Assembly (NCBI RefSeq): GCF_003612555.1
Contig: NZ_RAZF01000019.1
Location: 1-51,194 of the forward strand
Direction of reading: 5' to 3'
DNA: 51,194 nt
Origin: Acutalibacter sp. 1XD8-33
GTDB taxonomy: Bacteria > Bacillota > Clostridia > Oscillospirales > Acutalibacteraceae
A program made the translations under genes and the position numbers. The number at the start of each line of letters is the position of its first letter. The first letter of the stretch is position 1. Shown piece after piece: positions 1 through 51,194 of the stretch. Under the pieces are notes generated by a model. It ran no database searches. It had not been told where the DNA came from and worked only from the letters and a program-made list of their open reading frames with translations.

Positions 1-290
1 GGAGCGTTCTGACCTGACCGAGTCGGCAGACGAGACCAGCTGAGACTCAACGCCCTCAAGGTCTTGCCCTTGACCTTAACACCTGAGAAGCGCATTTTTG
101 CCAGGGGTGAATTTGCGCAGAATGCGCAAAGAGGGGACGCTTTTTGCAAGAGAAAAAGCGTCCCCTGGAAACCGGAACCTGCCGGCGGCGGGCAGCTTGG
201 ACAAAGCCAACTCGCCCGCCCGGACTGGGTGCCCCTCACCGCGCCGCCGGGCTTGCTTGCCCCCCTAATAAACTACACAAAAAGAGAGGA
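1..290 (+). repeat. Mosaic intergenic repeat, copy A (truncated by window start)
   Basis: This non-coding stretch precedes the ABC transporter gene. From about 50 to 175 it is nearly identical to 10800-10915 and is related to 13625-13720. It contains a 13-bp perfect hairpin (arms 133-145 and 153-165, loop GCAAGAG). In the third copy the lower stem has changed on both sides while the loop is nearly the same. Copies occur only between genes and on the same strand as the downstream gene. The start of the repeat is outside the window. No open frame here has a convincing ribosome site until 298. Confidence 0.8.
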
Positions 291-297
291 AAGGTAC

Positions 298-2091
298 ATG
301 GAGGAAAATCAGAAGAGGCGGCGGAAGGGCCTGGTGCGGCGCTTTCTGCCCTATTTCAGAAAATATCTGTGGGTGATGGTGTTCGACCTGTTCTGCGCGG
401 CGCTGACCACCCTGTGCGAGCTGACTCTGCCCCTGCTGGTGCGCTACGTCACTGACTTAGGCATCAATGACCTGGGGGCCTTGACCCTGGAGTTGGTGCT
501 GAAGATTGGCGCGCTCTATCTGTTTTTGTGCGCGGTGGACGCCGGGGCCACGTTCTTCCGGGCCTCCATCGGTCATATTATGGGAGCGAAAATGGAAACT
601 GACATGCGCACGGACCTGTTTGCCCATCTGCAAAAGCTTAGCTTCAACTATTTTGACAATATGAAGGTGGGGCAGATCATGTCCCGGATCACCTCGGACC
701 TGTTCGACGTGACGGAGTTCGCCCACCACTGCCCGGAGGAGATCTTCATGGCGGGCATCAAGATCATCGGGGCCTTTGCCATCCTCTGCGGGGTGAATGT
801 GCCCCTGACCCTGATCGTCTTTTCCATCGTGCCCTTCATGGTGCTGGCTGCAGCCTGGTTCAATATGAAAATGCGCAGCCAGTTCCGGCAGCAGCGGGCC
901 CAGATCGGTGAGATCAACGCCCAGGTGGAGGACAGTCTTTTGGGCGTGCGGGTGGTAAAATCCTTTGCCAACGAGGACGTGGAGACAGAGAAATTTGAGG
1001 CCGGAAACCGGAAATTCTTTCATATTAAGCGGGGCCGATACTATTTGATGGGCGGCTTTGAGGCCACCAACCGCCTGTTTGACGGACTGATGCACTTTCT
1101 GGTGCTGCTGGTGGGGGCCATCTTCATGATAAACGGCAAGGTGAATCCTGCGGACCTGGTGGCGTATATGCTCTATGTGGGCACCCTGATCACTTCCATC
1201 CGGCAGCTGGTGCAGTTCGCGGAGCAGTTCCAGCAGGGCATGACCGGCATTGAGCGCTTCTTCCAAATTATGGACGCGGACGTGGAGATTTTCGATGAGC
1301 CCGGGGCGAAGCCCCTGCGGGTGAAGGCCGGCGGGGTGCATTTCGAGCATGTGGGATTCAGCTATGCCGACGATGGGAAACAGGTGCTTTCCGAGATCAA
1401 CTTAGACGTGAAGCCCGGCCAGAATATCGCCCTGGTGGGCCCCTCCGGCAGCGGCAAGACCACCCTGTGCAACCTGATCCCCCGGTTTTACGACGTGACC
1501 GAGGGAAGGATTCTCATCGACGGCCAGGATATCCGGGAAGTGACCCTGAAGTCCCTGCGGGAGCAGATTGGCTTTGTGCAGCAGGACGTATATCTGTTCT
1601 CCGGCACGGTGTTTGAGAATATTGAGTATGGCAGGCCGGGCGCCAGCCGGGAAGAGGTAGAGGCAGCGGCAAGGCAGGCCGGGGCGGACGGATTCATAAA
1701 CGGGCTGAGCCATGGCTATGATACTTATGTAGGCGAGCGGGGCGTGAAGCTCTCTGGCGGGCAGAAGCAGCGCATCAGCATCGCCCGGGCTTTCTTGAAG
1801 AATCCGCCTATTATGATTCTGGACGAAGCCACCAGCGCCCTGGACAACGAGAGCGAGAAGATCGTGCAGGAATCCCTGGAGAAGCTCTCAAAGGGCCGGA
1901 CCACATTTACCATTGCCCACAGGCTTTCCACTATCCAAAACGCTACGATGATTCTGGTGCTTACGGAAAAGGGTATCGAAGAAAAAGGGACCCACCAGGA
2001 ATTGATGGAGAGGGGGGGCGTATACTACCATTTGTATAGTACTTACAGCGGCGATCCGGAAGGCCGGAGAAAAGAGGGAAACAATGGATAA
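298..2091 (+). CDS. ABC transporter, fused permease and ATPase (MsbA/LmrA-type half-transporter)
   Basis: This is a 597-residue ABC exporter half-molecule that should dimerise in the membrane and export a hydrophobic compound, lipid or peptide; the substrate cannot be read from sequence. The N-terminal ~300 residues hold the hydrophobic six-helix type domain. The ATPase domain follows, with Walker A GPSGSGKTT near residue 381, signature LSGGQ near 485, Walker B IMILDEA near 505 and an AHRLST switch region. The start is the ATG after GAGAGGAAAGG; the open frame extends upstream only into repeat sequence. The gene overlaps murD by 8 bp, so the two are probably co-transcribed and translationally coupled. 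The family is certain, the substrate unknown. Confidence 0.93.
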   Translation: MEENQKRRRKGLVRRFLPYFRKYLWVMVFDLFCAALTTLCELTLPLLVRYVTDLGINDLGALTLELVLKIGALYLFLCAVDAGATFFRASIGHIMGAKMETDMRTDLFAHLQKLSFNYFDNMKVGQIMSRITSDLFDVTEFAHHCPEEIFMAGIKIIGAFAILCGVNVPLTLIVFSIVPFMVLAAAWFNMKMRSQFRQQRAQIGEINAQVEDSLLGVRVVKSFANEDVETEKFEAGNRKFFHIKRGRYYLMGGFEATNRLFDGLMHFLVLLVGAIFMINGKVNPADLVAYMLYVGTLITSIRQLVQFAEQFQQGMTGIERFFQIMDADVEIFDEPGAKPLRVKAGGVHFEHVGFSYADDGKQVLSEINLDVKPGQNIALVGPSGSGKTTLCNLIPRFYDVTEGRILIDGQDIREVTLKSLREQIGFVQQDVYLFSGTVFENIEYGRPGASREEVEAAARQAGADGFINGLSHGYDTYVGERGVKLSGGQKQRISIARAFLKNPPIMILDEATSALDNESEKIVQESLEKLSKGRTTFTIAHRLSTIQNATMILVLTEKGIEEKGTHQELMERGGVYYHLYSTYSGDPEGRRKEGNNG

Positions 2092-3457
2092 AGAGCGGTT
2101 TTTTCAGGAGGTTCGGGGCAGGCGGGTGGCGTTCTGCGGTGTGGGAAGAAGCCATATGCCGTTAATCGAACTGTTTCAGGACAGAGGAGCGGTTGTGTCT
2201 GTGCGGGACCGCCGGAATCTTTCGGAGCTGGGAGAAAACGGGGAAAAGCTCCGGGCTTTGGGCGTGGCGCTTCACCTGGGGGAGGACTATCTCCGGGACC
2301 TTTCCGAGGACGTCATCTTCCGCACGCCAGGGATGAAGTTTCACCTGCCGGAGCTGGAGGAAGCCCGAAAGCGGGGCCAGACTGTTACTAGCGAGATGGA
2401 GGTGTTCTTCCGGCTGTGTCCCTGCAAGATCTATGCCGTCACAGGCAGCGACGGCAAAACCACTACCACCACCATCCTCTCGGAGTTCTTGAAAGCCCAG
2501 GGGAAAACCGTGCATCTGGGGGGGAACATCGGCAAGCCCCTCTTGCCGGAGATTGACGGGATCCGCCCGGAGGATGTGGCAGTGGTGGAACTCTCCAGCT
2601 TCCAGCTGATCTCCATGGGCAGCGGCCCGGACGTGGCTGTGGTCACCAATCTGGCTCCCAACCATCTGGACGTGCACAAGGACATGGCGGAGTATGTGGA
2701 GGCCAAGAAGAATATTTTTCTGCATCAGGACGGCTTTTCCCGCACAGTGCTCAACGCCGACAACGAAATTACCGCCGGTTTCCAGGGAGAAGTCCGGGGA
2801 GACTGCTGGACCTTCAGCCGCAGGAAACGGCCGGCCAGGGGTGTTTTCTGCGACGGTCAGGCGGTGTATGTTAATGGGGAAAAGTTGCTGGCGGTGGACG
2901 AAATCAAGCTACCCGGTTGGCACAATGTGGAAAACTATATGGCCGCTATCGCCGCCGTCTGGGGGGACGTAGACCCAGAGAATATGCGGCGGGTGGCGGC
3001 GGAGTTTGGCGGTGTGGAACACCGGATGGAGTTCGTCCGGGAGCTGGACGGGGTAAAGTATTACAACGATTCCATTGCCAGCTCCCCCAGTCGGACCATT
3101 TCGGGAACGCTCTCCTTTTATAAAGAAAATCTGGTGCTCATCTGCGGCGGCTATGACAAGCACATCCCATACGACCCTCTGGGTCCGGCCATCTGCCAGA
3201 GGGTGAAAGCCCTGATTCTGATGGGGGATACGGGTCCCAAAATCCGCCGGGCGGTGGAAAACTGCGGGGAGTACCGGCCTGGAAAGCCGGAGATCCACGA
3301 GGCTCGGGACATGGCCCAGGCAGTGGAGCTGGCCAGAAGAGCGGCAGAGCCCGGAGATGTGGTGTCCCTTTCCCCGGCGTCGGCCTCCTTCGATCTGTAC
3401 CCGGGCTTCGAGGTCAGAGGACGGCACTTCAAGGAGATTGTGAACAGGCTGGAATAA
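2084..3457 (+). CDS. murD: UDP-N-acetylmuramoyl-L-alanine--D-glutamate ligase MurD
   Basis: MurD is the cytoplasmic Mur ligase that adds D-Glu to UDP-MurNAc-L-Ala, using ATP, in peptidoglycan precursor synthesis. The 457-residue length is normal. Visible motifs are an N-terminal Rossmann-like start (VAFCGVGRS), the ATP-binding loop TGSDGKTTTT around residue 120, the central VVELSSFQL and TNLAPNHLDVH segments typical of MurD, and a C-terminal domain with NDSIASSP and a GGYDK motif. The start ATG lies inside the end of the ABC gene and has an AGAGGGA site. It stands apart from a dcw cluster: no other mur or fts genes are adjacent, and rnr follows. Confidence 0.95.
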   Translation: MDKERFFQEVRGRRVAFCGVGRSHMPLIELFQDRGAVVSVRDRRNLSELGENGEKLRALGVALHLGEDYLRDLSEDVIFRTPGMKFHLPELEEARKRGQTVTSEMEVFFRLCPCKIYAVTGSDGKTTTTTILSEFLKAQGKTVHLGGNIGKPLLPEIDGIRPEDVAVVELSSFQLISMGSGPDVAVVTNLAPNHLDVHKDMAEYVEAKKNIFLHQDGFSRTVLNADNEITAGFQGEVRGDCWTFSRRKRPARGVFCDGQAVYVNGEKLLAVDEIKLPGWHNVENYMAAIAAVWGDVDPENMRRVAAEFGGVEHRMEFVRELDGVKYYNDSIASSPSRTISGTLSFYKENLVLICGGYDKHIPYDPLGPAICQRVKALILMGDTGPKIRRAVENCGEYRPGKPEIHEARDMAQAVELARRAAEPGDVVSLSPASASFDLYPGFEVRGRHFKEIVNRLE

Positions 3458-3510
3458 GAAGAGTACTGGCTCATGGAGCGCCACTATCAAAAAGGATAAT
3501 AAATAAAGAA

Positions 3511-5694
3511 ATGAGGAATATGATGAGAAACCACAAGTCAGCAGCGCCGGGCGGAAACAGCGTGGAAAGCTATACCCTGCCCTCTGCCGCCAACACTCCG
3601 GAGGAAATGCTCATCATCGCCGCGCTGAAACGCTGCGGCGGGGATGGCGTTCCCTCCAAGGCCCTGCACAGGGAATCGGGCGTGCGGGATAAAGACGCCT
3701 TTTACCAAGCCCTCCACAGCCTGGAGGAGAAGGCAGAGGTAAAAATTGACAAAGACCACTGGGTCAAGCTGGCCCCGCCTGCCAGAGAGGTGGAGGCGGA
3801 GCTGGTGTCTCTGTCCCAGAGGTTCGGCTTTGCCCGGCCTAAAATCGGCGAGGATATTTTTATTCCCGGCAGGGACCTGAACGGCGCTTTTGTGGGGGAT
3901 ACCGTTTTGCTCTATGACCTGCAAAAGCGGGACAGGGGCCCCAGCGGCAAGGTGAAGCGCATTTTAAAGCGGGGAGAGAAGAAGCTGACGGGCACCATGC
4001 GGGTGGACCCCTATGGAGCCCGGGTGACTCCCGACGGCCCGGTGCGCTACGACATGGAGGTCTCCCCCAATAAAACCGGCGGAGCCAAAGACGGTGATAA
4101 GGTACTCATAGAGCCCATCCAGGACGGCCGGGGAGACTGGAGCCAGGCTGCGGTGACCTTTGTGTTCGGCACGGGGGACCGGGCCCGGGTCTGCGCGGAC
4201 GCTATCATTGAGCGCTGCGGTATTCCCACAGAGTTTCCGGAAGAAGTGCTGGCCCAGGCGGAGAAGATCGCCGGGATGACCGTGACCCAGGCGGACATTG
4301 ACCAGCGTCTGGACCTGCGGGACGAGCCTATCTTTACCATAGACAGTGCCGACGCCAAGGACCTGGACGATGCGGTCTCCGCCATGAAAACCGTGGACGG
4401 CTACAGTCTGGGGGTGCACATCGCCGATGTGTCCCATTATGTGAAATACAATACCCCCATCGACCAGGAGGCCTTTCTCCGGGGCACCTCGGTGTATTTC
4501 GCGGACCGGGTGATCCCCATGCTGCCCGAGGCCCTGTCTAATGGGGTCTGCTCTCTGAACGCCGGAACCGAGAAGCTCACCTTCTCCGCCCTGATGGACT
4601 TCGACAGGGAAGGCAATATGATCGACTACCGCTTCGCCAAAACCGTTATCAACTCCAAGGTACGGGGAGTATACAGCGAGGTGAACGAGATCTTCCACGG
4701 CACGGCCAGCCAAGAGATTCTGGATAAGTACGCCCCGGTGCGGGAGAGCCTGGAGACCGCCAAGGAACTGGCGGATATCCTGGCCAAAAACGGTAAAGGC
4801 CGGGGTCAGATGGACCTCTCCAGCGACGAGACCAAGTTCATCCTGGACGAGGACGGAGTGTGCGTGGACATCCAGCCCCGGACCCAGGGGCTGGCAGAGG
4901 AGCTCATCGAGCAGCTGATGATCGCGGCCAATATCGCGGCGGCCAAAGCCTCTTTGGCGGCGGAGATCCCCTTCCTGTACCGAGTCCACGAAAAGCCCAC
5001 CCCGGACCGGGTGGTCGAGCTCTGCGACCTGCTGGACAGGCTGAGCGTTCCCTGCAAGGAGCTGAGCCGGGGTACGCCAACGGCCAAGGATTTTGCCGCC
5101 GTGTTGGAACGGGTGAAGGGCACCGGCAAGGAGGCGGTGGTGAACCAGCGGATCCTCCGCACCATGGACAAGGCCCGCTATGACCACCGGGAGCTGGGGC
5201 ATTTCGGCCTGGCACTGGGAGAGTACAGCCACTTCACTTCGCCCATCCGCCGGTATCCGGACACCTCCATCCACCGGATTCTCAGTGATCTGGTAAGAGG
5301 GGAGGACCGGGGAGCTATCCGGAAGCGCTATAAGGCGTTCGCGAAAGAGTCGGCGCTGGAGAGTTCTCAGAACGAAGTGCGGGCCGTCACCGGAGAGCGG
5401 GACGCGGAGGACTGCTACACCGCCGAGTATATGCGCCAGCACTTGGGGGAACATCATATCGGAGTAATCAACGGCGTGACCCCCAAGGGCGTGTTTGTAA
5501 AGCTCCCCAATAACGCCGAGGGCTTTGTGAGCCTGAGCGATTTTGAAGGCTGTGATTTTGAGTTTGACGGGGAGATCTGCCACCGGGATCTGCGGGGCGG
5601 CCGGACGCTGATGATGGGCCAGGAGCTGGGAATCATCATTGCGGCGGCGGACGTGGCCACCGGGCGCATCGATTTCGTGCCGGAGGAGGCATAG
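3511..5694 (+). CDS. rnr: Ribonuclease R (3'-5' exoribonuclease, RNB family)
   Basis: This is a processive hydrolytic 3'-5' exoribonuclease that degrades structured RNA. From the N-terminus it shows a winged-helix-like region (residues ~25-90), cold-shock domains, the RNB catalytic domain with the acidic motif DSADAKDLDDAV near residue 275, the YSHFTSPIRRYPD motif, and an S1 domain near the C-terminus (VINGVTPKGVFVKL). Length 727 is typical. The start is uncertain by a few codons: ATG 3511 sits 15 nt after AAAGGA, while ATG 3523 sits 5 nt after GAGGA. The usual partners secG and smpB are not adjacent. Confidence 0.94.
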   Translation: MRNMMRNHKSAAPGGNSVESYTLPSAANTPEEMLIIAALKRCGGDGVPSKALHRESGVRDKDAFYQALHSLEEKAEVKIDKDHWVKLAPPAREVEAELVSLSQRFGFARPKIGEDIFIPGRDLNGAFVGDTVLLYDLQKRDRGPSGKVKRILKRGEKKLTGTMRVDPYGARVTPDGPVRYDMEVSPNKTGGAKDGDKVLIEPIQDGRGDWSQAAVTFVFGTGDRARVCADAIIERCGIPTEFPEEVLAQAEKIAGMTVTQADIDQRLDLRDEPIFTIDSADAKDLDDAVSAMKTVDGYSLGVHIADVSHYVKYNTPIDQEAFLRGTSVYFADRVIPMLPEALSNGVCSLNAGTEKLTFSALMDFDREGNMIDYRFAKTVINSKVRGVYSEVNEIFHGTASQEILDKYAPVRESLETAKELADILAKNGKGRGQMDLSSDETKFILDEDGVCVDIQPRTQGLAEELIEQLMIAANIAAAKASLAAEIPFLYRVHEKPTPDRVVELCDLLDRLSVPCKELSRGTPTAKDFAAVLERVKGTGKEAVVNQRILRTMDKARYDHRELGHFGLALGEYSHFTSPIRRYPDTSIHRILSDLVRGEDRGAIRKRYKAFAKESALESSQNEVRAVTGERDAEDCYTAEYMRQHLGEHHIGVINGVTPKGVFVKLPNNAEGFVSLSDFEGCDFEFDGEICHRDLRGGRTLMMGQELGIIIAAADVATGRIDFVPEEA

Positions 5695-5868
5695 GAGGCT
5701 GCTTTCGCGCATAGTTTTGAAGTATTACGGAGTGGCCTCCGTCTGCATAGCGGCGCAGACTGCGGCAGGACCTTGAGGACTTTGCCCTCAAACTCCCACC
5801 ACTTTTGAAAAAGTGGACAAAACTTTTTCTGTTCCACCAGGCTAAAATTATCTTATACTTCAAACTCT
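5695..5868 (+). repeat. Mosaic intergenic repeat, copy B (short)
   Basis: The spacer between rnr and the bofA-like gene contains the recurring core 'CCACTTTTGAAAAAGTGG' followed by ACAAAACTTTTT at about 5798-5828. This core is a small hairpin also found in copies at 7331 and 13400. The hairpin stem differs from those copies by paired changes (CCACTTTT/AAAAGTGG against CCACCTTT/AAAGGTGG). No coding frame here has support. Confidence 0.65.
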
Positions 5869-5887
5869 GTTGAAAGGGCTTTCCGCC

Positions 5888-6064
5888 ATGAAAAGTTTTC
5901 TCATTTCCGCCGCCCTGGGGCTGCTGGCCCTGGCGCTGGTGAATCTCACCGGGCAGTACACCGGCGTGTGGATCCCGGTGAACCGGCTGAGCCTTGCGGC
6001 CTCCGGGGTGCTGGGCGTGCCGGGGGTCACCCTGCTGGTGATCCTGAACACGCTTCTATTATAA
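5888..6064 (+). CDS. BofA-like small membrane protein (pro-sigma-K processing inhibitor family)
   Basis: This 58-residue, almost wholly hydrophobic protein has two membrane segments. Its second half, WIPVNRLSLAASGVLGVPG followed by a hydrophobic tail, matches the BofA pattern (IPxN ... GxLGxPG). In Bacillus, BofA holds the SpoIVFB protease inactive in the mother cell until the forespore signals, delaying sigma-K activation. The ATG is chosen because GAAAGGG lies 9 nt upstream; an in-frame TTG at 5870 lacks a site. The gene lies 17 nt before nagA, and neither spoIVFA nor spoIVFB is nearby. The family call is by motif only. Confidence 0.75.
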   Translation: MKSFLISAALGLLALALVNLTGQYTGVWIPVNRLSLAASGVLGVPGVTLLVILNTLLL

Positions 6065-6081
6065 ATTAAGGAAGTGCAAAA

Positions 6082-7245
6082 ATGTTTCTTATCAACGGAA
6101 AATATTTGGATCAGGACTTCCGTCTGGCGGCGGGGGACGTGGAGATTGACAAGGGCAGGATTCTGCGGGCGGGAAAGGACTTGTCCCGCAAGTCTGAGGA
6201 TATTGCCGTGGACATGGCGGGCTATACCATTGTGCCCGGCTTTGTGGACGTGCACATCCACGGCTGCGCCGGGGTGGACGCCTGCGACGGAACCCCGGAG
6301 GCCATCCGGGAGATGAGCCGCTTCCTCCTGCCCCACGGGGTGACCTCCTTCTGCCCCACCACCATGACGGTGGGCCGCAGGGTCATCGAGAGCGCCCTGC
6401 TGGCCGCCAAGGCCTGTATGGACGAGCCCGTCCCCGACGGCGCCAAAGTGGCCGGGGTGAACATGGAAGGCCCTTTTATCTCTAAGGAGCGCAAAGGCGC
6501 CCAGAACGAGGCGGACATCGCGGCCCCGGATTTCCAGATGTTCCGGGAGATGTTCGACCTGTGCGGGGGCATTGTGCGACTGGTGGACGTGGCCCCCGAG
6601 CAGCCCGGCGGGGAGGAGTTCGTGAAGCGGGCCAAAGAGCTGTGCACCGTGTCCATCGCCCACACGGTCTCCGGCTATGAGCAGGCCAAGGAGGCCTTCG
6701 ACTGGGGCGTGACCCACGCCACCCACCTGTTCAACGCCATGAGCGGCCTGCACCACCGGGACCCCGGCGTGGTGGGCGCGGTGCTGGACGACAGCCGGGT
6801 GCGGGGGGAGCTGATCTGCGACGGCCAGCACATCCACCCGGCGGTGCTGCGGACGGCTTTCGCCCTTCTGGGGGACCGGGCCCTGATCGTCAGCGATTCC
6901 ATGCGGGCAAACGGGATGCCCGAGGGCACGGCCTTTGACCTGGGGGGCCAGATGGTGACGGTGCGCGGCGGCAAGGCCACCCTGCAGGATGGCACCATCG
7001 CGGGCTCCGTGACTAACCTCCACCAGGAGGTCAAAAATCTGGTAAGCTACGGCGTGCCCTTTGAGCGGGCGGTGAAGTCCGCCACCCTGATCCCCGCCCG
7101 AGCCATCGGGCTGGAGGAGGAGATTGGTAGCATTGAGCCGGGTAAGGCGGCCGATCTGGTGGTGCTGGACGAGAACCTGGAGATCGTCTCCGTGTTCGTC
7201 AGCTACGGGACGGATACCCAGATGCTTACCTTTGGGGAGGATTGA
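6082..7245 (+). CDS. nagA: N-acetylglucosamine-6-phosphate deacetylase NagA
   Basis: NagA converts GlcNAc-6-phosphate to glucosamine-6-phosphate and acetate, feeding amino sugars into glycolysis or cell-wall recycling. It is a 387-residue amidohydrolase-fold protein. The metal-binding HIHG lies near residue 58, MEGPFIS near 130, the substrate motif HLFNAM in the middle and the catalytic Asp segment VSDSMRANG near 275. The ATG follows AAGGAAG. No nagB is in the window. Its place next to a BofA-like gene looks incidental. Confidence 0.94.
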   Translation: MFLINGKYLDQDFRLAAGDVEIDKGRILRAGKDLSRKSEDIAVDMAGYTIVPGFVDVHIHGCAGVDACDGTPEAIREMSRFLLPHGVTSFCPTTMTVGRRVIESALLAAKACMDEPVPDGAKVAGVNMEGPFISKERKGAQNEADIAAPDFQMFREMFDLCGGIVRLVDVAPEQPGGEEFVKRAKELCTVSIAHTVSGYEQAKEAFDWGVTHATHLFNAMSGLHHRDPGVVGAVLDDSRVRGELICDGQHIHPAVLRTAFALLGDRALIVSDSMRANGMPEGTAFDLGGQMVTVRGGKATLQDGTIAGSVTNLHQEVKNLVSYGVPFERAVKSATLIPARAIGLEEEIGSIEPGKAADLVVLDENLEIVSVFVSYGTDTQMLTFGED

Positions 7246-7254
7246 GCGGGAAAT

Positions 7255-7608
7255 TTTTTTGAGTAGTGGGAGGCCTCCGGCGCAAAGGGCGCGCCTACGG
7301 CAAGGTCGTGGAGCTCTGCTCCACACCTCGCCACCTTTGAAAAGGTGGACGAAACTTTTACCCTGGTTAGCTTTGTGCGGTAAAGCAAGACACATTGCGC
7401 GGTCCAGGGGCGGGGAAAATCGCCAGTGGCGATTGTTCTGACCCGGCCGAGCTGGCAGGTGAGACAGGCCCTTGGCCAGCTGAGAGCGTCCGCACCCAGC
7501 TTGGTAGAGTTTTGCGAAGCAAAACTCATGACACACCGCGAAACCCAGCCTGCGCATTTCGCCTCGTTTGGCGCGGTGTGCCGGAGGCCTCCTATTACTT
7601 CTCCAAAA
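7255..7608 (+). repeat. Mosaic intergenic repeat, copy C
   Basis: This fills the 376-bp gap between nagA and the acetyltransferase gene. In order it holds a hairpin GTGGAGC-TCT-GCTCCAC (7308-7324), a hairpin CCACCTTT/AAGGTGG (7331-7348), the core GACGAAACTTTTACCCTGG, a CGCCAGTGGCG segment, a hairpin GAGTTTTGC-GAA-GCAAAACTC (about 7507-7527) and a CACACCGCG...CGCGGTGTG arm pair that closes the 3' part. The same ordered parts recur in copies E and G, with paired changes in the stems. No gene is visible inside. Confidence 0.85.
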
Positions 7609-7621
7609 GCGGAGGTTGTTT

Positions 7622-8149
7622 ATGCTGCTAAAGTACAAAAATCTCACCATCCGAAACGCCGTCCCCGCCGACGCGCCCCAGCTGGCCGTCTGGTGGAACA
7701 ACGGCGAGCTCATGGCCCACGCGGGGTTCCCCCTGGGCACCGGGGAGACGGCGGCGGAGATCGCCGCCCGCATCGCCCAGGGCACGGACGAGAGCCGGCG
7801 GCTGATTCTGGAGCTGGACGGCGCCCCCATCGGCGAGATGAATTACGGGCCCAATGACGGGTCCAGCGCCTGGATCGGCGTGAAGATCTGCGAGATTCCC
7901 CAGCAGGAGCGCGGGTACGGAAAGATCTTGCTGAGTATGCTCATCCGCTGGCTGTTTGAGGTTCAGGGGTACCACAAGATCACGGTGGACCCGGACCGGG
8001 AAAACCTGCGCTCCCGTCACGTCTACGAGCGGCTAGGCTTTCAGGCGGTGGGCCTGCGAGAGGACGCCTGGACCGACCAGCTGGGCGCGCACCGCTCCTA
8101 TGTGGACTACGAGCTGACGCCGGAAAATTTCGTGGATTTTGCCAAATAA
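7622..8149 (+). CDS. GNAT-family N-acetyltransferase (RimJ/RimL-like)
   Basis: This 175-residue protein has the GNAT pattern: an N-terminal IRNAVPADAPQLAVWWN segment of the RimJ/RimL kind, the acetyl-CoA-binding turn QERGYGKILLSML around residue 100, and a C-terminal NLRSRHVYERLGFQ. The expected activity is acetyl transfer from acetyl-CoA to an amine, such as a protein N-terminus, a small molecule or an antibiotic; the substrate cannot be told. The start ATG follows GGAGG by 7 nt, and the frame upstream of it runs into repeat copy C. Confidence 0.85.
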   Translation: MLLKYKNLTIRNAVPADAPQLAVWWNNGELMAHAGFPLGTGETAAEIAARIAQGTDESRRLILELDGAPIGEMNYGPNDGSSAWIGVKICEIPQQERGYGKILLSMLIRWLFEVQGYHKITVDPDRENLRSRHVYERLGFQAVGLREDAWTDQLGAHRSYVDYELTPENFVDFAK

Positions 8150-8151
8150 CG

Positions 8152-8477
8152 AGAGTCTGTTTTATATCCGGCATTTCTCCGTTTTTAAAACAGACTCTAA
8201 GGCGGGGCCTAGAGACGGGTCCCGCTCTTTTTGGGAAATCCGGTTGAAACCTGCCAGCTTTCGTGCTATAAACGGCTTCGTATTGAAAAGGAAAAGGGGA
8301 GGTCCCTTGGAATTCCGCGTCCTGCAATACTTTTTTGGCCGTGGCCCGGGAGCAGAGCCCTACCAGCGCGCCGGAAACTCCCTGCCATATCATTTGGAAA
8401 AAGGTTTCGCTGCTTTCAAAGCCTGCGGAGAAATTCCCGGCTTGCTTGCAAGAGATGGTCTAACCTATGTGTGGCAT
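8152..8477 (+). other. Non-coding stretch with a 13-bp hairpin; possible 3' UTR or small RNA
   Basis: Three bases after the acetyltransferase stop is an inverted repeat AGAGTCTGTTTTA / TAAAACAGACTCT (8152-8164 and 8186-8198). About 280 bases without a supported gene follow, ending in the strong terminator at 8478. It lacks the mosaic-repeat modules seen in most other gaps. I tried to match it to 6S RNA, tmRNA, SRP RNA, RNase P RNA and a T-box and could not. The strong terminator shows that something is transcribed through here: either a long 3' UTR or an unrecognised RNA. Confidence 0.35.
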
Positions 8478-8512
8478 AAACCGCCTCCGGTATACGGGGG
8501 CGGTTTTCGTTA
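8478..8512 (+). terminator. Rho-independent terminator upstream of aspS
   Basis: A 12-bp stem AAACCGCCTCCG / CGGGGGCGGTTT (one G-U pair) with loop GTATA is followed by a T-rich tail. It separates the acetyltransferase transcript, or an RNA in 8150-8477, from the aspS promoter. Confidence 0.85.
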
Positions 8513-8615
8513 ACTATATTCTCCGCTGACGGTTTGGATAGAGGAGCGCTTTCCATCACATCTCTTTATGGAAACTTTTCGATTGCCGCCGCGCTGTCCT
8601 TCCCTTGGGATAAGG

Positions 8616-8644
8616 TTGACCTTCGCGCCCCAGTGTGCTATACT
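8616..8644 (+). promoter_or_regulatory. Sigma-A-type promoter of aspS
   Basis: TTGACC and TATACT are separated by exactly 17 bp. They lie about 37 bp before the aspS start codon. Confidence 0.8.
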
Positions 8645-8680
8645 TACTTTATATTGCGCTTTGATAGGAGAGTCGATACT

Positions 8681-10465
8681 ATGTTAACCCCCAGAACCCA
8701 TACCTGCGGCCAGCTCCGCCTTGCTGATGCCGGGAAAACTGTCACCCTTTGTGGCTGGCTGGAAAACCTCCGGGAAGTGGGCGGCGGCGTGGCCTTTCTG
8801 ATCCTGCGGGATTTCTTTGGCACCACCCAGGCCGTCCTGGAAACCCCCGAGCTTTTGGCTCAGATCAAGGCTCTTAATAAGGAGAGCACGATTGCCGTTA
8901 CCGGCGTTGTCCGGGAGCGTACCAACAAGAACCCCAAAATCCCCACCGGGGATATTGAAGTTGCTCCAACCGAAATTCAGGTTCTCAGCCGCTGCCAGCA
9001 CAACGAGCTGCCCTTTGAGATCAATTTCTCCCGGGATGCCGACGAAACCCAGCGCCTGCGCTACCGGTATCTGGACCTGCGCAACCCTGCCGTAAAGAAG
9101 AACATTGTCCTGCGCAGCCAGGTGGTTTCCGCCCTGCGCCGGGCCATGGAGGACCTGGGCTTCCCGGAGATCAACACCCCCATCCTCACCGCCTCCTCCC
9201 CCGAGGGCGCCCGGGACTATCTGGTTCCCTCCCGCAAGCATCCCGGCAAGTTTTACGCCCTGCCCCAGGCACCCCAGCAATTCAAGCAGCTGCTCATGGC
9301 CTCCGGCTTTGACAAATACTTCCAGATCGCCCCCTGCTTCCGGGACGAGGACGCCCGGGGCGACCGCTCCCCCGGGGAGTTCTACCAGATGGACATGGAG
9401 ATGGCCTTCGCCGGACAGGAGGAGGTCTTTGCCGTGTTGGAGCAGGTTCTGCCCCCCATCTTCGAGAAATTCGGCCTCTACAAGCGGATTTCCCAGGCCC
9501 CCTTCCGCCGGATCCCCTATCTCCAGGCCATGGAGGACTACGGCAGCGATAAGCCCGACCTGCGCATCGACCTGCTGATCCGGGACGTGACGGACCTGCT
9601 GGGCGGCTGCGGCTTCGGGCCTTTTGAGAACGCCGTGGTGAAAGCGGTGCCCGTCTCTGGGTGCACTCTCACCCGCAAGGCCATCGACAAGCTCTGCGCC
9701 GACGTGGAGGTCCAGACCGCCCAAAAGACCTACTGGTTCAAGGTGGACGAGAAGGGGGAGATCGCCGGGGGCATCGCCAAGTTCATCAACGCCGATCCAG
9801 CCCTGGCGGAGAAGGTGACCGCCGCTCTGGAGCTGGAGCCCAACTCCCTGGTGATGCTGGCCGCTGGGCCCAAGGCCGTGGCCCAGAAAACCGCCGGAGT
9901 GGCCCGGAAGCTCCTGGGCGCCGCCTGCCCCCAGCACATGGACGAGGAGCAGTACGCCTTCTGCTGGATTGTGGACTTCCCCATGTATGAGATCGGCGAG
10001 GAAAGCGGCAAGCTGGAGTTCGGCCACAACCCCTTCTCTATGCCCCATGGCGGCAAGGAGGCCCTGCTCAAGGCGGAGCGGGGGGAGATGGACCCCCTGG
10101 ACCTGCGGGCCCACCAGTATGATCTGGTGGTGAACGGCTACGAGACCGCCTCCGGCGCGGAGCGGAACTACGACCCCGAGGTGATGGTGAAGGCCTTCGA
10201 GCTGGTAGGCCTCACGGAGGAGGACGTGCGCAGCAAGTTCCCCGCCATGTACAACGCCTTCTGCTACGGCGCGCCGCCCCATGCGGGAGCCGCCCCCGGC
10301 GTGGACCGGATCATTATGCTGCTGGCCGGGGAGAGCTACATCCGGGAGGTCATCGCCTTCCCCATGAACCAGTCCGCCCAGGACGTGATGATGGGCGCTC
10401 CCAGCCCCGTCTCCCAGGCCCAACTGGACGAGCTACATATTGCGGTGACAAAAGAGGAGGACTAG
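8681..10465 (+). CDS. aspS: Aspartyl-tRNA synthetase
   Basis: This class II synthetase charges tRNA-Asp, or tRNA-Asp and tRNA-Asn if non-discriminating. The 594-residue bacterial-type protein has an N-terminal OB fold (VTLCGWLENLRE), class II motif 1 around FPEINTPILTAS, motif 2 FRDEDARGDRSPGEFYQMD, a bacterial GAD insertion domain, and motif 3 GAAPGVDRIIMLLAG near the C-terminus. The ATG follows TAGGAG and begins with the usual RTHTCGQL; an in-frame extension upstream crosses the promoter and is rejected. No hisS is adjacent. Confidence 0.96.
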   Translation: MLTPRTHTCGQLRLADAGKTVTLCGWLENLREVGGGVAFLILRDFFGTTQAVLETPELLAQIKALNKESTIAVTGVVRERTNKNPKIPTGDIEVAPTEIQVLSRCQHNELPFEINFSRDADETQRLRYRYLDLRNPAVKKNIVLRSQVVSALRRAMEDLGFPEINTPILTASSPEGARDYLVPSRKHPGKFYALPQAPQQFKQLLMASGFDKYFQIAPCFRDEDARGDRSPGEFYQMDMEMAFAGQEEVFAVLEQVLPPIFEKFGLYKRISQAPFRRIPYLQAMEDYGSDKPDLRIDLLIRDVTDLLGGCGFGPFENAVVKAVPVSGCTLTRKAIDKLCADVEVQTAQKTYWFKVDEKGEIAGGIAKFINADPALAEKVTAALELEPNSLVMLAAGPKAVAQKTAGVARKLLGAACPQHMDEEQYAFCWIVDFPMYEIGEESGKLEFGHNPFSMPHGGKEALLKAERGEMDPLDLRAHQYDLVVNGYETASGAERNYDPEVMVKAFELVGLTEEDVRSKFPAMYNAFCYGAPPHAGAAPGVDRIIMLLAGESYIREVIAFPMNQSAQDVMMGAPSPVSQAQLDELHIAVTKEED

Positions 10466-10481
10466 CCTCCCAAAACCCGGA

Positions 10482-10558
10482 AACCCCTAGAAATATCTGG
10501 ACGCCCGACCTTGCGGAGAGCTGGCACCGGCTCTCCGCCTTCCCTATATTTAGGGGTT
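10482..10558 (+). terminator. Nested hairpin after aspS
   Basis: The outer arms AACCCCTA...TAGGGGTT enclose a 9-bp perfect hairpin GCGGAGAGC / GCTCTCCGC (10513-10521 and 10530-10538). A short T/C-rich stretch follows, with no long T run. It probably ends the aspS message, although the form is unlike the simple terminators elsewhere in the window. Confidence 0.5.
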
Positions 10559-10595
10559 GTTCTCAAAAAGAAATTTTAAAATCCACAAGATGTAG

Positions 10596-10624
10596 TTGAC
10601 AACCGGTCCGGTTTGGCTTATAAT
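10596..10624 (+). promoter_or_regulatory. Consensus sigma-A promoter, ~450 bp upstream of nrdD
   Basis: A perfect TTGACA and a perfect TATAAT are separated by 17 bp. No gene starts until nrdD at 11075, so the transcript would carry a leader of about 440 nt containing repeat copy D. Confidence 0.85.
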
Positions 10625-10639
10625 AGAGTTAGCGGGGCC

Positions 10640-10990
10640 AGTCCTCTTAAGACCTTGGGGTGTTGCCCCAAACCCCACAAACTTTTACCCACTCCTCACT
10701 GCGTTCGTCGTGAACGTTTTATTATGTCTTGCCAAGCTAACCAGGGTAAAAGTTTCGCCGGCCTTTTCAAAGGCCGCAGGGAGTGGGACGGAGTCCCACG
10801 GTCTTGCCCTTGACCTTAAACACCTGAGAAGCGCATTTTTGCCAGGGGTGAATTTGCGCAGAATGCGCAAAGAGGGGACGCTTTTTGCAAGAGAAAAAGC
10901 GTCCCCTGGAAACCGGAGAAGGCCAGCGGCTTCGCACCTAGCCTCCGCCTTCTGCCTGCTTCGCGGGCCGAGAGCCAGCCCAACACGCTA
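10640..10990 (+). repeat. Mosaic intergenic repeat, copy D
   Basis: Parts in order: a 12-bp inverted repeat AAACTTTTACCC / GGGTAAAAGTTT (10679-10690 and 10744-10755) around a segment shared with copy E (ACTCCTCACTGCGTTCGTCG), a hairpin GTGGGAC-GGA-GTCCCAC (10783-10799), and the module shared with copy A, including its 13-bp hairpin (10874-10886 and 10894-10906). It lies between the nrdD promoter and nrdD, so it should be transcribed as leader RNA. The rest of the 609-bp gap holds the aspS hairpin, the promoter and ~80 bp where I see only an A/T-rich lead-in to the nrdD ribosome site. Confidence 0.85.
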
Positions 10991-11074
10991 TATCTGGGGC
11001 GCGTCTAAAAAAGTATACAACCCTGTCTTTTCGGTAAAATATATATCTTTCTGAGAGGAGCCGTTCGCAAACCC

Positions 11075-13372
11075 ATGCCAAAGAAAATCATCAAACGCAA
11101 TGGCGAGCAGGTGAAGTTTGACCCTGCCAAAATCCGGGGGGCCATCTTCAAGGCCAACGTCCGCATCGCCACGGAACGCTTCAGCGACGCCGACCTGGAT
11201 GCCCTTACCGCCCAGGTGGTGGCCGAGCTGGAGAAGATGAAAACCGTCCCCACCGTAGAGCAGACCCAGGATATTGTGGAGGAAAAGCTCATTGCCGCGG
11301 ACTACGCCAAAACCGCCAAGGCCTACATCCTCTACCGGGCCCAGCACCAGCGCCTGCGGGAGATGGACGACGAGCTGGTGAAAATCTATTCCGCCCTGAC
11401 CTTTGTCCCTGCGGAGGACGTGGACTTGAAGCGGGAGAACGCCAACATCAACGCCGACACCGCCATGGGCACCATGCTCAAGTACGGATCCGAGGGGGCC
11501 AAGAGCTTCTACGACAAGTACGTGATCCCGCCCCATCTTGCCAAGGCTGATGCGGACGGGGATATCCATATCCACGACAAGGACTTCTACACCCTCACCG
11601 AAACCTGCTGCCAGATCGACCTGATCCGCCTGTTCAAAAACGGCTTCTCCACGGGCCACGGCTACCTGCGGGAGCCCCAGGACATCCGCAGCTACGCCGC
11701 CCTGGCCTGCATCGCCATCCAGGCCAACCAGAACGAGATGCACGGCGGCCAGAGCGTGCCAAATTTCGACTATGCCATGGCCCAGGGCGTGGACAAGACG
11801 TATCACAAGGAATACTTCAAGGCTCTCACCCAGTTTTTGCAGCTGATGAAAGTGATGCCTCATGGGCAGGCTGAAGCCATGGTGAACGCTGCCCAGACGG
11901 CTCTGCACAGCAAAGTTACCATGAAGAATGTGGACAAGTACGGGGAGGCCTTTGCGGAATTCCTCCCCCGCCACCAGAAGGACAGCGGCTTTGAGGAGGT
12001 CACCTGGGAGGAGGCCAGCGACGCCGCCGCCTATGCCAAGGAAACCGCCTGGCGGGAGACGGACAAGGCCACCTATCAGGCTATGGAGGCCCTGGTGCAC
12101 AACCTGAACACCATGAATTCCCGGGCTGGAGCCCAGGTTCCCTTCTCCTCCCTGAACTACGGCACCGACGTGAGCGAGCAGGGCCGCATGGTGATCCGCA
12201 ACCTGCTGCTGGCCACCGAGGCCGGCCTGGGAGACGGGGAAACTCCCATCTTCCCGGTGCAGATCTTCAAGGTGAAGGAGGGGGTCAACTACAACGAGGG
12301 CGACCCCAACTACGACCTGTTCAAGCTGGCCATGCGGGTGTCCGCCAAGCGGCTCTTCCCCAATTTCAGCTTCATCGACGCGCCCTTCAACCTGCAATAC
12401 TACAAGGCCGGGGACTACGATACGGAGATCGCCTATATGGGCTGCCGCACCCGGGTGATGGGCAACGTCCACGACCGCACCCACGAGACCACCTGCGGCC
12501 GGGGCAACCTGAGTTTTACCTCGGTGAACCTGCCCCGCATCGGCATAGAGGCCAAGGGCGACGTGAAGAAATTCTATGAGATCCTGGACCAGCGGATAGA
12601 CCTGTGTGTGGAGCAGCTGCTCCACCGGTTCAAGATCCAGTGCAGCAAAAAGGCGTTCAACTACCCCTTCCTCATGGGCCAGGGGGTGTGGATCGACTCC
12701 GACAAGCTGGACCGGAACGACTCCGTGGCGGAGGTGCTGAAGCATGGGACCCTTTCCGTAGGCTTCATCGGGCTGGCGGAAACCCTGAAGGCCCTGACAG
12801 GCAAGCACCACGGGGAGAGCGAGGAGAGCTACCAGCTGGGCCTGGAGATCATCACCTACATGCGCAAGCGGATGGACGATCTCTCCGCCCAATACGGCCT
12901 GAACTTCACTCTGCTGGCTACTCCGGGAGAGGGGCTTTCCGGCACCTTCACCCGGCTGGACAAGAAGAAATTCGGCGTGATTGAGGGCGTCACGGACCGG
13001 GAATACTACACGAACTCCTTCCACGTGCCGGTCTACTACCCTATCAGCGCCTTTGAAAAGATCCAGAAGGAGGCTCCCTTCCACGCCCTGACCAACGCCG
13101 GGCACATCAGCTATGTGGAGCTGGACGGGGACGTGTGCAAAAACATCGAGGCCTTCGAGAGCATCATCCGCTGCATGAAGGAGTCCGGCGTGGGCTATGG
13201 CTCTGTGAACCACCCGGTGGATCGGGACCCGGTGTGCGGGTATAACGGCATCATCGACGACGTGTGCCCCCGCTGCGGGCGGCATTCCGGCGAGGGCGTG
13301 CCCCTGGAAAAGCTGGAGGAGCTGCGGAAGAAATACCACGATGTGCCCGACTATTCCAGCCTGATCAGCTAA
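11075..13372 (+). CDS. nrdD: Anaerobic (class III) ribonucleoside-triphosphate reductase, catalytic body without glycyl-radical tail
   Basis: NrdD reduces ribonucleotides to deoxyribonucleotides by radical chemistry in anaerobes. The 765-residue protein has an N-terminal ATP-cone (KIIKRNGEQVKFDPAKI), the ten-stranded-barrel body with HIHDKDFYTLTETCC, and a metal-site-like tail with Cys721 and CPRC (Cys731, Cys734). It ends 31 residues after Cys734 without the RxxGY glycyl-radical motif that class III enzymes need. That motif occurs instead in the next gene (13925-14119). The stop TAA is formed with the first bases of repeat copy E. The start ATG has GAGAGGAG 14 nt upstream. Activation would come from NrdG (14872). 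The split is visible; its function is inference. Confidence 0.92.
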   Translation: MPKKIIKRNGEQVKFDPAKIRGAIFKANVRIATERFSDADLDALTAQVVAELEKMKTVPTVEQTQDIVEEKLIAADYAKTAKAYILYRAQHQRLREMDDELVKIYSALTFVPAEDVDLKRENANINADTAMGTMLKYGSEGAKSFYDKYVIPPHLAKADADGDIHIHDKDFYTLTETCCQIDLIRLFKNGFSTGHGYLREPQDIRSYAALACIAIQANQNEMHGGQSVPNFDYAMAQGVDKTYHKEYFKALTQFLQLMKVMPHGQAEAMVNAAQTALHSKVTMKNVDKYGEAFAEFLPRHQKDSGFEEVTWEEASDAAAYAKETAWRETDKATYQAMEALVHNLNTMNSRAGAQVPFSSLNYGTDVSEQGRMVIRNLLLATEAGLGDGETPIFPVQIFKVKEGVNYNEGDPNYDLFKLAMRVSAKRLFPNFSFIDAPFNLQYYKAGDYDTEIAYMGCRTRVMGNVHDRTHETTCGRGNLSFTSVNLPRIGIEAKGDVKKFYEILDQRIDLCVEQLLHRFKIQCSKKAFNYPFLMGQGVWIDSDKLDRNDSVAEVLKHGTLSVGFIGLAETLKALTGKHHGESEESYQLGLEIITYMRKRMDDLSAQYGLNFTLLATPGEGLSGTFTRLDKKKFGVIEGVTDREYYTNSFHVPVYYPISAFEKIQKEAPFHALTNAGHISYVELDGDVCKNIEAFESIIRCMKESGVGYGSVNHPVDRDPVCGYNGIIDDVCPRCGRHSGEGVPLEKLEELRKKYHDVPDYSSLIS

Positions 13373-13880
13373 GGTCGTGAGGCTCTGCCTCACACTCCGC
13401 CACCTTTTGAAAAAGGTGGACGAAAACTTTACCCACTCCTCACTACGTTCGTCGTGAACATTTTGATGTTTTGACGAGCTAACCCAACAACCGTAAAATG
13501 TTTCGTAGACTTCGTGAAACGAAGTCTTACCTTTCTCAAAGGTTGCGGTGGTTTGGAGGGCGACAATCGCCAGTGGCGATTTCCCGTCGCCGACCGAAGC
13601 GGCAGCTGAGACTCAGCGCCTCCAAGGTCTTGCCCTGAAACACCTGAGAAACGCATTTTTTGAGGGTGAATTGGCGCGCAGCGCCAAGAGGGAACTTTTT
13701 ACAAGAGAAAAAAGTTCCCTAGTCCCGGAGTGTGTCAGCTCTGTGCGCCCAGCACCCAGCTTCGCAGAGTTTTCCGCAGGAAAACTCATGTCACACGGCG
13801 AAACTCAGCTATATCCTTTCGCCATTCTTCGCGCCGTGTGCCGCAATCAGCCAGCGTGCGCACTCACGCGCCTATATCAA
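13371..13880 (+). repeat. Mosaic intergenic repeat, copy E, between the two parts of NrdD
   Basis: The repeat begins with AAGGTCGTGAGG at 13371, the same opening as copy C at 7302, so its first two bases complete the nrdD stop codon. Parts: hairpin GTGAGGC-TCT-GCCTCAC (13377-13393), hairpin CCACCTTTT/AAAAGGTGG (13400-13418), the copy-D-like segment, CGCCAGTGGCG, a hairpin GGGAACTTTTT/AAAAAGTTCCC with loop near ACAAGAG (13690-13719), a hairpin GAGTTTTCC-GCA-GGAAAACTC (about 13767-13787), and a CACGGCG...CGCCGTG closing pair. No coding frame is supported. Confidence 0.88.
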
Positions 13881-13924
13881 AAACGATCAAAATAAATATA
13901 GTATTTATCCAAGGAGGAACTATT

Positions 13925-14119
13925 ATGTCTAACACATCCAAAAAAATCGCAAAAATCTCTGGAACCGATCACATTATGGTCGGCGAGGGACGGGATTTCG
14001 AGCGCATCCGCCGGATTACCGGCTACCTGGTGGGCACCATCGACCGCTGGAATAACGCCAAGCGCGCTGAGGAGCGGGACCGGGTAAAGCACTCCATGAC
14101 CCAGGAGTCCCGTCCATGA
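13925..14119 (+). CDS. Stand-alone glycyl-radical domain of anaerobic ribonucleotide reductase
   Basis: This 64-residue protein contains FERIRRITGYLVGT. It matches the C-terminal glycyl-radical segment of class III reductases, with the radical Gly predicted at residue 33 (R30-I-T-G-Y). The following DRWNNAKRAEERDRVKHS is also typical of the NrdD C-terminus. The upstream nrdD ends without this segment, so the peptide most likely completes the enzyme in trans, as the small protein GrcA (YfiD) does for pyruvate formate-lyase. It has its own start: AAGGAGG 9 nt before ATG. Its last four bases overlap the surE start (ATGA), which suggests coupling to surE and nrdG. Motif recognition is strong; the in-trans role is inferred. 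Confidence 0.88.
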   Translation: MSNTSKKIAKISGTDHIMVGEGRDFERIRRITGYLVGTIDRWNNAKRAEERDRVKHSMTQESRP

Positions 14120-14862
14120 ATATCCTGCTGGTAAACGACGACGGAATCAATTCCTCGGGCTTATGGGCGCTGGCTGGAGTTCTGGTGCGCAACCATGTAG
14201 TTACGGTGGTGGCTCCCGACCAAAACCGCAGCGCCATTGGCCATGGGATCACTCTGGGCACGCCCTTGTTTGCCCATCGGGCCGATTTTCCTCGGGGTGT
14301 GGAGGCTTGGTCCATTTCTGGTACCCCTGCCGACTGCACCCGCTTAGGCCTGCTGAATCTGGCTCCGGGACCGGTAGACCTGGTGATCTCCGGTCCCAAC
14401 AAAGGACGAAATCTGGGCTATGATTTACCCTATTCCGGCACAGTGGCCGCAGCTTTGGAGGCGGCGATGTTCGGCGTAAAGGCGATTGCCTTGTCTGCTC
14501 CCATCGGGGCGGACGACCAGCGCACCATTGAGAGCTTTGCCTGCATTTTTGCTCTGTTGGACCTGGAGAACGATTTTGACCAGGTGCTAAACATCAATAT
14601 TCCTGATCTGCCTATCCAGGAAATCAAAGGCCTGCGTTGGACGCCGTTGGGCTGCAACCGCTGGGAGGGCGCCTATCTGGAGCAGCCCTCTCCCAATGGG
14701 GAGTGCGTCCATGTGTTCCGGCCTCCCGCCCAGCCACCGGACTGGAACCCCGGCAAGGCGGACGATTGGAACAGTCTAAATGACGGCTACATCACCCTGA
14801 CTCCTCTGACGTTCCGGCAGGAGCAGACGATTGAGGGACGCAGGGAAATTCCCTGGCAGTAG
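14116..14862 (+). CDS. surE: 5'-nucleotidase SurE
   Basis: SurE is a metal-dependent phosphatase that dephosphorylates nucleoside monophosphates, with some activity on 3'-nucleotides and polyphosphate. The 248-residue length is normal. Metal-site residues are visible in LLVNDDG at the N-terminus, the Ser in NRSAIGHGITL, and Asn in SGPNKGRNLG near residue 95. It overlaps the glycyl-radical gene by 4 bp and is 9 nt from nrdG. It therefore sits inside the deoxynucleotide-synthesis operon, where a nucleotide phosphatase could adjust precursor pools (inference). Confidence 0.92.
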   Translation: MNILLVNDDGINSSGLWALAGVLVRNHVVTVVAPDQNRSAIGHGITLGTPLFAHRADFPRGVEAWSISGTPADCTRLGLLNLAPGPVDLVISGPNKGRNLGYDLPYSGTVAAALEAAMFGVKAIALSAPIGADDQRTIESFACIFALLDLENDFDQVLNINIPDLPIQEIKGLRWTPLGCNRWEGAYLEQPSPNGECVHVFRPPAQPPDWNPGKADDWNSLNDGYITLTPLTFRQEQTIEGRREIPWQ

Positions 14863-14871
14863 GAGGGAGAA

Positions 14872-15369
14872 ATGGATTTAAATATTGCGGGGATCGTGGA
14901 GGAATCCATTGTGGACGGTCCAGGGATCCGGTATGTTGTTTTTACTCAGGGATGCCCCCACCATTGCCCCGGCTGCCATAATCCGGAGACGCATTCCTTC
15001 TCTGGCGGTCATTTTATATCTGTGGAGGACATTTTCACGCAATTCCAACAGGATGCCTTACTGAAGGGGATCACCTTTAGTGGCGGCGAGCCCTTCTGCC
15101 AGCCGGAGCCATTGGTGGAGCTGGCAAAGCTCGTACATGGCATGGGCAAGGACGTGGCGGTCTTTACCGGCTATACCTATGAGGAACTGATCAAAATGGA
15201 GGACCCCGCTATTCGCGTACTTCTGGATGAGACAGATTTACTCATCGACGGGCCCTATCTAGAGGACCTGCGGAATCTGGAACTGCGCTTTCGGGGCAGC
15301 GAGAACCAGCGTCTCATTGACATGAACGCTACCCGTACCGCGAGAAGCGTAATGTTGTGGGAAAACTGA
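14872..15369 (+). CDS. nrdG: Anaerobic ribonucleotide reductase activating protein NrdG
   Basis: This radical-SAM activase abstracts hydrogen from the NrdD glycine. The cluster motif is CPHHCPGC with Cys28, Cys32 and Cys35 (CxxxCxxC). The later FSGGEPFCQPE segment is the SAM-binding GGE motif. At 165 residues it is of normal size. The start follows AGGAGGG. It lies downstream of surE in the same run of genes as the split NrdD. Its natural target here should be the separate 64-residue peptide, alone or docked on the catalytic body. Confidence 0.93.
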   Translation: MDLNIAGIVEESIVDGPGIRYVVFTQGCPHHCPGCHNPETHSFSGGHFISVEDIFTQFQQDALLKGITFSGGEPFCQPEPLVELAKLVHGMGKDVAVFTGYTYEELIKMEDPAIRVLLDETDLLIDGPYLEDLRNLELRFRGSENQRLIDMNATRTARSVMLWEN

Positions 15370-15372
15370 TCT

Positions 15373-15483
15373 CCGCTTCTTGCTGAATTTCGCGTTGCGA
15401 AATTCTTGTGAAAACAGCCAGGGGTTTTCTCTGGCTGTTTTCCATTGCAAGGTTTGCCTAGGGCAAACCTTGGCAAGAAGCGG
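15373..15483. repeat. Palindromic element with four perfect stems (cloverleaf-like)
   Basis: An 11-bp outer inverted repeat CCGCTTCTTGC / GCAAGAAGCGG (15373-15383 and 15473-15483) encloses three perfect hairpins. They are 9 bp GAATTTCGC/GCGAAATTC (15385-15405), 12 bp GAAAACAGCCAG/CTGGCTGTTTTC (15410-15442) and 11 bp CAAGGTTTGCC/GGCAAACCTTG (15448-15472). It begins 3 bp after the nrdG stop and has no T-run. The architecture resembles the element at 34237-34488, although the sequence differs. It could be a MITE-like mobile element or a structured RNA. Confidence 0.75.
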
Positions 15484-15768
15484 GTCGGATAAAACGCAAA
15501 ACGCAAAGACGAGGAGCCGGTTTTCCAGCCGCCCCTTTCCTTTTTTGGCGTGGCGGCATAAAGGTTCGCGTGCGCCTTTAGCGGTGCCGGCAGTATAGGA
15601 GAAACCAGCTCAAGTTACATGGGCATATCCTTTGCCAAGTGACAGACTTCCTCCACAGCCACCGCTCCATTCTCCTAGGACGTATCAGCCGACATATCAG
15701 TGCTCCGCCAAAAACCAAAGCGAATAAATTCATCGGGCCTAGCCACCCTAATGGAACGAGGTGATAGC
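15484..15768. other. Intergenic, nothing recognised
   Basis: This is the remainder of the gap before the oxidoreductase. I see no gene, no convincing promoter and none of the mosaic-repeat modules. Confidence 0.4.
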
Positions 15769-17088
15769 ATGAATTCGGTTTGGACAAAAGATATGGATCT
15801 GCCCCGGTTTCAGCCGCTGAAAGGGGATTTGCGCACGGATGTGTTGATCATCGGCGGAGGAATGGCGGGAATTTTGTGCGCCTATCAGCTGGCGAGGGAG
15901 GGCGTTGATTACGCGCTGGTAGAGGCTCGCTTCATCGGCGAGGGCATTACCAAGAACACCACCGCAAAGATTACGTCTCAGCATGGACTCATCTATGATA
16001 GATTGATCAAAAGGTTTGGTCTGGAGACAGCCCGGCTGTATTTACAGGCAAATCAGGCGGCGCTGGATAAATATAGAGAGCTCAGTCAGGACATGGATTG
16101 TGATTTTGAGGAAAAGGATGCCCTCGTATATTCTTTGGACGGCGCGGAGAAACTCCAACGGGAGGCAGCGGCGCTGGAGCGCTTAGGCTCTGCCGCCTCC
16201 TTCCAGCCGGAATTGCCGCTGCCCTTTCCTGTGGCGGGGGCGGTGTGGCTTCCCCACCAGGCGCAGTTCCACCCCCTTAAGTTTTTGCGGGGAATCGCCC
16301 GGGGCCTGCGGATCTATGAGCATACCAAGGTGCTGGAGCTGATGCCCGGGAAGGCTGTGACGACTGGGGGAATGGTGAGAGCGGATAAAATCATTATTGC
16401 CACGCATTTCCCCATTTTAAACAAGCATGGCAGCTATTTCCTCAAGCTGTACCAGCAGCGCTCCTATGTGTTGGCCCTGAAAGGCGCGCCGGACGTAGGC
16501 GGCATGTATGTGGACGAGAGGACGCCGGGGCTGAGCTTTCGCAATTACAACGGCTTACTGCTGCTGGGCGGTGGTAGCCACCGCACTGGGAAGCCCGGCG
16601 GCTGGAAGGACCTGGAGGCCTTTGCCCAACGCTTTTATCCAGGGGCAAAAATCGCCGCCCGCTGGGCCACCCAGGACTGCATAACTCTGGACGGTATGCC
16701 TTATATCGGCCAATACGCCAAAAGCACGCCGGAGCTTTTTGTGGCCACTGGATTCAATAAATGGGGAATGACCTCTTCTATGGCAGCCGCCATGTTGCTG
16801 ACGGATTTAATTTTGGGCCGGGAAAACAAGTATGCCCGCGTGTTCCGGCCATCCCGGAGCATCCTGCGGCCGCAGCTGGCGGCCAACGCTACAGAGGCCG
16901 TCGCCGGGCTGCTGACGCCTACTGTTCCCCGATGCCCTCATATGGGCTGTGCCCTAAAATATAATGCCGCCGAGCATAGCTGGGATTGCCCCTGCCATGG
17001 CTCCCGGTTCCAAGAGGATGGGAGTCTCATTGACAACCCTGCCACGGACGACAAAAAGGAAATGGGTAGGGCACGCGGCGGAGCATAA
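15769..17088 (+). CDS. FAD-dependent oxidoreductase with C-terminal Rieske [2Fe-2S] domain (YhfW-like)
   Basis: This 439-residue protein is a two-domain flavoprotein. The N-terminal dinucleotide fold is VLIIGGGMAGILCAYQLA (near residue 27) with the DAO-type substrate domain behind it. The C-terminal ~60 residues are a Rieske domain with CPHMGC and CPCHGS, giving the two Cys-His pairs that hold a 2Fe-2S cluster. The arrangement matches Bacillus YhfW and relatives, whose substrate is not established to my knowledge. The ATG after AACGAGGTG is used; the frame upstream has no ribosome site. A terminator follows at 17103. Confidence 0.88.
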   Translation: MNSVWTKDMDLPRFQPLKGDLRTDVLIIGGGMAGILCAYQLAREGVDYALVEARFIGEGITKNTTAKITSQHGLIYDRLIKRFGLETARLYLQANQAALDKYRELSQDMDCDFEEKDALVYSLDGAEKLQREAAALERLGSAASFQPELPLPFPVAGAVWLPHQAQFHPLKFLRGIARGLRIYEHTKVLELMPGKAVTTGGMVRADKIIIATHFPILNKHGSYFLKLYQQRSYVLALKGAPDVGGMYVDERTPGLSFRNYNGLLLLGGGSHRTGKPGGWKDLEAFAQRFYPGAKIAARWATQDCITLDGMPYIGQYAKSTPELFVATGFNKWGMTSSMAAAMLLTDLILGRENKYARVFRPSRSILRPQLAANATEAVAGLLTPTVPRCPHMGCALKYNAAEHSWDCPCHGSRFQEDGSLIDNPATDDKKEMGRARGGA

Positions 17089-17102
17089 GCAAAAGAAGGG
17101 AT

Positions 17103-17131
17103 GACCGGTGGAGCGATCCGCCGGTCTTTTC
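17103..17131 (+). terminator. Rho-independent terminator after the FAD/Rieske gene
   Basis: A 10-bp stem GACCGGTGGA / TCCGCCGGTC (one G-U pair), loop GCGA, then TTTTCT. Confidence 0.85.
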
Positions 17132-17214
17132 TATGGCCATACGTTTTTTCCATTTCCGGCAATCGTTGTGACGCATTTGCCAATCACCGCAGGATTCCGG
17201 GAGTGCCCTAAGCG

Positions 17215-17400
17215 CGCGTTTTTGGACGATATTTACGGCCTCCGGCGGTTTAGGGGTTCCGGGTCTCGCCTGCCGGCTCGGTCGGCGACGGGAAATCACC
17301 ACCGGCAATTGTCGCCTCTTAAAAACCCGCAACCTTTGAAAAAGTTGACGAAACTTTTACTGGTTGCCTATCGAAATTCTTTCGCTAACTCCCTTTTTCG
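17215..17400 (+). repeat. Mosaic intergenic repeat, copy F (diverged)
   Basis: This holds GGCCTCCGG, a CGGCTCGGTCGGCGACGG segment like that at 13586, then CAACCTTTGAAAAAGTTG with GACGAAACTTTTACTGG (17331-17360). That is the same core as copies B, C and E, with another stem variant (CAACCTTT / AAAGTTG). It lies upstream of the lepA promoter. With the terminator and promoter it accounts for most of the 446-bp gap. Confidence 0.7.
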
Positions 17401-17442
17401 GACACTCTCAGGATTCCCATGCTCCCCCAAAGCCAAACCTGG

Positions 17443-17471
17443 TTGACAGTATCTCGGAAAAGCCTTATAAT
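17443..17471 (+). promoter_or_regulatory. Consensus sigma-A promoter of lepA
   Basis: TTGACA, 17 bp, TATAAT, about 64 bp before the lepA start codon. Confidence 0.88.
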
Positions 17472-17534
17472 GAAACAGCCCCTTCTGGGGGCGGACGCTT
17501 CTCAGGCGGCAGTTCATTCCAAGGAGAATCACAT

Positions 17535-19337
17535 ATGGACAAATCGAAAATCCGCAATTTCTGCATCGTTGCCCACATCGACCATGGCAAGAGCACCCTG
17601 GCCGACCGTATTTTAGAGCAGACCAAGGCTGTGCCCCTGCGAGAAATGGAAAACCAGCTTCTGGACAATATGGACCTGGAGCGGGAACGGGGCATCACCA
17701 TCAAGGCCCACGCGGTTACCTTGGTGTATACCGCCAAGGACGGACAGGACTATGTGTTCAACCTGATCGACACCCCGGGCCATGTGGACTTTAACTATGA
17801 GGTCTCTCGGTCCCTGGCCGCCTGCGAGGGGGCCGTGCTGGTGGTGGACGCCTCCCAGGGCATCGAGGCCCAGACCCTGGCCAACACCTACCTGGCTGTG
17901 GACGCGGGATTGGAAATTGTTCCTGTGGTGAACAAGATCGACCTGATCAGCGCGGATCCGGACCGGGCCTGCCACGAGATCGAGGACGTGATCGGCATCC
18001 CCGCCATGGACGCCCCCCGGATCTCCGCCAAAAACGGGATCAATATCGACGAGGTGATGGAGCGCATCGTCAGCGACATTCCCGCCCCGGAAGGGGACGA
18101 GTCTGCCCCTTTAAAGGCCCTGATCTTCGACTCTTACTACGACTCCTACCGGGGAGTCATTGTCTATGTCCGGGTGATGGACGGCGTCCTCTGCCCTGGG
18201 GATGTCATCCGCATGATGGCCACTGGGGGAGAGTTCCAGGTGGTGGAGTGCGGCTTTCTCCGGGCCACCTCTCTGGAGCCCGCTGACGCCCTCTGCGCCG
18301 GAGAGGTGGGCTACATCGCCGCCTCCATCAAGGAGGTGCGTCAGGCCCGGGTGGGAGACACCGTCACCCTGGCGGACCGGCCCGCAGGGGAGGCCCTGCC
18401 CGGCTACCGGGCAGTACAACCTATGGTGTTCTGCGGCATCTATCCTGCCGATGGCGCCCACTACACCGACCTGCGGGAGGCCCTGGAAAAGCTCCAGCTC
18501 AACGACGCGTCCCTCACCTTTGAGCCGGAGACCTCCGTGGCCCTGGGCTTTGGCTTCCGCTGTGGCTTTCTGGGCCTTTTGCATATGGAGATCATCCAGG
18601 AGCGGCTGGAGCGGGAGTACAATCTGGACTTGATCACCACCGCCCCCAGCGTGGTATATAAGATTCGAAAAACCAATGGCGAGGAAATCTCCATCGACAA
18701 CCCCACCAACTACCCGGACCCCTCTATCATCCAGAGCGCGGAAGAGCCCATCACCAATTCCCACATTTACTCCCCCTCGGAGTACGTGGGCAACATCATG
18801 GAGCTCTGCCAGGAGCGCCGGGGGACCTTCATCGACATGAAGTACATCGACACCGACCGGGTGGACATCCACTATGAGTTGCCCCTCAACGAGATTATCT
18901 ACGACTTCTTCGACGCCCTGAAGTCCCGTACCCGGGGTTACGCCTCCTTCGACTATGAGCTCCTGGGCTACCGCCCCTCTCAGCTGGTGAAGCTGGACAT
19001 CCTCTTGAACGGCGAGACCGTGGACGCCCTCTCCTTCATCCTCCACGCGGAGAAGGCCTATCCCCGGGCCAGGAAGATGACGGAGAAGCTCAAGGACAAG
19101 ATCCCCCGCCAGCTGTTCGAGGTGCCCATCCAGGCCTGTATCGGTGGAAAGATCATCGCCCGGGAGACGGTGAAAGCCCTGCGCAAAGATGTACTGGCCA
19201 AGTGCTACGGCGGCGACATCACCCGGAAGAAGAAACTGCTGGAAAAGCAGAAGGAGGGCAAGAAGCGCATGCGCCAGCTGGGCACCGTGGAGGTCCCTCA
19301 GGAGGCCTTCATGGCGGTGCTGAAGTTAGATGAATAA
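17535..19337 (+). CDS. lepA: Elongation factor 4 (LepA), ribosome-associated GTPase
   Basis: LepA is a translational GTPase related to EF-G that acts on stalled or misassembling ribosomes. The 600-residue protein has G1 AHIDHGKST near residue 12, G3 DTPGHVDF, G4 NKID, the EF-G-like domains II, III and V, and the LepA-specific C-terminal domain ending in a Lys-rich region ([17 protein letters not shown]). The ATG follows AAGGAGA by 7 nt and the usual N-terminus begins there; the long in-frame extension upstream crosses the promoter and is rejected. Spacing to the next gene is 27 bp. Confidence 0.97.
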
Positions 19338-19364
19338 CCGCTGTGTTGGGAAGGAGCCGCAAAA

Positions 19365-20396
19365 ATGGAATATTCCAGCTTGGAACAGAGGATAGCCGGC
19401 GGATATCTTGCCATGCTGCCTGAATTTGTCCCCTTGGAGCAGGGGAAAGCCAGTACTGGGGAGCAGCGGGAGTTTTACGGCCTGATGAAAACTCTCTATC
19501 AGCTTTTGTTGGACGATCCGGGCTTGCTGATCCCCACCCTCCATGAGGACGACGCTTACCCCACCCGTTACAAAAAAGCCTATGGGAAGCCCCAGTTGGA
19601 CACAGCTGTGCTGAAAGCGGAAAGGGCCGTCAAGACTCTCCTGAATACCATGTTCCTGATGGGCCGAGGTCAGGAGGTAAAGAGGAACAAGCGAATCCGA
19701 AACATCTTCTCTCGGTTGGGTGTGGAAGAGGGAGGCAGGCTTCCTGCCGGATGGACCTGGATGGCCTCTCGTCCCGGCGCGGACTCGGTGGCCTTTGCCT
19801 ACTGCTTGTTTGATAGAAATCATGTGTATGCCAGAGATATTTACGCCCCGCTGCTGGGCGAGGAGCCCTTCCGTCGGCTAGAGCAATGGATGCTCTCTCA
19901 AGGCTACCGGGCCTATGACATATATAAAACAGAATGGGCAGACTACCGGCTCTCCCTGAGCTATGCGAATCCGGCTTGGGGCCAGGAACCACCCAGCGCC
20001 GGCAATGAATATAAAATCCGGCACACCGGCATTTCGGTGGAATATGACGCGTATACGGCCAGCCCGGTATCCCTGGGCCTTTGCATTCCCTATGGGATGA
20101 AGCCTTTTTTGGAGCGTTTCGCCCAGATGAGCCCAAAGGTACAGGAGCTGGTACTGGAGCGCACCAAACGTTGCGATGGCTGTCGGTACTGCGTCCAGAC
20201 AGATAAGACAGGGATCCGGCCTCTGGCCTGTGTTCCCGTGGAACATCAGGGCGCGGCGCACAAACTCTGCCCCTATTTTCCTGGATATGCCTACCGCTGG
20301 ACAAGCCTTTCCAACGGCCTTGTGGGCCAGATGACTGCCTTTTTAGACTTTATGGACGGCTTTGCACAAGAAATTGGGTCAGAAAAAACGAATTGA
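19365..20396 (+). CDS. Conserved-looking protein of unknown function with a C-terminal Cys cluster
   Basis: I do not recognise this 343-residue protein. It has no signal peptide or membrane segment. Near residues 269-308 lies a Cys-rich stretch, RCDGCRYC ... LACVP ... LCPYFPGY, with five or more cysteines that could bind zinc or an iron-sulfur cluster. The rest is mixed and rich in Tyr and Arg. It lies between lepA (27 bp) and hemW (16 bp), so the three are probably one operon. The start ATG has AAGGAG upstream. It could be a regulator or cluster-binding protein; I cannot say which. Confidence 0.75.
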   Translation: MEYSSLEQRIAGGYLAMLPEFVPLEQGKASTGEQREFYGLMKTLYQLLLDDPGLLIPTLHEDDAYPTRYKKAYGKPQLDTAVLKAERAVKTLLNTMFLMGRGQEVKRNKRIRNIFSRLGVEEGGRLPAGWTWMASRPGADSVAFAYCLFDRNHVYARDIYAPLLGEEPFRRLEQWMLSQGYRAYDIYKTEWADYRLSLSYANPAWGQEPPSAGNEYKIRHTGISVEYDAYTASPVSLGLCIPYGMKPFLERFAQMSPKVQELVLERTKRCDGCRYCVQTDKTGIRPLACVPVEHQGAAHKLCPYFPGYAYRWTSLSNGLVGQMTAFLDFMDGFAQEIGSEKTN

Positions 20397-20412
20397 CCGC
20401 GAAAGGATTTTT

Positions 20413-21537
20413 ATGAACCGGCATCCTCTTGGCCTCTATCTCCATGTGCCCTTCTGCGCGGGCAAATGCCCCTACTGCGACTTTTATTCTCTGCCGCCAA
20501 CTCCGGAGCTTATGGACCGGTATCAAAAGCGGATGGAGGAGCTGCTGCTTTTATGGGGCCGCCGCCTGGGCAGGGCAGTGTCCACGGTCTATTTTGGCGG
20601 CGGCACGCCCAGCCTTTTGGGGGCCGAAAGGCTCTCCCGGCTGTTGGAAGCCGTGGCCAAGGGATTCGGCCTCCTCCCGGGGGCGGAGATTACCTGCGAG
20701 GTGAATCCGGGCAGCGTGGATCGGAGGTTTTGGGGGGAGCTGTGGGCAGGCGGCTTCAACAGGATCTCCCTGGGAATGCAGTCCGCCTTGCCGGAGGAGC
20801 TTCAGCTGCTGGGCCGCCGCCACACGCCGGAGGATACGGCCCGGGCGGTGGAATGGGCCCGGGCGGCGAGTTTTGGAAATCTCTCCCTGGACCTGATGCT
20901 GGCCCTGCCCGGAAGCAGTCCGGAGACGCTGGGCCGCTCCATCGCTTTTGCCGCCGGATTGGAGCCGGAGCATATCTCCGCCTATCTATTAAAGATCGAG
21001 CCGGGAACCCCCTTTGCCCGCCGGTCGCTGGCCCTGCCTGACGAGGACCGGGCGGCGGAGCAGTACCTGTTCGCCGTGGCGGAGCTGGAAGGGCGGGGCT
21101 ACCCCCAGTATGAGATCAGCAATTTCGCCCGCCTGGGCCGGGAGAGCCGCCATAATCTTTTTTATTGGCTGCGGGAGGACTACCTGGGCCTGGGGCCCGG
21201 GGCCCATTCCTTTTATGGGGGGCGGCGCTTTTTCTGGCCCCGGGACCTGGAGGGCTTTCTCCGGGGAGGGGGGCCCCAGCCAGAGGGAGAGCCGCTCTCT
21301 TCGAAAGAGGCTCTAGAGGAGTTCGCCATGCTCCGCCTGCGCCTTTGTCAGGGCTTGACTCTGGAGGACTGCCGGAAACTGGGTCCGGAAGGCGAATCCC
21401 TGTTCCGGCGGCTCTCCGCCAACGCCCGCCGCTGCCCGGGTTCCTGCTTTCGGGAAAACAGCTTCCGGCGGGTTGCCCTCTCCCCGGAGGGCTTTCTGGT
21501 GAGCAACGCCCTGCTGGCACGGCTGCTGGATGAATAG
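20413..21537 (+). CDS. hemW: Radical SAM heme chaperone HemW (coproporphyrinogen III oxidase-like)
   Basis: The radical-SAM motif CAGKCPYC supplies Cys15, Cys19 and Cys22. FGGGTPSLL and the HNLFYW signature of HemW proteins follow. HemW is now regarded as a heme-binding or heme-inserting protein rather than the oxidase HemN. The 374-residue length is normal, and the usual lepA-hemW order of Firmicutes is kept, with one extra gene between. The ATG follows GAAAGGA; the frame upstream overlaps the previous gene and is rejected. Confidence 0.92.
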   Translation: MNRHPLGLYLHVPFCAGKCPYCDFYSLPPTPELMDRYQKRMEELLLLWGRRLGRAVSTVYFGGGTPSLLGAERLSRLLEAVAKGFGLLPGAEITCEVNPGSVDRRFWGELWAGGFNRISLGMQSALPEELQLLGRRHTPEDTARAVEWARAASFGNLSLDLMLALPGSSPETLGRSIAFAAGLEPEHISAYLLKIEPGTPFARRSLALPDEDRAAEQYLFAVAELEGRGYPQYEISNFARLGRESRHNLFYWLREDYLGLGPGAHSFYGGRRFFWPRDLEGFLRGGGPQPEGEPLSSKEALEEFAMLRLRLCQGLTLEDCRKLGPEGESLFRRLSANARRCPGSCFRENSFRRVALSPEGFLVSNALLARLLDE

Positions 21538-21599
21538 AGAACCGCGCGCCGGAAACGCTTCTTGGATAGGGAGCGCTCCCGGCGCTTTTTGCGTGTTGA

Positions 21600-21990
21600 T
21601 GGCCTCTGGCAAGGTCGTGAGACGTTGCTAAGGCACACCCTACCACCTTTTGAACTTTACCCTGGTTAGTTGTGAATGCTACAGTTAACAACATCGACTG
21701 GTCCAGCTGGTCTTAAGCTGGCGCGGGTTTGGGGTGAACGTCTGCCAGTGGCACACATGCCGCGAACTGACCGAACCGGCAGGCGAGACTCGCGCAGCCC
21801 CAAGGTCTTGCCGGAATGCGCTAGAGGTTCGCTTTGCACTCAGCTTGGCGGAGTTTTCGCCGCACTTTTGCGTAGCAAAAGACAGCCGTTCCACGGCTGG
21901 GGCGGAAACTCATGACACACCGCGAAACTCAGCTCGCGCCTTGCACTTACTTGGCGCGGTGTGCCGGAGGCCAAAACATCGTCGAAAAAG
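21600..21990 (+). repeat. Mosaic intergenic repeat, copy G
   Basis: The parts are GGCAAGGTCGTGAG (degenerate first hairpin), CCACCTTTTGAACTTTACCCTGGTTAG, GCGAGACTCGCGCAG, and an enlarged version of the GAGTTTT hairpin. In the last, GAGTTTTCGCC pairs with GGCGGAAACTC and encloses CTTTTGCGTAGCAAAAG and CAGCCGTTCCACGGCTG (about 21852-21911). The CACACCGCG...CGCGGTGTG closing pair follows (21915-21966). The arms that differ in sequence from copies C and E keep pairing. Beyond it, 21991-22111 holds the GH2 promoter; no small gene is supported. Confidence 0.82.
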
Positions 21991-22025
21991 ATACGACCCA
22001 GCCCCTCCCCTTTTCAAATCCCCTC

Positions 22026-22054
22026 TTGACTATTCCTTTCAAACTTGGTATAGT
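22026..22054 (+). promoter_or_regulatory. Sigma-A-type promoter of the GH2 gene
   Basis: TTGACT, 17 bp, TATAGT, 58 bp before the start codon. Confidence 0.8.
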
Positions 22055-22111
22055 TAGCAACAAGAAAGAGCTGAAAAGAAATTTCAGCCAATAGAAAGGA
22101 ATGAGATTGCC

Positions 22112-23869
22112 ATGTCAGGCCCCATTCGTAACGAATACCCCCGCCCGGACCGGGTCCGGGAATCCTGGCTCACCCTGAACGGCCAGTGGGATTTCTCCTT
22201 CGACCCCCAAAACCAGGGGGTCCGCCAGAAATGGTATCAGCCCGGCTCCTCCCTGGGGGGCGATCCCCTGAAGATCGAGGTGCCCTTCCCCTACCAGAGC
22301 CAGCTCTCCGGCATCAACAGCCAGAAGCATGTGGACGTGGTCTGGTACAGAAGGAGCTTCCTCGTGCCGGAGAGCATGGGAGACAGGCGGCTGCTCCACT
22401 TCGGCGCGGCGGACTACAAGGCCCAGGTCTGGCTGGACGGCCAGCTGCTGGGGGAGCATGAGGGCGGCTACTCCGACTTCACCTTTGACGTTACCCATCT
22501 CACCCGGCCCGGCGAAGAGCATATCCTCGCCGTGCGCTGTGAGGACCGCCTGGACTTCGACCAACCCCGGGGGAAGCAGAGCTACCGGCCTGAGCCCTTT
22601 GCCTGCTGGTATACCCCCGTCACCGGACTGTGGCAGAGTGTGTGGCTGGAGGGTGTGGGAGAGTTTTACCCAGAGGACTTCCGTCTGACCCCGGATGTGG
22701 AGCATAACGCCGTCAAGGTGGAGGTCAGCCTGAACGAGCTGCCCCAGGTCCCCTGCTCCCTGCGCCTCACCGCCTCCTTTGAGGGGAAAACCGTGGCCCG
22801 GCAGGAGGTCTCCCTCACCACGAACCGCTTTCTCCAGACTACCCTCTATCTGTGCCACGACGGGGAGATCAACGGCGCCCACCTGTGGTATCCCGGCAGC
22901 CCCAGCCTCTACGACCTGACCATCGAGACCCTGGCGGACGGCCGCGTGCAGGACCGGGTGGACACCTATTTCGGCCTGCGGGAGATCCACGCCTGCGGGG
23001 ACAAAATCCTCCTCAATGGCAGCACCCTCTACCAGCGGCTGATCCTGGACCAGGGCTACTGGCCGGACGGCCTGCTCACCGCTCCCAGCGAAGAGGCTCT
23101 GAAAAAGGATGTGGAGCTCACCCTGAGCCTGGGGTATAATGGGGCCCGGAAGCACCAGAAATTCGAGGACCCCATCTACCTGTACTGGGCGGATAAGCTG
23201 GGCCTCCTGGTGTGGAGCGAGCTGCCCAGCGCCTACTGGCTGCGGGACAGCCAGAAGCGCAACATGATCCGGGACCTCTCCCAGGCCATCCGCAGGGATT
23301 ATAACCATCCCTGTATCATCGTGTGGACCCCGTTGAACGAGTCCTGGGGTGTTCCGGCGATTCAGAGCCACAGGGAGGCCCAGCAGCTGAACGACTGCCT
23401 CTACCACCTGGTCCACTGCCTGGACGGCACCCGGCTGGTTTCCGGCAATGACGGCTGGGAACAGGCGGAGACGGATATTGTCACAGTCCACGACTACTCC
23501 GCCTGGCCGGAGGACCTGAAAGGGTACGACAGCGAGGACAGCGTGCTGAACGGTGCTCCCAGCGGCAGGCTGATTACCGCCCAGAGCTACGGCAACTGGG
23601 GCAAACCCAAGATTTTCAGCGAATTCGGCGGGATTGCCATGGCAAAGGACGAGGGCGGCGGCAACTGGGGCTATAACGGCGCAGTAAAGGACGAGGCCGC
23701 CCTGCTGGAGCGTTTTGGAGCCATTACCGAGGCCGCGGGCAAGCTGCCCGGTTTCTGCGGCTACTGCTATACCCAGCTGACAGACGTATTCCAAGAGGTA
23801 AACGGCCTTTTGGACATGGAACGTCGGCCAAAGGCGAAAATTGACGAGTTTAAGCGCCGCAATCATTGA
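22112..23869 (+). CDS. Glycoside hydrolase family 2 protein (beta-galactosidase/glucuronidase-like)
   Basis: This is a 585-residue retaining beta-glycosidase of clan GH-A. The N-terminal sugar-binding jelly roll (LNGQWDFSFDP, then VWYRRSFLVPE and WLDGQLLGEHEGGY) and an Ig-like domain precede the TIM barrel. The acid/base Glu410 is in PLNESWG and the nucleophile Glu504 in FSEFGG. There is no signal peptide, so it is cytoplasmic and would act on imported oligosaccharides. Substrate specificity cannot be read off. The gene has its own promoter and terminator. The start ATG follows GAAAGGAATGAG. Confidence 0.93.
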   Translation: MSGPIRNEYPRPDRVRESWLTLNGQWDFSFDPQNQGVRQKWYQPGSSLGGDPLKIEVPFPYQSQLSGINSQKHVDVVWYRRSFLVPESMGDRRLLHFGAADYKAQVWLDGQLLGEHEGGYSDFTFDVTHLTRPGEEHILAVRCEDRLDFDQPRGKQSYRPEPFACWYTPVTGLWQSVWLEGVGEFYPEDFRLTPDVEHNAVKVEVSLNELPQVPCSLRLTASFEGKTVARQEVSLTTNRFLQTTLYLCHDGEINGAHLWYPGSPSLYDLTIETLADGRVQDRVDTYFGLREIHACGDKILLNGSTLYQRLILDQGYWPDGLLTAPSEEALKKDVELTLSLGYNGARKHQKFEDPIYLYWADKLGLLVWSELPSAYWLRDSQKRNMIRDLSQAIRRDYNHPCIIVWTPLNESWGVPAIQSHREAQQLNDCLYHLVHCLDGTRLVSGNDGWEQAETDIVTVHDYSAWPEDLKGYDSEDSVLNGAPSGRLITAQSYGNWGKPKIFSEFGGIAMAKDEGGGNWGYNGAVKDEAALLERFGAITEAAGKLPGFCGYCYTQLTDVFQEVNGLLDMERRPKAKIDEFKRRNH

Positions 23870-23882
23870 ATGAGATAAATAA

Positions 23883-23908
23883 AAGCCTCCGGAAACGGGG
23901 GCTTTTTG
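23883..23908 (+). terminator. Rho-independent terminator after the GH2 gene
   Basis: A 9-bp stem AAGCCTCCG / CGGGGGCTT (one G-U pair) with a GAAA tetraloop and TTTTT. Confidence 0.88.
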
Positions 23909-24042
23909 TGTGCGAATTTGCCCAATGTATCATGCCATAATTCAACGAGGGCAAAATTTTCCCATGTGATGATAATTAGTTTATCGCATAAGAACTTGCG
24001 AAGAAAGAACGATTCAACTGAATTCAACCCGCCTCGACTAAG

Positions 24043-24049
24043 TTCGACA
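24043..24049 (-). promoter_or_regulatory. 0A box upstream of spo0A
   Basis: TTCGACA is the exact complement of the Spo0A-binding heptamer TGTCGAA. It lies 105 bp before the spo0A start, in an A/T-rich promoter region (24000-24120). A second perfect copy follows the gene at 25005. A 7-mer is short, so chance is possible; position next to spo0A is the main argument. Confidence 0.5.
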
Positions 24050-24153
24050 TCGTATAAATATATTTTTCTTCGGCTTTTCTCCGGAAACTCTTGCGGGAAA
24101 ACCTAATTTATGGTAAGATTTATTCACATTCCAATAGCAAAGGAGGATTCTGA

Positions 24154-24927
24154 TTGGATAAGCAAATAAAGGTGCTGATTGGTTCGGAAGAGGGCGAATG
24201 GGCAGGCCTGCCCATGGAACATTTTGCTCAAAAGGGGCTCTCTCCCCTGTTTGCCCCCCGAAACGGAGCAGAGCTTCTGAAACGCATTCGGGAGGAACGT
24301 CCAAACGTAGTAGTAATGGAGCTTTTCATGACAGAGATGGACGCCTTAGGCGTAATGCACGGGGTATTCCAGGATGAGGGCCTGGAAAATCCGGTGTTTA
24401 TCGTCACGGCCTCGTACCTTACGCCTGCGCTGGAACGGGAGATTCTAACGGGAGGAGCGTCCTATTTTGCGCTGATGCCTTATGACAAACTGGAAATGGT
24501 AGAGCGGATTGCAGCCCTGAACTCTACCAGGGGGAAGCACTTCGATTCGGAGCCCATTGACCCGCAGATGCGGGTGCAGGTTACGGAAATCCTGCACCAG
24601 ATTGGCGTGCCAGCCCATATCAAGGGCTATCACTATCTGCGGGATTCCATCATCATGGCCATTGAGGACCCGGAGATCATCAACGCGGTTACCAAGCAGC
24701 TGTATCCCAATGTGGCGAAACGCTACAACACCACCAGCTCCCGTGTGGAGCGAGCCATCCGCCACGCCATTGAAGTGGCATGGGACCGGGGCGATGTGGA
24801 GGTTTTAAACTCCTACTTCGGCTACACGATACATAACACACGGGGAAAACCTACCAACAGCGAGTTCATTGCCATGATTTCCGACAAGCTGTGCCTGGTT
24901 GGAGCCAGAGGCCGCCACTTGGCATAG
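24154..24927 (+). CDS. spo0A: Stage 0 sporulation protein A (Spo0A) with a non-canonical receiver domain
   Basis: This is the master regulator of sporulation entry. The 257-residue protein has a highly conserved C-terminal DNA-binding domain ([61 protein letters not shown]). The N-terminal receiver is unusual: the phospho-acceptor Asp is Glu56 (VVVMELFM where relatives have V-x-V-x-D-I-x-MP), the acidic pair is Ser11-Glu12, and the conserved Lys is Met108 (FALMPYD), although Thr85 remains. Phosphorylation as in Bacillus looks impossible. The start is TTG with AAAGGAGG upstream. It stands alone between terminators; spoIVB is not adjacent. Confidence 0.95.
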
Positions 24928-25004
24928 GCTTGCCGCGCTTTCCGACTAATGCCGCCCGTGTCCAGTTTGTCAAACACATTATATCATGTGGAAATTGGAA
25001 ATCC

Positions 25005-25011
25005 TGTCGAA
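25005..25011 (+). promoter_or_regulatory. 0A box downstream of spo0A
   Basis: A perfect TGTCGAA lies 78 bp after the spo0A stop, before the terminator. No gene start follows on the plus strand, so its role is unclear and it may be chance. Confidence 0.25.
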
Positions 25012-25077
25012 ATATAGGGGCTTACCGCATATTTTTGAAAATTTTTGCGGATTGAGGCAGGATTTGCCAGAACAAGG

Positions 25078-25114
25078 GCTTTCCCGGAGAATTCTCCCGG
25101 GAAAGCTCGTTTTT
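25078..25114 (+). terminator. Rho-independent terminator after spo0A
   Basis: A 10-bp perfect stem GCTTTCCCGG / CCGGGAAAGC, a 9-nt loop, then TCGTTTTTT. Confidence 0.9.
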
Positions 25115-25144
25115 TGCCGCGCCTTATTTATGGAATACAGAAAG

Positions 25145-25168
25145 AAGGACCCTCAGCGGGTCCTTTCC
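25145..25168 (-). terminator. Terminator overlapping the end of the P-type ATPase gene
   Basis: The stem AAGGACCC / GGGTCCTT includes the last codons of the minus-strand ATPase gene. The tail is C/T-rich in the minus direction. Confidence 0.55.
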
Positions 25169-27804
25169 TTCTTGCCGGCACTTTTCTTTGGGGGCAGCGC
25201 CTTACCCAAGAGCTTTTCACCCTCCACCGCCGCCAGAGGGAACAGGGACAACCCCGCGACCATCAGCCACTGAACCGGGCTCAGGGCGGCCGTTTTAAAC
25301 AAGGCGGAAAGGGGCGGAAAGATGATGACGCTTACCATGAGGAAGGCGCAGGCCAAGCAGGCCAGGTTCAGCTTTTTGTTGGTGAACAGCCCCAGCTCCA
25401 GCACAGAGTCCTGGGAGCGCATATTGTAGCTGTGCACCAGCTGGGAAAGGCTCAGCACCCCAAAGGCCATGGTGCGGCCAATCACCGGGTCGGCGGGATT
25501 GGGATCAAACCAGATTCGGCCGGCGCTGTAGGCCAGCAGGGCCAGCGCCCCCACAAGGCAGCCTTCGAGAGCTACGGAGAGGCCCATGCCCCCTGAAAAA
25601 ATGCTCTCGTCCCGGCGGTGGGGGGGCTCCTCCATCACGTTCCGGGGGATGGGTTCCGCGCCCAGGGCTAAAGCAGGCAGGGAATCTGTTACCAAGTTGA
25701 CCCACAAAAGCTGGATGGCCAAAAGCGGCGCGGGAGCCCGCAGCAGAAAGGCCGCAAACACCACCAGAATCTCCCCAATATTGCAGGACAGCAGGAAGTG
25801 AACAGTTTTTCGGATGTTGCCATAGATTCCCCGGCCCTCCCGGACAGCGGCCACGATGGTGGAGAAATTGTCGTCTGTGAGCACCATGTCCGCCGCGGAT
25901 TTAGCCACTTCGGTACCGTTTTTTCCCATGGCGCAGCCGATATCGGCCGCTTTCAGGGCCGGGGCGTCGTTCACCCCGTCCCCGGTCATAGCTACGGTAA
26001 GCCCCCGGCGCTGATAGGCCTTTACCAACCGGACCTTGTGTTCTGGGGAAACCCGGGCGAATACCCGGCAGTCCAGAAGGCGCTGGGCCAATTCGTTGTC
26101 GGAAAGCCGGTCCAGCTGGGCGCCGGTGAGGGCCTGATGGTTCTCCCCGGCAATGCCCACTCTTCTGGCAACCGCCAGGGCTGTGGCCGCGTGGTCCCCG
26201 GTAATCATCACCGGGATGATCCCCGCCCGCCTGCACTCCAGCACGGCGGCCCGGACCCCCTTCCGGGGAGGATCCTCCATGCCGATAAGCCCACAGAACA
26301 CCAGCTCATTCTCGATCTGGCTGTCGTCGCCGGGAAGGTGGTCTACATCTTTATAGGCTACCGCCAGAACCCGCAGAGCCCGTTCCGCTAGAGCGGCGTT
26401 GTCCGAGAGTAGCTTGGCCTTGGCGCTGCCACTGAGCACACCCTCGCTTCTGCCCCGCAGCTGCCGGGAACACCGGGCGATGAGCACATCCGGGGCCCCT
26501 TTCGAGATAATCCGATAGCCGTTTCCGGCCTTGTGGACAGTGGTCATCAGCTTTCTGGCCGAGGTGAAGGGAATCTCCCCCACCCGGGGCCAGGAGGCCT
26601 CCAGGCTGGCCTTGGGCGTGCGGCAGGCCCGGAGGAAGGCCGCTTCCGTGGGATCGCCGGCGATGCCCCCTTTCTCAGCCTCGCAGTTGTTGCACAAAGA
26701 AGCCAGCTCCAAGCAGAATTGGGCGGTGGTTCCCTCTGTAGGCTCACTGCCAAAAGCCCCGGAAAAAGCCACGACCGTCATCTTGTTTTGGGTGAGGGTG
26801 CCGGTTTTGTCAGAGCAGATCACCTGGGTGCTGCCCAGCGTCTCCACCGCCGGCATATGGCGCACAATGGCCTTCTTCTGGGCCATCCGCTTTACCCCCA
26901 TGGCCAGGACAATGGTGACCACGGCGGTAAGCCCTTCAGGAATAGCGGCTACGCCCAGACTGATGGCAATCATAAACATTTCCAGAGGCTCCACCTTTTG
27001 CAGCAGGCCCATGGCGAAAATCAGCCCGCAGATGGCGGCTACGCCCAGACCCAACACCTTGCCGGTTTGTTTCAGACGATTTTGCAAGGGGGTTTCCGGA
27101 GAGCTTTCCTGGTCCAGCAGCCCGGCAATTTTGCCCATGGCGGTGTCCATGCCTGTAGCGGCGGCAATTCCTACCCCCGCCCCGGCAGAAATCCCCGTGC
27201 CGGCAAAGACCGTGTTCCTTCTCTCCGCCAGGGGAGCGTTCTTTTGGCAGACAGCGCCCGCCTCCTTCTCCACCGGAAGGGATTCCCCGGTCAGGGCGGA
27301 CTCCTCGGCGGTTAGTTCCACTGTGCGGAGAAGGCGCAGGTCCGCAGGGACCAGGTCCCCGGCCTTGAGGATGACCACATCCCCGGGAACCAGCTGCCAG
27401 CTTTCAACCGTCTGCTTTTTACCCTCCCGCAGTACCCGGGCCTTGGGAGAGGACAGCTTCTTCAGCGCGTCAATGGCTTTATCCGCCCGTAGCTCCTGGA
27501 CGGTCCCGATTACCGCGTTGCACACGACAATCGCCAGGATGATGATGGAATCCACGTATTCCCGGTCCCCACGCATGGCGGAAACCCAGAAGGAGATTCC
27601 CGCGCAGGCCAAAAGGATGAGGGTCATAAAGTCCTTGAACTGGCCCAAAAACCGGACCAACAGATTCTGTCGCCGGGCCGGACGGATTTGATTTTTTCCA
27701 TATTTCTCCAGCCTTCGGGCGGCTTCAGCAGAAGAAAGCCCCCGCTTCGGGTCTGTGCCCAACTGTTCGGCGGCTTGTTGGCAAGTGGCGTGATGGAGCT
27801 CCAT
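25153..27804 (-). CDS. P-type cation-transporting ATPase, Ca2+-pump (PMCA/SERCA-like) type
   Basis: This 883-residue membrane pump is predicted to expel Ca2+ using ATP. It has an N-terminal cation-ATPase domain (ATCQQAAEQLG), the actuator motif LTGESLPVEK, the phosphorylation site DKTGTLTQNKM, the ATP-binding hinge MTGDGVNDAPALKAADIG, and ten-helix type membrane segments including a C-terminal cation-ATPase block. The Ca2+ assignment comes from overall similarity to bacterial P2A pumps (PacL/YloB). It is transcribed opposite to its neighbours with its own ribosome site (GAGGGGGA). It ends in a Lys/Arg-rich tail and a terminator that overlaps the stop. Confidence 0.9.
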   Translation of the reverse strand: MELHHATCQQAAEQLGTDPKRGLSSAEAARRLEKYGKNQIRPARRQNLLVRFLGQFKDFMTLILLACAGISFWVSAMRGDREYVDSIIILAIVVCNAVIGTVQELRADKAIDALKKLSSPKARVLREGKKQTVESWQLVPGDVVILKAGDLVPADLRLLRTVELTAEESALTGESLPVEKEAGAVCQKNAPLAERRNTVFAGTGISAGAGVGIAAATGMDTAMGKIAGLLDQESSPETPLQNRLKQTGKVLGLGVAAICGLIFAMGLLQKVEPLEMFMIAISLGVAAIPEGLTAVVTIVLAMGVKRMAQKKAIVRHMPAVETLGSTQVICSDKTGTLTQNKMTVVAFSGAFGSEPTEGTTAQFCLELASLCNNCEAEKGGIAGDPTEAAFLRACRTPKASLEASWPRVGEIPFTSARKLMTTVHKAGNGYRIISKGAPDVLIARCSRQLRGRSEGVLSGSAKAKLLSDNAALAERALRVLAVAYKDVDHLPGDDSQIENELVFCGLIGMEDPPRKGVRAAVLECRRAGIIPVMITGDHAATALAVARRVGIAGENHQALTGAQLDRLSDNELAQRLLDCRVFARVSPEHKVRLVKAYQRRGLTVAMTGDGVNDAPALKAADIGCAMGKNGTEVAKSAADMVLTDDNFSTIVAAVREGRGIYGNIRKTVHFLLSCNIGEILVVFAAFLLRAPAPLLAIQLLWVNLVTDSLPALALGAEPIPRNVMEEPPHRRDESIFSGGMGLSVALEGCLVGALALLAYSAGRIWFDPNPADPVIGRTMAFGVLSLSQLVHSYNMRSQDSVLELGLFTNKKLNLACLACAFLMVSVIIFPPLSALFKTAALSPVQWLMVAGLSLFPLAAVEGEKLLGKALPPKKSAGKKERTR

Positions 27805-27917
27805 GGCATATCCCCCTCGAAATCTACTCTGGAATATATATTCGCCGAAAGGAGAAATTAGTAGTGGAAAAATCCGGCGGGAGCTGGTATAATAAAAGAT
27901 ATAATTTCTAAGAGTAT

Positions 27918-28290
27918 GTGTTGGCCTCCGGCAGCCAGGGTTTCACCCTGGACTGGACCAAACTTTTTGAAAAAAGTTTGGATTAAAAACTTTTAACCGG
28001 GCTGGCTGGGTGCATAAAGGTTGACCAGGGTAAAATTTTGGTCGAGCTTTTTCAAAAGCTCGCTGGGTGTGGGACGGAGTCCCACGACCTTGCCGTAGTA
28101 CGCGACCTGTGTGGCCTCCGCCGCCACGGATCGGCGGTTCCGGCAGGTGAGACTCCCTGTCCCGACCGCAGAGCAAGCGGGACAATCTCTTGGGCGCGAG
28201 AAAAGCCAGCTGAGCGCACGGGGAACCGGCTATAACGCCCGTCCGGCCTTGTGCTCCGCAATCAACCGGTGCGCGCACTCACGCGCCCAT
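27918..28290 (+). repeat. Mosaic intergenic repeat, copy H
   Basis: This lies between the divergent ATPase and PAP2 genes. Parts: GGCCTCCGG, a hairpin CCAGGGTTTCACCCTGG (27937-27953), CAAACTTTTTGAAAAAAGTTTG (stem of 9-10 bp), AAAACTTTTAACC with a later ACCAGGGTAAAATTTTGG, a hairpin GAGCTTTT-TC-AAAAGCTC (28044-28061), and the hairpin GTGGGAC-GGA-GTCCCAC (28069-28085) identical to that in copy D. The end GCGCACTCACGCGCC is shared with the end of copy E. Together with the element at 28300 it accounts for most of this 696-bp gap. Confidence 0.8.
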
Positions 28291-28299
28291 ATAAAATTA

Positions 28300-28477
28300 A
28301 GAACCTGTATTCAAAACCTGCAATCACCGTCTGAGCGGCTTTTTTCGGGTTGCTCCGCGTTAAATTTGCTTGCCATACGGCAAGGATGCCTTCACAAATT
28401 TGCCTTGAGTAGCCCCAAAAATTCAGAGCTCAAGAGCTCTTGCTCATCCGGCAACTTCGGTTATGAATACAGGTTCT
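28300..28477. repeat. 178-bp element with 14-bp perfect terminal inverted repeats (MITE-like)
   Basis: AGAACCTGTATTCA (28300-28313) is matched exactly by TGAATACAGGTTCT (28464-28477). Inside are smaller hairpins: CTTGCC-ATAC-GGCAAG, an AAATTTG...CAAATTT pair around it, and GAGCTC-AA-GAGCTC. There is no open frame of note. It ends 24 bp before the PAP2 start, so the PAP2 ribosome site lies just outside it. No clear target-site duplication is visible. Confidence 0.7.
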
Positions 28478-28500
28478 AAATTCCGGAAAGGAGTGAGCGT

Positions 28501-29049
28501 ATGGAAGGAGTCAATCCTTTTGACGGGGCTGTTATGAGCTGGGTTCAAGAGACCTGCCACAACCCCTTCTTCGACTGGCTTTTCCCCACGATTACTTATC
28601 TTGGGGAAGGAGGGGCGTTCTGGATTGCCCTGGGGGTGCTGCTGGTGATTTTCGGCAGAAAGGGCGGGTGGCGCGTAAGCGGAATCCTGCTGCTGTGCGC
28701 CATGCTCCTGGGGCTGCTTATGGGGGAACTGGCCCTAAAAAATCTGGTGTGCCGTCCCCGGCCTTTTCAGGATTTTCCAGGATACACCCAGTTGCTCATT
28801 CCGCCGCCTTCGGGCTTTTCCTTCCCCTCAGGGCACAGCTGCTCGTCTTTTGCCGCCGCCACGGTGGTTTTCGCCCGGGACAAGCGCTGGGGAGCGGGAG
28901 CTTATATTCTGGCGACGCTGATTGCTTTCTCCCGGGTGTTTCTCTTTGTACACTATCCCACAGACGTGCTGTGCGGGGCGGCCCTGGGTATGTTGTGCGG
29001 GTTGGCGGCAGAGAGAGGCTTTGCGTTTCTCTGCCGGGAGAAGGCCTGA
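28501..29049 (+). CDS. PAP2-family membrane phosphatase
   Basis: This 182-residue membrane protein has the three phosphatase motifs: K-x6-RP (KNLVCRPRP), PSGH (SFPSGHSC) and SR-x5-H-x3-D (SRVFLFVHYPTD). Five or six hydrophobic segments surround them, so the active site should face outward. Likely substrates are undecaprenyl pyrophosphate or phosphatidate-type lipids. The start ATG follows GGAAAGGAGTG. A terminator follows at 29150. Confidence 0.9.
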   Translation: MEGVNPFDGAVMSWVQETCHNPFFDWLFPTITYLGEGGAFWIALGVLLVIFGRKGGWRVSGILLLCAMLLGLLMGELALKNLVCRPRPFQDFPGYTQLLIPPPSGFSFPSGHSCSSFAAATVVFARDKRWGAGAYILATLIAFSRVFLFVHYPTDVLCGAALGMLCGLAAERGFAFLCREKA

Positions 29050-29149
29050 ACGGATCGCGGGTGCTTTGCTGCCGGGAGGGCCGAGCTTTCCGCGCGCTGC
29101 GCAAACCCAGGCACAGGGAAATGGTTCTTCCGGCGGGATGGCCTTGGGA

Positions 29150-29180
29150 GGGAACGTCTTTTGGGGGACGTTCCCCTTTT
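29150..29180 (+). terminator. Rho-independent terminator after the PAP2 gene
   Basis: A 9-bp perfect stem GGGAACGTC / GACGTTCCC with a CCTTTT tail. The rest of the 232-bp gap to the next gene shows nothing I can name. Confidence 0.8.
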
Positions 29181-29281
29181 GCTTAGGGCGTGTTCACATA
29201 AAGCTAACGCGCACGTCCTTAGATGCGAAACGCGGCGCCATAGAGAATGCGTTTACGATACCAATTTGGGGAGGCAATAGC

Positions 29282-30655
29282 ATGGAGCTCGAAATTTTAA
29301 GGAATAACTGGACCACCACAAACAACGGAGTCCCTCTGGGCGGCGAGGAGGTGGAGAGGCTTTTGGCTGTGCGGCCCAGCCCCGCGCAGCTGCGGCAGGC
29401 CGCGCGGCCTTTCTACTGCTTCCTGCATTTCGGCATGAATACCGCCACCAATCGGGAATGGGGGCAGGGCGAGGAGGTTCCGATGGACTTTACCGTCATG
29501 AATCCCGATTCGGCCCAATGGGCGGAGACCGTGAAAGCCTCTGGGGCCACAGGGATTATCCTAACCTGTAAGCATCATGACGGCTTCTGTCTGTGGAATA
29601 CCGCCGCCACGGACTTTTCTGTGGCGCGCAGCCCTTTTGGTGGAGATATCGTGGCCATGACCGCGGCGGCCTGCCGGAAAGCCGGGCTGGATTTCGGGGT
29701 ATACCTCTCCCCCTGGGACATGCACGAACCCAGCTATGCCACGCCCCGGTATAACGATTTCTTCTGCGCGCAGCTTCGGGAGCTGCTCACAAACTACGGC
29801 CCCATTTTTGAGGTGTGGTTTGATGGGGCGAAAGGGGAGGAGGCCGCAGATTTTGCTTATGACTGGCAGCGGTATTACGCATTGGTGCGGGAACTGCAGC
29901 CGGAGGCCAATATCGCCGTCTGCGGGCCGGACATCCGCTGGGTGGGCAATGAGGCGGGAAAAACCCGCCGCTCTGAGTTTTCGGTGGTCCCCCACGTTTT
30001 GACCCTGGCTGAGACGGTGGAGAGGCATTCCCAGCACAGCGAGGTCCAGCAGATGCGGCGACTCCAATCATCGGACGAGGATCTGGGGTCCCGGGCGGTT
30101 TTGGCCCGGCACGAGGCTTTGTGCTGGTATCCCGCCGAGGTGGACGTGTCCATTCGGCCCGGGTGGTTCCATCACCCGGAGGAGGACAGCGCGGTGAAAA
30201 GCGCCGGAGAGCTTTTCCAGATCTACCTGGATTCTGTGGGCAACAACTGCACCCTTTTGCTGAACGTCCCACCGGCTGCCGACGGGAGAATTCCACCGGC
30301 AGATCAGGCGGCGCTGGCTGGTTTGGGTAAGAGGATCCAGGCCATGACGGTGGACCCCATTGCCGTTGCCGCCCCAGGGGAGATGCGGCAGGGCTGGCTG
30401 GAGCTGGACTTCGGCGGAGAGCGGGCTCCGGCCTGCTGCATACTGGAAGAGGACATCGCCAAAAGCCAGCGGGTGGAGCGCTTCGACCTTTACCTGAGGC
30501 TTCCCGACGGCGGGCTGAGCCTGTCCCGCTCGGGGACGGTGATCGGCAGCAGGAAGATCCTCTCTCTCACAGGGGAAGCGGCCGTGGGCGCGGTGCTGGT
30601 GATACGGCAGTCCCGGGGCGCGCCCCAAATAAAACGGATGGGGATTTACGCATAG
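29282..30655 (+). CDS. Alpha-L-fucosidase (glycoside hydrolase family 29)
   Basis: This 457-residue enzyme releases L-fucose from host or dietary glycans. GH29 features are FLHFGMNTAT near the N-terminus, the LTCKHHDGFCLW segment, VYLSPWDMHEPSY, and the nucleophile Asp181 in VWFDGAKG. A conserved SxRPGWF-type stretch (DVSIRPGWFHHPEED) follows, and NCTLLLNVPP ends the barrel. It has no signal peptide, so it is cytoplasmic. The start ATG follows GGGGAGG; a long in-frame extension back into the PAP2 gene is rejected. Together with the GH2 gene and nagA it suggests use of mucin- or milk-type glycans (inference). Confidence 0.92.
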   Translation: MELEILRNNWTTTNNGVPLGGEEVERLLAVRPSPAQLRQAARPFYCFLHFGMNTATNREWGQGEEVPMDFTVMNPDSAQWAETVKASGATGIILTCKHHDGFCLWNTAATDFSVARSPFGGDIVAMTAAACRKAGLDFGVYLSPWDMHEPSYATPRYNDFFCAQLRELLTNYGPIFEVWFDGAKGEEAADFAYDWQRYYALVRELQPEANIAVCGPDIRWVGNEAGKTRRSEFSVVPHVLTLAETVERHSQHSEVQQMRRLQSSDEDLGSRAVLARHEALCWYPAEVDVSIRPGWFHHPEEDSAVKSAGELFQIYLDSVGNNCTLLLNVPPAADGRIPPADQAALAGLGKRIQAMTVDPIAVAAPGEMRQGWLELDFGGERAPACCILEEDIAKSQRVERFDLYLRLPDGGLSLSRSGTVIGSRKILSLTGEAAVGAVLVIRQSRGAPQIKRMGIYA

Positions 30656-30736
30656 GATGGATAGGGGAAAGCGGCCGTGGAAAGGCCGGAAAGCGCAGGG
30701 GAAAAGCGGATGGAAACACAAAACCGCACGTTTTTC

Positions 30737-30765
30737 TTGCAAATCCCCGCGGGATTTGGTAAAAT
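30737..30765 (+). promoter_or_regulatory. Sigma-A-type promoter of glyQS
   Basis: TTGCAA, 17 bp, TAAAAT, 36 bp before the start codon. No T-box leader is present between it and the gene. Confidence 0.65.
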
Positions 30766-30801
30766 GTCAGTATGTAAAAGCATAGAAAGGACGTATGGAA
30801 C

Positions 30802-32202
30802 ATGCAGCACAGCGAAAAGACAATGGATATGATTACCGGCCTATGCAAGACCCGGGGATTTATCTTCCCGGGCAGCGACATATATGGGGGTCTTGCCAAC
30901 ACTTGGGACTATGGCCCTCTGGGCGCGAGGCTGAAAAACAATGTGAAGGATACCTGGCGCAAGCGCTTCATTCAAGAGCGCCGCAACTCCTTCGAGGTGG
31001 ACGCGGACATTCTGATGCACCCCAGGGTATGGGAGGCCAGCGGCCATGTGCAGAGCTTTTCTGACCCTCTTCTGGACTGCAAAGAGTGTAAGATGCGCCA
31101 CCGGGCGGACAATCTGATTGACGCCTTTGACCCCGAGGCCCACGCCGACGGCATGACGAAAGAGGAGATGTTCCAGTATATCAAGGATCACAGCATCCCC
31201 TGCCCCAACTGCGGCAAGCACAATTTTACCGATATCCGGGAGTTCAACTTGATGTTCCAGACCTTTCGGGGCGTCACCAACGATAACAAGTCGGTGATCT
31301 ACCTGCGGCCGGAAAACGCCCAGGGCGAGTATGTGAATTTTTTGAACGTCCAGCGCGCGATGCGGGCCAAGCTACCCTTCTCCATCGGGCAGATCGGCAA
31401 GGCCTTCCGCAACGAGATCACCCCCGGCAACTTCACCTTCCGCACCATTGAGTTTGAGCAAATGGAGTTTCAGACCTTCTGCAAGGCGGGCAGCGACGAG
31501 GAGCTCTATGAGTATTTTAAAAACTACGGTATGAAGTATTATCAGGATCTGGGCCTGCCCGCCGAAAAGCTCCGTTTCCATGACCATGAGAAACTGGCCC
31601 ACTACGCCAAGGCCGCCTGTGATATTGAGTACCTGTTCCCCTTCGGCTGGGGGGAGATCAACGGCACCCACAACCGCACAGACTTTGACCTCACCCGCCA
31701 CCAGGAGTACAGTGGCCAGAAGATGGACTATCTGGACCCGGAAACCAACGAGAAATTTATCCCCTATATCATTGAATCCACCTATGGCCTGGACCGCACG
31801 GTGCTGGCCCTGCTCTGCGAGGCATACGATGTGGAGATGCTGGACGAGGCGAAAAACGACAGCCGGGTGGTACTGCGGCTGAGCCCGGCCATCGCCCCCT
31901 ACAAGGCGGCGGTGCTGCCTTTGTCCAAGAAGCTGAGCCCCAAGGCTCTGGAGGTGTACGATGCCCTCTCCGGCCATGTGATGGCTGATTTCGATGAGAC
32001 CGGTTCCATTGGCAAACGTTACCGCCGTCAGGATGAGATCGGCACGCCGCTGTGCGTTACCGTGGACTTTGAAACCGTGGGCGACAGCGAGAGGCCTGCC
32101 GACAACTGCGTCACCGTGCGGGAGCGGGACAGCATGGCCCAGGAGCGGGTGCCTATTGAGGGCCTGGAGCGGTATGTCCGGGAGAAAATCGGCGAGTTCT
32201 GA
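30802..32202 (+). CDS. glyQS: Glycyl-tRNA synthetase, single-chain dimeric type
   Basis: This class IIa synthetase charges tRNA-Gly. The 466-residue chain is the eukaryote/archaea-like alpha2 form also found in many Firmicutes. Visible features are the N-terminal TRGFIFPGSDIYGGLANTWDYGPLG, motif 2 around GKAFRNEITPGNFTFRTIEFEQMEF, motif 3 IIESTYGLDRTVLALL, and a C-terminal anticodon-binding domain. ATG 30802 is used with AAAGGA 11 nt upstream; ATG 30795 is out of frame. Confidence 0.95.
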   Translation: MQHSEKTMDMITGLCKTRGFIFPGSDIYGGLANTWDYGPLGARLKNNVKDTWRKRFIQERRNSFEVDADILMHPRVWEASGHVQSFSDPLLDCKECKMRHRADNLIDAFDPEAHADGMTKEEMFQYIKDHSIPCPNCGKHNFTDIREFNLMFQTFRGVTNDNKSVIYLRPENAQGEYVNFLNVQRAMRAKLPFSIGQIGKAFRNEITPGNFTFRTIEFEQMEFQTFCKAGSDEELYEYFKNYGMKYYQDLGLPAEKLRFHDHEKLAHYAKAACDIEYLFPFGWGEINGTHNRTDFDLTRHQEYSGQKMDYLDPETNEKFIPYIIESTYGLDRTVLALLCEAYDVEMLDEAKNDSRVVLRLSPAIAPYKAAVLPLSKKLSPKALEVYDALSGHVMADFDETGSIGKRYRRQDEIGTPLCVTVDFETVGDSERPADNCVTVRERDSMAQERVPIEGLERYVREKIGEF

Positions 32203-32238
32203 TATTCCGGTTCGAACCCTTTGAGGGAGGCGTTTGTG

Positions 32239-32865
32239 ATGAAAAAATTATTTTTTGTTCTGTTGGCGTTCTGCTTGCTGGCGGGCCTTGCGGCCTGCGG
32301 AAAACCCGCCGCCTCCGGCCTTTTAAGCGATGAGGAGATCGCCCGTTATGAGAGCTGCTATCTTCAGGAAATCAACCAGGCCATTCAGAAACTGGGACTG
32401 AAGGAGGTAGAGCGAGACAAGAGCCTGCGCGGCGCGCTCTCGATTCACACGCCCAGAAAGGCGGCCGGGATTTCTTTCCAGCAGGAATTGCTGGTCTCTA
32501 CCGGAAATGTCAACGGGCTGTATGGCGTCATGCTTGCCGTGGATTCTCTGGAGGAAGGGGACGCGGTGAAAGCCCTTTCAGAATTGTATACCCAGGCCGT
32601 GGAGAAGTACGGAGACCCCAGCACCTATCCGGGTCTGGGAAACAGGCTTTCGGAAGCCTTGGAGTCCATAGAGAAGAACGGGCTGCAAGGAGAGCGCTAT
32701 GCGGAAACCTGGGCTGTGGGGGGCATGACCGACTTCACCCTGGAGATTTCCCCTAGAGAGCGAGGAGCCGCACTGACAGCGTCCTATCAGGTGCAGACAA
32801 TTGTGCAGGGGAAGCCGCTCTCTGAAGAGGAGCTGAAAGAGAGGGTTGCCGCAAACCAAAAATAG
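32239..32865 (+). CDS. Predicted lipoprotein of unknown function
   Basis: This 208-residue protein starts with a lipoprotein signal (MKKLFFVLLAFCLLAGLAAC), the Cys at position 20 being the predicted lipidation site. The mature part is soluble and mostly helical in composition, with no motif I know. It is 57 bp before the membrane protein at 32923 and may be co-expressed with it. The ATG has GGGAGG upstream; a longer in-frame start at 32221 is less likely because the signal peptide would not be N-terminal. Confidence 0.8.
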   Translation: MKKLFFVLLAFCLLAGLAACGKPAASGLLSDEEIARYESCYLQEINQAIQKLGLKEVERDKSLRGALSIHTPRKAAGISFQQELLVSTGNVNGLYGVMLAVDSLEEGDAVKALSELYTQAVEKYGDPSTYPGLGNRLSEALESIEKNGLQGERYAETWAVGGMTDFTLEISPRERGAALTASYQVQTIVQGKPLSEEELKERVAANQK

Positions 32866-32922
32866 GCGGAGAAAAGGACCCGGACCTGAATACCGGATAT
32901 ATTCGTTGAACGGGAGGCTGTT

Positions 32923-34233
32923 ATGAAGAAAAAGCACATTTTATTAACCCTATTCACCATAGCTCTGGCCTTGCTGATCTGCGTTCCAGCCGTGGCTGAC
33001 GAAGGGGACGGCTTTGGCTCGTCCTTTGCGGATGTGGAGCCCAGTGGCGATGGGGAGGGGGACCCCACGTCCCCGCCGGAGGACCCCACCCCGCCGCCCA
33101 GTGACGCCCCCACACCTCCGCCTACAGACGAGCCCACACCTCCTCCCACGGACGAGCCCACACCTCCTCCCACGGACGAGCCCACATCCACGCCGCCGCC
33201 CACGGACGAACCTACACCCCCGCCCACAGATGAGCCCACACCCGGTCCAGACGATGAAACCCCTACCCCAGAGCCTACGGACGAACCCAGCGGTTCTGAG
33301 CCTGAGGGTGGAAACGCGGGCGGTTATCAGGAGCCCAGCGACCCTTCTCCCACTTCCCGGCCCCCAGGAGGCGGTACGGGGGGAACCATCCGCCAGCCGC
33401 TTTTTCCCAGAACCCAGGTTACCCCAAGACCCAGCGGCAGCCCGGATCAGGAAGAGCCGGCGGACACAGGTCCCCGGTATATCACGTTTGCCAAGCTGAC
33501 CCAGAAGAACAATTCTATGTCCGTGGTGCTGTTCTATAGCGGCAGCGCCTGTGTTGGCACGGGCGTTTTGGGACTGCTGGTGCTGACGGTGTTCATTATC
33601 CGGGGCAGAAGGAGCGACGAGCGGGAGGAAATCTTCCAGGAGATCCAGCAGGCGGAAACCCGGCGCCCAGTTCGGCCCAGACCCCAGGCGGTTTATGGAA
33701 ATGCCGGGGAGAGTCCCCAAGAGTATGAGGGCGAGGACTATGGCCGTTACGCGGAGGGATATGAAAGCGGCCTCCAGCCCTCCCTTCACCGGCCGGAACC
33801 AGAGGAGCTTGCCGTGCCTGTGAATGGAAGCCTGTATACTGAGGAGTTCCAGCTGCCCCAGGCTATGCCTGTTCAGCAGGCTGGGGCCGGGGCCTCTCCA
33901 GAGCCGGTTGCCCCTGTTCCAGCCTCCATGTATACAGAGGAGTTTCAGCCTCTGCCAGTTGCCCCCGCGCCTAGGGGCGAAGCCCAGCCCTCTGCTGTGT
34001 CCGGCCGGGTTTCCCTGTACACGGAGGAGTTCTCCCTGCCGGAGGAGATGGCCCAGCCTCCCGTAGTCTCTAGGCCGGCGCGGAATACGCCGCCACCGCA
34101 GAATTTCCAGCAGGGGGCATATCGCGCGGCTGCGCCCCAGCGCCGCCCAGCTTCCCCGCCTGCGAAACAGCCGGAGAACTTTGATACCCAGGAACTGCTT
34201 CGAGAAATCCTCCACGGTGACGGCAAAAACTAA
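32923..34233 (+). CDS. Secreted/membrane protein with Pro-Thr-rich stalk, one TM segment and a cytosolic tail with three SxYTEEF repeats
   Basis: This 436-residue protein is not of a family I recognise. Residues 1-26 form a signal peptide. About 40-190 is a low-complexity Pro/Thr/Glu stalk built on PTDEPTPP units. A single transmembrane segment lies near 200-227, followed by RGRRSDER as the cytosolic stop. The ~210-residue tail holds three spaced copies of S-[LM]-YTEEF (Tyr305, Tyr337, Tyr366) and ends with DTQELLREILHGDGKN. It could be a wall-spanning anchor or sensor, or a scaffold whose tail binds a partner; this is speculation. It lies downstream of the lipoprotein gene. Confidence 0.8.
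   Translation: MKKKHILLTLFTIALALLICVPAVADEGDGFGSSFADVEPSGDGEGDPTSPPEDPTPPPSDAPTPPPTDEPTPPPTDEPTPPPTDEPTSTPPPTDEPTPPPTDEPTPGPDDETPTPEPTDEPSGSEPEGGNAGGYQEPSDPSPTSRPPGGGTGGTIRQPLFPRTQVTPRPSGSPDQEEPADTGPRYITFAKLTQKNNSMSVVLFYSGSACVGTGVLGLLVLTVFIIRGRRSDEREEIFQEIQQAETRRPVRPRPQAVYGNAGESPQEYEGEDYGRYAEGYESGLQPSLHRPEPEELAVPVNGSLYTEEFQLPQAMPVQQAGAGASPEPVAPVPASMYTEEFQPLPVAPAPRGEAQPSAVSGRVSLYTEEFSLPEEMAQPPVVSRPARNTPPPQNFQQGAYRAAAPQRRPASPPAKQPENFDTQELLREILHGDGKN
33111..33242 (+). repeat. In-frame 24-bp tandem repeats coding for PTDEPTPP units
   Basis: Units of the form ACACCTCC-TCCCACGG-ACGAGCCC recur in tandem with small differences. Two neighbouring units are identical, which suggests recent slippage. 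Copy number is likely to vary among strains. Confidence 0.8.
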
Positions 34234-34236
34234 GAA

Positions 34237-34488
34237 GCTGTACCGATAGGATTTGTGTTATAGTAAACACACTTGAAAATCGGTATATACCGATTTTCAA
34301 GCTAGGCGGCACAGCAGTTGCTACGCCGCCTGGTTCAAAAGAGATATACCTCTTTTGAACTGCCTTAACTATACGATTTTCGGGCAAATACAGTTGGGAG
34401 CAGCAATCTGGCGGTTGGCAAGTTTTCACAACACTGCTTCCCGGCTGAATTTGCCGAAAAGGGGAATATAAACGCCTATCGGTACGGC
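34237..34488. repeat. 252-bp element with terminal inverted repeats and several perfect internal hairpins
   Basis: The ends GCTGTACCGATAGG (34237-34250) and CCTATCGGTACGGC (34475-34488) are inverted repeats matching at 13 of 14 positions. Inside are a 30-bp perfect palindrome (34272-34301), a 7-bp stem AGGCGGC/GCCGCCT (34304-34331), an 11-bp stem GTTCAAAAGAG/CTCTTTTGAAC with loop ATATAC (34333-34360), and imperfect pairs further on (GGGAGCAG/CTGCTTCCC). It starts 3 bp after a stop codon, as the element at 15373 does after nrdG. There is no transposase. It may be a MITE-like element or a structured RNA. Confidence 0.75.
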
Positions 34489-34502
34489 TTTAAAATAGCG
34501 GA

Positions 34503-34537
34503 AAAAAGCGGCTGGGAATCCCTCCCAACCGCTTTTT
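34503..34537. terminator. Bidirectional terminator between convergent genes
   Basis: The stem AAAAAGCGGCTGGGA / TCCCAACCGCTTTTT (one mismatch) with loop ATCCC is flanked by A-run and T-run. It can serve the plus-strand unit and the minus-strand isomerase gene. Confidence 0.8.
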
Positions 34538-34561
34538 CTACAGAAAATACACTTGGCGATT

Positions 34562-35383
34562 TTACCAGCCGAGAGACTTCAGGTACTCCCGGCTCATCGT
34601 GATGGCTTCCATGGGCGTGCGGCCGACAGACTGGTCCTGTTCTACCACAACCCATTTGGCGCCGGCTTCCAGGGAAGCCTCCAGAATGGAGGGGAAGTCC
34701 TGCATCCCGCTGCCCACAGGGCGGAACTCAAAGTAGCCTTTGTTCTCCTGCTCTTCAACGTCTGTGCCAATAAGCTGGTACATGTTTCCAGGCTTGCCTT
34801 CCTTATAGAAGTCCTTTAGATGGACCACCGGAGCCCGGCCGGTATATTTCTTCACATATTCCGCCGGATTCTCTCCCGCCACGTTTACCCAGCAGGTGTC
34901 GATCTCCGTCTGAAGCAGGTCGGCGGAAATGGTGTCATAGATGTAGTCCAGGGCATACCGGCCATCTGGCATCTTTATGAATTCAAAGTCGTGGTTATGA
35001 TAGAGGGTCTGGATGCCGTGGGCCTTGCACACTTTGGAGATCTCTTCAAAGAGCTTTACGTTCCCGTCGAACTTTTCCCCGCCGGGGCGGTCCTCTTCCA
35101 TCAGGTAGGGGATGGCGATATACTTGACGCCGATTTCCTCATACTGGCTTACCACGCCCTCCATGTCCGCCACCAGCTCCTGGAAAGGAACATGGGCTGA
35201 AACAGCCTCCAGCCCGGCGCTGGCAATGGCCTCTTTCACTTCTTTTGGAGTCAGACCATAAAGACCGGCCAGTTCTACGCCGTCATAGCCGATTTCTTTG
35301 ATCTTTTTCATAGTGCCGGAAAAATCTCTGGCCGCGTCGTCCCGAACGGAATAGACCTGCACGGCCACGGGTAAATGGTTCAT
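34562..35383 (-). CDS. Sugar phosphate isomerase/epimerase (xylose isomerase-like TIM barrel)
   Basis: This 273-residue protein belongs to the AP endonuclease 2 / IolE-IolH-type TIM-barrel superfamily. It contains VQVYSVRDDA at the start, GYDGVELAG, a YHNHDFEF metal-site segment, LQTEIDTCWVN and VVVEQDQS near the end. These supply the usual Glu, Asp and His metal ligands. The exact sugar is unknown. It runs opposite to its neighbours, with AGGAGG before the ATG, and divergently from murT across a ~220-bp promoter region. Confidence 0.85.
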   Translation of the reverse strand: MNHLPVAVQVYSVRDDAARDFSGTMKKIKEIGYDGVELAGLYGLTPKEVKEAIASAGLEAVSAHVPFQELVADMEGVVSQYEEIGVKYIAIPYLMEEDRPGGEKFDGNVKLFEEISKVCKAHGIQTLYHNHDFEFIKMPDGRYALDYIYDTISADLLQTEIDTCWVNVAGENPAEYVKKYTGRAPVVHLKDFYKEGKPGNMYQLIGTDVEEQENKGYFEFRPVGSGMQDFPSILEASLEAGAKWVVVEQDQSVGRTPMEAITMSREYLKSLGW

Positions 35384-35458
35384 TGGGAATACCTCCTGTA
35401 AAATTCTTGTGGTTTTCCTCTATTTTATTCCAAATTTGCCCAAAGGTCAAGATAGCGG

Positions 35459-35487
35459 TTGAAAGTTCCGGAGATTTTTGGTAGAAT
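35459..35487 (+). promoter_or_regulatory. Sigma-A-type promoter of murT-gatD
   Basis: TTGAAA, 17 bp, TAGAAT, about 120 bp before the murT start. Confidence 0.75.
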
Positions 35488-35606
35488 AAGGGCAAGAAGT
35501 TTTCGGGAGTATGCGCCCCTGGTGGAGTGTGGGGCGGCATTCCCCCCCTGTTGAAGGCCAAGCCATGCCCAATACAAAAATTATCGCAAAAGGAAGTACC
35601 GCTCCC

Positions 35607-36998
35607 ATGAAAAAGAATTTCCTCTTCTATCTAGCCCTGCTGGCCTCAAAGCTGACTATGGCCTGCCTACGCCTTCTGGGCCGTAAGGGAACAAACCTGC
35701 CCGGCGGCGTGGCGATTTTTCTGTGTAAAGATTTCTTGGGCCGGATGCCTCGCCCAAAAACCGTGGTAGGCATCACCGGTACCAATGGCAAAACCACTGT
35801 GGCAAACATGGTGGAGGATGTGCTGGAGCAGTGCGGCCGCCAGTTTGTCTGCAATAAAAACGGCTCCAATGTGGACACCGGCGTGGCCTCGGCCTTGATT
35901 GCCGAATCCACGCTGCTGGGTAAGCCGAAAAAGGAGCTGGCGGTGTTTGAGCTGGACGAGCGCAGCTCCAACCTGACGATGCCCTATATCAAGCCGGACC
36001 TGCTGCTGGTCACCAATATTTTTCGGGATTCCTACAAGCGCAACGCGCATCCGGAGTTTATTGTAGACATTCTCAACCGTTATGTGCCAGACGGGGTGAA
36101 GCTGGTGCTCAACGCCGACGACCTGATGTGCGCCAGCCTGAAGCCGGGAAATCCCAGAGCCTATTTTTCCCTGGACCCTCAGCCCGGAGAGCGTTCCGGC
36201 GGCGAAAATATTGTTCAGGATGTGCGGGTATGCCCCCAGTGCGGCGCTTTGCTGGAATGGGAGCTCCGGCGGTATCACCACATCGGCCGAGCCAGGTGTC
36301 CCCAGTGCGGGTTTGGTTCCCCCCAGGGTGATTACCGGGCCGTCTCCCTGGCCAACGGAGCCATGCAGGTGGAGGCAGGCGGACAGGCTTTCTCTTTCCC
36401 CTTGCCCAATACCAGCACGATCAATGTCTATAACGCGCTCTCTGCGGTGGCCCTGCTTCGAGAGTTTGGGCTGGAGCCGGGGGAAATAGCCGGCGCTATG
36501 GAGCGTACGGCCATCAGCGGGACGAGATACTTGGAGGAGGAGGCCGGGGGCCGGAAAGTGATTCTCCACTTGGCCAAGGGGCAGAACCCGGTGGCCTGCT
36601 CTCGGGCGTTTCAGAACATTCGGGACTATCCGGGCAGGAAAGCTGCCATCCTCTTTTTAGACGACTACTTCGACGCGGCCCATACGGTGGAGAATATTTC
36701 CTGGCTATATGACGCGGATTTTGAGTTTCTGACCGATCCTTCGGTAACCCAGGTAATTGCGGCCGGAGCCCGCCATTGGGATGTGTACCTGCGCCTGCTT
36801 ATGGCGGGGGCGGAGCCGGACCGGACGGCCCATCTGTTGGATCCGGAGGCGGCTGCCGGGGCCTTGAAGCTGGAGGAAGCGGATGCGGTTTTCATTCTGT
36901 ATGACGTGTATACCATCCCCCTGGCAAACCGCACCAAAGAGCGGGTGAAGGAGCTTATGGAAAAGGAGGGCGAGAAAAATGAGCGGCATGAAAATTGA
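35607..36998 (+). CDS. murT: Lipid II isoglutaminyl synthase, Mur-ligase-like subunit MurT
   Basis: With GatD, MurT amidates the D-Glu of lipid II to D-isoglutamine at the inner face of the membrane. The 463-residue protein has the Mur-ligase ATP loop GITGTNGKTT near residue 55, ELDERSS and TNIFRDSYKR segments, a MurT-type four-Cys zinc ribbon (two CPQC pairs, residues ~208-233) and a C-terminal MurT domain with FLDDYFD. ATG 35607 is preferred: AAAGGAAG precedes it, and MKKNFLFYLALLASKL matches the usual N-terminus. ATG 35565 is possible. It overlaps gatD by 20 bp. Confidence 0.93.
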   Translation: MKKNFLFYLALLASKLTMACLRLLGRKGTNLPGGVAIFLCKDFLGRMPRPKTVVGITGTNGKTTVANMVEDVLEQCGRQFVCNKNGSNVDTGVASALIAESTLLGKPKKELAVFELDERSSNLTMPYIKPDLLLVTNIFRDSYKRNAHPEFIVDILNRYVPDGVKLVLNADDLMCASLKPGNPRAYFSLDPQPGERSGGENIVQDVRVCPQCGALLEWELRRYHHIGRARCPQCGFGSPQGDYRAVSLANGAMQVEAGGQAFSFPLPNTSTINVYNALSAVALLREFGLEPGEIAGAMERTAISGTRYLEEEAGGRKVILHLAKGQNPVACSRAFQNIRDYPGRKAAILFLDDYFDAAHTVENISWLYDADFEFLTDPSVTQVIAAGARHWDVYLRLLMAGAEPDRTAHLLDPEAAAGALKLEEADAVFILYDVYTIPLANRTKERVKELMEKEGEKNERHEN

Positions 36999-37686
36999 AG
37001 TGCTTTTCCCGGAGTTCTGCAATCTGTTCGGGGACTTGTTTAATGTAAAGTACCTGGAGAAATGCCTGCCAGAGGCCCAACGGGTGGACACGCCCCTTTC
37101 CGGCCAGCCCCTTTTCGTTCAGGAGGCTCCCAGCTTGATCTATATGGGGCCTATGAGTGAGCGCAGCCAGGAAAAGGTAATCGCCAAGCTGAAGCCTTAC
37201 CGGCAGCGACTGGAAGAGCTGATTCAAGAGGGCACGGCTTTTTTGCTGACGGGCAATGCCTTAGAAGTGTTGGGGAATTCCATCGAACAAGAGGACGGCT
37301 CTCAGATTCCAGGTCTGGGGCTTCTGCCTCTGAGAGCCAGAAGGGACATGATGCACCGGCACAACAGCGTGTTCCTGGGAGACTGGCAGGGCCAGGAGGT
37401 GATCGGGTTCAAATCCCAATTCACGATGGCATGGCCGGAAGAGAAGGCCCAGGGGCTGTTCCCGGTGAAAAAGGGTGTGGGTCTGAACCCCAAAGAGGGC
37501 TTTGAGGGCCTGCGGCGGCAGAATCTGTTTGCCACCTATTTGCTGGGCCCGGTATTGCTGATGAATCCCGGCTTTACCCGGTCTATTTTAAAGGCCATGG
37601 GGGCAGAGGCGCCGTCTTTGGCTTTAGAGTCGGTGGTTCAAACGGCCTGGGAAAGCCGGATTCGGGACTTCCATGAGAAGTGCTGA
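36979..37686 (+). CDS. gatD: GatD-like glutamine amidotransferase subunit lacking catalytic Cys and His
   Basis: The position after murT, the 20-bp overlap and the fold landmarks (IEVLFPEFCNLFGDLFN at the start, IPGLGLLPL, RHNSVFLGDW, GFKSQFT) identify the GatD family, which normally provides ammonia from glutamine. Active GatD has Cys in an ICGGYQ motif and His in TYLHGP. Here those sites read LLTGNALE (Thr91-Gly92) and ATYLLGP (Leu189), so neither nucleophile nor base is present. It may be a structural partner of MurT using free ammonia, or act otherwise. The ribosome site AAGGAGGG is inside murT. A strong terminator follows. Confidence 0.88.
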   Translation: MSGMKIEVLFPEFCNLFGDLFNVKYLEKCLPEAQRVDTPLSGQPLFVQEAPSLIYMGPMSERSQEKVIAKLKPYRQRLEELIQEGTAFLLTGNALEVLGNSIEQEDGSQIPGLGLLPLRARRDMMHRHNSVFLGDWQGQEVIGFKSQFTMAWPEEKAQGLFPVKKGVGLNPKEGFEGLRRQNLFATYLLGPVLLMNPGFTRSILKAMGAEAPSLALESVVQTAWESRIRDFHEKC

Positions 37687-37698
37687 TTTTTTCAGAAA

Positions 37699-37737
37699 AA
37701 GGAAAAGGACCGGTACACCGGTCCCTTTCCTTCTTTT
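37699..37737 (+). terminator. Rho-independent terminator after murT-gatD
   Basis: A 15-bp stem AAGGAAAAGGACCGG / CCGGTCCCTTTCCTT (one mismatch), loop TACA, then CTTTT. Confidence 0.9.
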
Positions 37738-38067
37738 GGGGAGGAGTTGTATTGAAATCGCGGCATTGCCGCAAACTTGTAATCCCGATTTTTAGAAAAG
37801 CAATTTTCATTTGTTATGCTCTTATTTTACACTACTATACCCGGAAAAGTCAACAAAATGTTACAAGGATTGACAAAATCCCTATTTTTATCAATATGGA
37901 ATAGTGATATTTTCGATTTTTATACTTTTTTCACAATATTGTCAACTGATTTTACGGTTCCTTTGATTGATTAGCACTCTAAATAGACAAAATCACAACT
38001 CTGTTTCGAAAAGACAGCCTGAAAAACGGAGAAAACGACCGTCAAGAGCGGTGGAACGGAGCGAAAT
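37738..38067. other. A/T-rich intergenic region upstream of rlmD
   Basis: This is markedly A/T-rich compared with the flanking genes. It contains a small hairpin GCGGC-ATT-GCCGC near 37760 and several TTGACA/TGTCAA-like words. I see no promoter pair with good spacing and no gene. The rlmD promoter presumably lies here. Confidence 0.4.
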
Positions 38068-39744
38068 ATGCCTTTACAAAAAAACCAAATCATTGAAATT
38101 CGTTTTACTGGCATGAACGCAGAGGGCCTGGCCGTGGGGAGGCACCAGGGTGAGGCAGTATTTGTGCCTCTGGGTGCCCCCGGCGATCTGGCGAAGGTAA
38201 AGATCGTTAAAGCCGGAAAAACCTATGCGTTTGGCAGGCTGGAGCAGCTGCTGGAACCGGCCGCCTGCCGTGTGGAGCCCAACTGCCCCGTCTACGCGCA
38301 GTGTGGCGGCTGCTGCTACCGCCACATCTCTTATGAAGCTGAGCTGGAAATTAAGACTCAGCGCGTCCGGGACGCTTTGGACCGGATTGGCGGGTTTCGG
38401 GATCTGCCTATGCAACCGATACTCCCTTCCCCCTGCCAGGATGGCTATCGAAATAAGGCTTTGTTGCCCATTGGTACAGACTCGGACGGGAAGATGGAGC
38501 TGGGATTTTACGCGAGAAACTCTCATCGGATTGTAGACTGCACTGAATGCCGACTTCAGCCGGAGGAATTTAACCGGGCTATGGAGGCCTTCCGTCAGTG
38601 GGCAGCTCAGTGGGGAGATCCTGTCTACCAAGAGACCCGTCACGTTGGGAGAATGCGGCGGCTGTTCCTGCGCAGAGGAGAAGCTACCGGCCAGGTAATG
38701 GCTTGCGTGGTAGTGAATGGCAACGGCCTCCATCATGAGGAGGAGCTTGTCGCGGCTCTTCGGGGCGCTGTGCCGGGGATTTCTAGCGTAGTGATAGATC
38801 CCAATCGAGAGCGCACAAACGTGGCTTTGGGTAAAAAGTGCCGGACGGTTTGGGGAAAAAGGGGAATTACCGACCGGCTCTGCGGACGAGAGTTTTTCAT
38901 TTCGCCCCTCTCTTTTTATCAGGTAAACCGTGCCCAGGCGGAGAGGCTATACCAATTGGCGGCGGAGTATGCAGACCTGCGGGAGGGGGAACTGCTGTTA
39001 GATCTTTACTGTGGCACAGGGACGATAGGCTTGTCGATGCTTCCACCGGGAGGACGGCTGATTGGCGTGGAGGCAGTGCCTCAGGCAGTAGAGGACGCGA
39101 GGGAGAATTCCCGGCACAACGGAATCAAACACGCGGAGTTCCTCTGTGGAGACGCGGCCTGGGCGGCACAGGAGCTGGCAAAGCGGGGCGAAAGACCGGA
39201 TGTGGTGGTGCTGGATCCTCCCAGAAAAGGCTGTGGGCAGAAGCTGGCAGAAATTGTGGCAGGCTTCGCGCCCCGGCGCGTGGTGTATATCTCTTGTGAC
39301 CCGGCGACTTTGGCCAGAGACCTGAAATTTTTTGCCGGACTGGGATATCTGCCGCAAGAAGCCACCCCGGTGGATATGTTTCCCAAGACGGCGCATGTGG
39401 AGACGGTTGTAATGCTTTCCCACAAAAAACCCGATAGCGTAATCAACGTAAAAGTGGAGTTTGGCGAGGGTGAGGGCAAAGTGCCACTTGATAATATTGC
39501 CAAGAGAGCTGAAGCGTATAAGCCGAAAGAGCGAGTTACATACAAGATGATTAAGGGGTACATAGAAGCGAAGTATGGCTTCAAAGTACATACCGCATAT
39601 ATCGCAGAGGTAAAACGAGATTTAGGTTTGCCGATGTATGATGCCCCTAATGCGGTAGAGAAATTGAAACAGCCGAGGAAACATCCGACAGCGGAGAAAG
39701 TGGAAGCGATAAAGGATGCGTTGAAGCATTTTGAAGTTATCTGA
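38068..39744 (+). CDS. rlmD: 23S rRNA (uracil-5-)-methyltransferase RlmD/RumA type with an element-derived C-terminal extension
   Basis: This SAM-dependent enzyme makes 5-methyluridine in 23S rRNA. It has an N-terminal TRAM domain, the Fe-S cysteines CPVYAQCGGCCY (near residue 72), the SAM fold LLDLYCGTGTIGLS, VVLDPPRKGCG, and the catalytic SCDPATLARDL. The family normally ends just after FPKTAHVETVVMLS (residue ~452). Here 106 further residues follow (KKPDSVINVKVEF ... HFEVI), with lower G+C and a helical DNA-binding-like look (YKMIKGYIEAKYG, YIAEVKRDLGL). As I recall, ICEs that insert into the 3' end of this gene restore it with such a tail. Confidence 0.9.
   Translation: MPLQKNQIIEIRFTGMNAEGLAVGRHQGEAVFVPLGAPGDLAKVKIVKAGKTYAFGRLEQLLEPAACRVEPNCPVYAQCGGCCYRHISYEAELEIKTQRVRDALDRIGGFRDLPMQPILPSPCQDGYRNKALLPIGTDSDGKMELGFYARNSHRIVDCTECRLQPEEFNRAMEAFRQWAAQWGDPVYQETRHVGRMRRLFLRRGEATGQVMACVVVNGNGLHHEEELVAALRGAVPGISSVVIDPNRERTNVALGKKCRTVWGKRGITDRLCGREFFISPLSFYQVNRAQAERLYQLAAEYADLREGELLLDLYCGTGTIGLSMLPPGGRLIGVEAVPQAVEDARENSRHNGIKHAEFLCGDAAWAAQELAKRGERPDVVVLDPPRKGCGQKLAEIVAGFAPRRVVYISCDPATLARDLKFFAGLGYLPQEATPVDMFPKTAHVETVVMLSHKKPDSVINVKVEFGEGEGKVPLDNIAKRAEAYKPKERVTYKMIKGYIEAKYGFKVHTAYIAEVKRDLGLPMYDAPNAVEKLKQPRKHPTAEKVEAIKDALKHFEVI
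39388..39425. other. Probable left attachment site (attL) of the ICE inside rlmD
   Basis: The conserved host coding sequence for HVETVVMLS ends here, and base composition and protein family both change after it. ICE insertion in this part of rumA/rlmD genes is known in Firmicutes. The exact core cannot be set without the right end, which is outside the window. Confidence 0.6.
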
Positions 39745-39751
39745 TAATCAT

Positions 39752-39787
39752 AAGCGTATCATTAGAGATAGTGGTACGCTTTTCTTG
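39752..39787 (+). terminator. Terminator just after the extended rlmD
   Basis: A 13-bp stem AAGCGTATCATTA / TAGTGGTACGCTT (G-U pairs allowed), loop GAGA, then TTTCTT. The element therefore supplies the terminator of the fused gene as well as its tail. Confidence 0.75.
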
Positions 39788-39850
39788 AAAGAATTTGTTA
39801 GAAGTAGTAATATAAAAATACTTAGATATATTTGGGAGGAGGAAAAGAAA

Positions 39851-41149
39851 GTGAATCGCATCACAGAAATAACAAAACGTGACATTTTGGATTTATTTAA
39901 AAATGGATTGGAAATAGATGATTTTTTTGCAACTAGAACTGTTCCGTATCCCTATTTTGGTAGGCTTGAAGAATTAGACTTCCTTAAAAGGTTATATAAG
40001 TTGAAAGATATGCCAAGCAATGATTCAAGATATGAAAATGCAGAACAGGATATTTGGCAACATACAGTTAATAACGATGATTATTCTGATTGTTGGGTTT
40101 TTGAAGATGAAAGATTTTATTTGCAAAATGGTGATGATGAAACATATTTAAAATTTTTATGTGAAGTGTTCCACCCTGCTGTCAGATATGAAAAAGGTTA
40201 CTGGAAAGAATTTTTAACAGAAATCAATAAATTATTGCAAAATGATGGATATGAGCTTTATCCAGCGGAAAAAGTATCTAACCGTGAGGTTTATAGATGG
40301 AGAATATTTCAGCGAGAGGAAAGTGCATTGTTTGTTCCATATTCTCAAAGGAATGAGAAAGATATAAAAGAAAAAAGGATAGTTTTGTCCATAAATCGAA
40401 AAGCCAGGAATCAAATTTATCAATTTTTGGAACGATGCAATATAGAATATCAAGCAACTGATGATACAGGATATAATTACAGTACCAATATAGCGGCAGA
40501 TGTATTTTATGACATAAGACAGTTTTATGTGCCAAAGTGCTTTAATAATCAAAAGGAATATGTTGAAACTGATAATTTGCAAGATTTTATAATCTCTAAT
40601 TTGCCATTTTGTGTTTTGGACGCAATAGAGCTTTTTGCCAGACATAGTATGTTGGATGATTTTGAAGCCCAAATTAATACAATACTAAAGTTGAATGATA
40701 TTGCGTTTCAGCTTAGTAATGGGAAAATAGTAAATTCATTTGATGTTCAAATAACCCAAAACTCACTAGGAGTAGTGGAAGAAGCTGGATTGAAAGAATT
40801 GTTGCAAGAGGCATCTAAATATTATGATGCAAATAATATGCAAATTGCAGTAGAAAAACTTTGGGATGCATTTGAAAGATTAAAAACGTATTACTGTTCC
40901 CCATCCATAGACAAAAAGAAATCTGTAAATAAGATTGTAAAGGACATGGGAAATAATCAACAAGCGTTTATGGAATTATTTGATAGAGAATTTCATGCAC
41001 TTACATCTCTCGGAAATGATTTTAGAATTAGACACCATGAAACAACAAAGGTTGATATTCAAGATAAAAGGCACTTTGAATATTTTTATAAGAGATGCTT
41101 GACATTAATTTCAACAGCAATTGAGTATTTAGATGGAAGATGTTTATAA
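39851..41149 (+). CDS. Abortive-infection-type defence protein: AbiJ-like N-terminal domain plus HEPN-like C-terminus
   Basis: This 432-residue protein has a very A/T-rich gene. The N-terminal ~190 residues (VPYPYFGRLEELDFLKRLYKL, then a stretch ending VFHPAVRYEKGYW, and LLQNDGYELYPAE...VYRW) resemble AbiJ N-terminal domains of phage-resistance proteins. The last ~110 residues (AVEKLWDAFERLKTYY ... NDFRIRHHETTK) resemble the HEPN-like Abi C-terminal domain, whose R-x-R-H-H segment would be a nuclease site. Start: GTG 39851, 8 nt after GGGAGGAGG; the open frame back to 39731 crosses a terminator. It is an ICE cargo gene, probably an RNA-cutting suicide toxin against phage (inference). Confidence 0.75.
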   Translation: MNRITEITKRDILDLFKNGLEIDDFFATRTVPYPYFGRLEELDFLKRLYKLKDMPSNDSRYENAEQDIWQHTVNNDDYSDCWVFEDERFYLQNGDDETYLKFLCEVFHPAVRYEKGYWKEFLTEINKLLQNDGYELYPAEKVSNREVYRWRIFQREESALFVPYSQRNEKDIKEKRIVLSINRKARNQIYQFLERCNIEYQATDDTGYNYSTNIAADVFYDIRQFYVPKCFNNQKEYVETDNLQDFIISNLPFCVLDAIELFARHSMLDDFEAQINTILKLNDIAFQLSNGKIVNSFDVQITQNSLGVVEEAGLKELLQEASKYYDANNMQIAVEKLWDAFERLKTYYCSPSIDKKKSVNKIVKDMGNNQQAFMELFDREFHALTSLGNDFRIRHHETTKVDIQDKRHFEYFYKRCLTLISTAIEYLDGRCL

Positions 41150-41177
41150 AACTAAGGAATCAAGTATTTTTATAGCT

Positions 41178-41206
41178 TTGTACAAGAATGAATTTGAGCT
41201 TATAAT
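41178..41206 (+). promoter_or_regulatory. Promoter of the 59-residue ICE protein
   Basis: TTGTAC, 17 bp, TATAAT, followed by AAAGGAGG at 41214-41221 and ATG at 41233. Confidence 0.75.
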
Positions 41207-41232
41207 GAAGCTATAAAGGAGGTTGATACCTT

Positions 41233-41412
41233 ATGAGAGAAAAGAAGAACCATTTGTATGTGGACAGCCAAGAAAGGAGTATTTTATTACATAGCCTTGT
41301 AGAACTGAAAAACCAACTCATACAGCAGGGCAGATATACAGACTGCGTTGACGAACTGATATTCAAGGTCGTAAACGCACCAGTAAAGAGAATGAAAATT
41401 GAATATGTCTAA
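41233..41412 (+). CDS. Small conserved ICE protein (59 aa)
   Basis: The protein begins MREKKNHLYVDSQERSILLH and ends NAPVKRMKIEYV. I recall near-identical small proteins in other Firmicutes conjugative elements, but no function. It is charged and soluble with a helical centre (SLVELKNQLIQQGRYTD). It has its own promoter, a strong ribosome site and a terminator directly after, so it is a free-standing transcript. It may be a regulator. Confidence 0.8.
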   Translation: MREKKNHLYVDSQERSILLHSLVELKNQLIQQGRYTDCVDELIFKVVNAPVKRMKIEYV

Positions 41413-41424
41413 GGCACATCACAG

Positions 41425-41467
41425 AGCCGTTTATTCTTATTGATTTTTAAGAGTAAGCGGCTTTTTT
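41425..41467 (+). terminator. Terminator after the 59-residue ICE gene
   Basis: The stem GCCGTTTATTCTT / AAGAGTAAGCGGC (with G-U pairs) ends in TTTTTT. Confidence 0.75.
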
Positions 41468-41546
41468 GCGTTCTGTCGTTCTCTGATATTGTTACATAGC
41501 CACCTTGACAAAGTGGCTAAATCTATGCGAAAGGAGGACGCACCCT

Positions 41547-42374
41547 ATGTCAAATTGCAAAGTGATTGCTTTAACCAACCAGAAAGGCGGCGTCGGAAAG
41601 ACCACCACGGCGGTCAATCTGGGCGTAACTCTGGCACAGCAGGGCAAAAAGGTACTGCTCATTGATGCCGACGCACAGGCAAATCTAACCATGTCGCTCG
41701 GTTACAGCCGACCAGACGACTTGCCCGATACGCTCTCCACCATCATGCAGGACATCATTGATGATAAACCCGTCGATGTTTCCAGAAGCATCCTACACCA
41801 TGACGAGGGCGTTGACCTGCTCCCGTCCAACATTGAACTGTCGGGACTGGAAGTAAGGCTGATTAACGCCATAAGCCGTGAAAGCGTGCTGAAAACCTGC
41901 ATCAATGAGGTGAAAAAGAATTATGATACTGTCCTCGTGGATTGTATGCCGAGCTTGGGTATGCTGACAATCAATGCGCTTGCGGCTGCTGACAGCGTGG
42001 TTATCCCGACACAGCCCCACTATCTTTCTGCCAAAGGCTTAGAGCTGTTGCTTCGCTCCGTTTCTAAGGTCAAACGGCAAATCAATCCCCATCTGCGGAT
42101 TGACGGTATTTTAATGACGATGGTAATGCCACGCACGAATATCTCTAAAGAGATTACCGCAACGGTAAAGAGTGCCTACGGGCAGAGGATTAAAGTTTTT
42201 GATGCCCAAATACCCCATTCCATCCGTGCGGTAGAAGCCACCGCAGAAGGCAAGAGCATTTTTGCCTACGACAAAGGCGGCAAGGTAGCCGCAGCTTATG
42301 AGCAGTTTGGAAAGGAGGTGGCAGAGATTGGCGAGAAACAAAAGAACAGAAATCGAGCTGACCGCATACGATGA
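41547..42374 (+). CDS. parA: ParA-family partition ATPase
   Basis: This 275-residue Walker-type ATPase (Soj/ParA) has the deviant Walker A KGGVGKTTTAVNLG near residue 12, LLIDADAQANLTMSLGY, and VLVDCMPSLGML. With ParB it segregates or stabilises the extrachromosomal form of the ICE. The ATG follows AAAGGAGG. It overlaps parB by 47 bp. Confidence 0.93.
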   Translation: MSNCKVIALTNQKGGVGKTTTAVNLGVTLAQQGKKVLLIDADAQANLTMSLGYSRPDDLPDTLSTIMQDIIDDKPVDVSRSILHHDEGVDLLPSNIELSGLEVRLINAISRESVLKTCINEVKKNYDTVLVDCMPSLGMLTINALAAADSVVIPTQPHYLSAKGLELLLRSVSKVKRQINPHLRIDGILMTMVMPRTNISKEITATVKSAYGQRIKVFDAQIPHSIRAVEATAEGKSIFAYDKGGKVAAAYEQFGKEVAEIGEKQKNRNRADRIR

Positions 42375-43275
42375 CCTCTTTGAAACGGACGAGAGCCGTG
42401 CAGAAGCAAATCTAAGCAGGATAAGGGAAATACCCATTTCCGAGATTGACGAGTTCCCAGACCACCCATTCAAGGTTTTGATGAATGAGGATATGGAGCA
42501 GCTTGTGGAAAGTGTCAGTCGGAGCGGCGTAATGACCCCTGCGACAGTTCGGCAAAAAGAGGACGGACGGTACGAGCTTATCAGCGGTCACAGGCGGAAA
42601 AAGGCTTGTGAGCTTGCAGGTCTTGAAACGCTGAAATGTGAGGTTAAGGAGCTGACCCATGATGAAGCGATTATTGTCATGGTTGAGAGTAATCTCCAAC
42701 GCTCTGTTATTCTGCCGAGTGAAAAAGCCTTTGCTTATAAAATGCGGTTAGAAGCAATGAAAAGACAGGCAGGCAGACCCCCGAAAGAAAATGCGTCGCC
42801 ATTGGCGACTAATTTATCAAAGGGGCGTTCTGATGAAGAATTAGGCGAACTTGTTGGAGAAAGTAAAGACCAGATACGCCGATTTATCCGTTTAACCGAG
42901 CTTGTGCCCGAAATCCTGCAAATGGTAGATGAACGCCAGATTGCTTTCCGTCCTGCGGTGGAAATCTCCTATCTTTCCGAGGAACAGCAGTACACGCTTT
43001 TAGAAGCGATGGGCTACAACGATGCCACCCCCTCACTTGCACAGGCTATCAAAATGAAAAAGTTTATGCAGGAGGGAAAACTCACGGACGAGGTTATCCA
43101 GTCCATCATGCAGGAGGATAAGCCAAACCAGAAAGAGAAGCCTGCCTTTAAGGACGAGCGGATAACCAAGCTCATACCAAAATCCATCCCCAGAGGGCAG
43201 GAAACGGATTTTGTCGTAAAGGCGTTGGAGTTTTATAACCGACACTTACAAAGGCAGCGGGGGCAGGAAAGATAA
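42328..43275 (+). CDS. parB: ParB/Spo0J-like partition protein
   Basis: This 315-residue protein has the ParB N-terminal nuclease-like domain (IPISEIDEFPDHPFKV, then LISGHRRKKACELAG with the GHRR box, and MVESNLQR), followed by a helix-turn-helix region (ELGELVGESKDQIRRFIRLTEL). Translation most likely starts at TTG 42328, placed 9 nt after AAAGGAGG inside parA; the upstream ATG at 42298 has no site. It should bind a parS-like site and recruit ParA. No parS was identified. Confidence 0.9.
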   Translation: MARNKRTEIELTAYDDLFETDESRAEANLSRIREIPISEIDEFPDHPFKVLMNEDMEQLVESVSRSGVMTPATVRQKEDGRYELISGHRRKKACELAGLETLKCEVKELTHDEAIIVMVESNLQRSVILPSEKAFAYKMRLEAMKRQAGRPPKENASPLATNLSKGRSDEELGELVGESKDQIRRFIRLTELVPEILQMVDERQIAFRPAVEISYLSEEQQYTLLEAMGYNDATPSLAQAIKMKKFMQEGKLTDEVIQSIMQEDKPNQKEKPAFKDERITKLIPKSIPRGQETDFVVKALEFYNRHLQRQRGQER

Positions 43276-43392
43276 CCGCACACTTGGGGAGAAGTCTGCC
43301 CTTTGGGGGACAGCAAATTTTTTTCTCTTTCCCCCTCTCCACACCTCACCCCCTAGATACTGCCAGTAACTATCCGAGAAAAGAATTATTAA

Positions 43393-43419
43393 AGGCTGTC
43401 CACACGGGCGGTTTTTTTC
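43393..43419 (+). terminator. Possible terminator between parB and the adhesin gene
   Basis: AGGCTGTCC / GGGCGGTTT can pair through several G-U pairs around ACAC and is followed by TTTTTTT. The stem is weak. Confidence 0.4.
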
Positions 43420-43464
43420 TGCCAGAAAGTCAACTATCAACATGAGAACGAACAGGAGGTAACG

Positions 43465-46400
43465 ATGAAGATTCGTAAATTATTCAAAAGGGCTGCGGCG
43501 TTTGCCCTTGCTGCGGTCACGGCATTGTCCGCCGTCCCTGCCACAACAGCGTTTGCAGCGGGCGACATTGGGACGATTAGCTTTACCCACACCTACGACG
43601 GTGCAGGGAACGCCATGAGGTATAATTCCAGTGCCAATATCGGCGGTCATACCGCAGGAGGGACAGGCGAATACAAATACCGTATGTATGTGGACGGGGA
43701 AACGGCGTTCTGCCTTCAGCCAGGAGTGCCGCTGAAAACGGGGAACACATTGGCAAAGGCTTCTTCCAACGCTTGGAACGCCCTCTCCGCAGAACAGAGA
43801 AAGGCGGTGGGGCTTGCCCTGCTCTATGGGTATCAGGGGAACAGCGGGAATCTGTCTGGGAGCGATGACGAGAAGTGGCTTGCCACCCAGACCCTTGTGT
43901 GGGAGTTCGTCACGGGATGCCGCAACGCCACAAGCCCGTACAGCCAGACAAGCACGACCGTTTACAGCCTGCACTTTGGCTCTAATTATGAGAACAGCGG
44001 GGCGGTGGCGGCTTACGACCAGATTGTGTCGCTGATGACAAGGCACAGTACAATTCCGAGCTTCATGTCGGCAGGGAAGAAAGACATTACAAAGGAGCTT
44101 GCCTATAAGGACGGGAAGTACAGCTTAACGCTGACGGATAAGAACAATTCCCTTTCCGAGTATTCCTTTACCAGTTCCGACAGCAACGTGAAAGTGTCCA
44201 AGTCTGGGAACAAGCTCACTGTCACATCCAAGAAAGCCATTGACGGAAAAGCAAGGATTACTGCTACAAGGAACAACACGCCGACGGTCAGCAGCGGGGC
44301 GATGATGATTGCTTACGGCGACCCCAACTTGCAGGACGTCATTACGGGCGTGGAAAACGTGGATACCATGACGGCGTATATCAACGTGGAAACGCCGACA
44401 GGCACGGTCGCACTGAAAAAGACTTCCGAGGACGGCGTTGTTGCGGGGATTTCCTTTACCATCAAGGGCGACGGGTTCAATAAGACCGTAAAAACAGATA
44501 AAGACGGAAACATCACGGTGGAGGGGTTATTCCCTGGCACTTATACCGTCACTGAACAGTCCATTGACCGTTATGAGCCGCAGAAAACCCAGACAGTGAC
44601 AATCATTGGCGGAAAGACTTCTACAGTCACGTTCAGCAACACTTTGAAGCGTGGAAGCCTTGAGGTTGTGAAAACATCCGAGGATAATCTGGTGGAGGGC
44701 GTGAAGTTCCACCTTTACGGCACTTCTTTAAGCGGATTGGCAGTTGATGAATATGCCATAACCGATAAGAATGGATTGGCAAAGTTTGAGAACGTCCTTA
44801 TCAGCGGCAGCACGCCTTATACCCTTGAGGAAGTGGACACGGCAGTCCGCTACGTCGTGCCTGCATCCCAGACAGCCTCGATTGAGTGGAAAAAGGTTAC
44901 AAACCGCAGCTTCCACAACATTTTGAAGAAGTTCAATGTTACGGTATTAAAGACCGACGTGGAAACAGGAAAGAAGCCGCAGGGCGACGCTTCCCTTGCA
45001 GGTGCGGTTTATGGCATCTATAAGGGCGAGGAGCTTGTGGACACCTACACCACCGACGAAAACGGTCAGTTCACAACGAAATATTATATCTGCGGGAACG
45101 ATTGGAGCGTCCGTGAGATTACCCCGTCCGAGGGCTATCTTTTAGATACTACAATCCATCATGTAGGGGCAGAGCCAGAGCTTTACACCGTGGAATATAA
45201 TTCCGCAAAGAATGATGTGAATGAGCAGGTCATCAAAGGCAATATTGCCATCATCAAGCACACCGACAACGGCGAAACCCAGATTGAAACGCCAGAGGAG
45301 GGGGCTGTCTTTGAAGTGTATTTAAAATCCGCAGGCGGCTTCGATGCGGCGGAGGAAACCGAGCGTGACACATTGATATGTGACGAGAACGGCTTTGCCC
45401 AGACAAAGGATATGCCGTATGGCATTTATACTGTGCATCAGACTTCTGGATGGGACGGGCGTGAGCTGATGAAAGATTTTGACGTGTTCATCTGCAAAGA
45501 CAGCCAGACTTACCGCTACCTTATCAACAACGCCAATTTTGAGAGCTATATCAAAATCGTTAAGAAAGACGTGGAAACAGGCAAGGTTATCCCCTATGCG
45601 GGCGCAGGCTTCCAGATTTACGACCCGAACGGGGAGCTTGTGACGATGACGTTCACTTATCCCGAAGTGACAAAGATTGACACGTTCTATACTACCGCAG
45701 ACGGAGAGCTTATTACGCCGCAGACTCTGGAATACGGCAAGGGATATTCTCTTGTTGAGGTGCAAGCCCCATACGGCTATGTCCTCGACTCCGAGCCAGT
45801 TTATTTTGACGTGGAGCAGGAAAATTCCGAGGAAGAAAGCGGCATCACCATTGTCAAGGTGGAACGCTCCAACGTGGCACAGAAAGGGAAAATCACGGTA
45901 GGAAAATCTGGGGAGATATTCAGCAGGGTATCAGGAAACAAGGGGCTGTACCAGCCGATTTTTGCCGTGGATAATTTGGAGGGTGCGGTCTATGAGATTA
46001 CCGCAGCCGAGGACATTATTACGACAGACGGAACGGTAAGAGCCGAGAAAGGCGAGGTTGTAGATACGCTCACTACGGGCGAGGACGGCACAGCGGAAAG
46101 CAGGGAACTTTATCTCGGAAAGTACGAGGTAAGGGAAGTGACCGCCCCGTATGGTATGGTGTTAAGTGAGGAAATCCATGCCGTGGAGCTTGTGTATGCG
46201 GGACAGGAAATTGAAGTGACAGAAGCAGGCACGGATTTTTACAACGAGCGTCAGCGTGTGGAAATCGACGTAATCAAGAGCCTTGAAGTGGACGAAGCAT
46301 ACGGCGTGGGCAATAACGGCGAAATCAAAGACGTTACGTTCGGTCTGTATGCCACCGAGGAACTGACCGCCGCAGACGGCACAACAATTCCTGCGGACGG

Positions 46401-47613
46401 ATTGATAGAAGTCATCTTCCTTGACGAGAACGGTCACGGAAAAGCTATCAGCGACCTGCCGATGGGCAGCTATTATGTGCAGGAAATCAGCACAAACGCC
46501 GCCTACCTTGTCAGCGACGAGAAATACCCTGTTGACTTTGAGTACGCAGGGCAGGAAACAGCCGTTGTGAACATCACGGCAAATGAGGGTGAAGCCATTG
46601 AAAACGAACTGATTTACGGCTCTGTCAGCGGCAAAAAGTCCAACGAGGACGGCGAAGATTTAGGCGGTGCGTTAATCGGCATCTTCCAGACGGGGACAAC
46701 GGAATATACAAAGGAAACTGCGATTGCGACTGCCACATCGGAAGATGACGGCAGTTTTTCTTTTGAGGAAGTTCCGTATGGCACATGGGTAATCCGTGAA
46801 ATCGAAAGCCCGAAAGGATATGTACTCTCCGAGGAAGAAATCAGTGTGACAATCGGCGAGGTTGATGAGGTTGTGGAGATTGAACTTGTAAACTATTTCA
46901 TCAAAGGCAATATCGCTCTGACGAAAGTAGACAAGGACTATCCAGACAACAAGCTCACGGGTGCGGTATTCGAGGTTTACTCTGATACAAACGAGGATGG
47001 AAAACTGGACAAGAAAGACGAGCTGCTCGGCGAGATGGGCGAGGTAGAAAAAGGCGTGTACCAGATGAACGACCTCAGATACGGCAAATACCTTGTCCGT
47101 GAGAAAACCGCCCCGACAGGCTTCGTTCTGGACGAGAATGTTTATCCCGTATCCATTGAGGAAAACGGCAAGACCTACAACGTGGAGAACGAAGCGGGCA
47201 AAGGCTTCTTAAATGAAGCACAGAAAGGCTCATTAAAAATCGTCAAGACTTCCTCTGACGGCAAGGTGGAGGGCTTCTCTTTCCGTGTCATCGGCAAAGA
47301 TTACGACCAGACCTTTACCACTGATAAGAACGGCGAAATCGTCATTGACGGCTTGCGTATCGGCGAATACACCATTTCCGAGGTCAGCGACAAGGCATCC
47401 TCTGGCTATATCCTGCCTGCCGACCAGAAAGTGACAATCAAAACAGACGAAACGGCAACCGTAACCATGCACAACGAGCTGCGTGACACACCGAAAACAG
47501 GCGACGACTTTAATCTCGGCTTGTGGGTGAGCCTTGCGGCTGCATTTACAATCGGTGCAGGAATCTTTGGATTTGTCGGTTATAAGAGCGGAAGAAAGAA
47601 AAAGGAGGATTAA
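43465..47613 (+). CDS. LPXTG-like cell-wall adhesin with thioester domain and about ten CnaB/SpaA repeats
   Basis: This 1382-residue surface protein has a signal peptide (residues 1-~32, cut after FAA). An N-terminal thioester domain follows, with Cys83 in AFCLQPG and Gln142 in LATQTLVW as the predicted internal thioester for covalent attachment to a target. About ten SpaA/CnaB-type domains follow (from ~310 to ~1335), each opening with a K-containing strand (such as LKKTSED, VVKTSED, IVKTSSD) and closing with an E-box (YTVTE, YTISE). The sorting signal is TPKTGD (Thr1342) with a hydrophobic segment and RKKKED tail. CnaB domains usually carry Lys-Asn isopeptide bonds. It is likely used for mating or host contact. 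Confidence 0.92.
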   Translation: MKIRKLFKRAAAFALAAVTALSAVPATTAFAAGDIGTISFTHTYDGAGNAMRYNSSANIGGHTAGGTGEYKYRMYVDGETAFCLQPGVPLKTGNTLAKASSNAWNALSAEQRKAVGLALLYGYQGNSGNLSGSDDEKWLATQTLVWEFVTGCRNATSPYSQTSTTVYSLHFGSNYENSGAVAAYDQIVSLMTRHSTIPSFMSAGKKDITKELAYKDGKYSLTLTDKNNSLSEYSFTSSDSNVKVSKSGNKLTVTSKKAIDGKARITATRNNTPTVSSGAMMIAYGDPNLQDVITGVENVDTMTAYINVETPTGTVALKKTSEDGVVAGISFTIKGDGFNKTVKTDKDGNITVEGLFPGTYTVTEQSIDRYEPQKTQTVTIIGGKTSTVTFSNTLKRGSLEVVKTSEDNLVEGVKFHLYGTSLSGLAVDEYAITDKNGLAKFENVLISGSTPYTLEEVDTAVRYVVPASQTASIEWKKVTNRSFHNILKKFNVTVLKTDVETGKKPQGDASLAGAVYGIYKGEELVDTYTTDENGQFTTKYYICGNDWSVREITPSEGYLLDTTIHHVGAEPELYTVEYNSAKNDVNEQVIKGNIAIIKHTDNGETQIETPEEGAVFEVYLKSAGGFDAAEETERDTLICDENGFAQTKDMPYGIYTVHQTSGWDGRELMKDFDVFICKDSQTYRYLINNANFESYIKIVKKDVETGKVIPYAGAGFQIYDPNGELVTMTFTYPEVTKIDTFYTTADGELITPQTLEYGKGYSLVEVQAPYGYVLDSEPVYFDVEQENSEEESGITIVKVERSNVAQKGKITVGKSGEIFSRVSGNKGLYQPIFAVDNLEGAVYEITAAEDIITTDGTVRAEKGEVVDTLTTGEDGTAESRELYLGKYEVREVTAPYGMVLSEEIHAVELVYAGQEIEVTEAGTDFYNERQRVEIDVIKSLEVDEAYGVGNNGEIKDVTFGLYATEELTAADGTTIPADGLIEVIFLDENGHGKAISDLPMGSYYVQEISTNAAYLVSDEKYPVDFEYAGQETAVVNITANEGEAIENELIYGSVSGKKSNEDGEDLGGALIGIFQTGTTEYTKETAIATATSEDDGSFSFEEVPYGTWVIREIESPKGYVLSEEEISVTIGEVDEVVEIELVNYFIKGNIALTKVDKDYPDNKLTGAVFEVYSDTNEDGKLDKKDELLGEMGEVEKGVYQMNDLRYGKYLVREKTAPTGFVLDENVYPVSIEENGKTYNVENEAGKGFLNEAQKGSLKIVKTSSDGKVEGFSFRVIGKDYDQTFTTDKNGEIVIDGLRIGEYTISEVSDKASSGYILPADQKVTIKTDETATVTMHNELRDTPKTGDDFNLGLWVSLAAAFTIGAGIFGFVGYKSGRKKKED

Positions 47614-47618
47614 ACAGG

Positions 47619-47705
47619 ATGAGAGAAAAAACCATTATTGCTATTGTGCTTGTGGCATTTATCGGCGGTGCGGCTGCGTGGCTGCATTTCCGCAGGAAGA
47701 AATAA
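47619..47705 (+). CDS. 28-residue single-span membrane peptide
   Basis: MREKTIIAIVLVAFIGGAAA followed by WLHFRRKK is one transmembrane helix with a basic end. AAAGGAGG lies ~12 nt upstream, overlapping the end of the adhesin gene, and the coding stretch starts 5 bp after its stop. The form suggests a small membrane accessory; I know no function. Confidence 0.6.
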   Translation: MREKTIIAIVLVAFIGGAAAWLHFRRKK

Positions 47706-47722
47706 ATTAGGAGGTTTTTGAT

Positions 47723-47821
47723 ATGGGATTGGGGCGGTTCAGAATGACCGCCCTCTTTCCATTTATAGAGGGTGTTTGTGCGAAGAAACACACAGAACGG
47801 AGGAATTTATGGACAGTCTGA
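47723..47821 (+). CDS. Possible 32-residue leader or small protein
   Basis: TAGGAGG lies 9 nt before ATG. The frame (MGLGRFRMTALFPF...) ends at 47821, overlapping the start of the next gene by 13 bp, so its translation could be coupled to it. It also contains a GGGCGGTTC/GACCGCCC pair near 47731. No family is known; it may be a leader or chance. Confidence 0.3.
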   Translation: MGLGRFRMTALFPFIEGVCAKKHTERRNLWTV

Positions 47822-48114
47822 AAACCATTGAGGGCAAAGTCAGAGCCGTCTTGCAAGAGAATGAGGACGCTAGAAATGACGACATGGTGCTGTACCTTGC
47901 CCTCTGCAACCTTTATCTGAAAGATGCGGGAGCTATGCCGCTTGCCCGAATACTTTTGAACCATAAGGAGCTTGGATTGCCGAGCTTTGAGAGCGTGGGC
48001 AGGACACGCCGCAAGTTGCAGGAGAAATGCCCAGAGCTTTTAGGGAGTGTACGGATGCAGAAAATCAGAGCCAAAGGCGAAAAGGCATACCGTAGATATG
48101 CGAAAGAATCGTGA
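47809..48114 (+). CDS. ICE protein of unknown function (101 aa)
   Basis: It starts MDSLKTIEGKVRAVLQENED after CGGAGG. The protein is basic and helical, with LGLPSFESVGRTRRKLQEKCPELLG in its second half, which could bind DNA. I recall similar proteins in ICEs and prophages of Firmicutes without an assigned role. An in-frame ATG-less extension to 47776 is rejected for lack of a site. Confidence 0.75.
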   Translation: MDSLKTIEGKVRAVLQENEDARNDDMVLYLALCNLYLKDAGAMPLARILLNHKELGLPSFESVGRTRRKLQEKCPELLGSVRMQKIRAKGEKAYRRYAKES

Positions 48115-48122
48115 GGTGAAAG

Positions 48123-48443
48123 ATGCAGGATAAGTCTTTTGAATACGGAGGGCATCATTTTATCCCAGAGCGGCAGTTCACAAAGCGGGAAGATGATTTT
48201 TTCAAGATTACACGCAGATTAAAGACGGACAGGGAACTTGGCTTTTTCGCCGCTGACTATTACGGCAGGGGAAGCCAGAAATTCCCTTATTCTTATGATG
48301 ATTTTTATGCTGCATCCACGGATAAGAAATGCGATATTTTCCGCTGCGTGGAGAACGGCAGGCTGTATGTCCCCTGCCAGTATGAATTGCAGCAATATAT
48401 GGACGGGAAACAAAAAGAGAGGAGGAACGCCTATGAACGGTGA
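48123..48443 (+). CDS. ICE protein of unknown function (106 aa)
   Basis: It begins MQDKSFEYGGHHFIPERQF and contains GFFAADYYGRGSQKFPYSYDD. It has no signal or membrane segment. GAGGTGAAAG lies upstream, 8 bp after the previous gene. It overlaps the next gene by 11 bp. Similar small proteins are common in conjugative elements of this kind; the role is unknown. Confidence 0.75.
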   Translation: MQDKSFEYGGHHFIPERQFTKREDDFFKITRRLKTDRELGFFAADYYGRGSQKFPYSYDDFYAASTDKKCDIFRCVENGRLYVPCQYELQQYMDGKQKERRNAYER

Positions 48444-48708
48444 AACACGCTCCAATCAGGGCTATGAAATCATAGAGAGCTGCACTATCGGGAACACGGA
48501 GCTTGTCATCGGGCATCACCCGAAAGCCCCGAACCCTTATGTATGCTGGTACTGTAAGGGCGGCGACAACTATTACTGGGGCTGCTACTGCAATACCCTT
48601 GAAGCCGCAAGAGAGAAGCTGAACGAACGCTACCAGTCAGAGTGCCAGATGCCGTACAATCAACAGTCCGATAAAAAGGCGAAGCGGCACGATGGGCGTG
48701 AGCGGTAG
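48433..48708 (+). CDS. ICE protein of unknown function (91 aa), related to the N-terminus of the 48852 product
   Basis: The start ATG is 8 nt after GAGGAGG, inside the end of the previous gene. The segment YEIIESCTIGNTELVIG...PYVCWYC resembles YEVTQSIHIGKKEVVFG...PFLVCDC of the protein encoded at 48852, so the two appear to be paralogues. The Cys-rich middle (CWYCKGG, GCYC) could bind a metal. The tail is Lys/Arg-rich. Confidence 0.7.
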   Translation: MNGETRSNQGYEIIESCTIGNTELVIGHHPKAPNPYVCWYCKGGDNYYWGCYCNTLEAAREKLNERYQSECQMPYNQQSDKKAKRHDGRER

Positions 48709-48709
48709 C

Positions 48710-48862
48710 ATGAGCGGTGAGAATAAAAAGTATGACTGTACGACCTGCCCTTATCCCCGATATAAGGACAGCCGTACTATCTTCTGCGATGTCTGCATCC
48801 AAAAGATTTTAGACTGGCAGAGGGAGAAAAAGCAGGGAAAGGAGAAGCCCGATGAAGAATGA
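48710..48862 (+). CDS. Small putative zinc-ribbon protein (50 aa)
   Basis: The sequence holds CTTC at residues 10-13 and CDVC at 26-29, a two-pair Cys arrangement typical of a zinc ribbon, followed by a basic helix (ILDWQREKKQGKEK). The ATG is 2 bp after the previous stop and the gene overlaps the next by 11 bp, so it is translationally coupled; it has no strong ribosome site of its own. Confidence 0.65.
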   Translation: MSGENKKYDCTTCPYPRYKDSRTIFCDVCIQKILDWQREKKQGKEKPDEE

Positions 48863-49457
48863 AGAAAAACGGATGATTAGCTCTTATGAGGTCACACAGA
48901 GCATCCACATCGGAAAAAAGGAAGTGGTGTTCGGCATAGATGAAAAAGAAAAATATCCTTTTTTAGTCTGCGACTGCACTTATGACAATCCCCTGTCCGC
49001 AGAGTGGGTAACAGATGCGGTCGGCTCCGATGACTATCTGGAAGCCATGCAGATTTATACCGACAGGGTGCAGGAGCAGATAGGGCTTGTGAGAGCCGAG
49101 CAGGAACAGTTCAAATTTGATATGACCCCCTTTACCATTTCTGACTGTTTCCCCGATGACAGGGATAAAAATATTGTGGGAAAAGTGGTCGTTATCAATG
49201 CCGAAGTCAACCGCTATGAGTACCGGCATTCCGCTTATCAGCTTGTATTGGTGGATGGCGGACATGGTGCAAGGGGCGGCAGGGGGCAGGCAGTGTTTGG
49301 GACTTCCCTTGCAGACGGCAAGCACGCCCGATGGGAAAGGTACGATGTGCTTGGTGAAATCAAGCCAGAAAAAATGCCCGATTGGGCAAAAGAAGCCCTT
49401 GCAAAAATCAAGGAACAGGAAAAAACGAAGAAATCAAAGAGCAGGGAGGAACGCTGA
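48852..49457 (+). CDS. ICE protein of unknown function (201 aa)
   Basis: The first ~75 residues are related to the protein at 48433 (YEV...I.IGKKEVVFG). The rest has a long mixed region with VVVINAEVNRYEYRHSAYQLVLVDGGHGARGGRG and a Lys-rich end. It is soluble. The ATG lies after GGAGAAG within the previous gene; the stop overlaps the next start (TGATG). Confidence 0.75.
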   Translation: MKNEEKRMISSYEVTQSIHIGKKEVVFGIDEKEKYPFLVCDCTYDNPLSAEWVTDAVGSDDYLEAMQIYTDRVQEQIGLVRAEQEQFKFDMTPFTISDCFPDDRDKNIVGKVVVINAEVNRYEYRHSAYQLVLVDGGHGARGGRGQAVFGTSLADGKHARWERYDVLGEIKPEKMPDWAKEALAKIKEQEKTKKSKSREER

Positions 49458-50155
49458 TGGAGATACGGGCTTTGACACAGCCCGAACAGAAATACACCTA
49501 TGCCCAGAGTATGCAGCTTGAGGGGCAGACGGGATGTATCGGTCATCTCCGTGGGGGCTTTGGCGGCTCTGGGAATGAGTTTCATACCGATTGGTCTGAT
49601 ACGAGGGAGCAATGGAAAACCGATGAATTTAAGGCGGAGCTTGACGATGTAATCAACGCCCTGCGTGAAGATAAGAGGCTTCTGCACAGCCGCCGTGATA
49701 TGTCGTCGGCTGCAAGGCAATCCCCCGATGCCGCCTTTATGGGGAATTACTGTACCGAGTACGGCTTCCGTGCGGACACCGACAAGCACGCTTTCCTGCT
49801 CCGCTGCAATCCGACAAAGGGCGACTACAATTTTTACTGCTACTGCTATGTGAAAGAATGGCTTGATAAGCATATATCCAGGGCGGAACAGGGAATCCGA
49901 TTTATTGATCCCCATTATAAAGAGCTGTTCCTCATCCCAGACGGCGGGAAAATCACCATCACTTATGATTGGGGAGAAAAGGCGGAAAAGACCTGCCGTT
50001 TCATTGACGAATACCATACCGAGGTGGGCAGCAACCTCTACCATATCTGCGAGTTTGCCGAGCGTATGGAAAGGAACGAACACAGTTATGAGCCAAAGCC
50101 GCAAGAGCCGCAAGCGGCACAGAAAGCCCTGAAGCACAAAGACCATGAACGATAG
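49457..50155 (+). CDS. ICE protein of unknown function (232 aa) with a C-terminal module shared with the 50371 product
   Basis: The start ATG overlaps the previous stop, with AGGGAGGAAC upstream. The N-terminal half contains GCIGHLRGGFGGSGNEFHT and a Cys/Tyr-rich stretch (YNFYCYCYVKEW). Residues ~150-212 (LFLIPDGGKITITY...CRFIDEYHTEV...EFAERMERNEHSYEP) align with almost the whole of the 74-residue protein at 50371. Related proteins occur in other ICEs; the function is unknown. Confidence 0.75.
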   Translation: MEIRALTQPEQKYTYAQSMQLEGQTGCIGHLRGGFGGSGNEFHTDWSDTREQWKTDEFKAELDDVINALREDKRLLHSRRDMSSAARQSPDAAFMGNYCTEYGFRADTDKHAFLLRCNPTKGDYNFYCYCYVKEWLDKHISRAEQGIRFIDPHYKELFLIPDGGKITITYDWGEKAEKTCRFIDEYHTEVGSNLYHICEFAERMERNEHSYEPKPQEPQAAQKALKHKDHER

Positions 50156-50167
50156 GAGGTTTTAGAT

Positions 50168-50374
50168 ATGGCAGTCAACCAGAAAGCCGTTAAGGTTTTA
50201 AATAAGATATTTGAAGCGGGCTTTACCGAGGAAAAAGCCATTGCCGCCATGACGATGGACGATATTTTATCTATGCAAGGCATTACGGTTGCGGACATCA
50301 CGCTCATCAACGAGCTGCAAAAGAGCATCAAAGGGAACAAGGTCATCTCCTTTCTGGTAGGTGGCACGGAATGA
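50168..50374 (+). CDS. ICE protein of unknown function (68 aa)
   Basis: MAVNQKAVKVLNKIFEAGFT begins a small, helical, soluble protein with AIAAMTMDDILSMQGITVAD, like a small helical DNA- or protein-binding domain. TAGGAGG is 10 nt upstream. It overlaps the next gene by 4 bp. Confidence 0.7.
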   Translation: MAVNQKAVKVLNKIFEAGFTEEKAIAAMTMDDILSMQGITVADITLINELQKSIKGNKVISFLVGGTE

Positions 50375-50595
50375 GCAGGGGACGGAAAATCTGCATGACG
50401 GACAGTGTAGGAAAGGCACTTTTCTCTGTCCCCGATGGCGGCATTATCCGTATGCTTTACGGGAACGGGGAGGATTATTTTGCCGTCTGCCGTTATCTGG
50501 ACGAAACCCATGCAGAGATTGACGGCGTAAAATACGCCGTTCGGGAGTTTGCACAGAGGATGGAACAAAACAGAATCAGCTATGCCCCTGCCTAA
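50371..50595 (+). CDS. ICE protein of unknown function (74 aa), stand-alone copy of a module
   Basis: Residues 16-74 (LFSVPDGGIIRMLYGNGED...CRYLDETHAEI...EFAQRMEQNRISYAP) match the C-terminal module of the protein at 49457. This appears to be a duplicated domain. It is coupled to the previous gene through ATGA. Confidence 0.7.
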   Translation: MSRGRKICMTDSVGKALFSVPDGGIIRMLYGNGEDYFAVCRYLDETHAEIDGVKYAVREFAQRMEQNRISYAPA

Positions 50596-50604
50596 AGGCG
50601 GGGC

Positions 50605-50670
50605 ATGGATAAGAGGAGGATTGATATTTTTATGGAATATGTTGTTTTATCGGGCGGTGGTAAGAAGTGA
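50605..50670 (+). CDS. Possible 21-residue peptide
   Basis: A short frame starts at ATG 50605 after AAAGGCGGGG and ends over the GTG start of the next gene. It may simply be read through for coupling; support is weak. Confidence 0.2.
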   Translation: MDKRRIDIFMEYVVLSGGGKK

Positions 50671-51125
50671 GTACCGAGCTTATCAACCGTATCACAGTAA
50701 AGAAAGACGGCGTTTACCTGTCCTCTCACAGCTCGAATGACACCTCTCCGTATCATTCGTGGAGGTGTAGGGGCTTGTCGGAAATCTATGCCGCCGAGGG
50801 GCAGAAAGGGCTTGACCGTGAGGTTATCCGTATGCTCTATGAGTATGCCGAGCTGCGTGGCTCGCATAAGAGCCTTGAACGCTACCGATACGCAAAGGAC
50901 GCCCCTGCCGCCCGTGCCATCTATCAGAAATATATGGATAAAATAGACGATTGTTATGGGCAGATGGACGAAGCTGACCAGAAAAGCGTCTGGTACAAGC
51001 CCACGGAAAAGGCAAAGGAATACCGAGCCTATGAGCGTGAGATGCGGGAAAAGATGTATTCTGAAATCGCTGAACGGTGCGGGGAATACGACAGGAAGCA
51101 GAAAAACAAAGATTTGGAACGATAA
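50667..51125 (+). CDS. ICE protein of unknown function (152 aa)
   Basis: GTG start, beginning VSTELINRITVKKDGVYLSS. The sequence is charged and helical with LDREVIRMLYEYAELRGSHKSLERYRYA and a C-terminal K/R/E-rich region. I recall this family as common in Firmicutes ICEs, without known function. The bases after it (51126-51194) hold no feature I can name. Confidence 0.75.
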   Translation: MSTELINRITVKKDGVYLSSHSSNDTSPYHSWRCRGLSEIYAAEGQKGLDREVIRMLYEYAELRGSHKSLERYRYAKDAPAARAIYQKYMDKIDDCYGQMDEADQKSVWYKPTEKAKEYRAYEREMREKMYSEIAERCGEYDRKQKNKDLER

Positions 51126-51194
51126 GCATTCCTATAGAGAATGAAATTTGAACTTTGAAAAAATAAAATCTCCCCGTATGATGTATATGAGTTT

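Follow-up and report, generated by a model that had tools for sequence, protein, structure and literature searches.

The closest described relatives of the enzyme reported here are the class III ribonucleotide reductases (RNRs) of P. copri (8p23) and T4 (1h7a), which have in common with it an ATP cone, a barrel, an MGCR cysteine and a nearby NrdG. In the parts of the glycyl-radical enzyme (GRE) literature that were available, the radical glycine lies within the catalytic chain, the exception being pyruvate formate-lyase (PFL) repaired by YfiD or Y06I. These PFL spare parts, GrcA/YfiD of E. coli and Y06I of T4, are small autonomous glycyl-radical proteins and are phage-borne too (PMC8683613, available sections). 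RNR chains spread over two genes are also known. NrdJa/NrdJb of Pseudomonas aeruginosa is a split class II RNR (excerpts of PMC9669993 and PMC4520616), but it is B12-dependent, and C-terminal domains are split off rather than the radical-bearing segment. In Aeromonas phage Aeh1 the nrdA gene is in pieces and the split enzyme is functional, and phage nrdD genes can be broken by introns or inteins (PMC3653736 and PMC2988022, in the text accessible); in these cases homing elements are the cause and the breakage is phage-specific, whereas the radical-loop split reported here is bacterial and conserved.

In the window (the whole 51,194-nucleotide stretch of contig NZ_RAZF01000019.1 that was analysed), the glycyl-radical loop lies on a separate gene product, in contrast to P. 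copri and T4 NrdD. We consider it very probable that the locus encodes a two-polypeptide class III RNR, made up of a catalytic body and a separate 64-aa radical subunit. Although it resembles GrcA/YfiD and Y06I, the peptide matches NRDD only and has no PFL-type glycine-radical domain, and its own genome offers no intact enzyme to repair, so that, unlike GrcA, it would be a constitutive subunit.

Catalytic body and radical peptide

The open reading frames, their lengths and their order (nrdD body, radical peptide, surE, nrdG; Table 1) are as the earlier note had stated, including the peptide's own AAGGAGG, and Pfam and NCBIfam profiles bear out its naming of surE and nrdG. This nrdG is the only gene above the TIGR02491 cut-off in the genome.

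Table 1. Features of the split nrdD locus, in window positions
Feature	Position	Strand	Length and basis
nrdD body	11075..13372	+	765 aa; Pfam ATP-cone 4-92, NRDD 121-738 (profile 1-531 of 562)
Cys457 codon, at the radical (thiyl) cysteine site in MGCR	12443..12445	+	alignment with P. copri and T4 NrdD
Body C-terminal extension EKLEELRKK, motif seen in split bodies and putative docking element	13307..13333	+	motif count
Spacer, body to peptide	13373..13924		552 bp; 13395-13730 is a dispersed repeat family
Shine-Dalgarno AAGGAGG of the peptide gene	13911..13917	+	sequence
nrdD radical peptide, stand-alone glycyl-radical segment	13925..14119	+	64 aa; Pfam, PRK07111, P. copri alignment
Gly33 codon, corresponding to radical Gly711 in P. 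copri NrdD	14021..14023	+	alignment; PMC11226230 (available part)
surE	14116..14862	+	4-base overlap with the peptide stop codon; profile matches
nrdG, radical-SAM activase	14872..15369	+	TIGR02491 143.6 bits, cut-off 126.1

The body aligns end to end along NrdD, with an ATP cone, a 10-stranded barrel and a zinc-type loop, and it ends ahead of the glycyl-radical loop, as had been proposed. Its match to Pfam NRDD (PF13597; 632.2 bits, cut-off 26.2) stops at position 531, its match to NCBIfam PRK07111 (1060.9 bits, cut-off 764) runs to position 711 of 746, the TIGR02487 cut-off is also passed, and its alignment with P. copri NrdD (8p23) reaches residue 706. Cys457 lies in an MGCR of the body that aligns with the same motif in P. 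copri NrdD and in T4 NrdD, where the radical cysteine is Cys290. Unlike in P. copri and T4, the four-cysteine zinc site is incomplete: Asp718 replaces the first Cys, with Cys721, Cys731 and Cys734 retained, and an Asp at this position is also found in many fused relatives.

The radical motif that the body chain lacks is found on the separate peptide, RIRRITGYLVGT, with glycine 33 as the earlier note's missing radical site. The peptide matches the missing NRDD positions 531-562 (33.2 bits, cut-off 26.2) and positions 709-744 of PRK07111 (47.2 bits, which does not reach the full-length cut-off of 764), and it matches P. copri NrdD from residue 707, so that body and peptide tile at 706/707. At E up to 0.001 there was no family other than PF13597 in the peptide, and no Gly_radical family of PFL. 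The radical core is under strong purifying selection (pS 0.48 versus pN 0.035 across 19 peptides, including a prophage copy).

A second intact nrdD, which the earlier note had raised as a possible objection, is absent from this genome (99.98% complete), where a PF13597 search found this body, this peptide and one further stand-alone peptide on another contig; three same-genus genomes (G001, G008, G019) do carry an intact copy. PF02867 had no match in 11/11 same-genus genomes tested, this one included, and TIGR02505 had none in 12/12 genomes tested; nine of the 11 PF02867-tested genomes also have no intact NrdD, the exceptions being G001 and G008. Given that the draft genome of this gut anaerobe has no intact nrdD and that these two profile searches detected no class I or II reductase in it, body and peptide together should provide its sole route of de novo dNTP synthesis.

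Conservation of the split

The suggestion that the split might be a lineage trait rather than unique has held up well. A truncated body was found in 27 of the 28 same-genus genomes searched (G024, 60% complete, had no match), and among 80 named loci 57 have a body with a stand-alone peptide, 13 have a peptide with no body in the locus and 10 are fused. A loose EKLEELRKK-type motif occurs in 50/63 truncated-body ORFs versus 0/27 fused ORFs, a narrower first version of the pattern having matched 39/63 truncated bodies.

In a tree of bodies with 95 rows (60 split, 35 fused), 9 changes between the two states are needed, at least 5 of them on starred branches. This count of independent splits is a loose one because the tree carries a warning of long branches meeting (L069, L133, L045, L117), because rows were left out (those that were near-identical, without an NHPVD motif or too short, among them L024, L025, L031, L034, L071, L089, L099, L055-L057, L059 and L065), and because sampling followed similarity to a stand-alone peptide. 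The C-terminal motif shared by most split bodies argues either for fewer short-peptide splits than the tree implies or for selection of the motif for docking.

Structure model and proposed mechanism

We modelled the body and peptide as one tethered chain with AlphaFold2, using an alignment of split enzymes only and no fused relative, although AlphaFold2 may recall NrdD structures from its training. The model superposed on NrdD 8p39_B (99..1008 on 89..736, rmsd 3.6 over 622) and 1h7a (125..992 on 27..589, rmsd 2.9 over 545) and on PFL 1mzo (124..1009 on 68..759), where the ranges give first and last residues only; by simple offset, model Gly983 therefore falls on Gly711. The earlier note's prediction that the peptide docks into the large subunit is thus consistent with superpositions that run through the peptide, but the glycine loop itself (residues 980-992) has a pLDDT below 50, in a model with mean pLDDT 70.8 and pTM 0.67. 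In P. copri NrdD, ATP goes with an ordered radical domain and dATP with a disordered one (PMC11226230, available part), and on that precedent mobility of the glycyl-radical domain would be natural.

The best reading is that the glycyl radical sits on a portable subunit that would act in trans, comparable to GrcA for PFL. The 765-aa body would adopt the NrdD fold and leave its radical pocket open, NrdG would place the glycyl radical on Gly33 of the peptide, and the peptide loop would enter the body beside Cys457, which would accept the radical and then attack the substrate. That the genes are expressed, that their products bind, that the radical forms on the peptide, whether free or bound, and that the pair is catalytic are all inferred here. 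With the peptide separate, the cell could swap out a radical segment cleaved by oxygen and keep the existing 85-kDa body, and the same radical part could also come from phages or from other loci. Replacement after oxygen damage, already suggested in the earlier note, becomes a sharper hypothesis given the phage peptides and the peptides beside intact nrdD. The split in many relatives, together with the viral peptides that have no body, suggests that the radical part may be an interchangeable module.

Alternative explanations

It is unlikely, in our view, that the peptide serves chiefly for repair, in the way GrcA does for PFL, with normal turnover using a residual end of the body or some other radical source. 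Stand-alone peptides do occur together with intact NrdD in some genomes (G210, where the peptide is below the Pfam cut-off, G225, G249, G282, G169 and G172), and 25 of the 33 viral records searched have the peptide without an NrdD body; Andorfer et al. consider spare parts for other GREs possible, only YfiD and Y06I being validated (PMC8683613, available sections). However, this genome and 8/10 of the other tested same-genus genomes have no intact NrdD, so there the peptide must be constitutive, and every truncated ORF in the body listing ends ahead of the radical motif.

Joining of the two parts after transcription or translation, by an intron, intein, readthrough or frameshift, is very improbable. 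Phage nrdD genes are often split by introns or inteins (PMC3653736, PMC12363816 and PMC2988022, in the text available), and the phage record EL753P1 contains an intein-like insert. Against joining, the body aligns with NrdD throughout, and the peptide gene has a separate start after the body's own stop; a Shine-Dalgarno of at least 4 nt precedes 70 of 71 peptide start codons, where starts were picked for the best match. The frame of the peptide relative to the body is not fixed (16/24/25 among 65 body-peptide pairs, including 6 viral rows), and the gaps in relatives range from 10 to 799 bp (median 66.5, n=58). No Rfam family scored over its cut-off in 8400-16000, and no group I or II intron was recognised between the parts. 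In three Selenomonas genomes (G166, G167, G170), which have no PF02867 match, the truncated body is on one contig and the peptide with nrdG on another. Frames, gaps, the Rfam search and the breadth of the survey led us to reject readthrough, frameshift, intron and assembly error.

A decaying nrdD or a sequencing or assembly error can practically be dismissed: the dispersed repeat in the gap (at least 73 matches in this genome, 40 of 344 candidates scored) could suggest a gene-breaking insertion, but relatives are split alike across that same range of gaps with random frames, the peptide is under purifying selection, and no other RNR was detected in the genome. Repeat insertion as the cause of the split was likewise ruled out because short-gap relatives are split alike.

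Significance and phage peptides

In the literature searched, which lay largely outside subscription journals and was read as excerpts, no description turned up of a class III RNR that is conserved in split form and has its radical subunit separate; this silence is a weak indication of novelty. In the two-subunit enzyme proposed here, an essential enzyme appears normally to have its radical glycine on a 7-kDa chain of its own. This bears on whether GREs other than PFL have spare parts, a question raised in PMC8683613 (available sections), and on how NrdG gets to the buried glycine, which becomes addressable because the substrate of NrdG would be the free peptide. It also suggests that small ORFs labelled as hypothetical or as NrdD fragments may be working subunits, and that phages could supply or seize host dNTP synthesis using a 50-residue peptide.

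The second peptide copy of this genome is located in a prophage. The body-less peptides on phages and some chromosomes are either short or have an N-terminal domain of ~60 residues, predicted by AlphaFold2 as strand-helix-strand-strand (strand 6-11, helix 18-32, strands 36-43 and 49-55; pLDDT about 80-87), for which Foldseek gave no match at E 0.001 (best 0.018 in PDB and 0.081 in BFVD). Tentatively, and with slightly less than even confidence, we suggest that NrdD radical peptides are a mobile spare or hijacking kit, part of which took over in several lineages. Such peptides would supply or restore the radical of a host NrdD; where the stand-alone part took over, the host NrdD would lose its own tail, leaving the radical on an exchangeable subunit of an obligate two-subunit reductase. 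In EL753P1, the intein-like insert is located at the radical cysteine.

The NrdD of the window is encoded in two genes

The class III ribonucleotide reductase (RNR) of Acutalibacter sp. 1XD8-33 is split into a truncated NrdD body and a stand-alone radical peptide, which divide the NRDD profile (PF13597) between them, and the NCBIfam profiles agree with Pfam on this partition. In phmmer alignments with the NrdD of P. copri, the body covers that protein to residue 706 and the peptide covers it from 707. PMC11226230 places the P. copri radical residue at Gly711, within a domain (676-739) consisting of a zinc site and then a buried glycine loop, so that the break falls within this domain and separates the zinc site from the loop. 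The complementary coverage in Pfam, NCBIfam and the P. copri alignment bears out the earlier note, which had read an NrdD body without the radical motif and a separate peptide from the sequence alone; surE and then nrdG, which it had placed after the peptide, are both recognized there by Pfam and NCBIfam profiles. By alignment, the candidate thiyl cysteine of the body is Cys457, in MGCR.

The two nrdD genes of the window
Feature	Position	Content	Source
nrdD body	11075-13372	ATP cone and NRDD to profile position 531 of 562	Pfam
nrdD radical peptide	13925-14119	NRDD profile positions 531-562	Pfam

A dispersed non-coding repeat at 13395-13730 of the window has at least 73 matches in the same genome (40 of 344 candidates scored), and pieces related to it are found before nrdD as well, at 10679-10905.

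Distribution of the split

We searched 118 relatives with PF13597, 28 of them from the same genus. A body ending at profile position 530 or 531 was found in the genome itself and in each of the 27 genomes of the genus that matched, counting contig-edge fragments in G003 and G015; the remaining one, G024, is 60% complete and had no match. Outside the genus, the matches listed, which cover only some of the corresponding peptides, include bodies ending at 531-532 in ten genomes (G034, G039, G059, G064, G074, G083, G087, G098, G105, G116) and a body fragment in G067. In a scan of named assemblies, 330 loci were found and 80 kept: 57 combined a truncated body with a stand-alone peptide in the locus, 13 had a stand-alone peptide with no body in the locus, and 10 were fused. 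Acutalibacter, Neglectibacter, Anaeromassilibacillus, Neobittarella and Schwartzia are represented among them, and the fused loci include those of Caproiciproducens and Acetanaerobacterium. The suggestion that the split is a lineage trait thus holds, both within the genus and among the named loci.

Across the phylum, 94/109 genomes matched PF13597 at E <= 0.001, and bodies ending at 531-540 were found, besides our own genome, in G183, G206, G226, G242 and G254. G183 and G226 have the order nrdR, body, 102-aa peptide with RRVTGYF, nrdG (peptides at L167:2671-2976 and L168:2630-2935), and this peptide was missed by the Pfam profile search and found by reading ORFs.

The short peptides, including that of the window, have about 20 residues ahead of FERIRRITGYLVG. 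Longer peptides (about 83-101 aa), found in Selenomonadaceae chromosomes and in phages, carry an extra domain of about 55-60 residues, predicted to fold as strand-helix-strand-strand, for which we found no convincing structural match. All 16 invariant columns of 26 aligned longer peptides are within the radical part.

Several loci show variations. One (L113) has two tandem radical peptides (3009-3167, 3246-3404) behind one body, and an Anaeromassilibacillus genome (G157) has three stand-alone peptides. At locus L169, a truncated 680-aa body at 3701-5740 (-) is accompanied by a gene resembling a radical-SAM activase and by a peptide of 45 aa at 2749-2883 (-), which is divergent and contains RVVGYL. 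Split nrdD also occurs in assemblies labelled Burkholderiaceae or Anaerobiospirillum (L146, L154, L133); L146 and L154 group with Bacillota rows in the tree and may be mislabelled bins or transfers, and L133 is a long, uncertain branch.

The split enzyme as the only detected RNR

In its own genome (99.98% complete, 0.23% contamination), PF13597 detects one NrdD body, the window peptide and a second stand-alone peptide. The earlier note had named a second intact nrdD, together with a lack of interaction between the two products, as evidence against its reading; this search found none there, and three of the 27 same-genus genomes (G001, G008, G019) have one besides the truncated body. The profile of the class I and II large subunit (PF02867) was not found in any of the 11 same-genus genomes tested, ours included, and nine of these also lack intact NrdD. 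No RNR other than the split enzyme was therefore detected in those nine, and it should be essential in our genome. Of the 25 genomes searched with PF02867, 6 gave a match; TIGR02505 had none in the 12 tested. Three Selenomonas genomes (G166, G167, G170) have a truncated body on one contig, a peptide beside nrdG on another, and no PF02867; G173 has a similar layout but does have PF02867.

Error or decay

We reject error or decay as the explanation of the split, given the breadth of the survey, the varying reading frames and the selection on the peptide. Relative to the body, the peptide is spread over the three reading frames with counts of 16, 24 and 25 in 65 pairs; 6 of these are viral rows, some with the peptide ahead of the body. 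Between 10 and 799 bp separate the two genes (n=58, median 66.5). A Shine-Dalgarno sequence of at least 4 nt precedes the peptide start in 70/71 cases, a figure biased upward since starts were picked for the best such site. Pairwise comparisons among 19 peptides, including the prophage copy, gave a pooled pS of 0.55 and pN of 0.18 over the full gene; in the radical core the values are 0.48 and 0.035.

Proposed working and structural model

In the most probable mechanism, NrdG would form the glycyl radical on Gly33 of the peptide, either free or in complex, and the glycine loop would then sit in the body pocket beside Cys457. As a test of fit without fused relatives, the nrdD region of the window was translated across its stop codons into a single chain and modelled by AlphaFold2 from 43 aligned rows (this chain, 12 split loci with in-frame peptide and 30 bodies alone). 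The resulting model (mean pLDDT 70.8, pTM 0.67) superposes at 99-1008 on P. copri 8p39_B (chain residues 89-736), at 125-992 on T4 1h7a (residues 27-589), and up to 1009 on T. maritima 4u3e and on pyruvate formate-lyase (PFL) 1mzo. By end-point offset, Gly983 of the model corresponds to P. copri Gly711 and to T4 residue 580 (Gly580, the radical residue of T4 NrdD). P. copri chains that lack an ordered radical domain are aligned only to 712-713. Residues 980-992 have pLDDT below 50, and NrdD structures may be remembered from training, so we take the superposition as consistent with the proposed working and not as proof of it. After the zinc loop, at the body's own end, an EKLxELRKK-like motif occurs in 50/63 truncated bodies and in 0/27 fused ORFs (five of these being near-identical viral copies); the motif may serve to hold the peptide, or it may be what remains of the old linker.

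Oxygen-cleaved PFL is repaired by GrcA/YfiD and T4 Y06I, which the authors of PMC8683613 describe as the only validated spare parts, adding that others may exist; a split class II RNR (PMC9669993), functional split phage nrdA (PMC3653736, PMC2988022) and phage nrdD genes broken by introns and inteins (PMC3653736, PMC12363816) are also described. In a literature search whose coverage excluded most subscription papers, we found no report of a split class III RNR with a separate radical peptide. The chemistry is that of known class III RNR, and the subunit architecture is, to our knowledge, new.

Peptides in phages and the origin of the split

The second peptide of our genome (contig C106, L004:5942-6091 (+)) is 50 aa long when counted from the ATG that has the best ribosome site. 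It lies in a prophage, with an antirepressor (Bro-N, KilAC) on one side and, on the other, a large terminase together with an SPP1-type portal. The segment recurs in a viral record of 40 kb (L041), with six flanking proteins 100% identical.

Among the 52 loci of a viral scan, seven have fused NrdD (L050, L054-L057, L059, L062) and most others have a short ORF with the radical motif, L083-L085 being partial or disrupted. Of 33 viral records searched whole, some of which may be fragments, three have intact NrdD, five a truncated body and peptide (G127, G131, G138, G142, G144) and 25 the peptide only; in G140 the match runs on upstream across four stop codons. NrdG was found in none of nine peptide-only viral records tested. 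A named phage collection gave 14 records with a match, including the cultured Eggerthella phage EL753P1 (L178, OP172808.1), whose annotated nrdD (688-3546) has a long intein-like insert starting at the radical-cysteine MGC and is truncated at its end in the manner of split bodies. Its peptide, at about 3911-4116 downstream, is in two reading frames and annotated as hypothetical; the body of L071 is interrupted in much the same way as that of EL753P1.

Intact NrdD and a stand-alone peptide occur together in G210 (peptide under the cut-off), G225, G249 and G282. In G282 (L173:6243-6503 (-)) and G249 (L176:4666-4923 (-)), the peptide adjoins a G5/3D-domain gene in a common chromosomal neighbourhood, a layout similar to that of GrcA. 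The radical peptide appears to be a portable part. In a body tree built without tail columns, the split or fused label needs nine changes, at least five on well-supported branches, a loose count given long branches that meet, the dropping of near-identical rows and of rows that were too short or lacked the NHPVD motif, and sampling by similarity to the stand-alone peptide. Because some genomes hold both intact NrdD and the peptide, and phages the peptide alone, we infer a possible route in which the spare part was gained and the original NrdD tail then lost.

In a Selenomonas ruminantium assembly, one peptide is beside nrdG and a second (L151:5842-6195) adjoins a ParA-type gene, and is perhaps plasmid- or phage-borne.
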